A DNA stretch of 64,000 nucleotides, taken from Antedon mediterranea. Taxonomy: Eukaryota > Echinodermata > Crinoidea > Comatulida > Antedonidae. The stretch lies in NCBI RefSeq assembly GCF_964355755.1, contig NC_092679.1, positions 434,001 to 498,000 on the forward strand. Direction: 5' to 3'. Position 1 is the stretch's first letter; each line of letters starts with the position of its first letter. Of this stretch, positions 1-64,000 are shown piece after piece. The translations under genes were made by a program, and so were the position numbers. The notes under the pieces were generated by a model. The model searched no databases. It had not been told where the DNA came from and saw nothing but the letters and a program-made list of their open reading frames with translations.

Positions 1-505
1 TGTTTGAAATAGCATATGGTAGTCTAGACATTTTATGATTTGATAATAGACATTCTTTTTCTAGATTCAAAGATAATATGATGAATTCTTTGTTTTTACA
101 ATTTGATCAATTTAGATAAATTTGTGACATAATTATATTTCAACTTTGACAATTGCCAGAAAATGTCTAGAGAAAAATGTGTACGTTTAGTTTTTATAGA
201 GGGCAGTACAACACAATTATAAGTCATAAAGTTCTGTGGACACTATCAAACTTTATGTGACAAAAAAATGTGATGTGCCCATAATATGGACATGATGTCA
301 TATCACTACCATATTTAGGCAAATCACTACCATATTTGGGCACATCACATTACCTTTTGACATCATCTTCATCATTGTAGTTCCAACGACATTGGTGGTA
401 GCTGATGGCAAATAGCTGTAACATTAAATATGGTTCCGATAATTAGCATAAAATTAACTTTAGCCATTTAGTATAAATAACTCTATCATTAGTATGTCTA
501 CTTAC
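1..505. other. Intron of GANAB with a MITE copy
   Basis: AT-rich intronic sequence downstream of the GANAB exon at 506-679. It holds one degenerate copy of the TGTCTACACTATC-type MITE (about 228-360) and no coding signal that I can support. Confidence 0.6.
228..360. mobile_element. MITE family A, copy 1 (one end degraded)
   Basis: Begins with a diverged terminal repeat (TTCTGTGGACACTATCAAAC), followed by the family core TGATGTGCCC...GACATGATGTCATATCACTACC...GGGCACATCAC. The right terminal repeat is missing. The core is internally palindromic, as in the other copies. Confidence 0.7.
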
Positions 506-3500
506 AGGTGGTATAGGCGTGGTTCCTGTTAGTGAAGCATATTGGCTGAATACCTGATTGGGAGAGGGTCCCAAGAGGATAAAGACGTCAATGATACCAC
601 TCTCAGAGAACCAATGAGTATCTACTTGAGGAATATCACCACCACCTTTCACCAAATCAAACATTTTGCCAAAAAGAGTCTGAAAGAAAACAATAAAAAC
701 TGTAATTTATGGAAAAATTCATATTATATCTGTAAACTATTTTTTTAGAAATCTACCTTAATATTTATTAAAATACATTTTATTTTTACTTTATTTTATT
801 TTATTTCATCAAAACCAACAGCAACGAAAGTTGCCACCTAAAGGTATGAAACATAAAACAGACTATATATGAAGCAAACTTTAAAAAATATGTAAATAGT
901 AAAAATTTGCCTATTGAACATGATTATTTACAAAGAATACAATGAGTCTTGAATGCAAGAATAACTAAATATCAACATTCAAAACTAGACTTATGACTTT
1001 TCTCAAATCTATGTAATCTTTTTCCAGAATTTAAATTGTAAAATAGTAGATCTAAATATTATAGATATTATATATTTTTGCTTAATTTAACATTTCAGTT
1101 ATTTTCTATATTTCAAATTTTCTTATTCAAATTTTTAGTCTTATGTAATTAATTTTATTTATAGGCATTTGTTTTTCTTCAACTTTACTGTTTTTGCTGT
1201 ATTTTGTATATTGTATCTGTTCTGTGGGTCCCAAATGATCAGCAAATGCTGGATGGATCACCCTCATTAAATAAAAAATAAATAAAATAAATAAATATAA
1301 TTAAATGAAGTTTCTTGAACTTTGAATATCAAATTAAAATTCAATTACAAACTACAGGAATAATAACCAAGCAGTTGCCTAAACTTATCACTTATATTTT
1401 AAGAATGTTTATTTTAAAATGTGTGTAACTCAAAGGGTGACATAAAAATAAGTATTTAAATGAGAATTGCTACATACCCTGTCGGCAGTGTTTGAACTGA
1501 TGTCTACCCAGGTCTCAGCTGCGTTCAACCAGAACAATCCAATCGTCCGTTCAGTACTATAAATAAAATAATTAATAGTAGTTATAATGAAGTGTGATGT
1601 GCCCAAATTTGGTAGTGATATGACATCACCATGTTAATATATAGGCACATACAGTTTGATAATGAAGACAGAGCCTAATACAAATTTTGTTACAAATGTA
1701 CATATCATAATGGTCATATTCAATAATCACAGTCCATAGTCACTCATACTTACTTGTGGGCCAGCATGTACGGAATAGCGCCATAGAGTGCCATAGGGTT
1801 ATTAAGTTCATACTCAAATACGTCTAAGTTGAACAATCTATAAGGATCTGTGTTTCTGTCAGAAAAAAATACATTAAACATTGGTTTAAATTTCAAATTT
1901 AAATTCTTTCTTTAAACATATTTTGAATAATTTTTAGTTATTGATATCTCTAATTTCTAATTAATTTAATTGGTGCTGTTGAAATATAATTACAACATAT
2001 AGAAAGGGAAGAATGTTTTCTTAGACATACGTTGTTGTTTTGAGAGCAAAGGAATCTGCATGTTCTGGAATCCCATAAACATGATCAAAATTTACAAATG
2101 AGAAATCTAATCCAACGGCAGACGGACCTAAAATAAAACAAATTGGATGCTTTAGTTTAATTTGAAATTCATATTATTAGTCCTTACAGAAATGTATTGC
2201 TCATATAATTCTATTACATTTGAACATCAATATAAAATATAAAAAAATGACAAACAAATTATGCAATGAGAATTTAGTTTGCTGTAGGTCACCTTCAAGA
2301 TTGATTCAAATTGCCTAGATAATATTCAAACCATAATCTCAACCTTCATAACAATTCCCAGCCCATCCTGAGACACAATTTTAACAGACGTTATCAAATG
2401 TATTTCTAAATGTAAGTATTCTCACCATTTGGTTTGTGATCCTTGTGTGTTTTAAATGTCTCTTCCCACATTCCTGGTTCCTCCTCATCTTTCTTTTCTT
2501 GTTTTTCTTCAGCAGCATTCTCATCCCCTTCATTCTATTAAACACAATAACATTAAGTTGGCTACCAACCTCCCTTAAGAAGCACAATAAAGTATTTAAT
2601 ACAAGTGCCATATTGTGGATGTTTACAACAACAAACTAATTTTAAACATGATTTAAAAATTACAAACCTCTTCATCTGGTTTATTTTCATTTTCATCCTT
2701 TTCCTCTTTTTCAGCTCTGTAGTTTAACACAAAAAAAGTGCAATATAAAATAAAATTGAAGAAAATCTAAGTTTTAAATTTGCATTTTTTACTCATATAC
2801 TACTGCATATAAAGAATTTGTGAGTAGAATATAGTGAAGAATTGTGTTAAGAAAACTGTTACTTGGTTTATTATTAATTTTTATCACATTCGTACATATT
2901 TTGTACTAAATATTATTGACATGTGACTGCTTACTTTGGAGGAATTTTAGGCCTAATGGCTTCACAATAATTGGACCAAGAACCCCTTCCCTCATCTGAA
3001 TTGTACAAGAATCCAAAAACAGAGACAAGACCACAGGCTACTGTATCCGCTAAGCCCGTCACCAGACCGGTCACACCCCTGCAAGACAGCAGGTTTCAGC
3101 AGTTAGCAGGGGTAGACATATTTTGTCAGGACCAGCCTAGTTCATATCATGAGGGCAGTCTCATCGACATAGTTAGGCTATATTGATAAGCCATGTTCAC
3201 AGCAATTACAGTATGTACAGTAGTACATGTAGGTTAAGTGATCTAAGCAAGTTGGGGAAGAGACATTTAAATTGCCATCAATTAATAATTTTCAATATTC
3301 ATTAAAGGTATTTGATATTTCATGCAAATTTCTTAATTTTTTATAATCTAAAAGTAAGTGCAATCAACATTCATAATTTAAGCAGTGCAATCATTAGTAA
3401 CAAATTAGCACAAACTAAAATTCCCTGTAAGCATGAAAAAGTTAAAGATTAAGAGAATACGAACACATAACTAGTGAACTAAACCTAGTTTGAATTTGAG

Positions 3501-6372
3501 TTGAGTAATACAAAGTGTATATAAAGTAAAACAAAGAATATGAATTTAATTATCAAGAACAATAACCTGTAACTTGATAATAATCCATTAAATGTTTACA
3601 ACTAAATGCCAAGGTGTCATATTAGTTGTCAGTTGTTGTGGTGTTAAGTTAAAGGTAATTATCAACCTGCTGGTGGTGGTACGTGATGGAAGCAAAATCT
3701 GAGAAATGATTAATAAATAAGTCTTTAGGTTTACTGTCATTCTGACCATGGAGATTAAGTACTGTTACAGTATGTTATTTAGGTCCTTGAAAATTTGCAT
3801 TTTATCTTACGATAATTTGAAGAACAACCCATATCTGAAACAAGTGGATTCTACATAGCTTTTATGTGCTATTGATTACAGATGGACAGAGTGTAAGCTG
3901 TTTTGATGGCAGACAAAGCAATTCACCATTCACGTATTAATTGTAACTAATTACATCACAGTAGAATCCCAAATTAATTTGACACCTTCAATGAGTTACT
4001 CCTTTCATTAGGGAAAAGCCAAGAAACATGTTCCCTGAATAGGAGTGTGTCCCCTGAATAGGAGTGTGTCCCCTGAATAGGAGTGTGTTTCCTTAATAGA
4101 AGTGTGTCCCCTGAATAGAAGTGTGTCCCCTGCATAGGAGTGTGTCCCCTGAATAGGAGTAAGTCCCCTGAATAGGAGTGTGTCCCCTGAATAGGAGTGT
4201 GTCCCCTGAATAGGAGCGTGTCCCCTGAATAGGAGTGTGTTTCCTTAATAGGAGTGTGTCCCCTGAATAGGAGTGTGTTTCCTTAATAGGAGTGTGTCCC
4301 CTGAATAGGAGTGTGTCCCCTGAATAGGAGTGTGTCCCCTGAATAGGAGCGTGTATCTCTACTGTATGTTTAATTATAAAATCAAGCATTAGTATTTTGT
4401 GGTGCATTCCATGAGATGTAAATCAGCAAGATTATTAAACCTGATCTGAACAACCTACGCTAAATGACAAATATTCTTATTGTACCAGCAAAATAACTTT
4501 GGCATTTTTATGTATGATACAATAGCTGGTTGAGTATTAATTACACAAAAAATGTCCCACGCTTTCCACTTTTAAAAATTTTGTTATGAAAGCAAAGTTA
4601 ATTAAAATTGTAATTTAATTGTCTCTTTACCCTTTTCTTTTTCTAAGTTCTTCAAAACTCATCAGTCCACGAGCATTGACACTAATGATAAGATCATCAA
4701 GTTGAATCACATCAATACGAAAGGGTTGTTTAGTGATCACTACATCAATGTCATTTTCCATGGAAACTTTCACGGTCTGCTGATCCCGGTTTTTAATTGT
4801 CCAACTGTAAGAGTACAAAATGGTTTCATATTATATTGTCTTCGAACTTATTTTTCTGTAACTTTGTATAGCCAAGGCAATCTAACAACAAGATGATGAG
4901 CACCGGAGATCAAAGGGTGTATCTGTGGCTGCGACACTATCAGATCCACGACCCTTAACACTGTGTGCCGTGGACAATGTGTGCATACAGTAGTACAGTA
5001 CTGTTGTTATTTGTCGCAGCCAGACATAAGATCAAAGGACTGTCACGAGTTCCTAGCAAGTAGAGTTCAGCCTCCTGTTGTTAGATTGCCTTGGTATAGC
5101 TTACATAAACTATTTGTAATTATATAAAATAAAATATCACAATATTAACATTTTTATAAATGTTATGGTGACAATTACCTTTGCTTATGTGGATCTTTAA
5201 TTATAACATCTGGTACTTCATAACGTTGTTTCAGTGGATGTAGTTCATTGACCTTTAACCTTACAATGTTAGTCTCCAAACCATGCAGTTCAAGAGCAAG
5301 AATTACGCCACTTTGTGTATTCAATACATTAAGTTTAGCAACTCCACCGTACACCTGAAAAGTGTCTAGCTGGGCAACATACGGTGTCTGTCCTGGTACA
5401 ATTGCTCTTGTCCGCCTAGAAAATTCAAAAATTGCATAATTAAATTGTCTAAATAATAGACATAATTATGTAAATTGTTATTTTGCAATTATTGAAATTA
5501 GTGAAATATCAAATGTTTCAGTTTAAAAACAAAGGTCTTTTCTGTTATCAACTTCTCTGTTTAATCATTTTTATGCACATAAATTAAACTGGAATTTAAA
5601 AAAAAATTTGTGTACGATCTACACAACACATCTCATTTGATTTACTGAAAATCATAAAATACCAAGAAAACATAATAACCATTAAAAAATTAGTTTAATT
5701 ATTAATTACACAATCTTTGACTTACTTGCAAAATGCACTTTGATCACATTTTTTAAAGTTATTTCTGTCAACTGCATGAATAATTACAAACAAAGCAATC
5801 GCGGAGAAAATTAAATGATGCCACATCCTAAAACAAATTAAAATAAACATAAAATTAGAATACTAAATCATAAATGACATGATTATGTTATGAATATATG
5901 ATACTGTTTTAACTTTTATCCATTTTATTTATGCCAACCAAACCAACTACTACTAGCCTACTACTATACTGGGCCTGGCCCTAGGCTAGTACAACTAGGC
6001 CTAGAGCCTATAACTATATACCTAGTTCTAGGCATCTACAATTCGCCGTCAGGGGTAGATAGGCCTAGGCCTATTTAGCTTAGGCTACTACTAGGAGGCC
6101 TAGGCCTACTATCTACTCTCTAGCTAGGCCTAGGCTAGTAGGCAGACAGAGAGAGTAGGTAATAAGGTAGGCCTAAACTTTTTTATTACTTGCTTTTTGT
6201 GACAGAACGAAACGATCAATTCATTGAAATTAAATCAAAATAGCAGTATTTCATAATTTACATTACACTATTAAACTAGGCCTAGCATTCAAAAACAGTC
6301 AACGTATAAATGAGGAAAAACAAATTAGAATTACTTGGACCACGTCAACTTTTGTAACGAGGACGCATCCAT
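506..6372 (-). CDS. GANAB: Glucosidase II alpha subunit, N-terminal part (3' end off the window)
   Basis: Catalytic subunit of ER glucosidase II (GH31), which trims the two inner glucoses from N-glycans during glycoprotein folding quality control. Eleven coding exons read right to left: 6335-6372, 5726-5827, 5179-5415, 4631-4804, 2935-3078, 2668-2716, 2426-2534, 2031-2127, 1754-1855, 1478-1556, 506-679. They join in frame to 435 codons. A hydrophobic signal segment ([18 protein letters not shown]) is followed by [15 protein letters not shown], the conserved mature N-terminus. Later matches include [56 protein letters not shown] and [11 protein letters not shown], all family hallmarks. The GH31 catalytic aspartates lie in exons left of position 506. 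The ATG at 6370-6372 has a good context (A at -3, G at +4); a second in-frame Met opens exon 2 just before the signal segment. Exons 2426-3078 encode an acidic, poorly conserved spacer that varies in the family. Identification is firm; small exon edges are by eye. Confidence 0.93.
1180..1300 (+). mobile_element. Possible non-LTR retroelement 3' tail
   Basis: A short segment ending in TGGATCACCCTCATTAAATA followed by AAATAAAATAAATAAATA-type A-rich simple sequence. This resembles the 3' end of CR1/L2-like LINEs or their SINEs. No coding part is visible; low certainty. Confidence 0.3.
1589..1678. mobile_element. MITE family A, copy 2 (internal/right part)
   Basis: Contains AAGTGTGATGTGCCCAAAT, TAGTGATATGACATCACCAT and the right end CAGTTTGATAATGAAGACAG. 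The left terminal repeat is lost. It lies in a GANAB intron. Confidence 0.65.
4028..4350. repeat. 18-bp minisatellite in a GANAB intron
   Basis: About 18 head-to-tail copies of an 18-bp unit, CCCTGAATAGGAGTGTGT, with point variants such as TTCCTTAATAGGAGTGTG. Because 18 is a multiple of three, the array is open in several frames and yields a spurious repetitive minus-strand ORF. Confidence 0.95.
4873..5093. mobile_element. MITE family B, copy 1, with 7-bp target duplication
   Basis: A 221-bp element with terminal inverted repeats CAAGGCAATCTAACAACAAG on the left and TGTTGTTAGATTGCCTTG on the right. A second inner inverted pair is present (GTGGCTGCGACAC and TGTCGCAGCCAG). It is flanked by perfect direct repeats GTATAGC at 4866-4872 and 5094-5100. 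No coding capacity. A relative lies at 35176-35401. Confidence 0.88.
5935..6170. repeat. AGGCCTAG-rich palindromic simple sequence
   Basis: Dense overlapping occurrences of GGCCTAGG, CTAGGC and AGGCCTA in GANAB intron 1. A matching cluster at about 6650-6910 lies in the presumed first intron of the divergent gene. The words are self-complementary and AGGCCTA recurs elsewhere in the window, so this is probably a genome-wide word bias. Confidence 0.7.
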
Positions 6373-6951
6373 CTTGGAAATGATTTTACTCGTAGACTTG
6401 AACGAAGACGTTTAACAGCATACAAATATGTCTGAATGAACGTCTAACTTATTAACAGCAGAAAGTTCATAGGGGCGCTATATAACCATGGTTGATTAGC
6501 TAAAAAACGTAGAAACGGTAAACAATAACATTAAAATTGTTTGTTTACAAACGATAGGAAAGTTGCGAATTCTTATGAGTTGCAGTACTTCAGATTATGT
6601 ATCAAGTATGTAACGTTATATTTTGTCTTTTATTATTTTAAAACGTCCCCACACTAGGCTAGACACACTAGGCCTATGACTAGGCTAAGTCTAGCCTATT
6701 AAGCCTAGCTAGCTAGGCTAGGCATTAGGGCTAGGTAGTAACAGTAGTAGGCCTAGCTAGCTAGGCTAGGCCTAATATTAATAGTAACAGGCTAGATTTC
6801 CTCTCATTCTCAGCAGTCAGCATCATCATCCCATATTCAGGCCTCAGTCATAGATCATTTCAATTTAATGACTTACTATATACTATTTAGGCCTAGGCCT
6901 AGACAGACTTGCAAAAGGCAGTATTTTTCAAAAATGACCTTTTTGTTGTAG
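6373..6951. promoter_or_regulatory. Presumed shared bidirectional promoter, GANAB / PH-domain gene
   Basis: GANAB translation begins at 6372 on the minus strand. The plus-strand gene has its first coding exon at 6952, immediately after a splice acceptor (TTGTTGTAG at 6943-6951), so it must have an upstream untranslated exon. A candidate donor, AAGTATGTAACG, lies near 6604. That leaves roughly 200 bp between the two 5' ends, the head-to-head spacing typical of bidirectional promoters. No TATA box stands out. From about 6650 to 6910 the sequence is AGGCCTA-rich intron. Confidence 0.5.
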
Positions 6952-6953
6952 AT

Positions 6954-9056
6954 ATGTCTGGTGAGGTAAAGAAGGGGTTCCTTAGAAGATATGGTAAGTA
7001 CAACGATTATATTATATACATACATAAATACAGTAGGCCTAAATAACAGTATTTAATTAATACATTTTTATTTTATAAATAAACATCCACACTCTAGTAT
7101 ATTGCACATTTTGTTGTTTTCATAAAGTCTATTATTTCTATTTTTAGGTGGATGGCTTTTCAAAAGTTGGAAGAAAAAGTTCTTTGTTCTTTACAGAGAC
7201 AATCAGCTTGCATGGTTCGATGGCCCAGGAGATTCTGTAGATGGTCACATAAACATTCGGACTGAATGTACGATGCTCAAAGTAGGTGTACAGATGAAAA
7301 ATGAAGCCCCAACACCAGACCAAGGATCCCGTCTTCAACACATGTTTTCATTAACAGGCATGGGAAAGACATACTACATTCAAACAGTTGATGAACAAGA
7401 TCTTGTGTTAGTATTTCTACCTGGTTCACACATACAAACATTGTAACATATTATTGTAGCAAATTGTTACCTTATGTTGCATTGATGGAAAATCTCAGAA
7501 CAAATGCTATTTTTTTGACACAGCTTGTGTTTTGTCATTGTTTTTTAACTTTGTTTCTGTTTGTCTGAATAATGGGCTCTCTGGGAGAACAGTCTTTGAC
7601 AGTATAAAGAAGAAATAAATTATATTACACCATGACAAACATAGTGTGAAATTGTTGTATCTTGTCAACATTATATACAGTACCTGTATACAATTATTTT
7701 GCACATTACTGTATGTGGATTGTGTATAGTTAATACCTCTTCTCTTGTTTTCTTACTAATTATAGCCTAAAATAAAATGTTCAATGGTTTCTTTCTTTTA
7801 GATAGCACAGTTTTGTTTTTCTCCAGTGGCTTTTCTTGTACTATAGATGTTGTCTTTTTTTCTGCACATCCAGAAAATGCTTAATAATTGTAAGGTTTGT
7901 CTGCTGAATATGGTATACTGTAGCAAATTAATGTACACACACTATGTACTCTCTCTCTCCCTATCATCCTATCTTATCTAAAATCTCTCTATACATGCTA
8001 ATCTTTCTTTTTATTGTAGCAACTGCTTATTGGAAGTTTTGCACACATTTTCCCTCTATCCCTCTGACTCTTTGTCTTCCTCTCTTTCTTCTCCCTCAGA
8101 TTTTCCGAACAAAATCATTTTCTATGTACTCTAGCTATAAATTAAACATAAACAAGACATAGAAAATACACAATCTGAAATTAGAGAATAAAGCACTGTG
8201 TTTTTACCTTGATTTTCTGTGTTGAAAGCATTGTATATTAAATTTGTTTTTTCTAAACAATTCTTGACCACATAAAATATTTATTTAAAAATGTTCTCCA
8301 AGGTCTTGGCTGTCAGTGCTATACCAAGCTAAAGGATTAGTACCACCTGGGCAGCAACCACCAAATGGGCACCAGGCACCATACCAACAACCTGTACCAG
8401 CACTTGGAATGACACCTGGAATGCATCAACCTCCTCCACCTGGATTCCATCCAGGTGTCACAAATCAGGGTAAGATATCTTTAAGGACGTGCATAATCCT
8501 AATTATCTACCAGCAGCCTCTACATTAACTACTCTAATTGTTTTGCTTTGCAGGTCCTCCTCCAGGTTACACTCCACATCAAGGCTATCCACTGCATGGA
8601 AATCCACCACAGCAACACCAACCAGCCAGACAATATCCGCAGCAGCAGCAAAATCAACATTATCCTCGTCAGCAAGGTGGTGCATCTAACAGGCCACAAA
8701 CAATTGTAGTAAATAATGATAGCAGGGGTAGAAACAATGACTCATTTGCTACCGGTATGTTAACCGGGTACATGTTGGGAGGGTTTGGTCATCATGGGTA
8801 CGGGTATGGGTATGGGTACGGCTTTGGTCACCACCATGGTTTTGGTCATCATGACCACCACCACACTGAAGTACACCAAGAAATTAATCAAACAGTGGAG
8901 AATAACTACTATGGAGATGATGGAACTGGAGGCCAAGAAGAATACGGTGGTGATGATTATGGGGGAGATGATTATGGAGGAGATGATTACGGGGGTGATG
9001 ATTACGGAGGTGATGATTTTGGAGGTGGTGATGATTTTGGAGGGGATGATTTTTAG
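6954..9056 (+). CDS. PH-domain protein, evectin/PLEKHB-like, with acidic repeat tail
   Basis: Four coding exons (6954-6993, 7148-7406, 8303-8469, 8554-9056) join in frame to 322 residues. Residues about 5-110 form a PH domain: MSGEVKKGFLRRYGGWLFKS start, WKKKFFVLYRDNQLAWFD, an INIRTEC segment, and the C-terminal helix with TrpLeu (LVSWLSVLYQAKG). A Pro/Gln-rich stretch follows (PPGQQPPNGHQ, PPPGYTPHQGY). Next is NNDSFATGMLTGYMLGG, which resembles the segment before the C-terminal anchor of evectins (PLEKHB1/2). There the likeness ends: instead of a membrane anchor there is a Gly/His/Tyr tract, a short linker (EVHQEINQTVENNYYGDD) and repeated GGDDY/GGDDF. PH domains of this class bind phosphoinositides or phosphatidylserine on post-Golgi membranes; this protein's ligand is unknown. 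A likely polyadenylation signal is the AATAAA near 9453. Confidence 0.82.
7407..8302 (+). other. Intron 2 of the PH-domain gene, no other feature
   Basis: AT-rich, with pyrimidine runs around 7945-8100. I see no gene, repeat family or RNA in it. The short open frames are not supported. Confidence 0.6.
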
Positions 9057-9756
9057 TATCGTGGTAAAATTGTAATATTTAGTATTAAAATACTGTAATT
9101 CAGGTTAGATGAATATCTTGGCAAAATCTGAACAAAGATCAAATATAAGTTCTTTCTGACTTATTTAAGTTTTTTCATCATTGTTTATTTTTTACGTTTT
9201 CAAAGCATACTTAATTTATCAATAGGTAATAAGCTAGGAATAGTCAGTTCGTAGGAACTTTATTTTATTATCTCTGGCCAATTTAACAAATATTAAATTA
9301 TATTTCAGGTTTGACATCATTTATTTAAAGTATTTTTAAAGTGTTTACCATGGAAGTATTTTTTTTTTACTATTTTTTAAAATTTCTTCGACACATTTTT
9401 CCTATAAATATTAACTGTTCTATTATAATGTAATTATGTATATTAGTTATCTTAATAAATATTAAAACGATTTTAGAAAAATAATAATAAATATATTGCC
9501 TGCCCATTATTAACAATATCAAAACACATTCCTTAAGACAATGGCCAAACGACCTTGTGCAATTATTTGATACAAGTAGTATAATTTACCTGTTCACAAA
9601 TTTACTGGTATCAATAAATTGGTTAAAAGATTGTATTACACATTGTAAGGAGTGATACTAATGTACTTACGACATTGTTCAATACAGAATTCTCGAAGCA
9701 ACAACTTGTGAAAAGTGTCTTCATTTTGTTGTTTAAATTGTTTGAATTAGTTTATA
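9057..9756 (+). other. 3' UTR of the PH gene and 5' flank of transporter 1
   Basis: AT-rich. A polyadenylation-type signal (TTAATAAATATT) lies near 9451. From about 9480 the sequence is homologous to about 16365-16622 (shared words AACAATATCAAAAC and CATTCCTTAAGACAAT), marking the left boundary of the segmental duplication. No coding region. Confidence 0.6.
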
Positions 9757-11499
9757 ATGGATGAAGATTCGAAACTAAAAACTAATAAGGATGGGGTGTT
9801 GCCTTCTGGGAATGTTCTTAGAACTGTTAGTACACGATCTGACGCCGTGCTGATGAAAGAAAAGAAAGATGATGACAACGACGATGACGCTAAATGCGTT
9901 TGTGATTCTTGCACTCCATCATGGTTACAATGTTTCAAAGGAGTAAAATTCTTTACTTTTGTAACACTTTTTGCTCTTCTTAGTAAAGTATTTGCGAGTA
10001 CTTATTTCGGTGCTGTGGTCTCTACGTTAGAGCGGCAGTTTAATATGGATAGTGTGAAATCCGGTGTGTTACTTGTTATCAACGACATGATGGACTTCAT
10101 TTTTGTGATCTTTATCACTCATTTCGGTCATAGTGGCCATCGGCCTAGATGGATTGCTACTGGATTGTTCATGGCAGCGATGGGATGCTTTCTCTGCATT
10201 GTTCCACACATCATGACTGAATATGTACCACCAGAAGGAAAGAATGCAGAACCATCTCTTTGTAGCAGCAATGCAGGGTTACCAACAAAGCAGAACATGA
10301 CGGCGATGTATGAAAATGAGATGCCTGCTGGCATCATGGAAGAAACAGAGGGGCTGCAATCAATGTGGAGTAATGTTTTTTGGCTGATGTTGGGTCAAAT
10401 CCTTATTGGAATTGGTAATACTCCTTTAAAACCTCTCGGCACCACGTACATTGACGATTCTGTTGAAGATCACAAGACTGGATTCTACGTTGGTTAGTAT
10501 AATGTTCCTAAACCTACAAAGTTGGTAATCAACCTCTCTTTTGTATCGCATGTGCGGCCTGTTAAATTTAAGGTTAGGTCAGGGAAAAGCGTAATTTCAA
10601 GTTGAAACATCAAACTACTGCATTGTATAACACCTACCAAAAGAAGGCTCTTAAAATGGAAAATTAGTAACACAGATACTTGCCTGCAATGCAACGTAGT
10701 AGAGGATGATGCCCATTTCTTTTACGAATGCACTGGAGTAAAACACTTATGGGACTATATTAACGTAGACACCGTACACAAATTTGGTATCGAAGCAAAT
10801 TATCGAAACATTATGCTAGGTACAAGAAACATATATGTCAACCACATGTTCTCTATTGGATGCTTTTGCGTTTACAAAGCACATATTTAAAAAATGTAAA
10901 CAAATGGACCGGATCACTGTCTCGTCTTTTTATGGCGGAAAAAATAATAGATCTTACCTTAACCGCCTGTTATAATTGATATTTATGTGAATTTGATTAA
11001 TTATTTAAAATATATATGTATGTATGTATGAGAATAGTTATGTACTACAGATATTTAATATACACATATGTTACATAATAGTGTGGTAGGCTAATACCCA
11101 TAGGCAGTTACATTTATTTTATATAAAGTACTTTAAAAAAATTATATAAATTAATATTCAAAACAAAAAAAGAAACGTAACGCACGAGAAGACAAACAAA
11201 CATGAGACATAAAACTAGACACAAGAGTAAGAAAAAAATATTTTTTACATAGTCTGTATATAGGGTAAAAAATGAATTTTATATCTAAAAAATACATACT
11301 GAAAATAATTAGGCCTACATAACATTAGTAAATGTATCTTCTGCAGTACATTTATTAGTTAAGTGTTTACAATTTTAGATGTTGAGAATTATAGAACAAA
11401 CAAAAATTTTAGAAAATTATGAAAAAAGGTGGATATAACAGGAACGAAATATTAATGTTTAGATTCTAAGAACAGTAACATTGATAAAATCACATAATG

Positions 11500-11591
<92 letters not shown>

Positions 11592-14500
11592 AAAACTGAG
11601 AGTAACAATGAAATAGTTATTATTATTAGTATTCAATAATTGTATTATCCTGTTGAAGATGAAATGAATAAATAGTGGTTAACGCCACAAAAGAAAAAAA
11701 AAGATTGAGTTAAGCGAAAACACATGCGATATGTTGTATTACCAAAATTTCTACGATACAGGAGAGATCTAGTTGCCAAACTGTGCCCCTCTCGACAAGG
11801 TGCATTGTTTCACTAGAGAGAATATATAAATTAATATTATTTTACGGCAATAAAAGAAAAGTAGGCTCATTCTTTCTTTTCGCTTTTTCTCTCAACAGCC
11901 ATGCTTTTCCTTGCAACTCCAATTGGTGCAATCATCGGTTACTTCACAAGTTTCATGTCTTTGCGAGTGTATGTAGACTTCGATAGAATTTCCATGGAGG
12001 AGTGGCCACAAATACCACGTTCTGACCCAAGATGGATAGGCGCATGGTGGTTCGGATTTGCAGTGGCTTCTGCTCTTTTAGCGGTCTCTGCTATTCCTTT
12101 CCTACTCTTCCCGAAAGAACCAATCGAATGCAGGAAAAAACGAACAAACAGTGAAGCACCAGCAATGGATATACGAGTTGTGAAACCAAAACGGAAGAAG
12201 AGCGTCATGGAATTGATAAAAGGTATCTTGTATGATCAAAATTATTTTCTGCATACTGCTCTCCTCCGCCAATAACCGATATAAGCCAAATTTACTGTAC
12301 AACAGTTGTTTTTTGCTGAGATTTGTCAAATCCTATAAAAACAAGTACAACCAGAGTAATTTCAATGAATGTTCGAAATATCCAACTGTTTCTACGAATG
12401 GTGTTAATTCGTTCTTGATAGGGTTGCTTCAAGCTCTCAAGCGAATGGCCACAAATCCTGCCATGGTATTCATTTGTCTATCGTCATCATCTGGCTCTGC
12501 TGCTTATGCTGTTTCTGGCGCTTTCGGAATAAAATATTTTGTTGATGAATTTGGCAAATCTAATTCCAGCGCATCTCTTGTTGGAAGTAAGTCATTGTTT
12601 CTTATTTTTTATTTTTATAATTTCAAAAAACTTCGTTTTAAAAGTAAATTCATCAGTGATACCATAAATTGACTTGCATATGTTGACAAAATCTTTTCCT
12701 CATGTTGTTGACCAAGATTGGTCCAAAAACGTATAATAGTTCTCAAAATGTTTGAAAATTTATACCAGTTTAAAAATAAGATATTTTTTCCTTAATTACG
12801 CAGTAGCGATCCTCCCAGTATTAATATTGGCATATCTTATTGGTGGTTACGTCATCAAACGTTGGAAGTTGAACGCCAAGCAGTGCGCCTTGTTTGGGTT
12901 TTTCGTGGATGCTCCAAGTTGTCTTATGTACTTTTTGTTATTGTTTGTGGGATGTCCAAATAGTGACGTGGCTGGTGTTACTGTTCCGTATACTGGAGGA
13001 CTACCTGGGTAAGTAATAATCTGATAAAGCAGCTATTTAGTTCATCACACTCTTCTGTGCGAACACAACGCATGACGTACGCGCAACGCAAGTGATTTGA
13101 CCCAATCAGCACGCAAGTGGGAAACCTATCTTTGTATGGCGCCTCGCATTTGTAATGGGATATAGAACTCAAAACTAAATGATTTATCCTCACAAAAGTA
13201 TAACCATTATATTGTTGTACTTTAAAAAAATAGAAATGTTAGCCTTATTGCGGAATGTAACAACCAATGCGGGTGTCCCGAAATTTACAATTACGAACCA
13301 CTTTGTATCAACAACGTAACGTTCATGTCACCGTGTCACGCAGGATGCACAGTCATGGAAAAACAACAGAATAGTCAAAAGGTAGACTCGACGTAATCAA
13401 TAACCTATTATTGATTGATTTATTGATTGATTGCTTATTAAATGAATTGTAGTTTAATAATTAATAACTGAATTGATTTTGATGATAAATAATCGATCGG
13501 TTGGATCCGAATGTTACCAAAGCATTCCTTTATACGCCTTGATTGAATGTTTATGGCCATTAGGAAATGCTCTAGATCGATGAACTTGAAATACATTTTC
13601 TGAAATAAAAAATCAAATTAAAATTGATCCATTAATCAGTTGACTAGCATTGTATCATTTTTTTTTAGATGTATTCAAATTGTACATGTGATCCAGATGC
13701 CCTCGTGCAGAATGGCGCATGCCCAGTTGATGATGTATGTAACACTAATTTCATGCTTGCAGTGTTATTGATAATAATAGCTCTGGGTACGAGTAGCCTG
13801 GGCAGAAGTGCTGATATTATCGTTTCTTTACGGTACGTGTACGCACAACTTAGTTCAATTATTAATTATTACTTGTTGATATTGATATGGTTTTGTATTA
13901 GTTAAATGAAGTACTTTCCATCTTTTTAGATGTGTTGATAAGGAAGACAGATCGCTGGCTCTTGGAATCAAGATATTCATTGTCAACATTTTAGGTATAC
14001 ATGTTTAAAGTCAATCTTGTGTAGCATCTTCTTCTTCTTAACCTATTTCTTTCCCCTGCAGGACGAAGGCCTCTTCACCAATTGACCATTCACTTCTGTC
14101 TCTAGCTACTTTTTGCCATGCAAAGACATGACATGTGTAGCATAAATAGTTCTAAAGGAACCTACGTATTTATTTACTCTTTTATTCCTGATAAATAAAG
14201 TTTAAATAATTGTCTGAATACCACACTTATCTTTTCACAGCATTTTTCCCGTCACCGGTGTACTTTGGTGCTTTGCTTAACTGGACATGCTTAGAGTTTG
14301 CATACAAACCAACCGGAGAGCGTGGTGCATGTTTGGTGTACGATAGGACCAGATACCGTCATGTCTTTTACGGCATGTATACCGTTCTTCACTTGTGTGC
14401 TTTATTCTGTTGGCTTATGGTTTATTTTACCGTGGAGGAGAAAAACAAGGGGGTAAGAAAATATAATTGCCAATAATAGAACATTTTTTAACGGCAGAAG

Positions 14501-14861
14501 CGAAAGCGTGTGATATTTTAGTGAGGAATAAAGCGAGTTGACCAATCGGAAGCAGTTCCGTTGATCCATCGTGATTGGTCAAATTACTTTGCGTTGCGTC
14601 CTAGTGAGAAGCAAACGGTCATATGCTTGCGCGATAAAATTGGTCACGCGAGTTGTTGATGTGACGTCATCGAGCGCATCAGTAAAACCACAGTGAAATT
14701 ACTAATTTCACTTTTTCTGGTAGAACAATTCGTTAAAATTAAATTATAATCAACTTTTAGTCGTTAAAAAAAAATGATAATGTTTTTATAACCGGATTAT
14801 TTTTCAGATGGACACACCAAACGAGGCTAATGATGGCCAGGAAATGAATGATTTTGAATGA
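9757..14861 (+). CDS. Organic anion transporting polypeptide (OATP/SLCO family), copy 1
   Basis: Sodium-independent organic anion transporter of the plasma membrane, MFS fold. Nine exons: 9757-10492, 11899-12222, 12434-12586, 12804-13008, 13234-13381, 13669-13832, 13930-13994, 14241-14452, 14808-14861. They join in frame to 686 residues, a normal length. Twelve hydrophobic segments are recognisable. The OATP signature is present as DPRWIGAWWFGF before TM6. The large outer loop between TM9 and TM10 (exons 5-6) is Kazal-like, with ten cysteines (NNQCGCPEIYNYEPLC, PCHAGC, NCTCDPD). An acidic N-terminus (DDDNDDD) and an MNDFE C-terminus are cytosolic. The start ATG at 9757 is the first in frame. 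A polyadenylation signal (GAATAAAATG) lies near 14951. Substrate cannot be inferred; subfamily is uncertain. Confidence 0.93.
10579..11700 (+). mobile_element. LINE 3' fragment inserted in intron 1 of transporter 1
   Basis: Unit 2 lacks this stretch: its intron 1 is 318 bp against 1406 bp here, and homology resumes at AAGATTGAGTTAAGCG. Near 10640-10900 one frame encodes KRRLLKWKISNTD, CLQCNVVEDDAHFFYEC and GVKHLWDYINVD. These have the C-x2-C...H-x4-C layout found at the C-terminal end of non-LTR reverse transcriptases. Only this end survives, so it is a 5'-truncated relic. It also contains the TA microsatellite. Confidence 0.75.
11503..11588. repeat. (TA)n microsatellite
   Basis: About 43 uninterrupted TA dinucleotides inside the insertion in intron 1 of transporter 1. 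Such tracts are length-unstable, and the assembled length may be approximate. Confidence 0.97.
14005..14135 (+). mobile_element. Short retroelement-like segment in intron 7 of transporter 1
   Basis: Contains CCCCTGCAGGACGAAGGCCT and CTTCACCAATTGACCATTCA, resembling the conserved 3' part of some RTE-type LINEs and SINEs. The same segment sits at 20640-20765 in transporter 2, so it predates the duplication or was copied by conversion. Confidence 0.4.
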
Positions 14862-15540
14862 TTTACTGAAAGAGAAAACTTCGTTTTATAATGTAATAAT
14901 TAAACAGTTAAAATATTTAGTGTATTGTATTTGTTTTCTGCAGAAAAAACGAATAAAATGATTTTATTTTCTTTTTTTTATTAACTTTTTGGTCAATATA
15001 GTAAATATTATGTGACATTTAACTGGCATACTCAAAGTGGTTTAATCATATTAATTATGCTTGTTAGATTGATGTAAACAACTGTCACATTATGGTTTTT
15101 GTTGGGTGAATGAATGAAATGTATATACATAATAATATAATAATAATATTTATTCGGCAAAAGTTCATAAAGTACATTTTACAATTCATCTTGCCAGGAG
15201 CAAGTAATAGGCATGAGCCCAAACAGAAAACTGCTCTTACTTCATCAACATACATAGTATAGGCCTAGGAGTTGACTGTATTAGGCATACTTTAAACAAT
15301 AAATGCATATGAAATTAAAGAAATAAAAGAACAACAATATTCACTCCTATACTAAATTTCTCTCTCTCTTTTCACCATCAACTTATGTTTTGATTTACAA
15401 TCAGACGTGACGTAACAGACGACAGGAGAACAACATGTTAACAATTTCACCTGTTAAAAAAGATAATAATTTTGAATCTAGATAGAAATGTCTTAGAAAT
15501 GATAATAAAAGAACCTTAAATAAAGAATACGCAATACAAA
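14862..15540 (+). other. 3' flank of transporter 1, no gene
   Basis: AT-rich sequence homologous to about 21207-21960 of unit 2, including the words CAGACGTGACGTAACAGA and TTTCACCTGTTAAAAAAGAT. In unit 2 this stretch is the upstream region of the carboxypeptidase gene. Here it leads into the dead stub. Confidence 0.6.
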
Positions 15541-16011
15541 ATCGCTGCAGCTATAATAGTTACACTTCGTATTATTTGGTGATAGTCACAGGTTGGACAG
15601 CTAAGGTCCAATATGACAAGTAAGTAAGGGGTTTTCACGTCATAATACGTAAGCATAAACACGTTAAAGGCAAAAGAAAAATTATATATAGAGTAAAAAT
15701 AAATTTAAATACCAGTGGAAAGTTAAACCTTTGTTCCATGGAATAAGTTATTATTTATTCCTAGTGACGACCATGCTAATATAGTTCCTACCAGTGTTTG
15801 TGAGTTGAGTACGGTCTTAACTGTCGAAATGGAAAACTGTGTATAGACTTCCGAATCAGGAAAAGGGGAGATTTCTTCCACACACAAAAAACTATTTAGA
15901 CTGTGAAAAAACTAGTAACGCCTAATATCAGGCTTTGAAGTTTTCAGGTTTTAAGCATTTTCCCAACCGATGGGAATCAAGATCCTGAACGAGTCCTCGA
16001 TGGTGAGGTAA
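15541..16011 (+). pseudogene. Carboxypeptidase pseudogene stub (relics of exons 1 and 2)
   Basis: Matches the first two exons and first intron of the intact carboxypeptidase at 21992-22421. The exon 1 relic still shows TTTGGTGATAGTCACAGG and TAAGGTCCAATATGACAAG with its GTAAGT donor at about 15630. The block with the start codon is deleted, and one base is lost in the signal-peptide codons (GGTTGGACAG against GGTTTGGCCG). The exon 2 relic near 15940-16010 keeps GGTTTTAAGCATTTTCCCAA and CCTCGATGGTGAGGTAAGG but is frame-disrupted. All downstream exons are absent because the duplication ends inside the gene. It cannot make a carboxypeptidase. Confidence 0.85.
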
Positions 16012-16180
16012 GGTTTAATCAATCAATTAACAGAACTCCATGGTATAATAAAGCAGTATAAACCATATAAATGAAAATAAATAAAACAGCTACCTTATGT
16101 AATTTACGAACATATGTTATCAAAACGGTGTCAGTAACTAATTAGTAGGATTATTCAGTTACTGTCCGTATGTTGTCATT

Positions 16181-16622
16181 TAAAGATAACGTATATCATG
16201 CCAGTCTTTTTATTCTTTTTTCGTTGCTATTTTTAATAATTTTTATTTGTTTCTTCAATTTATTTTTGCTCTAAATATTACTGTACTTTTATAATGTAAG
16301 ATTGGTTATTTATTAGTTTATTATATATTTTAAAATATTTCAAACAATAATAATTATACAAAAGATAATTTATTGTCAGCCCATATTAACAATATCAAAA
16401 CGCATTCCTTAAGACAATAGCCTTAGTAACGATCAAAAGCGGTATCATTTACATGTTCTACCAATTTACTGGTATCAATGAATTGGTTAATTAAAAAGGT
16501 TTTATTAAACATTGTAAGGAGTGATACTAATGTACTTACAACATTGTTCAATACAGAATTCTCGAAGTAACAAATTGTGAAAAGTGTCTTCATTTTGTTT
16601 AGATTGTTTGAATTAGTTTATA
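16181..16622 (+). other. Duplication junction and 5' flank of transporter 2
   Basis: Between about 16180 and 16365 lies AT-rich sequence with no clear match in either unit, presumably containing the duplication junction. From about 16365 homology to 9480-9756 resumes up to the ancestral ATG at 16623. No gene. Confidence 0.55.
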
Positions 16623-19600
16623 ATGGATGAAGATTCGAAATTAAAAACTAATAAGGATGGGGTCTTGTCTTCTGGGAATGTTTTTAACTGGTGTTTGAAA
16701 ATCATAGTAAAAACATCTTAATACATCTTCCCCCCTTTCCCCACATGGGAGTGTCTTACCGGACTTCCTGCTGACCATTCATGCGAACCATATTGATTTT
16801 ACCATTAATACTATTATTATGTACATATTTTATTTCAAATTATTTATGTACATGAACGTTGTCTGGTATTTTTGTAGGCCTACTGTATATATAAACGGTA
16901 TCCAAACTTACAAACACTTATTATTGTGTTACTATTGAACATTGTAATTGTGAGCGATCTGACGCCGTGATGATGAAAGAAAATAAAGACAACAGCGACG
17001 ATGACGCTAAATGTGTTTGTGATTCTTGCACTCCATCATGGTTACAATGTTTCAAAGGAGTAAAATTCTTTACTTTTGTAACACTTTTTGCTCTCATTAG
17101 TAAAGTATTTGCGAGTATCTTTTTCGGTGCTGTGATCTCTACATTAGAGCGGCAGTTTAATATGGATAGTGTGAAATCCGGTGTGTTACTTGTTATCAAC
17201 GACATGATGGACTTCATTTTTGTGATCTTTGTCACTCATTTCGGTCATATGGGCCATCGGCCTAGATGGATTGCTACTGGATTGTTCATGGCAGCGATTG
17301 GATGCTTTCTCTGCATTGTTCCACACATTATGAATGAATATGTACCACCAGGAAGAAAGAATGCAGAGCCATCTCTTTGTAGCAGCAATGCAGGGTTACC
17401 AACAAAGCAGAACATGACGGAGATGTATGAAAATGCGATGCCTGATGACATCATGGATAAAACAGAGGGGCTGCAATCAATGTGGAGTAATGTTTTTTGG
17501 CTGATGTTGGGTCAAATCCTTATTGGAATTGGTAATACTCCTTTAAAACCTCTCGGCACTACGTACATTGACGATTCTGTTGAAGATCATAAGACTGGAT
17601 TCCATGTTGGTTAGTATAATGTTCTTAAACCTACAACAAGTTAGTAATACAACCTATCTTTTGTATCGCGTGTGTGGCCTGTTAAATATAAGGTTAGGTT
17701 AAGATTGAGCTAGGCGATACTGTGAAACACATGCGATGTGTTGTATTACCAACATTTCTATAATACTGGAGAGATCTAGTTGTCAAATGTTGCGCCTCTC
17801 GACAAAGAAATAGCAAATAATATTATGTATTACCAAAAATATTCCGGCAATTAAAGAAGAGTAGACTAATTCTTTCTTTTCATCTTTTAAAATGTCTTTC
17901 GTACATATTCGCTTTCTCCCTAAACAGCCATGCTTTTCCTTGCAACTCCAATTGGTGCAACCATTGGTTACTTCACAAGTTTTATATCTTTGCGAGTGTA
18001 TGTAGACTTCGATAGAGTTCCTATAAAGGATTGGCCAAGAATACCACGTTCTGATCAAAGATGGATAGGCGCATGGTGGTTCGGATTTGCAGTGGCTGCT
18101 GCTCTTTTAGCGGTCTCTGCTATTCCTTTCCTACTCTTCCCGAAAGAACCAATCGAATGCAGGAAAAAACGAACAAACAGTGAAGCACCAGAAGTGGATA
18201 TACGAGTTGTGAAACCAAAACCTAAGAAGAATGTAAAAGAATTGATAAAAGGTATCTTGTATGATCAAAATTATTTTTCTGCATCCCTCTCTCTTCACGT
18301 AACCGATATAAACCAAATTTACTTTCCAGCAGTTGTGTTTTGTTGAGATTTGTCAAATCCTATAAAAACAAGTACAACCAGAATAATTTCAATGGTTATG
18401 GTTGTTTTTTCTAAATTTGTATAGCGCAAAATACAAGTAGTCTGTATGCGCTGTTTAACACAAGTTTAAAAAGAAAGCGTTATTGTTAAATAAACCAGGA
18501 AAAAGCCTAATAAACTGAACAAATTAACCCAAGACAACAGAAAAAAAAGTCAGAAAACGGAGCCTCCCATCACCATACTGTTCCGCTAACTTGTCAAGAC
18601 AAGCCAGCTATTTATTCACAAGTGTCATAATGATGTGATCATCGGACTCTCCTGCCTAACAAACAATGAAATTGATATATAATAAGTTCACACAGAACGA
18701 AACAAATGAGTCGTCAAGTGAGCTTTGAAGATCGAAACGGACGGAGACTCACGAATGACTAAAGGCAACAAAGAGTTTGACCATTTTGGAGCAGCGATGA
18801 CAAAAGATATCTCCCCACATGACTTGAATGTTAGAAATATCAAACTGTATCAACGAATGGTGTTAATTTGTTCTTGTTATTAATATGTTTGCTTCAAGCT
18901 CTCAAGCGAATGGCCACAAATCCTGCCATGGTATTCATTTGTCTATCGGCCTCATCTTCTACTGCTGCCTATGCTGTTTCTGGCGCTTTCGGAATAAAAT
19001 ATTTTGTTGATGAATTTGGCAAATCTAATTCCAGCGCATCTCTTGTTGGAAGTAAGTCATTGTTTCTTATTTTTCATTTTTATAATTAAATAAATGTCAT
19101 TTTAAAAGTAAAATTTTCAGTGTTAACAAAATCTCTTCCTCGTCTTACTGACTAAGATTGGTCCAAAAACGTATAATATTGGACAAAATGTTTGAAAATG
19201 TACAACAGTTTGGAAATAAGATATTATTTTTAAATTACACAGTAGCGATCCTCCCAGTATTAATATTGGCATATCTTATTGGTGGTTACGTCATCAAGCG
19301 TTGGAAGTTGAACGCCAAGCAGTGCGCCTTGTTTGGGTTTTTCGTGGATGCTCCAAGTTGTCTTGTGTACTTTTTGTTATTGTTTGTGGGATGTCCAAAC
19401 AGTGACTTGGCTGGTGTTACTGTTCCGTATACTGGAGGACTACCCGAGTAAGTACGCTAAATCAAAATAGTCTCACACTTCTGAGCGCACTGATTTAAGC
19501 TGGTCTCACAGCGCAGGACATAAGCGTGATTTGACCAATTACGACGCAAAGTGGGAAGCAAGCTTAAATAAAGCCTATTTTTCACAAGGCGAATTTGTTT

Positions 19601-21206
19601 GCGCGAATCGAAAACGTCAGCTTACACGCATGCGTAAAGAGGCATTTGGAAGATGGAAAAAACGTACTGTACAAATACGCCTAGTGAAAAATCGGTTTGC
19701 AATTGATTTTTCTTTCCATTAGGCGAACCGAAAGCGTCAGCATGCGTATTCATGTTTCCATCTTGCAAATTCTTCTCTACGCATGTGTATAGCTGACAAA
19801 TTTGCCTACTGGAAAATCGGCTTTAGATTGTGATGATGTGGATGTCGCCAGCGGCTCACATCTGTAATGAGATAAAAAAAAGTATTAAATCATTAAGTTC
19901 TTTTACTTTGTTTAAATAGAAATGTTAGCCTTATTGCGGAATGTAACAACCAATGTGGGTGTCCAGAAATTTACAAATACGAACCACTTTGTATCAACAA
20001 CGTAACGTTCATGTCACCGTGTCACGCAGGATGCACAGTCATGGAACGACAGAATAGACAAAAGGTAGACTCGACGTAATCAATAATCTGTTATTGATTG
20101 ATTTATTGATTGATTGCTTGTTAAATAACTTGTGGTTATAATAAATAACTTATTTATTACGATGATAAATAATCGATCGGTTGCATTTGGATTGTACTAT
20201 TGTATTATTACATACGCCTTAAATGAACTTATTTGATTTTATTTTAGATGTACTCAAATTGTACATGTGATCCAGATGCCTTCGCTCAGAATGGTGCATG
20301 TCCAGTTAATGATTTATGTAACACTAATTTCATGCTTGCAGTGTTATTGATGATAATAGCTCTGGGTACGAGTAGCCTTGGCAGAAGTGCTGATATTATC
20401 GTTACTTTACGGTACGTAGGCATAATCAAGTAACTTCGGCACAATTTAGTCTGTTATTGAATATAAATCGTTTATATTATTATTAGTGTGACTTGGTATG
20501 GTTTCATTTTGTAACATAATGTACTTTCCATCTTTTTAGATGTGTTGATAAGGAAGACAGATCGCTGGCTCTTGGAATCAAGATATTCATCGTCAACATT
20601 TTAGGTATACATGTTTAAAGTCAATCTTGTGTAGCATCTTCTTCTTCTTAACCTATTTCTTTCCACTGCAGGACGAAGGCCTCTTCACCAATTGACCATT
20701 CACTTCTGTCTCTAGCTACTTTTTGCCATGCAAAGACATGACATGTGTAGCATAAATGGTTCTAAAGGAACCTACGTATTTATTTACTCTTTTATTCCTG
20801 ATAAATAAAGTTTAAATAATTGTCTGAATACCACACTTATCTTTTCACAGCATTTTTCCCGTCACCGGTGTACTTTGGTGCTTTGCTTAACTGGACATGC
20901 TTAGAGTTTGCATACAAACCAACCGGAGAGCGTGGTGCATGTTTGGTGTACGATAGGACCAGATACCGTCATGTCTTTTACGGCATGTATACCGTTCTTC
21001 ACTTGTGTGCTTTATTCTGTTGGCTTATGGTTTATTTTACCGTGGAGGAGAAAAACAAGGGGGTAAGAAAATATAATTGCCAATAAATTGAATTATAATC
21101 AATTAATGGTTTAGTCGAATGATAACGTTTTTATAACCGGATTATTTTTCAGATGGACACACCAAACGAGGCTAATGATGACCAGGAAATGAATGATTTT
21201 GAATGA
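16623..21206 (+). CDS. Organic anion transporting polypeptide (OATP/SLCO family), copy 2
   Basis: Paralogue of the gene at 9757-14861. Exon 1 is split: the ancestral first 19 codons are at 16623-16679, then 275 bp of inserted DNA, then the frame continues at 16955-17609. The other exons are 17928-18251, 18899-19051, 19243-19447, 19920-20064, 20248-20411, 20540-20604, 20851-21062, 21153-21206, with the same lengths as copy 1 except one codon fewer in the Kazal-like loop. Twelve TM segments, the signature RWIGAWWFGF (preceded by DQ instead of DP) and all loop cysteines are kept. If translation starts at the ATG pair at 16970 the product is 653 residues, missing only the disordered cytosolic N-terminus. 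If the insertion is spliced from GT at 16680 to AG at 16954, the frame is also restored. No stop or frameshift was found elsewhere. Polyadenylation signal near 21294. Confidence 0.88.
16680..16954 (+). other. 275-bp insertion in exon 1 of transporter 2 (candidate new intron or promoter)
   Basis: Absent from unit 1, where GGGAATGTTCTTAGAACTG runs straight to CGATCTGACGCC. The inserted stretch begins GTTTTTAACTGG and ends TTGTGAG, so it has GT...AG borders, and removing it joins AAT to CGA in frame. It also contains TATATATAAA at about 16885-16894, some 75 bp before the ATG pair at 16970. Whether it acts as an intron, as a promoter with a new 5' UTR, or as neither cannot be decided from sequence. 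Confidence 0.6.
18393..18825. mobile_element. About 430-bp insertion in intron 2 of transporter 2
   Basis: Present only in unit 2; flanking intron sequence (AATTTCAATG and GAAATATC...AACGAATGGTGTTA) is continuous in unit 1. Contains TGTATAGCGCAAAATAC and ATGCGCTGTTTAACA, resembling widespread SINE-like 'TATAGCGC' repeats. No coding capacity and no clear terminal repeats. Confidence 0.5.
20640..20765 (+). mobile_element. Short retroelement-like segment in intron 7 of transporter 2
   Basis: Nearly identical to 14005-14135 (for example CAGGACGAAGGCCTCTTCAC). It belongs to the near-identical tract shared by the two transporters. Confidence 0.4.
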
Positions 21207-21514
21207 TTTACTGAAAGAGAAAAAAATTACAATTATAATATAATGAACAAGTTTATGTGTAATGTATTCGTATTTATTCATTTCAAAGAAAAAGAATAAA
21301 ATGATTTAGATTGTTTTGATTAACTTTTTGGTCAAAGTAGGAACTATTATGTAATTTTTTCACTGTCATACTCAAAGTGGTTAAATCATATTGTTATTAC
21401 TATTAGCTTGTGGTATTGATTTGGGCCTAAACAACTTCTTTCCCTAACACTTGTTTAAGTTTATGTTGGGCGAATTATTGAAATTGCGTATACACAGTAT
21501 TATAGGCTTATTAG

Positions 21515-21652
21515 TTGACTGTATACAGTCTATCAAACTAGTTTCAGAAGAAAAAGTGGCAGTGATATGCCCAATTATGGTAGTATGACATCATCATGTC
21601 CATATATGGGCACATCACATTTTAAAAGTTTGATAGTGTAGACAGAGCTTTA
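21515..21652. mobile_element. MITE family A, copy 3
   Basis: Left part ACTGTATACAGTCTATCAAAC is diverged. The core (TGATATGCCCAATTATGGTA, TGACATCATCATGTCCATAT) and the right end GTTTGATAGTGTAGACAGAG are well kept. It lies between transporter 2 and the carboxypeptidase and is absent from the equivalent place in unit 1, so it inserted after the duplication or was deleted there. Confidence 0.75.
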
Positions 21653-21991
21653 AGCCTACTTATAAGTTTAAATAATAAATGTATTACTGTATAATGAAAT
21701 AAAGAAATAAAACGGCAACAATACTCACTCTTAATTATTTGAACAGATGTGAAATTTCAGAATGATAAGTTTCTTATCACTATCAACTTATGTTTGCTCA
21801 TGATACGCAGCAAAACTTACCATCTGACGTGACGTAACAGAATACATGACGACAAGAACAACATAGGGATAACAAAGTTGTTTCACCTGTTAAAAAAGAT
21901 AATAATATTGAACCTAGATAAAAATTTCTTTAAAAGAAATGATAGACAAAAGAACCTAATTCGCTGCAGCTTGCGACACTGAAAGGACATC

Positions 21992-24900
21992 ATGAAATCC
22001 GTCTTCATATTGTGTTTGGTGATAGCCACAGGTTTGGCCGCTAAGGTCCACTATGACAAGTAAGTTCTAGGGGGGATTTCACGTCCTAATACACAAGTCT
22101 AAAAACGTAGGAAAATTTATAAAGTATAAAATGTTAAATTAAATTCTAGTGGAGAGTTTTAAAAACTGTTTGCCTTTACTTTACTCCATATTTTTTCCAA
22201 TATGTTGTTCCTAGTAAGGCAAGATCATGTTAATTATGTCCTACCAGTGTTTGTTGAATTCGGTCTTGAATGTTGAATGGTAAGCTGTGATATGCATTTA
22301 CGTAGAGCGCGGCAACAAAACTAGCGACGCTAATATCTGATTTTGAAGTTTCCAGGTTTTAAGAATCTTTCCAACCGAAGAACGATGGAAGCAAGATCTT
22401 GAAAGAGTACTCGGTGGTGAGGTAAATTGTAATCAATAAATATTAGTTGTTTCCTTTATTTAAAACCTTAAAAAAGAAAATTCCAAAAGAATTAAAAATA
22501 CAACAACAACTACCTTATGTCAGCTACGATACTCAACAGATGTTAAAATTTGTTATCAAAACGGTATCAGTGACGTTAAGTAATTCAAACGGTTCAACTA
22601 ATTAGTAATATTATTCAGATAATACGTAACTATCCGTATGTTGTAAATTAGAACATGCTATCTGTATAGATTAGGTAATTGTTTCTGATATTTTACATTT
22701 TTTTAAAGTAAGGCGTCGAAATGTTTTCTTTCTTTAATTTATACTCAAAACTCATAACGCGTCATAATAGTTCCGCATGCGTCAATATTGTGCGTCTTGT
22801 AAACTCTGACACGCGCGGATTAATCACGCGCGCCCAGTTATTCAATAAACTGTATTGACACATTATTTTGTATCTTTGGCGCGTTTTTTACATTTTATCT
22901 AGTTTGATATATGGCGTGAAACAAAAGAACGCATCGACATCATGGTTGGACCAAAAGTTGTCAAAAAACTGACCGACATGCTGAAACGTAGAAACATTGA
23001 TTATGACGTCATGGTAGAAGATATTCAATCTCTAATTGATCAAGAGCGCCCCTCTGCTAAAATTAACATTGGTGGTGGAGGATCCGATTTTGATTACAAC
23101 GTCTACCACACATACGGTGAGGTAATATAGATTTTCAATATATTTGTACATACGAGGAAATATAACTTTAAAAAAAGAAAAAGTTTAAGATATTTTGTTT
23201 TAATTGGGCTTTGGTCTATGTTTACTATACAGATAATGACATGGGTAACCGACTTTGCCTCGGCTAATAAGGGACTTGTTACTGAAGTCGAAGTCGGTGA
23301 ATCCACCGAGGGACGTATTATCAAGGCTTTAAGGGTATGTATAATATCAACATAAGAGGAACAATTGCGAAAAAGACGTTCAACAATGCAACATATTCAA
23401 TTGACAGACGAGCGGTAACGGTAATACAAATAGAGAGAATCTATGTTATCCTTATGACCATTTTACACACACACAACACAGCGGATAGATACAGATTCTA
23501 CGTGGGACAAGCTACGCGGTTTTCCGCTTACCGCCGTTACCGCGCTCGTCTGGCCTTTATTCATTGCGATTGTTTTTATTACAGATTGGATCACAATCGT
23601 CAAACAATCCTGGAATTTACTTCCAAGGTGGTATTCATGCCAGAGAATGGATTTCACCGGCTACTATGATCAACTTGGCCAGAAAGGTAGTATAGACATT
23701 TTATTATATTTATATTCTACATTTTGTACGACATGGCTTAATAAAAATATATATAGACAGCATGTCGGCAGACAACGAAACATTGCGCATCCACCACAAA
23801 GATGACGATAAACTTCTATTCGTCTGCTTCTGTCAAACATTCAATTAATTAGAGCCTCAAAGGACAATTATATCCCTATAATTCAAACAGTTAATTCCAA
23901 TCAAATAATATTTGATCTTTATTATTGTCTTAACGTTTCAGCTTGTAGAAGAGTATGGATCTGACGACACTGCCACGAAAATACTTGATGCGTACGACCT
24001 GTACATTATACCAACAATGAATGTGGATGGCTATGTGTACACCCATACCAATGTACGAATTATCATAAAATGACACGTTTACCATTATAAACCATGTGAT
24101 GTAAAGCATAAACGTAATAAACCCGTTCTTTTATTTAACACAAGGACGGTAATATATACTTGCCCCAAGTCTGTAGTTTTTTTATGTTTTTCTGACCCAA
24201 AAGTATCAAGCTCAATTATTATACATACTAACGCCATATGTGCCAAAATATTTATCATTTTATTAATATTAAGTCAAAACTCCGTCTGAAACCGAGACTA
24301 GGACGGTAAGCGCAAAGTAAGTCATTTGACCAATCAAAAGCGACGTAATGTAAACTGTCGCTTGTCATTGCTCACTCGATTGCGTTGCATTGCGCCCTCT
24401 AGTGGGGGAACCAAGCATTAGTGGTACGCACGGTACTATATCCAAACTTGGTACATGGTACTCAATTCAGCTTATTGTGATGATAACTTGCCATATTTTT
24501 TTTTAACCGTTCAATTTGTGTTTACATTCAAATGTTTTAAATGTCAATAATCATCATTATTTGTTTATTAGGATCGGATGTGGAGAAAAAATCGCAAAAA
24601 CTACGGTACTGCATGTACTGGTGTTGATATGAACAGAAACTACCCAACTGGATTTGGTGGTAAAGGCCCATTTACGCTACTGTAGGACCTTAACGATCGA
24701 CGATAAATTAACATACCTTTTCCTACATAAAACAAGAACATCTAAAAAGTTAGAACTACACGATCTATGCTGCTTTTGTATAATAATATTTTCACACGTC
24801 ATAACGCACGTTAAAATGACATCATGAATAGTAAAAGCAATAATATCGCGACGATACAACGATTTTATTGTTATTGATCATGACGTCATTTACCAAGGAC

Positions 24901-26893
24901 TGTATAAATCCTTTAGTTTTAGTAAGACAAATTTTCTAATTTCGTTTGTTTTATGTAAAAATATATGTTTTTCTATTTATTGTCGACCGTTATCGTCCTA
25001 GTGTGTTGCAGCCATAATTCAAATTATCGTTTGTAAATTAGATTATGAAGCATGTAATGCAATGCTATTCATCAGCTTTTTCACACTTAACTCCCTTTCA
25101 CATCAAACTCTGAAGTGATCCCCTGAGGAGCCCCAGGGAAACTCCGGAGTCGGAGGCCATTCACATCAACGAGAATCACCGGGCAGCTTATAACATTTTT
25201 TTGGTTGTACTACTATTTGCAGGTAAAGGAGCGAGTAGTAACCCCTGTTCTGAAACCTACCACGGACCTAAAAATATATCTGAAGTTGAGATGGAAGCTG
25301 TAACCACATTCTTCCTTGACCTGGTGGCCGATGGACAAGACTTCCATCTATTCATTGACTTCCACGCTTATGGGCAGTTATGGCTCTTCCCTTGGGGATA
25401 CAGTCGCACAGCACCGATTGTTAACGATTACAATGATTTGGTATGCAGTTTTTATCAATTTAATTGAGATCTAATTAGCTAACGGTTATGCATATGGTAT
25501 GCGGTCACATGGTGATCAGATTGCCAATGATGCAACGATGATGGTACAGAAATATGATGACGATGATAATGATAATGATAGGAAAATGATATTATTACTA
25601 AATGACGATAATATATTAGGATAACTTGTATAATTGTATAACTATACTGTGGATTAGCTAGCTTTGCGTCATCAATAAGCTAGTCCTAATTGGTCAGATG
25701 TTTGCCCTCTCTGACGTAATTCATGTACTATAATGATTATATGATGACGAATGGAAGAAAGAAGGGCAAGAGATAAAAAGACGTATGATCGATTACATAA
25801 GGGGGGAAAGAAGGGCAAGAGATAAAAAGACGTATGATGATTACATAATGAGAGAAAGAAGGGCAGGAAATAAAAGGACGTATGATTACATTGATACGCA
25901 TGATGACAATGATAATGACGAGTAATTAGGAGTAATAATTAAATGTGACCGTTATCACCGTTCATGTTATAGAGTAATGGTGCTAATGCGGCTGCAGCGG
26001 CTCTCAAATCAGTGCATGGAACCGAATACTTTGTGGGCAATTCAGCAAGAGATATGTGTAAGTCAAACCTAATTCATATTGCATAATTGTTACAGTACCT
26101 AGATACTTACTGTAATGTAACCTTAAAATAGACATGACGTAATGTGTGACAAGCCAATCAAACAACTTGAATTGAATATGTAATTCTTTATTGACTATCA
26201 CCGTACGTTGCAGTATTGTCATAGAAAACAAATAACAAATAACAAATAACAAATAGCACAGAACGAAAAATAAACTAAAAATGTATATACAAATAACACA
26301 TGAATAATACCAATGTGGTTGTGTGAAATTTCCTCTGGTTATCCAAATAACATATAATACCAATGTGGTTGTGTGAAATTTCCTCTGGTTATGCAAATAA
26401 CACATGAATAATACCAATGTGGGTGTGTGAAATTTCCTCTGGTTATCCAAATAACATATGAATAATACCAATGTGGTTGTGTGAAATTTCCTCTGGTTAT
26501 GCAAATAACACATGAATAATACCAATGTGGTTGTGTGAAATTTCCTCTGGTTATGCAAATAACACATGAATAATACCAATGTGGTTGTGTGAAATTTCCT
26601 CTGGTTATCCAAATAACATATGAATAATACCAATGTGGGTGTGTGAAATTTCCTCTGGCTATGCAAATTAATAATCATTTTTTATAGATCCTGCTGGTGG
26701 CGCTAGTGAGGACTGGGGGTATGACAAACTTAAAGCGAAATATTCTTACATCATCGAACTAAGAGACGAGGGACGGCATGGGTTCCTCCTACCAGAAAAA
26801 TTTATTGAACCTACAGGAGACGAAACGTATGCTGGAATGAAGAATCTGTTCCAAACATTACTTGATGACCCTAACCCTATTCAAAAGAGTTGA
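21992..26893 (+). CDS. Secreted metallocarboxypeptidase (M14A), carboxypeptidase B-like
   Basis: Zinc exopeptidase zymogen removing C-terminal residues. Ten exons: 21992-22059, 22349-22421, 22903-23121, 23233-23334, 23585-23686, 23942-24052, 24572-24659, 25223-25440, 25973-26057, 26688-26893. They join to 423 residues, the usual M14A length. Signal peptide MKSVFILCLVIATGLAA, then a propeptide (NFQVLRIFPTEERW, MVEDIQSLIDQE), then the catalytic domain. In bovine CPA numbering: His69/Glu72 in GGIHAREW, Arg127 in MWRKNR, Asn144-Arg145 in MNRNY, His196 in FHAYGQ, Tyr248 in MYPAGG, Glu270 in IELRDEG. Cys138/Cys161 are present (TACTG, NPCSE). The motif Y-P-A-G-G-A-S-E-D-W puts Glu at position 255, where CPB has Asp and CPA has Ile, so cleavage after Lys/Arg is predicted. 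Exon 2 must use the acceptor TTTTTGAAG at 22348; the nearby CCAG acceptor gives a stop. Polyadenylation signals near 27067 and 27107. Confidence 0.94.
24150..24305. mobile_element. MITE family C, copy 1 (intron 6 of the carboxypeptidase)
   Basis: Starts CTTGCCCCAAGTCTGTAGT, contains ACGCCATATGTGCCAAAATA and ends AACTCCGTCTGAAACCGAGA. It aligns with 29885-30012. The ends are an imperfect inverted repeat (CAAGTCTGT / TCCGTCTGA region). Non-coding. Confidence 0.55.
24660..25222 (+). other. Intron 7 of the carboxypeptidase, no other feature
   Basis: AT-rich, 563 bp. Around 25100-25190 there is a GC-richer patch (CTGAGGAGCCCCAGGGAAAC, CTCCGGAGTCGGAGG) of unknown origin, possibly an old repeat. 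No coding potential. Confidence 0.45.
25740..25885. repeat. Tandem repeat, about 45 bp x 3, in carboxypeptidase intron 8
   Basis: Three imperfect copies of GAAAGAAGGGCAAGAGATAA followed by AAAGACGTATGATGATTACA. Unit lengths vary slightly. Confidence 0.8.
26280..26672. repeat. Minisatellite of about 61 bp x 6 in carboxypeptidase intron 9
   Basis: Six units of the form ACATGAATAATACCAATGTG + GTTGTGTGAAATTTCCTCTG + GTTATGCAAATAAC, with variants TATCC/TATGC and GTGGTT/GTGGGT. The array stops about 20 bp before the last exon. It creates a long spurious minus-strand ORF. Confidence 0.95.
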
Positions 26894-27879
26894 AAGCAGA
26901 AATGAATAAATATCGAGAGATGCACTTTAGTACGTAAAGGTTAATTAAGAATATTAATAGCATAATAGATTAACTGTTAGGCCTACAAAACAAAAATTAA
27001 TACAAATTGTATATAAATTCTCAAGGTGAGCTTTTGAAGATAAAAACGGTCTTTTTAGGACGACAAAATAAAGTATTAGAATGTAACTTGAATCATAATG
27101 GAAATTAATAAAAGTATCGGATTAACGTGAAATGTGGTTTATTTTTCTGTTACGGTTATTGATATGTAAAGGGTACGGTATCTAATATGAATAACACAAA
27201 GTGTCAATATGTGATAATAGAATATCGAAAGACGATAAAGCATATTGTTGGCATATAATTACGGTTACGGTGGTGATCAAAAGGATGTTTCATTAACAGA
27301 AGAATTCTATTAAATACACAATTGCCACTGATAATAGGCGTATTCATACAGAGAGTTTAATGATTCGCGTTATCTTATCTCTGTCATCATTCTCATCTAT
27401 TTCACTTGATAACTAAAGGAAAAACTAAACTTAACTCCCAAACGTAAGTATTGTTACATTTGTTTTATGGCGTTCTCTTCCTGTTTTGTAATGTTTTACC
27501 TGTTGTATTGTTACATATTTTCATATATTTGTAAACGAGCAATGAATTTTCGAAAGGATTAATAAAGATAATTTGAATTTGAATTTCTTATTTTCGAAAG
27601 GATTAATAAAAGATATTAAATTTGAATTTGAATTTCTTCTTGTAAAGTTTATAATTAACTAACTAAAGAGGGCGCCAGAGCACCTATAGACACGTTTACT
27701 TCCGGGTTCCAAAATCGGTCGGCCGATGATCGATGAATGAGTCACCAGATATTTGGATATTTTCACGGGCCGACGAAGAAATTGAAGCGGTAAATACTGC
27801 CAATTATTTAGGGCAAAAAATAGCTGTCTCGATACAGCTAACATCTTATTATAATTGGGAGTTATTCTAGACTTCAATA
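26894..27879 (+). other. Intergenic: carboxypeptidase 3' UTR and EHD 5' region
   Basis: Polyadenylation signals AATAAAGTATT (27067) and AATAAAAGTATCGG (27107) should end the carboxypeptidase transcript. From 27555 to 27640 there are two direct copies of CGAAAGGATTAATAAA with TTTGAATTTGAATTTC, probably a small retroelement tail. The last 200 bp are GC-richer (CGGGCCGACGAAG, TCGGTCGGCCGATGATCGAT) and probably hold the EHD promoter and 5' UTR. No TATA box stands out. Confidence 0.55.
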
Positions 27880-30800
27880 ATGTTTAGTTGGTTAGCAGAA
27901 GATACTAAACGGCGAAAGCAGCCGGCGGTTTTTAATTCGGTAAGCGAGGGCCTAAAGAAGGTATACAATTCCACCATTCGTCCGCTAGAAGAATCATATA
28001 AATATAGCGATTTTCACTCGCCTCCTCATGATGATGCAGATTTTGAGGCAAAACCGATGGTCCTCCTTGTTGGTCAATACTCGACAGGTAAAACGACATT
28101 TATCAAGTATCTTCTTGAGCGAGATTTTCCTGGAATTAGAGTCGGACCTGAGCCTACAACAGACCGTTTCATGGCAGTCATGCACGGCGACAAAGACGGG
28201 GTCATCCCTGGCAACGCCTTAGTTGTCGACCCTAAGCGACAATTCAGGGCGTTGGACAAGTTTGGTAACGCGTTTTTAAACCGTTTTCAATGTTCACTCA
28301 CAGACTCTCCAGTTCTAGAAAGTATAACAATTATAGACACACCAGGTATTTTATCTGGAGAAAAGCAAAGAACTGATCGTGGTTATGACTTCATTGGTGT
28401 ATTGGAGTGGTTTGCGGAAAGAGCTGACCGTATTATTCTTCTCTTTGATGCCCATAAGTTGGATATATCTGATGAATTCAGACGTTGCATAGAAGCACTC
28501 CGAGGCCAAGATGACAAGATCCGAATTGTTTTGAATAAATCGGACATGGTTGATCACCAGCAGCTAATGAGAGTATACGGTGCCCTCATGTGGTCGTTAG
28601 GAAAAGTTATTAATACTCCAGAGGTTTCTAGGGTGTATATTGGATCGTTTTGGGATAAGCCATTTCATTACGACACAAATCGTAAATTATTTGAAGCAGA
28701 GGCTCACGATTTGTTCTACGATATCCAAAGTTTACCAAGAAATGCTGCTCTTCGGAAATTAAATGATCTCATCAAGAGGGCTCGTCTTGCTAAGGTACAA
28801 ATTTAACTATCTAGTTTGTTTTTTTTACATAAAATGAAAGAAAAGGGGTTGAAGAAGTCCGGATTAATTCTGGCTAATATTAATAATAATGATGATTGAT
28901 TTTAAAATGAATGTAACCTGGGATACGTTTTATGTACTACAAAAATTTCTTTTTTCCCCATATTGATAATTGTTTCAAAGGTTAAAGTAATAAATTTGCA
29001 GGTATAGCACTTACATTAATACTAATCTTGATGAACTTTGAACTGTCTTTCTAACAAATACAACTTTGAACTGTCTTTCTAACAAATACACGTAATAATT
29101 TGTTTATAGCTTTTGACAGTGTACTGTTGGTATGTGTGTAGACTTGCCCCAAGTCTGTACTGTATTCATTGTCTTTTTATTTATTTGTTTTTATTTCGAT
29201 TTCTGTCTGAAAATACTGACTTGTGAAACACGTATAGAAATCGATTTGCAGACCGCAAACATCCGATAAGAATGACGTAGGTTATCATACAGTATTTGGC
29301 TATATGGGGCGGGCGGTATGTAAATATGGATTTCGAATCAACCAATGATCATTTTGTTTCAAATGAAAAAGATCGAGTACGTACAGTGCTGAATGTACGA
29401 TCGAGACTGAACAACTGTTGAAATATAAAATCGTTTTGCCAAGTTGTTTTGTTTATTAATTGTTTAGTCCTGGCCTAGGCCTCCTTTGTAGGCCTACTCA
29501 ACTCGTATGTTTGACCTGCCAAATAAAACGCTAGTACATACCACCACAGGGACAGGGTCTGGGCTGGGTGGGAATTAAATCAAATTATCTCCGCATAATA
29601 AATGAACCATTCAATGTTTGATTTGCGGAGAAGCTAGCCTACCATATCAAGACGAGTTTTCATGTTCTTGGGAAAAATCCCATCAATTGTTTACCAGACT
29701 ACTAGCTAGGCATATAAAATCATTTCTAGCCTTCAGAAACGTTCATCAATGTACCCAAGTACACAATGTCTAATTGTAACATAGCGTATGCGCATCATCT
29801 TAGTTGTTGAGTAGACAATGGCATGCGGCTGAAGCTAGTCAACTGGATAATCGTATGCATCTTGGTGTCAAACCACATGACTTGTACTTGTTTCCCCAGA
29901 CAGAGTATCCAAAATCAAGTAGTATACGTATGAAACGCCATATGTGCCAAAATATTTATCTTTTTACTAATAAGTAATATTAAGAAAAAACTCTGTCTGG
30001 AACTCAGACTAGTATGTGTGATGATATATATTTAGTTATCTTTTTTTACAACCATTATTTGGAAATAAATGTTTATTATGATGATATCCTGATAAAATGC
30101 ATTTTATTTCTAGCAATGTTATTGATGCCAAGTGCTGTTTATTATTAATGATGGACATGTGTGCTATGTTATGTAGTTACTATGGTAATTCATACACTAC
30201 GCTTAAAAATGTTTAGTGAGCGACTTAGTTGATAAGAATATACTGTACTTATCAATAGTGTGTGGCTCTCTAATGCCAAATTTGTTAATTGTGCTAACCT
30301 TGTTTAATTTGTAATGCTTGTTAATTTATAATGCTTGTTAATTTATAATGCTTGATGCGTATGATTTCTCTATCATCACTACATATTCCTTTTTTAAATG
30401 GATTCGTAACTTATCCTTTAAATAAGTGCTTTGCATAATTAAGTAAGTGGAATTTTTTTCCAAAACACCTTATTGACCGTTTTCATATCTTGGTGTTTAA
30501 AGTGTGTAGAATTTCCTGTTTGTCAGATTGCTTCCTAATTGCTATTAAACTAATTTTAAAAAAGGATTTAAATTATTTAAATTTTTTTACTTCCAGGTAC
30601 ATGCATTTGTGATTAGTGTGTTGCGACGAGAAATGCCATCAGTGTTTGGAAAAGAAGCGAAGAAAGCAGAGTTAATCAAGAACTTGCATCTAACTTACGC
30701 TGAAGTAGAACGTGTACATCACATCTCACCTGGGGATTTCCCACCCCTTGAAAGAATGAAGAAAGTGTTGCGGGACCAAGATTTTACACGCTTCAACGCA

Positions 30801-31307
30801 CTGAAACCGAAGTTGATCGAGAAGCTTGATCACATGTTGTCGCACGAGATGACGAAATTGATGGCGATGATCCCACAAGAAGAGTATGATCTGGGAACCA
30901 AAGATTCTAGTCGCCAAGAAATCAAAGGGGGCGTATTTCTCGGTGTTGTTGATGGTCCGTTTAAGAAAGGTGGAGGCGAAGGGGCAGATTTTGGATCTAG
31001 TGAGCTGGTCGATTGGGTCGTGGAAGAGATGAAAGATAAGAACAGGCATGTCTTTGAAAGTTTGAATCCTATAGAAGGTAAAGTTTCCGGTGCGACAGCA
31101 AAGAAAGAAATGGTGAAATCTAAGCTACCCAATACGGTACTCGGTAGAGTCTGGAAACTTTCAGATGTTGATCGGGATGGACAGCTTGATGAAGATGAAT
31201 TTGCATTGGCAATGTATCTGATCCAGTTGAAATTAGAAGGTACAGATCTACCAATAAATCTACCTACGCATCTCGTTCCACCAGCAAAAAGATCATTCGC
31301 AACTTGA
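27880..31307 (+). CDS. EHD1: EH-domain-containing ATPase (EHD1/3-like, RME-1/Past1 orthologue)
   Basis: Dynamin-related ATPase that tubulates endosomal recycling membranes. Two exons only, 27880-28794 and 30597-31307, joining phase-0 to 541 residues (vertebrate EHD1 is 534). N-terminal MFSWLAEDTKRRKQP; P-loop GQYSTGKT at residues 65-72; DTPG at 153-156; NKSD at 219-222; helical region with SPGDFPPLERMKKVL. The C-terminal EH domain has PNTVLGRVWKLSDVDRDGQL and DEDEFALAMYLIQLKL, including a calcium-binding DxDxDGxLDxxEF loop. All nucleotide-binding motifs are intact. EHD proteins bind NPF-motif partners through the EH domain. Invertebrates usually have one EHD gene, so the number in the symbol is only a nearest label. 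The ATG at 27880 matches the family start exactly. Confidence 0.96.
29140..29235. mobile_element. MITE family C-like fragment
   Basis: Begins GACTTGCCCCAAGTCTGTAC like the copy at 24150 and ends with TTTCTGTCTGAAAATACTGA. The interior differs. Probably a truncated or divergent family member. Confidence 0.4.
29885..30012. mobile_element. MITE family C, copy 2 (EHD intron)
   Basis: Left end TTTCCCCAGACAGAGTATCC, middle ACGCCATATGTGCCAAAATA, right end ACTCTGTCTGGAACTCAGAC. The ends are imperfect inverted repeats (CCCCAGACAGAGT / ACTCTGTCTGGAA). The middle word is shared with 24150-24305. Confidence 0.6.
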
Positions 31308-32589
31308 ATATGTAAACTTCATTGTCCATAATAATAATAGTAGTTGGCCCATAATACACACTAGATTTTCAATTTTTATAGTTATTTTCTACAAATTATG
31401 CAATCAAATTAACGATAGCTGTGGTGATGAAGGTTTAATCGTGGCACTATTTCCATGTTTTATTCAGAGCTGAAAACAGAGAGAACCAACACGATTCTGG
31501 TATGCTTTCAAAATATTACACTTTCAAGATAAATTTCTTACTCATTCTATCGGTATTCTAACTTGTGTCAAAACTTGTCAGAAACCCTTCTGCTATCACA
31601 ATAAATATAGTTTAGTGACGTTTAGTAACAACATGGCACAAGTTAGTTTCTCAAACTCACTCTACATACTGTATGCTTCATAATCCTTATTACATTTCTG
31701 AGAAGTTAATTATAAAGTGGTTAGTAAGACTGTATAGTAGTTTAAACTGTTTACCATGTACATAGATATTAAAGTTATATAGTTAATGTATTATGATTTC
31801 TTACATTATATACAACTCAATTATTCTATATTTCCTACTACCACTACTAACACAAAATGACCAAACTAAAGCTCTATAGAAAGTCATTTGATTATGTTTT
31901 ACTGTATTTGGCAAACATTAAACATATAAACACTTATTTCCTGCTTTGAATCTGGCTTGTTAAATTGAAATAATAAATTCATTGCATATTCGTTTGTAAA
32001 GAGAGTGTTCTCAAGTAATAATTACCATAGTCCATTAGAAGAGCACAACCCTTTTACGATTTATGTTCTAAAATTAAGGTGCTTGTTTTTTCCTACATTC
32101 CATACCCCTCTATTTTGTTTACTGCCCCATCCCTTTAATGATAATTGTTTTTAAACACAAACAAATTGTGCAATAAATGAATATGAAAGTATTATTGACA
32201 ATTCTCACAACCAGGAACAGTTGTAAAGCTAAAGGGTAGAAGGAAAAGAAAACTTATGTCAAAGCAAAATGGGAAATTTCCCTTTTGTAAAACAAAGTAA
32301 AGTGATCTTTAGCAATCCAAGACATGAGCTTGTTTTTAATATTAGATAACTAAATGCCATCAGAGAATAGTCACTGATGACTGACATGGTACCATACTAA
32401 ATACTAATAATACCTAAGCCTACTAATGTAAAATATACATGCTGTGTAAAAAGATTGAAACTGCTAGTTTCAGTTGTTATTTGAACCACTTCACTGTTAA
32501 TCCATCTTTTCCTGGATTTCACTTGAATGATCTGCTTTCAAATCCTAATCTATCCTATTTCACAAATCTTTTTACCATATGTTTAAACA

Positions 32590-32740
32590 TCCAACTACCA
32601 AATTGGAGTCAATCTAATGTTCTGAATTCCTATTTATGTTTACACTTTCCAAATACCAAATTGGAGTCAATCTAATGTTCCGAATTCCTATGTATGTTTA
32701 CACTGCCCAACTACTAAATCGGAGTAAATTTAATGTTCCT
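32590..32740. repeat. Tandem repeat, about 60 bp x 3
   Basis: Three decaying copies of AAATTGGAGTCAATCTAATG followed by TTCTGAATTCCTATTTATG; the last copy reads AAATCGGAGTAAATTTAATG. Function unknown. Confidence 0.8.
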
Positions 32741-34974
32741 GCATTGAAATTGTTACATGTAAACTAGTTATTGAAAAGTGTTTAGAATTTAACGCAAAGG
32801 TACAGCTACTGTATTTAGTATTATGAAGTCGAACATGTTAAGTAGTTTAAGCTAAATTTCACCCCAATTTACAGCTGTCTATTTATTGATATTAGGTCAA
32901 TTATATGGATTAGTATTAAGGTGCTTCCAATACAAATTAACTATATATTTTGATCATCATATTTACACTATACTAATACTATATCACTAGTAATAATATT
33001 ATATTTTACAAATGTATTGATATTATTTTATGCCTAAATAGTGTTAGTTCCTACTAGCCCAAATCCAATGCATATGAATTGTTTAATACATTACTGTAAA
33101 TGTTATTATTTCACCAAAAGCTCTTTAAAGTTACATTGGAAAAAAATAACAATTGTATATTATCCAGTGTCTAAAAAAAACACATAATAAAGGAAGCATT
33201 ACGTTGTATGTTAGGACTTTACAAAACTATAAAAGGAAGCTATAAAAAGACATGGTTAGTAGATGGTTAACATCCTGTTTAAGGTCAAACACAACTATTG
33301 CATCATGGGTAAGGTCAAGTTTTCCAAATACAACTATCATTTTAAAAGTACGAATGATGTCAACTAAAATTAAAGAATAATTGTACTGTACTTTTTGATA
33401 AATGAGTCACACATTTTAACGAAAGCTAAAATTTCTTACTAAAAATGAAACCAGAGTTGGGTGTTCAGTTATTTTGTTGTTTCACCTGTTCTTGAAGGCG
33501 AAATTTCTTAAGGTTCTCAAAATGTTGCAACAGAAGAATTATGGGGTTAATGCTTATAAACAAAGTATAATTTAAATGTTGCGTTTGTAAAATACATTTT
33601 TTTAATTGCTTTTTACAAGTTTGTGAAACATTCCGATTGAGAAATGGTATTGAAGTTGTTAGCTACAGCTAGAGTTGAGTACTACTTAAGTTTCGGAAAA
33701 GTGCTAAGATTTGACTCTTATTTATGAGTACAAACTATTAGTAATTAAAACAAGTTTAAAGCAAACATTTGTTATTACTTGAATTGTGCTAAATTAAAAA
33801 CTAAAAAAGGTTGCAACTACAGGTTTTAAACTAAGAGTGTGAAATTAAGATCTTAAGTACGGAACTAAGACTCGTCAGGCTGTGCTCAAACCAACATTCC
33901 ATTTACCAATGTATATATTTTGTAATCATTTCTGGATTTTAAATTTAACAAAATAAATAACAATTTTAAAAACATTTTATTTCTAAAATATTGCGTATTG
34001 TCTATTATTATTATTATTTAAATCGAAATAAAAAAAATGTTATTTGTTTTAAAAAATTAATTGAAATGTTTTTTTTAAATGAGATATCACCCACGCATGC
34101 ACTGCTATCTGCTATGATTGTACAAATGAGATTTTGATGGTAATGAACATCTGGTGAAAGAAACCAAAGATAAAACACACTTTATAATTTAGACAATAAT
34201 ATTTAGATCGTCCAAAACAAAATGTTGATCAAAATGAAACTGAAAATACTATGCTTTTTTTTAGGATGAATGTTTACACTTTATTTAAATAACAAATGTT
34301 ATTAGAGTTTTAAGTTTGGTTTTTGTTAGAAAGAATTGTTTTACCTATATAATCAAAAGTTTGTTTAAAAGTTTTAAAGATCATAATGCCTGATAGTTAT
34401 TTATTTTGATTATTTTCAAGGCGACAAAAACAAGATATTTACTGTAGTACAGATCGTTACTTCCAAAATTTTAGATTTTAATTGAAAGTGAACACATTAA
34501 ATCAGATGATTAGTTAAATAAATAAACTATTTATCTTGGTCTGGTTTTGCAGTTATCATTGTAATTGTGTTATATTATTGAATCAACTGTGAATAGTTTA
34601 GGGATGAAAATAATTAACCGTTTTATAATAGATGTTTTAAATATCGACAATTTTGTGAGCTTAATGAAAGAGTCAATACTCTCTAATTATTTGTCATTGA
34701 TAACTTCTGTCATTGATAACTCCTGTTATCTGAGGAGCTTATACTTGTTAACCTCACAAATATTGTCTATAATATATATAATGTTTCACTATAGATTATT
34801 ATCTGTGGCACTAAGACATAAGTGTCACTCATTACTATAGATGTTGTGAATCGCTTGCATGTATAATTAGTAGTATTTAAATCTAACTTAGAGTGCTTAT
34901 TTGTTACTCCTTGTTAATTACCAAGTATCAATAAAAGGCAAATCAAGCTGAAATCGGTTACTTTGTTTTGTTTT

Positions 34975-35062
34975 TATTTATTTTGGCAAATTGCCAAGGA
35001 TAACCTGTTCACAAGACAAACATATACACAAGGTGCTCTACATAATAAATATTTTTTTATCT
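34975..35062 (-). mobile_element. SINE tail (3' part only)
   Basis: Reverse complement matches 40905-41010: AACCTGTTCACAAGACAAAC and GGCAAATTGCCAAGGATAAC correspond to GTTTGCCTTGTGAACAGGAT and GGTTATCCTTGGCAATTGGC. No tRNA-like head is retained. Confidence 0.55.
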
Positions 35063-35175
35063 AGAATCTTTAGTTCTATCAATCCATTTACAGATACTAC
35101 TGTAGGACGGAGAATGACAATGTTGTGAGGTGGTTTTCCGAATGATTGTGAAATCAAAACGGTACTGGCTATGAT

Positions 35176-35401
35176 CAAGGCAATCTAACAACAAGATTCT
35201 GAGCTTCGGATATCAAAGTGTTTATCTGTGGCTGCGACACGATCAGTTCTACGCCCCTTAACAGACACTGCACGCTGCAGCGAATGTGTACAAATCACAG
35301 TACTGTTGGTATTTGTTGTAGCCAGACATAAGATCAAAGGACTGTTACAAGTTCTTATCTTGGCAAGGTGTGCTCAGTGTTCTCTTGTTAGATTGCCTTA
35401 T
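35176..35401. mobile_element. MITE family B, copy 2
   Basis: Terminal repeat CAAGGCAATCTAACAACAAG on the left and CTTGTTAGATTGCCTTA on the right, with the same inner words GTGGCTGCGACAC and TGTAGCCAGACATAAGATCA as copy 1. Flanks share TATGAT, consistent with a target duplication. Confidence 0.85.
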
Positions 35402-35660
35402 TATGATCAACTAGCCTGTGTCTTGTGAGTATTAAAAGTATGGGTATGTGCTTAGCCTGTGTTCACAGTACCATAATATTATCAAAGTATGATCAACTAG
35501 CCTGTGTCTTGTGAGTATTAAAAGTATGGGTATGTGCTTAGCCTGTGTTCACAGTACCATAATATTATCAAAGTATGATCAACTAGCCTGTGTCTTGTGA
35601 GTATTAAAAGTATGGGTATGTGCTTAGCCTGTGTTCACAGTACCATAATATTATCAAAGT
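35402..35660. repeat. 86-bp tandem repeat x 3
   Basis: Three virtually identical units starting TATGATCAACTAGCCTGTGT and ending ACCATAATATTATCAAAG. It abuts the right edge of MITE B copy 2; the array's TATGATCAA overlaps that element's presumed target duplication. Confidence 0.95.
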
Positions 35661-36514
35661 GACCTCATAAATCAAGACAGATTCAGTCTTCTAAGCAATT
35701 TTTTATTGCATCCACTTCAACAAAAACATAAACAAAACTTATATAGTCAAGTCCATATAAGGTAAAAATAAAAATAAATTATTACAATGTATAGCTAATT
35801 GGTGTTTACTGCAACATCATTCTGCAAAGGAATTTGGTAGAACATGTATTATTTTAAGTTTCATTCTGTGGTTTCATTTTCGAGTTGAGTATCTATTTAG
35901 TTTCAAACTAAGTTTCTGCTTTTGAATAATGACAAACTACCTATTATTAATATATAAACACAATAATATACACCCATCAATGTATCCAAATAAATATATC
36001 AGCAACCTTCAATATATTATATATTTATAATCTGTATAGGAATGTACTAGTTCTATTTCATGCTAAAGTGGACTATCTGGATGGACAGACAAACAAGAAG
36101 ACCAAAATGTACTATATACTATCTAGACAAAAAAAACCATTTTACATCTCTACTATATATAGATTATTAAATACAAAATGTTATATAATTTGATTAAAAA
36201 ATGATATCTATGGAATATGGAATTTATAATATATATATATTATTAATTTATAAATAAAATATATATCTTGTAAATACAAAAAACAGTCTGGACGGAAGTA
36301 TGGATTTACTATTCAAATATCATTTGGTTATTAGCGAAGATTGATATTAAAAGCACCTAAAGTGGAACAATCAGTTGAAAGGAATGCCTGTCTGATAGTG
36401 AAGTAGCAAGACGCAGGACCAACGCTTAACACTTCTCATCTAAATGTCATCATCACTAATGATTTTAAAAAGAATGGAAAGGGAATAAAGAGGGCATACA
36501 AAAATCCATGCCAC

Positions 36515-36742
36515 TCTTGACATCCATGTCAAAGTTGAAAGGTTAAATATGTCAATCAAGTTGACATAAACAACTCTTGTGATCCATAAGTCAAAGTTGA
36601 AAGGTTAGATATGTCAATCATCAAGTTGACATAATAAGGCCACACCTCTTGTGATCCATAAGTAAAAGTTGAAAGGTTAGATATGTCAATCATCAAGTTG
36701 ACATAATAAGGCCACACCTCTTGTGATCCATAAGTCAGGGTT
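36515..36742. repeat. 72-bp tandem repeat containing the dynein stop region
   Basis: About three units, the distal one degenerate. Read on the minus strand each good unit contains the codons for [15 protein letters not shown] and the stop. The rightmost unit is the real coding end of the dynein's last exon; the others lie in its 3' UTR. Shared words include CTTGTGATCCATAAGT, GTTGAAAGGTTAGATATG and TCAAGTTGACATAATAAGG. Confidence 0.9.
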
Positions 36743-39700
36743 CTGATAGGTCGGAAGGTCTACAGCTGTGACAAAGTTTGTTGAGAGTCCAGTAGATGAC
36801 AGTGTACCAGCCCGTGCTGATGTCCTGTACACTGGACATTGGTACAAGTACAATCCTTCTAATTTATCGCTCTGCTGTGATATGATAGAACTTATCTACA
36901 ATGGCAAGAAATTCAATTCAAACTTTATTAATCAAAAGTGTAAATAGATTTTTTTTAAATAACTGTTTTCTGACATGATTCAATTTAAATGCTGTTGTCT
37001 TTTTGCAAACTTTCTTTTACAATTCAGTTTTCTTACTGCCATGAACTTATGGTTACTTAAATTATGATACTGAAGTTTTTAAAAAAAAGATACCTTGACA
37101 AACAAAACTGTTAATAATGAAAATTAATGTCTATACCCTCACCTTTTTTGTGAGGGTCTCGGCTGGATGGACAACCTTTGTAAAATATTGTTGAAATTTA
37201 ATAAATTTATAAACTAAATATGTTTCAGTGTACCACTGGGTGGTTCAGAGTTTATACGTGTGCATTTATGCATAAGATTACAAATATTCAGTTGCAATGT
37301 ACTTCCACCTTGTACTATATACTTTAAGACAGTGACTTACCTCTGTTGGTAGAAAGTGTATATACGGCATTGGACTGAAGCGTCTACCAGCTAACGAATC
37401 CTGTAGAACTCCTTTAGCTCTGTTGAAATGCGCGCCATCAAGATAAAGACCAAACACTAATACACCTTCTTCTGGTACGGATATATCCTAAAATTAAAGT
37501 GTTAATGATTTAATTCATCAAATTGCAATAAATAACAACATGTACATGTTTCAAGACAATGATGAAATGGAGTCTAAGGAAACTAGGTTTGTATGATAGA
37601 GACCCCAGATTACTATAAAAAAAATTATTCAAAATAATAGTTAAAGTTTAACAGTATCAATCATAAACAAGAAACTTTCAATCCAAAATAAGTATAGTGT
37701 TTTGTGTTCATACCTTAAAAGCAAGTTCTCTAATATTAGTACCAGAGGTCAACAAACTGTCCTCCTCCTGCTCATCATCATAATCTTGAGACTTGTTCTC
37801 AGACATCACTTGGAAGGTGAAGGTTAGTGAATCCACAGGCAACTGATGTTGTCTTGCATGTCTCTGAAGAATTGCTGTGGTAAATCCTGCAACAGCAAAC
37901 GTCAATGACTTAAGCTCTGTCTACACTATCAAACTTTATGTGATGTGCCCATATATGGACATGATGATGTCATATCACTACCATATTTAAGCATATCACT
38001 ACCATATTTGGATACATCACACTTTTTTTGGTCAAACTAGTTTGATAGTGTAGACAGAACTTTAGGTAAAGGAAAAATGTTTGTAATATAAGATAAGGAA
38101 AGCGAAAATAAACTCTTAAGTTGTGAAAAAAATAAAAGTATTTATTCAAAAAGGTCTCACCTTGAGGAAAAAAGAAAGCCGAAAGCCAGAATGCAGAGGG
38201 GGATGTTCTTTTCGTATTGACATCCAACATTTCTGTTGCTTCAGCAGTTTTCTTACTGCCTTTTCTTTCATCAACAGCTAGTTCTTGCCAACTTGAGAAA
38301 AAGTCAACTCTTTGTTGGAGGTCCAGTAGCCATCCTCCCAATGGTTTACAAGATGCATACGCTGCAACCTGGCAAAAGTAAACATTTAAACAAAATGTTG
38401 TTAATTAATAACTCTTCATTGAATCAAATAGTGAGGTGATAATATTTAATATTTAAATAAATATTCAAATAATATTTAAATACAATCAAATGGTACTCTG
38501 AGAAGGTAATGCTGTGCAATATGAACCTCTATGAACATTTTTTAGGCTTCTTTATGAATTTTATTGTTGTGCTATTTGTTTTTTGTCACTAGTGTATTTT
38601 AACATATTTTAGATTTTTATAATGATATTATGCTTCTTGATTCTTTAAAAATATAATATAAATTGTTTCTATCACAACCAAATTAATTTCCCAGTTTGGG
38701 ATAATAAAGTTTATTGAATTGAATTCTATAATTGAGAAGTATTTGAGATAAATCTAAGGTAGTTATTTTACCTTCCACAATGTAGGAACTTTTTGAGCTA
38801 ATAACGCGTAATACATCTCCTCTAGCTGTTCTGACATGACAACCTCTCCTTTCAGAGCTTGTTGAAGGAACACAGATGACTTGTGTATCACCTTCAGAAG
38901 ATGATCAAAGCGACCCAATTCCTGATGGAGAACCGTGCCAAGAACTGACGAGGTCTCCTTCACTTTTGGTTGAACTAACAAAAAAAAGTTTTAAATCAAT
39001 ATCTCTTTTTAATTTATTTCTCTTTATTCATCTCAACACACAAAAAACAAAACAAAAAAAAGAGTAAAACAAAAGATGAAAGGTACCTCCCCCCAAGGGG
39101 CTTTTGAAAGGAGGTCCACTAAAAACTAGTTACATTAAGATCCACAAGAGGTATGCATATGTAATTGTTACAATGACTACTCAAAAAAGTTATAAGCATT
39201 AAAATACAGTCAACTCTCTCAATGTCTGGTTTTCTGGAAAGTCTGGTATTTGGAATGTCTTTTTAATAGTAAAAATGAATTTGGGACTGTTTGGACTTCA
39301 AAAGAAAAGTCTGCTATTGGGAGAGTTTCCGGTTTTCAGAGTATTGGGAGAGATGACTGTATTAATAATACTGGTTCTTTAACTAACCTTTGGAGTGAGA
39401 TGTAGCCTGTTGTACACTTGCACCCTCATCAATACATGTGACAATGTATGGTAATTTATTCTGAATGTCAACTAAGAGCTGTTTCACCATGCTATCACTG
39501 CTCCTATCAACACTGAGAATTAAGAAAGAAAGTAACTATCATTAATAATATTATAGCAAATATTGTAGCATCAGTAACTTAAGTTCTGTCTACACTATCA
39601 GAATAGTTTGACAAAAAGGTGTGATGTGCCCAAATATGGTCGTGACATGACATCATGTCCATATAATGGGCACATCACATTTTCTTGTCACATAAAGTTT

Positions 39701-42700
39701 GATAGTGTAGACTTTCACTACACTGTCACAATTAGTGAATAGATACAGTAAGTGAACACCTGAATGTGACACATGTACATGACATAACCATCAGGGCAGG
39801 AGCATTGAAAGTGTAACATTTAGTTTACATAGTGCATTAAAGACATTACATCTTGAAATTAAGAGTCACATCTTACCCAGCAATTGTACTGTGCCACCTC
39901 GGTTGAACACTAGAAATGATACTAATCAGTTTGCTGCCCTCCCTCTCTTGGAAGGCATTTTGTGCATTAGTATGCATACCAAAAATATCAGGAGAGTCAA
40001 TATCAGGGAGGTTTGCTATATATGTTTGTGTATCTTGCAGACTATACTGTATTGGTACTGGGTGATACATCTGAATTAAAAGAAAATAAATCCTTATAAT
40101 TGTTACACTCATGCTACATGTTATCTACATAGTGAGGCATAAATTGGTATAATCTTTACACTCATGCTACATGTTATCTACATAGTGAGGCATAAATTGG
40201 TATAATCGTTACACTCATGCTACATGTTATCTACATAGTGAGGCATAAATTGGTATTTTTGTGGCTTTAGCTCTGTCTACACTATCAAAATTTATGCAAC
40301 ACAAAAATATGATTTCATTTGTTTTTTTATAAAACGTTGTTTAATTAGGGTGCATGAGGCCTTCAACACTCATATCATACCATATTTGGGCACATCACAC
40401 TTTTTTTGACAAAAAAATTTAATAGTGTAGACAGAGCCTTAGATGAAAGTTGAATTTTATTTACTTTGCTATCAGAGGAGTAGAAGTAGTCTGGCTCAAG
40501 AGCTTCCTGGCAGAAGTACTTTTTGAGAATGCTTCCTAAACACCTTCTATCCCAGTTGTCTGTGACCCTTCCTCCATAACCAACCTCTCCGATCTGATAC
40601 TCCAACGCTGGCCAAGGAATGTCTCCCTCTCTTGATAACAACATTTGCAGAACTTGGATAGAAACCTGAAAACAATGATGGTTAACATGTTCAATTCAAA
40701 TAACTTCATTATCCTGTATAAAAGATTTCCTTTGATGACTAGCTCAGAAAGTGGATTCGTTTCATATTATTGTAATTTCTCTCGGAGTGGAGTTGTGTCT
40801 TGGTGGTTATGATGGTTTGCTACCAATCCAATGGTCCTGGGTTCAAGTCCTGTCATGTCTAATGATAAATTACAACTCCACTCCCAAAGACTTATAATAA
40901 GACTTTGTTTATGTAGAGCATCTTGTGTATGTTTGCCTTGTGAACAGGATTACCACCTTTAAAGAATAGTGAATGAATTCGCTTATGGTTATCCTTGGCA
41001 ATTGGCCTAAATATATAAACAAAACGAACAATTTAATATTTATATTTTTATTATTATTATTTTGTAAGCAATTCAGTGATGTAATGAAAGTATTTTGCTG
41101 TTGCATGTAAAAATGGAAATTGATCACTTACATGCAAGTCAGATAAAGTAAACTCATAAGGAATATTCCAACCAAGAGTGCCATACTTCTTCCTTTCATG
41201 AACAACAGCATTAAAGAAGCATAAACCAAAGAGGAGATTCTTCCAGTTTTTGTTTGAGCTACCAGTCTCCCAAAGAGTCTCATTCAAACTGGTGGTGAGG
41301 GATCGTTGAAGGTTGCCTTTCAAACCATGTGGAGACTCCACTGTCATCTAAAAGATTAATTATGTAGAAGTTTAAATTAGTGACTTTAGTGTAGTCACAG
41401 ACACAGACTATACAACCAGAGAGCTTGAGATCATTATGCGTCAGATGACACCTGAGAGCGTGAGTATTGGTTAGGTAGGCTTATTGGATGTATAAGTATA
41501 AGTTTATTGGATGTATAAGTATAAGTTTATTGGATGTTATGTAAAAATAAAAATACTCCTTGCATTTAAGTTTAATTAAATAACTTAATTAAATTCACCT
41601 TTGTACCAAGTTGTAGGATTGGAAGAGGAAAAGATGAGTCTGGCTTGGAACTGAGCCAAAGACGGAATTGTGGATCAAGATCGGCATGTGGTTTGTTAAA
41701 TCTGAAAGAGAAATACAACTAAAATTAAATATGAATATAAGTAAATACATGATGTATTTATGTGAAAGGTGGCGCAGAGTGATAAAGAGAAGACGCTTGA
41801 CATGGTATGGACACTTTTATTGTCTAGATTCTGAAAACCAAGCGCAATGAGCTCTATCCGAATAAATGAGAAAAGTCAAGAGACCAAGAGGATGACCCAA
41901 AACCACATCGATAAAAATTATAGAAAATGATACGAAAAAAAAAAGTCTATGTACACGCTGCCCAATCACTGTGATTGGAAAAATGCGCCATGTCGCAAGC
42001 TGTACAGCCTTTATGATGATGATGAAAGATGAAGAAGTGAAAAATGCGCTATGTCGCAAGCTGTACAGCCTTTATGATGATGATGAAAGATGAAGAAGTG
42101 AAAAGTGCGCTATGTCGCAAGCTGTACAGCCTTTATGATGATGATGAAAGATGAAGAAGTGAAAAATGCGCTATGTCGCAAGCTGTACAGCCTTTATGAT
42201 GATGATGAAAGATGAAGAAGTGAAAAGTGCGCTATGTCGCAAGCTGTACAGCCTTTATGATGATGATGATGAAAGATGAAGAAGTGAAAAATGCGCTATG
42301 TCGCAAGCTGTACAGCCTTTATGATGATGATGATGAAAGATGAAGAAGTGAAAAATGCGCTATGTCGCAAGCTGTACAGCCTTTATGATGATGATGATGA
42401 AAGATGAAGAAGTGAAAAATGCGCTATGTCGCAAGCTGTACAAGCTGATGAATGAAAGATGAAGAAGTGAAAAGAAAAAGCTTAAGAAAAAGACTGAGTC
42501 ATAGACGTTATAAAATAAAGGAAGTCCCTTACCCTTCAACAATTGCCTGAAGTCTTGGCATGAAGGAGGCAGCAAGATGGCAGTTCTGCAGAAACACCCA
42601 ACGACCTTTCAGAATCTGTGCTTTGGCAATTAGTTCCTCTGCTTTGGGTCCTTGGCCTCGACCAAGTGAGATCATATCCAAGTGTAATGTGCTTCCACGT

Positions 42701-45700
42701 AGTTCCTTTGCAAAGCGCATTAGTTCTACAGTTGGATCAACACCTACAAGCAAAAAGAGAAGTAATTGAGGAGCATTCGTTTTATTTTTTGTCTTATGTG
42801 GCAATAATTTTTAATAATTGATTGCAGTTTCTCCATCTACAGTATTGTATACAAATATAAGTAAACAAAAAACATCACGTAATAAAAATAAAAGAAATAA
42901 ACACCTGATGATAGAATGAATAAAAGAAATAAACACCTGATGATAGAATGAATATAAGTGGCTGCTTGGCGCTGGATTCTTCAAAGACCTCTTTCAGATC
43001 AAGACCACCTCTTGCTAAGTATTCTGCACCCATTAGTTCTTTGATGTAACTTTTCGCACTTGTTATCTGACATTCAGGTCGAAGAACTTTTATAAGAATT
43101 AAGCGCTCAAATAATTTCAGATTCTCCCAGTGAAAGAAGGTTGACTCTTCTAGATATACAGAAATAAAATAAAATTTCAGTCAGTCAATCTTTTTGATGT
43201 ACAGTATGTGAAAGCATACCCGGTAGCTTCAAGAATATTTTTGATAGCACACCACAAATCTTACATAGAAATAATTTTTGACAGAATCTTCATGAAAAAC
43301 TGCCCTGGCAAATAAATGTTTTTTGTAGGTAATATTACCTGAAGTAGCAGCAGGTTGATCTATTAGATAGAATGGATCCAGTGAAAGTACAAACATCTCC
43401 CATTGCTTCACGTTATTTATAATACTATGACACAAGCCTCTGAAACCTTTCAGTACCATTGATAGGTACTGGCACTGCTTCCATCCACTCTCAGAGATCC
43501 ACCGAGGAGGTTTGGATGTTACATGACCTGTTACGCTAACCGTACTGCGTACAGATGATGCGGATGATACACGAGAAGACGGTGCTCTATTAACACCAGA
43601 TTCGGCTTCTAGTCTTTGCATAGCTGTCATACCTTGAAACAAAAAATTTAATGTAAAATGTAAAACAGTAAATAAACCGAAACAAATTTTACATCTACAC
43701 TATTTCATTTTATCTGAAAGGATTTGTTAATACATTACCATCATGTTTCTGAAGTTGTTCTGCAGAGGTCAACTCTGCTAGAACATTGGTCTGCAGGAAA
43801 GCCTGCCATTCCGTGTCAGTGATGTCATGATCAACTGGGTCCTCTTGTCTGGTCCAAGTTGCAACTCGTTTGATACTGGTACACAGCAGGAATGAGAAGA
43901 CGAGTTGATGTTTCACAAACAATGCTTTTGAGACAACTCTGAAGAAAAACAAAGGTTGCACAATTTGTCTTGGTTTTGGTTAAAAACTGTCAAGATCCTA
44001 AAGCTATGTCTACACTATCAAACTAGTTTGACAAAAAAAGTGTGATGTGCCCAAATATAGTAGTGATATGCTGAAATACTGTATGGTACTGTAGTTATAT
44101 GACATCATCATGTCCATATATATATGTTTTCAAATAAACTTTGATAGTATAGACAGAGCTTAAGTCTTGGAATGCTGTGGTGTGGGTGGATTTTTATTGA
44201 TTGTTAGTTGTATACTGGGTCCACTGTTATGAAAATGGTCCTGTACTGAAGAGGTCACATAGTATAATAAAGAAAGAAATAAAATAAAAATAAGATACTT
44301 CACAAGTTACCTATAGATACTGTTAGTGAGATGAGACACCATGTTCTGCAGATGCTTTACTAAATCCAGGTCACTTCTTTCATCAGATTGAAACCTCTCC
44401 GCCAGGTTTCTTGACAAATCTGGACTACTTCTGGCGCTGGAAGGTCTAAGACGACCAGCAAGATGTTGCTTGCTAGCACTGGATGGTCTGCTTGAGGTCT
44501 GAGACTTGATTTGACAAATGCAAGTACGGAACATCTCTTGGAACCATGGTAGTGAGAACTGGTACATAACATCTATACTGGAAAGATCTGCCAATACAAA
44601 GTAAAGAATGGCACCTCTGGTTGCAACCTGTACACATATAAACAATTTTGATTACCAAACAAAGAGTTTTTCTAAAAAAGATTAACAGACTATATAACTT
44701 TGCAACACATCTCAAACAAATGAATTTCAAATTCAAAAGTGGTTTGACAACAGTGACCTTTCGATATGTGATGACCCAGGACGTAAAAACTAGTTACATC
44801 GTGTTAAATAACTTTGCACCACATGCAGGACATTGAGATGTGCATCCTAAAATGATTCCTCAACAGTTTTAGCAGATTCTAGTCAAGATGACAACAAAAA
44901 CACAATATGCATACTGAGGTCGTAGGTCATTGTAAACAAAAACCTTCCTTTTAATATCAAATAAACTAAATAGCAAATAATAAATAATTCCTTACTGAAA
45001 TGTACTTTTTTCTAGCATAATCCAGTTCCTTCTGTGTGACCTCTGACTGCAGGAGACGTTGATGAATTTCTTCAGACATTGTTTTGCTCTTTTCAAGAGT
45101 TTCCACAAGATCCTGATCATCAAGAATGTGACCTATGTTTACAGAAATTTTGATAACATTGTGTAATTATTTATTCCTCCTTGGTATATCCAGTGTTAAG
45201 GATCTTTGGGCTTATTGGATTCAGACACAATTATTTCAGAATCTTACTTTGTGTGAATAAACTAAACTTAAACTTCCTAAATTTTCAATTTTAAATTATT
45301 TTTCGACACAATCGGTCAAGGTCAAACTACAAAACAAGTGCGGATAACCAATTATAAAAATATAAAACAACATCTGATTGCTATTGGAAGGTAGATATTT
45401 ACAGCTTTACTTGAAAGCAAATCTTTACCTTGCGACTTCTGTAAAAGGCTAAGTGATCGGTCTTCGAGGTCTCTCAATTGTTTAATATCATTAGCAATGC
45501 TTTCTAGTAATTCACTTCTTTGTCTTTCAAGTACAGGTTGTTCCTAGTGAAACAAATCAAATAATAACCATAACAAAATAAAAATCATGTTGACACAATT
45601 GGCACCCCACAAGGAGTTTTCGTTCATGGTTAATGATTTGAAAAGCTCTGTCTACACTATCAACCTAGTTTGACAAAAAAGTGCGATGTGCCTAAAATGG

Positions 45701-48700
45701 TAGTGATATGCTCACATATGGTAGTGATATGCCCATAATGGTAGTGTTATGGCATCATCATGTCCATATATGGGCATATCACATATTTTTTGTCACATAA
45801 AGTTTGAGCTTTAGAGCTGTGAATTAGTTCAATAAATTAACAATTTTAGTTGGATTAAGAAGGTTACCTGTAGCACAACAGTTGAAAGCAGCTGATCTTG
45901 CAATCCTTCAAAGGTAACAGTGAAGTTGATCAGGCCAACCTTTATGCAGACTGCTGGCAAGAAATGAGGATTTGGAAGACCACAACACATGTACAACCTG
46001 TAAGAAAATAAAACAATATAAACTCATAATATGATGGGATAGAAAGGTTATTTAAAAACAACAGTATTACATAATATGCCTTTCTAAATCCTCAAAAGTT
46101 TCTTAACAGTACAGTTTGAAAACTTTGAATCCACAGATGTACTGTAGTGTAAAACAGTTTGCTTTCAATCAATTCATTGCAAAGTGCCTACAGAGACATC
46201 ATCATGTAAAATTAGATTACCTGAAATTATGATTATATTCAATTTCTGTATCTCCCATTTTAATAACATCTTGTCCTCCTTGTTTGAAAAGCTGTTTCAT
46301 TAAGATGGGTGCCAAAGCGGGATCTAAGCTCTCGCCAATTTCCTTCAAGAAAAGTCAGTATTATTTGTGTTGCTTTTTATTGAAGTGTTGTTTTTATTGT
46401 GCCAACTAATTATATTAATAAGGAAACAAATTATACCTCCAATAAAACTGGCTCTCCTATCTGCACTGCTCGTTCAATTGCCCTCATATAGTTTGGATCC
46501 GTCATTTGAATTCTTCTCAATCGGCTTCCTTCCATCTCTGTAATCCACCTAAAATGTAAAATTTTTGTAAAAATATTTAAAATATAGATCTTTTACACAT
46601 ACATATTTTCAAATTACATTTACAGACTCTGACAACCAAACTAATACGTCGATCTTATATAGCGCTTAAAATGCACAAAGCTTCTGAGCACTTCACAGTA
46701 ACAACGAAAACTGTTTTAAAATAGTTGTAAAGCATAAAGGGGTTGGCAGCAGCTGACTGTACCTAGCTCCTTGTCCTTGGGGGTCAATAAGCAGTGGCCA
46801 TCGATGTCCAAACTTCACAAACATAGCATTCTCCTCAGAGTGCCTGTCTCTTGGTAGTCCTTCATTGTGCCATTGTTGAACCTTAGATGATTGAACACAC
46901 AATTATATTATTTTCATTTCATAAACAAATTCCATTCAACTTAAGAGATGTTTACTTTATAACTTTAATTTATTTAAATGACAAAAAGAAAATTGGTTTT
47001 TCAAGAACAAACAAGTAAACAAAATACAAAGCACCAAAGGGTGACCGGAATTACTTAAACAATTTGTAACAAAGACTGAAAAGATAGGCTCCTCCTTTCG
47101 TGAATTATTAAACACCATTAAGAGACGATTTTCTATCCAAAGCATTTCATTAAATAAGCAATCACTACTAGGAAAATACACAAACATTTGGATTAATGTT
47201 CCATATAAGGTAACAACAAAAATCATTCTTACCACATTGGCCTCTGTTAGGGTTTCAATCAGTGAAAACTGCTGTGAGATTGGAATGTCTTCCCTACGAC
47301 ACAACGAGTACCAATAATTGCCCATTTCTCGTCTATAGGGGGCAGTAAATACCCCAAGGTAGATGATGTACGCGGTAGAGATAAGCGTATCACCAACAAT
47401 TCCTTCTAATCGGAAATTCAAGTTATCCATAGATTCTGCCCATCGAACCTAACAATAAAAAGTAAACTTAATACATAGCAGTTTTGTCTTATGTTGCCAA
47501 AACAATACTTGTAAACATTCAGTATAGGAAGTGAACAACATCGTACCTTTTCATCGGCTAGAGCAGTAAGCAAGACAGACGCCCTCTGTAGTCGGAGAGT
47601 TGTTAGTACTTTCCGTTCTTGTAGCATTTCTCGCTGATGTACACTATCATCGTATTGTTTCTGGAGATCATCAAGGTGCTTTTCAATCTGAAAGTTATTC
47701 TGACAGGTTATATGCATTCCGTGTACAAGTTACTCTCTCACTACTGTTTAAATTACTAAACTTATACTTTTCTAACAGCTCCTCGACCCTGTCACAGGTC
47801 ACTGACCACAAGCCACATTCGGCCTGATGACACAGGCAATCAATCATGTATACAAACCTGAGCTAGGCTGTCTTGTTTCTTTTTAAGGCTATCCTGTGCA
47901 AGTGCCAGAGCTTCTTTGGCTTCTTCCACTCGTCGTTGCTTTGGTTTTACCATCTGAAAAGGAATGCAAAAAGATATGCAACAATGAAATCAATATATCA
48001 TTTATTTATTTGATAAAAAAAAAACAAATAAAAACAGGTGAGGAAAAACAAAAGCAAACCACTATGACTCAATGAGTCAGTAATTCCTTTAAGGAAGATG
48101 ATTATGACGATTATGATAAAAATGATTAAAATGAATGATGAAGAAATCAGAAATGTAGATGAAAATAATTATAACGTGATGACAATGATGAAAAAGATGA
48201 TAATAATATAATATAATAATAATAAGACCAATGATTGTTTTACCTTGCAAACGTCCAGGTAATGTTGCAACGCTAACACCCACTGACAGATGGATTTACA
48301 AGCATGTGACACCTGACCGACTTTCTCGGGTTCAAAGTTTGGCATTGATGTGAATTTTTTCAATCTAGCAAATATCTAGAAACAAGTGTGTAATGAATAG
48401 AACAATAGATTTCAGTATTTATTTTAAAGTCTTGCATTTGATTCACTACTAGCTCTGTCTACACTATCAAACTAGTTAGATAAAAAAAGTGTGATGTGCC
48501 CAAATATGGTAATGATATGACATCATCGTGTCCATATATGGACACATCACATTGTTTGTCACATACAGTTTAATAGTGTAGACAGAGCTTTACCTTATCA
48601 GTCACTACACTTTTATCATAATTGACAAGTTTTTTAAGGAATCCCTGATCCGCCAGTAGCAGTTTAGCAGTACTCCACTCAGGTTTATGCTTCATCAGAA

Positions 48701-51700
48701 CACACACTGCACCCATCACATGCATCACCAGATCAGGTGGATTGGTGTACACTCGAATCTCAGAGATGTCCGATTTATCTAATGAATCGAGGGCTGTGAC
48801 AGCTTCTTGAAGAGCTGGGATGACGGATTCCAAGTCCCTTTGAGCTTCCTGAAAATAATTAAAATTGTATTTTTGATTAAATTTAATTTAATATTGGCAC
48901 AATCAGTGAAATGAAAAGTGTATACAATAGTAAAGATTTTGAAATTAACAATATACAGTATAATAGATACAATACGCAAGAAGAACGCCAGGCTAGTGAT
49001 CTGGAGGTCATGGGTTCAAGCCCGACAAAAGAATTACTAGTATTCTCAATGTACTTCGTATAAAACAAAATTCCGTCAGAGTAGTAGGGCAAACACTGGC
49101 CAGATACAAAATATATAAACATACATGCAAACTATGACTGGATGGAATCACAAAGTTAACAGCTAAAGCAAAAGTTTATTGACTTACATCAGCGTAATCT
49201 TGCACCATCTGAGTTTCATGTTTCATCACTGTCTCTTCCTTGACAACGATTTCTCTAACTTGGTCAACAGCAGCCTGGTCCACCTTCAACTGTTTCAATA
49301 ACACCTCTGTATCCTAGTGAGAGAGAGGTAAAAATATAGTACAAATCATAAACTGAAGTTAATAGGGAGATTTCAATTTGAGATGATCGACGACCAGCCT
49401 AGATCAAACCTGTGTCGAGGTGAGGAGCAAAGATACACGTCCTAATGTCTCCGCATGCACAAAATGAATTACCATGACATAGTTTGGTCATTGGTCGCAA
49501 ATAGAATGCTCCCTATTAATAATTAAAATAATTGTTTTTCTTTGTTTACCTTTGCTTTCTCTTCAATCTTAGGGCCTAATGTGACAAGCTCTTCTTGCAT
49601 GGTGTCCACCAATTTATTAGCTTCAGACAGCTTATACAGCCCCACTGATAGCCTATGTCTAAATATCAAATAGATAATAACCAAAAAAAAGTTTGAAGGT
49701 TTGCATGGCGGAATCAATATGTTTGCGGTAACATCATACATTTAATTGTGAAAAGAACACTTACTTGTTATCCAGAAACTTTTGTTTAGTTTCTTTCAGT
49801 GTTTTAGTGTAAAGTTGTACAAGATCTAGGTAGCTACTTGGTGTTGTATAGAAATGACGGTTTAGTTCCAGTTTAAACTGGTTTGCCTTCTTTTCTACAT
49901 CCTGATGAATGTCAACACACACCTTTGCTATGCTGTCTTTCAAAATCTGAAAAGAAAAACATAATTTACAATCTTACATTACATAAAACTTTCTTAAATG
50001 AGAGAAGAGAGAATATACTTCAAGTTCAATATTATCATGTGAGGTAATTTTCTGAATGATACTAGATTTTATTTAACATTCCTGCTCAAAATTCATTGAT
50101 AGAAGTATTGAAGAACAAAGTACAATGTCAGTATACTTACTGCAATATCTTGCAGTGCATTGATGCCCTCAAACTGAATTTGACTCAGATATACTTGAGC
50201 GACCTTCAACATGGCATCTTCACCCCATTGGTCAAACCAATCCAAAGTACAGCAGTTGATGAGGGATGGGTACATCCTGCACCTTTGACGGAAAGTGTTG
50301 CCAGCAGGGCTGGTAGCAATCACTACATGCAGGTTACGTCTCACACGCTGTTATGAAGTAGAGACAGTTTTATGTATTCAAATTCAATGATATTTTGGTT
50401 AAAAATTTGAAACTGGATGTATAGTCATTGCCACATACAAATGTATTCATTTTATTGCAACTGGTAATAACAAATTGAATTTGAACATTAAAATTGGTAA
50501 ATAAAAAAAAAATCCAGATAAAAATCACATAAAAGGAAGAACAAACAACTATTAATTAATGTATTATTAAGCCACTCCCTAAGGTCTCTTTGTCAGACTT
50601 CCTTGTGAATTATTCAAGAGGACAACCAGCAAGTACTAAGTAAGTACTAAGTATTACCCACATTCCTATAAATTAATGTTTAGTTATTACCTGAATAAAA
50701 AACTGGTACACTGCTTCCCTGGTGTCTGGTATTTCTGCCTCGGCTGCGAGTCTTTTCAAGTCCATTGATATGGACTCCAAATCATCATTATCAAAGAGAT
50801 CTGGAACCTCACCAGAATTCAAGATGCTACTGATGTCTTCTAAGAAGGCTTCCTACAAAAATAAAAAAAAATGCATTGCATTTAAATGAATAGCTGAACA
50901 CATTAAATGAATGAATTCTTGTATGATTTGAGGATGTAGAAATCAAGTAGTTACCATGACAATATCACTGTCTGTCATCAAGAAGACGGTATTCAATCCC
51001 TGGACTCCAGCTTTTAAAAACCCTTTCTTCAAATCATCCTTGTAATCATTAATATTGTATGTACGGGTAAGGTTGAGACGGAACAGTTCACAACCAGAGA
51101 TAAGACAGGCTAACTGAACAGTTGTTGATTTCCCTGTACCATCCATGCCAACTAACAGCATGTGACCACCTGGCTGGCGAAACACTCTGGCTGCTCTTAC
51201 GATGTGTTCTACTGCTTCTTTAAAAAACACTATTTGGGTTCCCTGAAAATATATGAATGAATAATTATATAAAGAATGTCAAAGACATCTTGTATGCCAA
51301 AATAGTATCTGCCATTGTTTTGGTTTTAGATATAAATTATAACAACTAAACAGACAATCTAGATTGTTAAGAATAAGTAGATACAAGGATAATATATGAT
51401 CTTGATTTAGAGATGATAATGATGACAATGATCAGATTAATGTTGATTATGATGTACTACTTCTTTTTACCTGTGAGTTCCCATAATTCATCCTCACTAA
51501 GTAATCTTCCAGTACTTGTACTGTCCGGCTTGGATCAGGCATTCCACGATAAATCCGCTCAGCTGAGGGGGCATTGACGTCCATGAAATCACCAAACATG
51601 AAAGGTTTGGTATACAGCTGTTCTGCTGACCACTTAAGCTGTTAGAAAAAAGGGATGGTAATTATACTTGTTTTATTGATATTTGATTGATAATATCAAA

Positions 51701-54700
51701 CATTTGTTTGATTCTATACCTACTTTAAAGTGATTGTGAAGGTCATCTGCCAAAAAGCTGAAGAACATCATACGGTCATCAGCGTCCATCAACCGATCAT
51801 GGAATACTCTGGTGGACTCATGAGCAAGTAACTGACCAGCAGACTCTATTGAAGTGACCACGGTCTTGTCTGCCTGCAACAACCCTTGAATTACCTAGAA
51901 ATAAGAATTTATGTCAATACACATGCTCTTAATTACACTCAAAAGAATTTCTTCAACAATGACCAAGCCTTTTCTAATTATTATCAGACCACACACCTCA
52001 ATAGTACAAGTATGAGTATAGTCTATAATACCTTTGATAGATCCCTTAAGTTGAAGGTATAGTGAGTTTTAGTTGGTGTTGGTAACAAGTTCAATGACAT
52101 CTTATAGTAGATAGCAATGGATGCCGACACTAATGGTGTTAGTAACTCCTTTACATCTGGAATGAAATCTTGGTTCTCAAGAAATCTACCGAGTTGAACC
52201 TGGTAGATGTGTTGAAGGGACTTAATAGAAGGCTGTGGTAGGCTAAGCATTGAGAAGTACTTGAGTAATCGAGGACTGATCATCTGTCTACCGCCCCCAG
52301 GCGGAGCACAAGCACCAACAAGTGTAACATCAAGTATATCCTACAAAAACACATTAATAATTAACAAAATACAGTTATACATGTAAGGAAGAATGGATGA
52401 TTTTTTGTAATTGTTTCAAAAATGTTAACAGATAATAGAACAAAGCTTAAATTTTACAGTAAAAATGAGAGTGCAGACTAAAGAGGCCAAAATTATTTTG
52501 CTGGTAAACTTTAGGTCATACCTGTATCCATTAAAGGCTCTCTTTGTTTTAGTGTTCTGTTTCAAATTACAGAATTGGACAGTTGGGTAAAGGAAAGACA
52601 ATTACTTACCTTCCAGAGAAGCTTCTTGGTATCATAAAATCCACCAAATTCCAGGAACTGACGAATAAGTTCAAGAGGAGGCTGAGCACCAAATTTTTCT
52701 GGAGCTGGTAAATTAAGGTCATCCACAAACACAATCAGCTGTGAAGTACAACAATTAGGTTACCAGTAAAAGAAAGTTATCATGATAATAACAATGGCAC
52801 AACAGTCATGTATGGAACTTAAATGTTGCTCTGACTTACGGTTTTTCCTCTTGGTCCAACCATTGTATTTTTGCCCTTTTTAATTAATTTGTGTTGTATT
52901 TGAGCTTGGATTCGGTCTGCCTTAGTCTGAGCACTTAGTTGCAATGTGGTGGACACTACCGCTTCAATAGTTTTGCGATTTGTTCCTTCTAACAAAGATT
53001 TTAATTGTGCATCACCTACAATATGACAGTAAGTAAACAAAAATTACAGATTTAAAAAATTGTTGTTGTTATTGTAAACAATTAATGCATGTAGGAGAAA
53101 AAACATTGCTTAGTGAAATTAATAGAAATTTTAAACACTTAAAAGATAAGAAGTTGCAGAAAGCGATTAAAAGTTTCTGACCCTAAATTTCTCCAAAGCT
53201 TTTATTAACGTCTAAAAAAGGCAACATTAAAAACACAATAAAACTGTGTGAAAAAAATGCACTTTGTTTCAGACTATTTGTGTACAATTCTAGACAATGC
53301 TTAGACTTTTTTAATTAAGAGAAAAGCAAAAAAAAAATGTTTGTACGACTTTAGAAGCAGTTATAACACAATAAATGCAAACATATCTATATAGCTAAAG
53401 TTAACTCAATTTAGTATTAGTAACACAGTAGAAGCTCTTCTTTGGGACACCTCTATTCTGGAGACTTGTCTACTAAGGGGCCACTTATCCATAAAAACAA
53501 TGAAGGGGTAATAGATGGTTTAAGCTCTTCTTTGGGACACCTCTATTCAGGAGACTTGTCTACTAAGGGGCCACTTATCCATAAAAACAATGAAGGGGTA
53601 ATAGATGGTTTAAGTTCTTTTTCAGGGAAGACCCTTTTTCAAAGGTTGAGTTCAAAAGATGTCTCCATAAAAGAAGTTCTACTGTACTGGTTTTTACCAA
53701 ACATGTATGACACTCCCGACAGCTTTGAGAAAAAGTAATAACTTATATAATATAAATAATAATACATATTAATTTCAGTTTGATATTTCAAACAAACATA
53801 ATTTGGATAGTGATCCAACAAATAATATTAAATTTGATATAAAAAATAAAATGTAAATGATCAAATGTTTACCTATTTCAACGTCGTTATCTCCAATGAA
53901 TCCAGATGTGAGTGAAGCAATGTTGGACAGAACACTGGTGCCTCTTTCTGAGTACTGAAGCACCTCTCCAAGGATTGTGCCGTGCTCAGTTGAAGCACCA
54001 TGTGGTCTGGCCAAATGCTCCAATATGTGACTTACTACAGCTGATTTCCCCACACCAGAATCACCTGCATATAAAAAGTTAAACAAAGTCAATATCAATT
54101 ATGATTATTTGAGGAACTCTTAACTGAACTCTCTCTGATTCTATTCCTTTCCGCTTTCCCCATTCTACCCTTTCTTATTCACTCTCTCTCACCTATAAGA
54201 CCAATATCAACTACTTTTCTGACCTCCAGAATGATATTAAATTGTCTGGTTATGTGGACATTTGTCATTGATGGCATCAGTAGCTAATAAAATTGAATTG
54301 AACTGTACTACACTTGTTTATGTTTATTTCATATCACATTTCAACTCATTTTTTCATTTACTATTCCATTTTATTGTCAATATTTTTATGTTCAATATAT
54401 GTTATCTTTTTCAAAACTCTTACCATAGAAGTTTTTTAATAACTCCATTAAAATAAAGCTTACCTGTGATCAACACAGGATGTTTATTGAGTAACAAAAG
54501 ACTTGCGAGGAACGAATATCGTATTGTATCCACTGTGGTCACCAGCTCACCCTCGTCCAGTTGCATTTTTTGGCTCATTTGGGCGGTTAACCCCATCTGT
54601 TCACCTATAGACACATGTGCCACTCCCTTGTCGATCAAAGATTTGGTGCTAGGTACTAGGACATCCCAGCTCACAAACTTACCATTTTCCATGTTGACAA

Positions 54701-57700
54701 AATAGTTAAAGATGGTTTTACTACCAGAAGGCAAACGCACTCCTAGAAAGCAATATTAAAAAAGTCATAAGACGCAAAGTGCTAGTAGAATGGAAACCTT
54801 AAGATTAAAATCTCCTTCTGAGTATTTAAGCTCTGTCTACAAAATGTAATGTATGGTCACAATGTCATATCACTACCATATTTGGACACTTTTCTTTCAA
54901 ACTAGTTTGAGTTTAGTTTAAATTAGTTTAATATGTGTGTTCTTGTTTTCTGGAGTTTTTTTTTGCTTGTTCAATTTGTATTTTATGAACATAATTAAAA
55001 ACCAATATCAAGAAAATGACAACCAAGTAAAAAGAAGTCATTGACTTACCAAGCGGTGGTTCGATATCAAAAGTATCCCTGACAAGTCCGTCAAAGTCAT
55101 AAGCAATATCACTATCAGTAGTTGCCTTTTGACTTGATGTTTTAGTTCCTAGATTAATTCCTCCGTCATCGTCGGGGTCATCTGCTCGTTTCAAGTTCCC
55201 GCCAACCGCCCATGTGAAACAGAAAACAAAGAGTTTACCCAACAACGTGGGCAACTGGTCTGGATTCTTGTTCAGATACCATTCTTTGCTGTGGAACACA
55301 AAACAGAAAATAAAAATCTATTTGGTGCTTGCAAACAATAATCATCAACAATAAGTATATATATATAAATATATAAATCCAAAGGCAAATTACTGAAAAA
55401 ATGACAATGCTGTGGGTATCAGTGGCTGGATCTCAATGGAGATACAAATAAAATAAGCACTGAAAAAATGACAATGCTGTGGGTATCAGTGGCTGGATCT
55501 CAACGGAGATACAAAATGACAATGCTGTGGGTATCAGTGGCTGGATCTCAATGGAGATACAAAAAAAAAGCAAAAAGCTATATCAAAACGATAAGTAAAA
55601 CAGCCAGAAAAGTTAGCAGAGCTTTCGGGCAACACTAGCCCTTCATCAGTGCAAGTGAAACAGATAATAATATATAAATTTATAAATATATATAAACACA
55701 TTAATTCTAAACCGCCCGGTGATATACTGAAATTTAATTAATTAATTTGAAACCATAAGATGAGAAAATTGAAAAAATAATTCAATAACATCTTGAAGAT
55801 AAATGCCACTGCTTACCCAGTGTTTTCAGATAGAGCATCAGAACCAGCAATACTTCTGTTTAGCTTACTGCCTCTTCCAGTCCTCCTGAAACCAAGTCTG
55901 GATGACTGACTTGATTGCATTGACTGCCTACTGTCACCAGTTCTCAAAGTGGAATCTACAATAAAACAAACAATACAGCCTGTTCAGTACCAAACTAAAT
56001 TACCAGCCTAGTCTAGGTCTCTATATCTGCATTGTAATTTCCACTTTGTGACTGATGTACTAGGAAAATGAATTTGTGACAAAATGTATCAAAAAAGAAA
56101 ATATTAATTTTATAAATTTCTCTCCTTTTTACATTACCTTTTTTGCCATATCCACCATTTTTTGACATAAAATTGATAAATGCCGAGAGCAAATGACACA
56201 ACATACAGACTATGTTCATGTCTGTCGCAGGAACATGTTGTTGCTTAGCAACCGAATGCAGAAAGTTAAGTCCTCTATCAACGCTTCTTTCAAACAAAGC
56301 TTGGAGATGCTTCTTACCACTCTCAGGAAACTATAAAGAAAATGTAAATTTACTATTCTTGGTTACTGTACTTGATTAGTTACTTACTTAGGTGTGATCA
56401 GTGGCAAAATGCAGGAGACATTGTTTAACACTTCACTCCTCCAGCGTTGGATAGTTGCATTAGGGATGATTATATCCTCTGGGACCTCTTAACCTCTGGG
56501 GCCCCTGGGTGCTCATCTGGGCATGATGGTCATTAACTATTATAGACATACTGTACTCACCTCTTTGGGCAGTTTTGATAGCCATGTTTTGACATATGGT
56601 TTCCATCCTAAATCAACAGGGTCCTACAAAGATAAAACATACACTTATGTGCAATTTAAGAATGAACCATACAATCTATATATTATTCACTAAGTGAAAC
56701 AAAACGACACAAATATTTACATAAAAGTTTAAATACATACCATGTATATCATAGCGCATCTACTGATTGTAGCGGGGCTAGCCTGAGACAAATTATCCAC
56801 CTCAAACAGCAGCCGCATGCCCTTGGACATCCCAATCCTCTCACCACTAGCTAGGCACAGCAACTTACTATCATCTAGTACTGTGTTCAAATTTTCAACC
56901 CATAGGGTGTCAACAGGGCCGTCTAAAACCAACCAATGCCAGTCAAGGGGTGTTTCGTCACTCATATCGTTCTCGCGGTCACTGGTTTTAACTGTTTCTT
57001 GATCGGCATCAATAGTTGAATCTGAGATCACACTCGTAGGCTTACTAGTCTGGTAGCTGCTGACGCTTTCCTGTTTTAACAAATCCATATAAATTAGATG
57101 TTCTGCTTCTGTTGCTACAACATTCTCAGTCAATGTGTTTATAAACTTTTTTAACCTCAATAAATAGTCATGTTTATGTACTCAGAAAATATCCCAAGAT
57201 GAACTGTCTGGTCAGCAATTTTTCAAGGTAAGACTAACACATTTATTTTATTTTATAGATGGTAAACCTAAACTGAATATGCAATGGGACCTCATATAAA
57301 CATATAAAATAAACATATATAGAAATTTAAAAAACATATACAATACACTATACAATATGTAGTCAAATACTTGTTTAGAGCAGACTGCATTGCTCAGTTT
57401 GGAAGGTAGCAAATTTATAGTAGGTTGGTATAGAAATTACAGTATTTACTTGTTTACTTGTTTCAGGAGCTCAGCATTTGCTGGGTCCGGAGTCGAGGCT
57501 AGGTCTATAAGAGATTTAGTTAAAGATCTATTTACCTTAGGACTTTTACCTCTTGTAACAGACGTCAAAGTAGAACCTATTGTTGATGGTCTGTCACTAT
57601 CATCCACATGCGTCATCTCCATGGCTTCCTTGGAAAAGTGCCGCATTATAGAGGGCAGCAGACCATCACTCCATTCTAGCGTGTTGGGATTTGTCTCACC

Positions 57701-60700
57701 GTACAACTCACCCATGTCAACGCATTTTGGATTTATCACTGATGTTTCTACTCTGCCTTTCTTTCCATAAGTTTTCTTTACAAAAAAAATATTTATTTTA
57801 AATGAATAAAAGTAAAAAAACAAAAGACAAACATATTTAAAAAATAAATAAAATGTCAATAATAGTAATATATCAATGTAAATAATATCAATATTAATTC
57901 AAAGAATAAAAAGCAACTTACAATACACTGTTTGCCATGTTCATCTTTATAGGCATGTAAAGTAGGTAGAAGAACCAAAGCTCTATGAAGGATGTTCCGT
58001 ACCATGGTCTTACCCCCTCCACTAGGACCTACTAACATTACACCATGACGTACTTGAAGTTGGCTAAATAGCTGTTGTACTTTGGTGAGCTGAGCTGGCC
58101 AAGGCTGAACGTTGAGGTCATGCACTGCCATAGAAATTGCTTTCTGTAAGTTACACAAACAATAAAATTAATAATAATATAGTGGTAAAACACTAAGAAG
58201 ACAATAAAGTGTCCTTTTAATAGTTGTGTTCCTGAATAATGATTGTTTAAAATTGATTGTTTAAAACATATTTCCCCTCATTCATTTCCTGGAAATGCAT
58301 CCTCCTAATAGGGTGTCTCTGAGGTGGGGTGACCTAAAGGATCTACTGTAGATAAATGGTAGAAGAAAAAAAAATATAAATCAACAAGTTAAAACTACTG
58401 TACTTAGGCAGATTTCTTTCCAGAACAAAAATGCTTTCTTAACATAATAAGGTTTGTGTGTTTACCTCCAGGTTGCCATAATCTGGTGATGGTGGATCAA
58501 TTCCTGGAAACAGATCTGCCAGAATGTTTTCAAATAATGGCACATCCTCAGCGATAAACTTTGGAAGGTTTGCATCACATAACGAATGAATCAACAGATG
58601 AGATTCTTCTTCTTCATTCAATATTATTCCTTTTCTGAAAATTACAGTTTAGTCACACATTTAATAATTTTTCATTTTATTTTGGAAAAAATAATACAAA
58701 ATCTTCCATAGCTCAAGAACAAATCATATTATTAGTACATTAAATTAGCAAATCTCTGTAAGCCATTAAACTTTTAATCACAAACAATGACTCACTGTGC
58801 TTGAATACCACGCTTCCTCTGCCCAGCCATCACAAGAACAGACTTAATGGCCCGCATGCCAAAATCATAATGATCCTGTAAAAGTACAACAGTAATAACT
58901 TTCATATACAATATAAAGCCTTCTCTACACTATGTGAACACAAATTTGATGTCCCCATATATGGACATGATGATGTCATATCACTACCATATTTGGGCAC
59001 ACCACTACCATATTTGGGCACATCACATTTTTTTTGTCAAAATAGTTTGATAGTGTAGACAGAGCTTCAGACACAAAATAAAGAAAACAAAATCTGTTCT
59101 TAGCATCACTGTCATCATTAAGTTTAAACTCTACTAACCTGCTGTGATAGCTGTTTACTCGCAAGTTGATATAAGTTCACTATCTTACTAGACAGTGACT
59201 TAGCTGTAGTGAAGCCACCAGCAAAAAGCAAGATCTCAGCAATCAGCGTATAGTCAAGAACCATCATTGAAACTTGGCGGAAGAGTGACTTCAGATTATC
59301 GGGTAACTCAACACGCCCTGCATACCTTAAAAATAATTCATAAAATTACATCAAATTTGATTTCATTTACGTCCTATATACTTTTTAATCCAGTGACATT
59401 CGATTTACTGCATTTGTTATATGTTTAATCTCATGGCATTCCAAGTGAACCACAAATATAAAGATGTATCTATCATGCATAGTATATGAAGTAACTTCAT
59501 CACTTACCCAGGATTCATTGTAATAAATACTCCACATGTATGGTTTAGTCTTGTATCACGCCCTTCAAACATAAACCTGAAATTTATATATCAAAATACT
59601 TGGTTGAAAATAACTGTTACAAGCACAATTTAGCAGAATACAGGTCATAAATCATATAATATTTCCAAATAATAGTGGCGTCATTTAGAAAGCAAATGCT
59701 TGTGTCAGGGACGTCAAAACTAAACAGAAAAAAAAACTAAAAAATATATATATAAATCACAGAAATTAATTTAAAAAAAAATTAAATAAAATAACAGCAA
59801 TCTAACCTGAGAGCAGAGGCATCCTTGGCAGTCTTTATACTGTGCAGTTGCTGGGCAACAACAGATAACACCTCAACATCAATTCTGTTGAATTCATCAA
59901 AACAACACCAACTTCCAGACTGAGCAAGTCCAGAGAAAAATTTACCAAGTGTCTGAAAGGTAATCAATATTTTTAATAATTACTAATATATAAATGATGA
60001 GAGTACAAGAACAAAAAGTAAATATTGACAACAAAATATTTGAGGCCAGGAAAATAGTAAGATAGTAACCACAAGCCTGGTGCCGGAAAACATTTAAAAT
60101 CACACGGGACAAAGCTTACAATAAAATTAACAATAGTAAAATAATTAAAGTACAGTCAACAAACATGTCCCAAATTCGTTTTTACCATTGAACACATTTC
60201 GAATACCAGACTTTCCAGAAAACCAGACATATTTAGTCAGCCCAATGGTGTCTGTATTGGGAGAGTTGACTACATTGTTTACCTTATAATCCAGGCCTTC
60301 AGAACAGTTGAAAACAAGGCAATGTTTTCCAACAGCTTTAGCCAAGTCTTTGACCGTCTCTGTTTTACCAGTACCAGCAGGACCGGCAGGTGACCCTCCC
60401 AGATGTAGATGGAGTGCACCAGTCAATGTCAGATAACATCTATCTGTTAGCGGCGTGATGACAAGTCTTGCTGAACAGCCCAGATATTCATAGCCATAAA
60501 GAAAGCTGGCATTGGCTTGACGCACCTGACAGGAATTGTGTTGTTCGTCCCACTCATAACGTAATTGCCTTTAACACAATAAAAATTGGTTTTCATATAA
60601 CAAATGTTGCACATTCCACAGTAAAAACCTGTACCTCTAATCGAATAAAAAAAATCAACAATCAAAATAAACGTTTATTTCTTTCAAAAGCAGAAAGAAC

Positions 60701-63700
60701 AACATCAATAACAACAATGAAACGTAATAAGGTTTAACAAAAGAAAATGTAATGTAAAAATCAAACATTTCATCAGAGAATCAAAAAAGAATGTCAATAT
60801 TTCTAGATAGTTTATTAAGAGTATATACTTTTAGTTTTTGTTGAATGCAATGCCAAATTCTTTATACCCAGCTATTGTTTGTTTTGTTGTTTACTGTCTT
60901 GAATGATGACCCTTGCATTACTGGTAGCTATTGTTTGTTTTGTTGTTTACTGTCTTGAATGATGACCCTTGCATTACTGGTAGCTATTTGTTTACTGTTG
61001 GTTGATGTTTTTAAAATAACGAGGAAAAAAGAAGGAAAAAATACAAACCGTTGCCATTCAAAGCTGTTGTCAGTAAAAACTTTATTCTGTATTAAGTTCA
61101 AGAGGATGTCCCTGGAATGCACTAAGATGGTAATAAATGCCTCTACACTCATCCTTTGATGTGTGGCTAGATTCTGAGTTACTAAGCCTGCCAGCGTGTT
61201 CAGATTGGTAATGAGGTCATCACATGTGTTTTGCAAGCTAGGTCCTGGATCGTTTTTCATCATACTTGCTACTACAGAACGATTAAACATTATTTGAGCC
61301 TATTACAAAAAATAAATAATACATATTAAAGTTAGATATATGTGATTAAAGATATTTAAACTTAAATTAATAAATAATACAATGCCATAGAATTTCTATA
61401 GAAAACAGTCTCGCACTACTACTAAAGTTAGATATTATGTGATTAAAAATATTGAACCTTAGATTATTGAATATTACAAATGTCATACAATTTCTATTTC
61501 TACAGAAAACAGTCTCTCTAAATTATTGTGGTTTAATCAAACACTAAAACCTAGAGAAAGACGAGACTCTGGTGGTAATGTTGATGGGTCTCAGAAGGAC
61601 ATCACTCACAATTCTTTCAATACATACAAATAAAGAGACTGACCACTGTGAGAATAATTTGACCAGGATGTCCAAGAGTCCAATCAGAAAACACTTCACC
61701 CCATTTATGCATACTTTCTTTAAGATTCCTGTTTCAAAACAAAGAGAAGGTGAACAATATTTAACCTGTACAAGAGATACTTGCATTTCTTTATTCTTTT
61801 TAATGTCCAATACATGGTCTTAGTATAAATAAAATAGTTCACATCTATTCTTACCTTTTAACAGTGTCAAACATACCAGACTCAACACTACCCAGCCATT
61901 GTTCAACAGGTCCACGAGCTCGTACATTCCTGCGTGTACAAAAAACTGTATTATAATATGTGATATTGTATTAGGGGTCCAAAGGGAGACCAATCTTTTT
62001 TCAAAAAATGTAACTAGCTTCAATTGGTTTTGTGTACAATTTAAAAAAATGGATTACATACTTTGGCATGATAACAGCCTCGCCTTCAGCTGAGATCATT
62101 GTGGCTACAGTAGGTGGTAACTTAGGCTCATAGACAATCTCCAATGATTTGATGTTTCCAAAACATTTTACAAGATGTGGCTGTAAATAACAAAAAGCAA
62201 TTTTAATACATCATTGACTTTACTCATTAATTTCTATCTTTAATGTTGTGTTATGTTAAATAAGAGTGTTCCCAGTAAATATCACTGACCTGAACAGCAT
62301 TAGGATTCTTACTCTGAGCCAGAAATAACAAAAAGCAGTTTTAATACATCATTGACTTTACTCATTAATTTCTATCTTTAATGTTGTGTTATGTTAAATA
62401 AGAGTGTTCCCAGTAAATATCACTGACCTGAACAGCATCAGGATTCTTACTCTGAGCCAGAATATCAAGCAGTTCATCGTTGCTCAGAAAATAGAATCGT
62501 GGAAAAACTAAACGTTTTGTTTCAAGGTAATCCTAAAAAAGAAATACAATAGTGATATAAATTAGAATACTATTCATATACAAGCAATTATTGAAGTTTA
62601 GTAAATAAATAAGATGAAATTTTAAAAAATAAATAAAACAATAATTACCTCTAAGCATTTTTGTATTTTTTCTAGATTAGAATTGTTTGTTTGTAATATT
62701 TCAAGAACACCAGGCGCAGTAGCTGCTCTGAGGGCGTTGGGTCGATCTTCTGTACGACGCATAACCTCTTTCCAACTCTTGTCAACTTGAATAAACAGTT
62801 TAGCTTCACTGGGCAGTTGTCTGTAATAACAAGATATTTAAATAGACCATCTTTCAACTTATTCTATTAATTCCATTCATAAACATTATAATAATAATAA
62901 TAAACAAATCTTTATTTTTGCAACGGAGATGTTTTTCCACGAGGCCGTATAACATTGTAACACAAAGTATTGTAATAAAAATTAAAATCAATTAAAATAA
63001 AAAATGTAAAGTTAGTAAATTAGACAAACAACACAAGGATATATTTTTGCTAGAAAATTACATTACACATTGTAATATTTTAAGGGTATTTTTTTTATTC
63101 CACCGCTGAGCGCGACTCATATACATTATTTGTATAACAATGTCATGCTATTAAAGCTTACAGTACCTTTGAATATCAGGAGTGCTAAAGATCTGTTCAA
63201 GATAAAGCCAATTCCTTTGGCATGTCATCCATTCATCTAAAGTTCTTGAAAATACATTCAACTTCCTGTCCCACTCTTCTACTAAAGCCTACATACAAAA
63301 GTACATTACTAATAACATGAACAGCATGTGTTTAAAACTGACTTAGTATTAAAATAAATAAAACACAACCATTCAATAGCACTTCATAAACTACAACAGT
63401 ATATTTTTAAAATATCTGACAATTTTGATATTATAGTAAATTTAAGTAACAAAATAAAAAGTTGAAGGAATTAAAAAAAGTTTGATGTTACCTTTATTGG
63501 TGTTACATATCTTGAACCTCTGATGGTTGCTACAGTCACTTGACTCTCTTCAAGCTGTATTGTGATGTCATCAGCTCCAGAGATGATAACAACATCCCTA
63601 CTTCCATGTGGAACAAGACGAAAGTCTGTTCCTTGCCAAAGATCTATCACCTGAGAAGATTATAGAAAAGTAATGAAGTACGTGTTTAACTTAACAATCA

Positions 63701-64000
63701 TTTTTATTTAATTTTATATGCATTCAACAGCGAGTAACTCACCAATTACAGGATGTATCGTGCTTATAAACTAAGTCTCATTTGATGCTTAGGGAGTGGA
63801 GTACAATCCTGGCACTACTGTAGGTCAGGATTGAACCCTTGACCCTGGGATTGGAAGGCAAGCATGTTAACCACCGAGCTACAACTTCACTACAAAGTTG
63901 TTTCAAACAGCCATAGGAGTGAGAAATTAGCTAGTTATATTACCTTATTAAGCATCACCTCCAAGGTGGCTTCATTGCTGGCTTGTGTGGAAATATCATT
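36686..64000 (-). CDS. Axonemal-type dynein heavy chain, C-terminal 3557 residues (5' end off the window)
   Basis: Ciliary motor ATPase heavy chain. I traced 61 coding exons; their lengths sum to 10674 nt in one continuous frame ending at TGA 36686-36688. Order on the minus strand: linker, AAA1-AAA6, stalk between AAA4 and AAA5, C-terminal domain. P-loops: AAA1 GPAGTGKTE with [13 protein letters not shown]2 GPSGGGKT with LDGPVD and [12 protein letters not shown]3 GDSGVGKS with [16 protein letters not shown]4 GMDGTGKST with [10 protein letters not shown]. Stalk tip: [22 protein letters not shown]5: [27 protein letters not shown]6: [22 protein letters not shown]. The C-terminus ends [14 protein letters not shown]. 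The architecture fits DNAH-type axonemal chains rather than cytoplasmic dynein. The subtype is unsettled: the AAA4 P-loop and C-terminus are divergent, and a DNAH14-like identity is only a guess. Ser-rich inserts are unusual. About 1000 N-terminal residues lie right of the window. Confidence 0.95.
37910..38066. mobile_element. MITE family A, copy 4
   Basis: Full-length: left end AGCTCTGTCTACACTATCAA, right end TTTGATAGTGTAGACAGAAC, flanked by TTA on both sides. The interior carries TGTGCCCATATATGGACATG and its relatives in inverted order. It sits in a dynein intron. Confidence 0.9.
38560..38730 (+). mobile_element. Possible non-LTR retroelement 3' end
   Basis: Ends CCAGTTTGGGATAATAAAGT + TTATTGAATTGAATTC, the GGGA-ATAAAGTTTATTG-AATTGAATTGAA-type tail common to L2/CR1-like elements. 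Located in a dynein intron; no coding part recognised. Confidence 0.4.
39579..39714. mobile_element. MITE family A, copy 5
   Basis: Left end TAAGTTCTGTCTACACTATC; right end AAGTTTGATAGTGTAGAC, with the outermost bases lost. Core TGTGATGTGCCCAAATATGG. Dynein intron. Confidence 0.88.
40097..40256. repeat. Tandem repeat, about 57 bp x 3, in a dynein intron
   Basis: Three nearly identical units with TTACACTCATGCTACATGTT and ATCTACATAGTGAGGCATAA followed by ATTGGTAT. Confidence 0.95.
40265..40442. mobile_element. MITE family A, copy 6
   Basis: Left end TTAGCTCTGTCTACACTATC; right end TTTAATAGTGTAGACAGAGC. The middle is partly replaced by unrelated sequence (TAAAACGTTGTTTAATTAGG). Dynein intron. 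Confidence 0.85.
40786..41025 (+). mobile_element. tRNA-derived SINE, fullest copy
   Basis: Head resembles a tRNA: GTCTTGGTGGTTATGATGGT (box A-like) and TGGGTTCAAGTCCTGTC (box B-like GGTTCAAGTCC). The body contains TTGTGTATGTTTGCCTTGTG, and the tail GGTTATCCTTGGCAATTGGC is followed by A-rich sequence. Tail copies occur at 34975-35062; related heads at about 48985 and 63900. It does not fold as a functional tRNA. Confidence 0.6.
41712..41965 (+). pseudogene. LINE reverse transcriptase C-terminal relic in a dynein intron
   Basis: One frame reads [20 protein letters not shown], and after a stop another stretch reads KVKRPRG followed by [12 protein letters not shown]. The R-R-L-x-W-x-G-H and R-P-R-G-x-P-K-T-T patterns are typical of the C-terminal end of non-LTR retrotransposon ORF2. 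Stops and frameshifts show that it is dead. It continues into the tandem array at 41985-42475, which looks like this element's 3' terminus. Confidence 0.7.
41985..42475 (+). repeat. Tandem array of a LINE 3' end, about 60 bp x 8
   Basis: Eight units of ATGCGCTATGTCGCAAGCTG + TACAGCCTTTATGATGATGA + TGAAAGATGAAGAAGTGAAA, differing by GTGCGC/ATGCGC and by the number of GAT triplets. The first unit joins directly to the LINE relic. Confidence 0.95.
42890..42955. repeat. Short tandem duplication across a dynein exon edge
   Basis: The sequence AAATAAACACCTGATGATAG + AATGAATA occurs twice in tandem; the right copy contains the true splice donor of exon 42937-43149, so a second identical donor context with 8 exon bases lies 30 bp further into the intron. 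Confidence 0.85.
43998..44163. mobile_element. MITE family A, copy 7
   Basis: Left end TAAAGCTATGTCTACACTAT; right end TTGATAGTATAGACAGAGCT followed by TAAG. Dynein intron. Confidence 0.9.
45640..45815. mobile_element. MITE family A, copy 8
   Basis: Left end AAGCTCTGTCTACACTATCA; the right end is degraded after CATAAAGTTTGAGCTTTA. Internal GGTAGTGATATGCCCATAAT units are repeated. Dynein intron. Confidence 0.85.
48450..48594. mobile_element. MITE family A, copy 9, overlapping a dynein splice donor
   Basis: Left end TAGCTCTGTCTACACTATCA, right end TTTAATAGTGTAGACAGAGC + TTTA. On the minus strand the right end reads GTAAAGCTCTGTC immediately after exon 48594-48848, so the GTAAAG donor consists of the element's terminus or its target duplication. 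Confidence 0.9.
48985..49130 (+). mobile_element. Possible SINE, related to 40786-41025
   Basis: GCCAGGCTAGTGATCTGGAG + GTCATGGGTTCAAGCCCGAC resembles a tRNA-like head (box B GGTTCAAGCCC). A body with AGTAGGGCAAACACTGGCCA and an A-rich end follows. Confidence 0.45.
49550..54064 (-). other. Dynein block: AAA3, AAA4 and start of the stalk
   Basis: Exons 53873-54064 ([17 protein letters not shown]), 52840-53015, 52610-52738 ([17 protein letters not shown]), 52032-52340 ([20 protein letters not shown]), 51724-51894, 51471-51638, 50955-51242 (AAA4: [35 protein letters not shown]), 50691-50852, 50141-50347 ([24 protein letters not shown]-type [16 protein letters not shown]), 49765-49946, 49550-49658 (coiled-coil stalk). 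Confidence 0.88.
53438..53620. repeat. 79-bp direct duplication in a dynein intron
   Basis: GCTCTTCTTTGGGACACCTC...GAAGGGGTAATAGATGGTTT occurs twice in tandem with one or two mismatches, then a partial third start (AAGTTCTTTTTCAGGGA). Confidence 0.95.
54110..54302 (+). mobile_element. Possible non-LTR retroelement 3' end
   Basis: A pyrimidine-rich stretch, then GATGGCATCAGTAGCTAATA + AAATTGAATTGAACTG, the kind of TTGAATTGAA tail seen in L2/CR1-like elements. Dynein intron; low certainty. Confidence 0.35.
54826..54914. mobile_element. MITE family A, copy 10 (internally deleted)
   Basis: Left end TTTAAGCTCTGTCTAC, then a short piece of core (TGTCATATCACTACCATATT) and an AAACTAGTTTGAG subterminal motif. 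Most of the right part is gone. Confidence 0.7.
55395..55670 (-). mobile_element. Penelope-like element terminal fragment with hammerhead-like motif
   Basis: Three direct copies of AATGACAATGCTGTGGGTAT + CAGTGGCTGGATCTCAATGG (55395-55565) are followed by a segment that on the minus strand reads CTGATGAAGGGC, loop, GCCCGAAAG (about 55617-55652). CTGATGA...GAAA around a GGGC/GCCC helix is the hammerhead ribozyme core carried by Penelope-like retroelements. No reverse transcriptase is present. Confidence 0.55.
58913..59068. mobile_element. MITE family A, copy 11
   Basis: Left end AAGCCTTCTCTACACTATGT is diverged; right end GTTTGATAGTGTAGACAGAG is intact. Core with two CTACCATATTTGGGCACA units. 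Dynein intron. Confidence 0.85.
60868..60990. repeat. About 54-bp direct duplication in a dynein intron
   Basis: AGCTATTGTTTGTTTTGTTG + TTTACTGTCTTGAATGATGA + CCCTTGCATTACTGGT occurs twice in tandem; a third, partial AGCTATTTGTTTACTG follows. Confidence 0.95.
62185..62475. repeat. About 142-bp tandem duplication including part of a dynein exon
   Basis: CAAAAAGCA(A/G)TTTTAATACAT...GACCTGAACAGCAT(T/C)AGGAT + TCTTACTCTGAGCCAGAA occurs twice. The right copy contains the donor-side part of the real exon 62428-62532. The left copy (about 62288-62325) repeats the donor and about 35 coding bases but has no acceptor, so it is a dead exon fragment. Confidence 0.9.
62885..63160. other. AT-rich dynein intron segment
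   Basis: Contains an (ATA) run and CAACGGAGATGTTTTTCCAC + GAGGCCGTATAACATTGTAA, which may be part of an old repeat. No exon found between 62820 and 63167. Confidence 0.4.
63735..63905 (-). mobile_element. tRNA-derived SINE, minus orientation
   Basis: On the minus strand: GTAGCTCGGTGGTTAACATG (box A-like), then AGGGTTCAATCCTGACC (box B), then a body with CACTCCCTAAGCATCAAATG and an unclear tail. It lies in the dynein intron nearest the right edge. It is not foldable as a functional tRNA. Confidence 0.55.

Follow-up and report, generated by a model that had tools for sequence, protein, structure and literature searches.

A transporter gene of the OATP/SLCO type and the 5' end of the carboxypeptidase gene that follows it are present twice, head to tail, in the crinoid Antedon mediterranea, and this arrangement was very probably produced by a single tandem duplication, one of whose breakpoints lay within carboxypeptidase intron 2, followed by a later gene conversion between the two transporters. 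The analysis covers a 64-kb stretch of contig NC_092679.1 with 34% G+C, hereafter the window. The repeated anatomy is directly visible in this stretch, and a single event is the simplest history that we infer for it by parsimony.

Self-BLAST of the window returned the repeat as eight collinear blocks on the same strand, four of them with E = 0.0, the first pairing 9364-9820 with 16230-16686 and the last pairing 15291-16027 with 21667-22441. These blocks bear out the initial annotation in its description of two units that align in tandem, each with an OATP gene and the 5' end of a carboxypeptidase gene. The repeat itself stands, but the unit starts given there, 9480 and 16365, are some 115-155 bp too late. 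The limits vary with scoring: local alignments under five schemes placed the left one between 9059/15997 and 9364/16230, and the right one between 16027/22441 and 16275/22750. When 16040-16200 was aligned with 22450-22660, the score was reached by none of 200 shuffles, whereas homology between 16201-16622 and 22661-23000 was not significant (22 of 200 shuffles reach the score), nor was that to the left of 9364 (16 of 200). The units were therefore placed at about 9364-16200 and about 16210-22660 (Table 1), with an uncertainty of some tens of bp at the right end of unit 1 and at both ends of unit 2; the copied segment, as measured in unit 1, is approximately 6.8 kb. Neither the breakpoints nor any microhomology can be read at the level of single bases.

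Table 1. Features of the duplicated locus, in positions of the 64-kb window.
Feature	Position	Strand	Basis and details
Unit 1: 5' flank, OATP1, spacer, carboxypeptidase stub	9364..16200	+	Self-BLAST, boundary alignments, shuffles
OATP1, predicted transporter, 9 exons, 686 aa, open	9757..14861	+	Gene model; Pfam OATP E=6.7e-136; PDB OATP1B1 E=2.8e-87
1120-bp stretch, OATP1 intron 1 only	10581..11700	+	Alignment gap, Pfam, repeats
Near-identical tract in OATP1: intron 6 end, exon 7, intron 7, exon 8, intron 8 start	13911..14474	+	3/564 differences
261-bp stretch, OATP1 intron 8 only	14475..14735	+	Alignment
Relic of carboxypeptidase exon 1, start codon lost, donor GTAAGT kept	15565..15619	+	84% over 57 columns, E=4.8e-11
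Relic of carboxypeptidase exon 2, 6-bp in-frame gap, AG and GT kept	15941..16007	+	E=7.4e-12
Unit 2: 5' flank, OATP2, spacer, carboxypeptidase exons 1-2 and part of intron 2	16210..22660	+	Self-BLAST, boundary alignments, shuffles
OATP2, predicted transporter, 10 exons in model, 686 aa, open	16623..21206	+	Gene model; Pfam OATP E=5.6e-135
254-bp stretch, OATP2 exon 1 only	16687..16940	+	Alignment, gene model
432-bp stretch, OATP2 intron 2 only	18394..18825	+	Alignment
Partner of the near-identical tract in OATP2	20521..21084	+	Same alignments as for the OATP1 tract
Dispersed repeat copy between OATP2 and carboxypeptidase	21519..21652	+	Self-BLAST
Predicted pro-carboxypeptidase (M14A type), complete, 10 exons, 423 aa	21992..26893	+	Gene model; Pfam; PDB

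Both OATP models run from ATG to stop without an internal stop, with introns bounded by AG/GT, and both cover positions 2-544 of the 545 in the Pfam profile PF03137. Members of the OATP/SLCO family are marked by a D-x-RW-[IV]-GAWW signature and a cysteine-rich, Kazal-like extracellular loop. The signature is present in both models (DPRWIGAWWFGF and DQRWIGAWWFGF) and the loop cysteines of OATP1 align with those of OATP1B1; the Kazal profile had no match to the OATP models among the Pfam results. Both genes are, on this sequence evidence, predicted OATP/SLCO transporters. Their proteins agree in 625 of 688 alignment columns and differ or are gapped in the other 63. Outside the near-identical tract discussed below, dS is 0.097 and dN/dS is 0.5, with 35 synonymous and 66 nonsynonymous differences over 592 codons. 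The counterpart of OATP1 exon 1 is split in OATP2, where it is interrupted by the 254-bp stretch, and the model stays in frame across this stretch if it is spliced as a proposed GT-AG intron at 16707-16954. A search for an OATP relative in bacterial and archaeal genomes gave 25 pattern matches, none of them confirmed, and a literature search on duplicated OATP genes of echinoderms, sea urchin included, judged by titles, returned nothing on the topic.

The carboxypeptidase in unit 2 and beyond is a complete predicted pro-carboxypeptidase of the M14A type, with the Pfam domains Peptidase_M14 (8.2e-94) and Propep_M14 (4.5e-13) and with procarboxypeptidase A2 (1aye, E=1.7e-91) as its closest PDB match. 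Its HAREW and ELRD motifs and the His of FHAYG, which we take to supply the zinc ligands and the catalytic Glu, align with identical residues in 1aye. The acceptor first chosen for exon 2 gave a stop and was dropped in favor of one 7 bases upstream, which yields an open frame that aligns with 1aye.

Second copies of this gene in the window, as searched by blastn and tblastx, are limited to two of its ten exons, exons 1 and 2. Exons 3-10 have no match with E up to 1 within 15291-16622, and for all ten exons the best match in the window besides self-matches and the two relics reaches only E=0.011. These searches, together with the gene model, confirm that the relics in unit 1 are confined to exons 1-2 and that the whole gene lies in unit 2 and beyond it. 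The start codon of the stub is deleted as had been reported, since it falls within a 13-bp gap in the exon 1 relic, which is followed by a 2-bp gap. The accompanying description of the stub as frameshifted applies less well, as past the gaps both relic exons are in the original frame and contain no stop. No in-frame ATG precedes the relic exons back to the next upstream stop, and the open frame amounts to about 40 codons, a length from which we draw no inference on selection. Because it is without a start codon and without exons 3-10, the stub is unable to make the enzyme. It is a partial gene duplicate, in that part of the ancestral CDS was copied and the breakpoint lies inside the gene.

Under a single duplication, the copied segment would have had its left end upstream of OATP and its right end within the second intron of the carboxypeptidase (CP) gene that follows, so that OATP-CP would have become OATP1-CP stub-OATP2-CP in one step. 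The right unit would have kept the native 3' flank and hence a whole carboxypeptidase, and the left fragment, without exons 3-10, would then have lost its start codon. Both transporters would have stayed open while diverging, and the units would have gained their long-stretch differences, one of them including a retrotransposon-like segment. Some 564 bp spanning OATP exons 7-8 would have been overwritten by a recent interlocus conversion that ended at the 261-bp stretch of unit 1. The layout of the units supports OATP-carboxypeptidase as the ancestral order, as the initial annotation proposed. Its further claim that the direction of duplication is fixed holds for this order and for the breakpoints, but the layout makes neither OATP the daughter, since the native left flank has stayed with unit 1 and the native right flank with unit 2.

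The same final anatomy would result from a larger duplication of the whole OATP-carboxypeptidase pair with later deletion of exons 3-10 and the spacer from the first copy, and a junction as diverged as this one would neither show nor exclude the second scar. We consider this history improbable, given that it needs two events, that the deletion would end close to the 5' boundary of unit 2, and that no trace of exons 3-10 is found between the copies. An assembly artefact in which two haplotypes of one locus were laid end to end is scarcely credible: haplotypes of outbred animals often differ by large indels, and the 564-bp tract with its three differences is within the range that two alleles might show, but non-coding identity elsewhere between the units (introns 1-6 and the stub) is only about 82-86%, and the broken stub of one copy corresponds to a whole gene in the other.

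From the end of intron 6 to the start of intron 8, the two OATP copies differ at 3 of 564 positions, compared with 157 of 1125 (14%) in introns 1-6 (p=2e-25), and exon 8 shows no difference over its 212 positions in this tract. The longest identical run is 331 columns, counted across an indel, against a maximum of 139 in 5000 shuffles; in an earlier alignment, the identical run of the tract was reached by none of 2000 shuffles. The tract was recovered both in the low-gap-cost MAFFT alignment and in the affine one, and it ends at the 261-bp stretch that is present in unit 1 only. Such bounded near-identity, extending over coding and non-coding sites within otherwise diverged paralogues, is best read as a recent interlocus gene conversion.

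Local collapse in the assembly is possible as another origin of the tract. Strong constraint is a very unlikely one: the closing part of the transporter domain, well aligned with OATP1B1, comes from exons 7-8, but 246 of the 564 tract bases belong to intron 7, where just 2 differences occur, far fewer than the 157/1125 of introns 1-6 (p=3e-12), and the coding part holds a single synonymous difference in 58.7 sites. As a candidate for a second conversion tract we considered the longest run of identity elsewhere, 105 columns at 12505-12609. Its length was matched in 17 of 5000 shuffles, but it is mostly exon 3, and we do not claim it.

Away from the tract, non-coding divergence is similar across the units. 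Affine alignment under four gap settings gave K of 0.15-0.16 for OATP introns 1-6 and 0.16-0.21 for the non-coding part of the stub, and the difference counts under one gap setting (157/1125 and 96/653) are statistically alike (p=0.67), as one event predicts. In a low-gap-cost MAFFT global alignment the stub had appeared far more diverged than most of the OATP introns, with non-coding K of about 0.4-0.6; this excess was gone under affine alignment, and the supposed clash of ages was dropped on the agreement of K across all four gap settings. The stub had been put forward as a neutral sequence for dating the duplication. It is a rough clock, but no better than the introns, because its non-coding K agrees with that of OATP introns 1-6, and its relic exons are compared against a constrained functional exon.

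Divergence is nevertheless uneven among other classes of sites. Relative to the introns (157/1125), it is lower outside the tract at fourfold sites (10/232, p=1e-5) and at synonymous sites (35/384, p=0.013), and higher in the spacer between OATP and carboxypeptidase (81/388, p=0.002). Partial homogenisation by small unrecognised conversions, codon constraint and alignment error could each be part of the cause. A date taken from the near-identical tract would mislead, and the tract therefore illustrates how a pair can be misdated from one of its parts.

Tandem clusters of SLCO/OATP genes are known, for instance the human SLCO1 cluster. The present locus is like them in having adjacent OATP genes on the same strand, but here a clipped carboxypeptidase sits between the two.

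The schematic of partial duplication in Katju 2012 (PMC3449122) places the breakpoint in intron 2 and keeps exons 1-2, exactly as found here, whereas at the present locus the partial copy comes together with a full copy of the gene beside it. In the counts given alongside that schematic, partial duplicates make up 21% of the 290 young pairs from C. elegans, more than half (53%) of the pairs from D. pseudoobscura and 63% of the duplication events that could be detected in mutation-accumulation lines of C. elegans, and the same text calls gene conversion between paralogues ubiquitous (PMC3449122). Since the schematic draws the same case and these passages report partial duplicates to be frequent in worms and flies, the locus is an ordinary new example of partial duplication. 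Linked duplicated sets in yeast have been tabulated with complete and partial members, and the portion of that study concerned with them states that Ks can be very uneven inside one linked set through codon bias or gene conversion (PMC2728529). The likeness to our locus lies in the combination of complete and partial members, in another organism and with other genes. The duplication is readable, in that its two ends are located with an accuracy of tens of bases, and the main use of the locus is as a worked example that leaves the general picture unchanged.

The two OATP paralogues are now in different surroundings, OATP1 with its native upstream region and OATP2 behind the copied carboxypeptidase 5' region. 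It is conceivable, though we give it very little credence, that OATP2 now has an alternative 5' end made up of the copied carboxypeptidase promoter and the two relic exons. The donor of relic exon 2 (after 16007) and an OATP2 acceptor before 16955 match in phase, with a read-through that is open in frame, and this acceptor adjoins the OATP2-specific stretch of 254 bp. Sequence upstream of the relic (25/245) is less diverged than relic intron 1 (46/251, p=0.01); it is not less diverged than OATP introns 1-6 (p=0.12). Were such a transcript made, OATP2 would be driven by a carboxypeptidase promoter, perhaps a gut one, and translation would start from a Met within OATP2, the relic frame being without a start codon of its own.

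Several stretches are present in one unit only. Neither Rfam at gathering thresholds nor ARAGORN gave any match in the 64-kb window. The repeat between OATP2 and the carboxypeptidase belongs to a family with several copies in the window, and the BLAST matches include no counterpart of it in unit 1. The 1120-bp stretch in OATP1 intron 1 holds a piece resembling a non-LTR retrotransposon (zf-RVT, E=5.3e-6, with 27.4 bits against a cut-off of 27.5) and also an AT microsatellite.

In the gene models, the first exon of OATP2, the downstream copy of the duplicated OATP/SLCO transporter, is split, within 16687-16954, by 254 bp that have no counterpart in OATP1, the upstream copy. The reading frame of OATP2 is preserved if a GT-AG intron at 16707-16954 is spliced out, and at this proposed intron the six residues LRTVST of OATP1 correspond to the eight residues FNWCLKII of OATP2. 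Judged from sequence, either a gain of the intron in OATP2 or a loss in OATP1 is possible. The donor of exon 2 in the carboxypeptidase stub (16007), the relic lying between the two transporters, is in the same phase as the OATP2 acceptor (16955), so that a hypothetical transcript splicing the stub to OATP2 would be open in frame.

In the complete carboxypeptidase gene, alignment with procarboxypeptidase A2 (PDB 1aye) places Glu rather than Ile before an Asp-Trp pair (26688-26893). Because this replacement falls at what we take to be position 255, a specificity site, the enzyme may lack an A-type preference.

The surrounding genes and repeats are listed in the table. Members of the short repeat family match one another on both strands and are partly palindromic, with additional shorter fragments at other sites in the window; the family is likely a MITE. 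Repeats of the array at 35402-35660 show zero mismatches among themselves. The octamer TAGGCCTA, which is probably abundant in echinoderm DNA, occurs 19 times across the whole window, compared with 0-2 times in five mononucleotide shuffles.

Neighbouring genes and repeats in the window
Feature	Position	Strand	Basis or content
Short repeat family, copies	229-349, 21519-21652, 37907-38066, 39582-39712	both	self-BLAST
Short repeat family, further copies	43998-44161, 45642-45807, 48451-48592, 58931-59070	both	self-BLAST
EHD-family gene	27871-31304	+	EHD_N, Dynamin_N, DUF5600, EH domain; downstream of carboxypeptidase
Dynein heavy chain gene, many exons, pieces	~42000-63000 (extent estimated from ORF list)	minus	Dynein_AAA_lid, MT stalk, AAA_6 (from three scanned pieces)
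Minisatellite-like tandem arrays	4029-4357, 26286-26668, 35402-35660, 41978-42474, 62185-62474		self-BLAST
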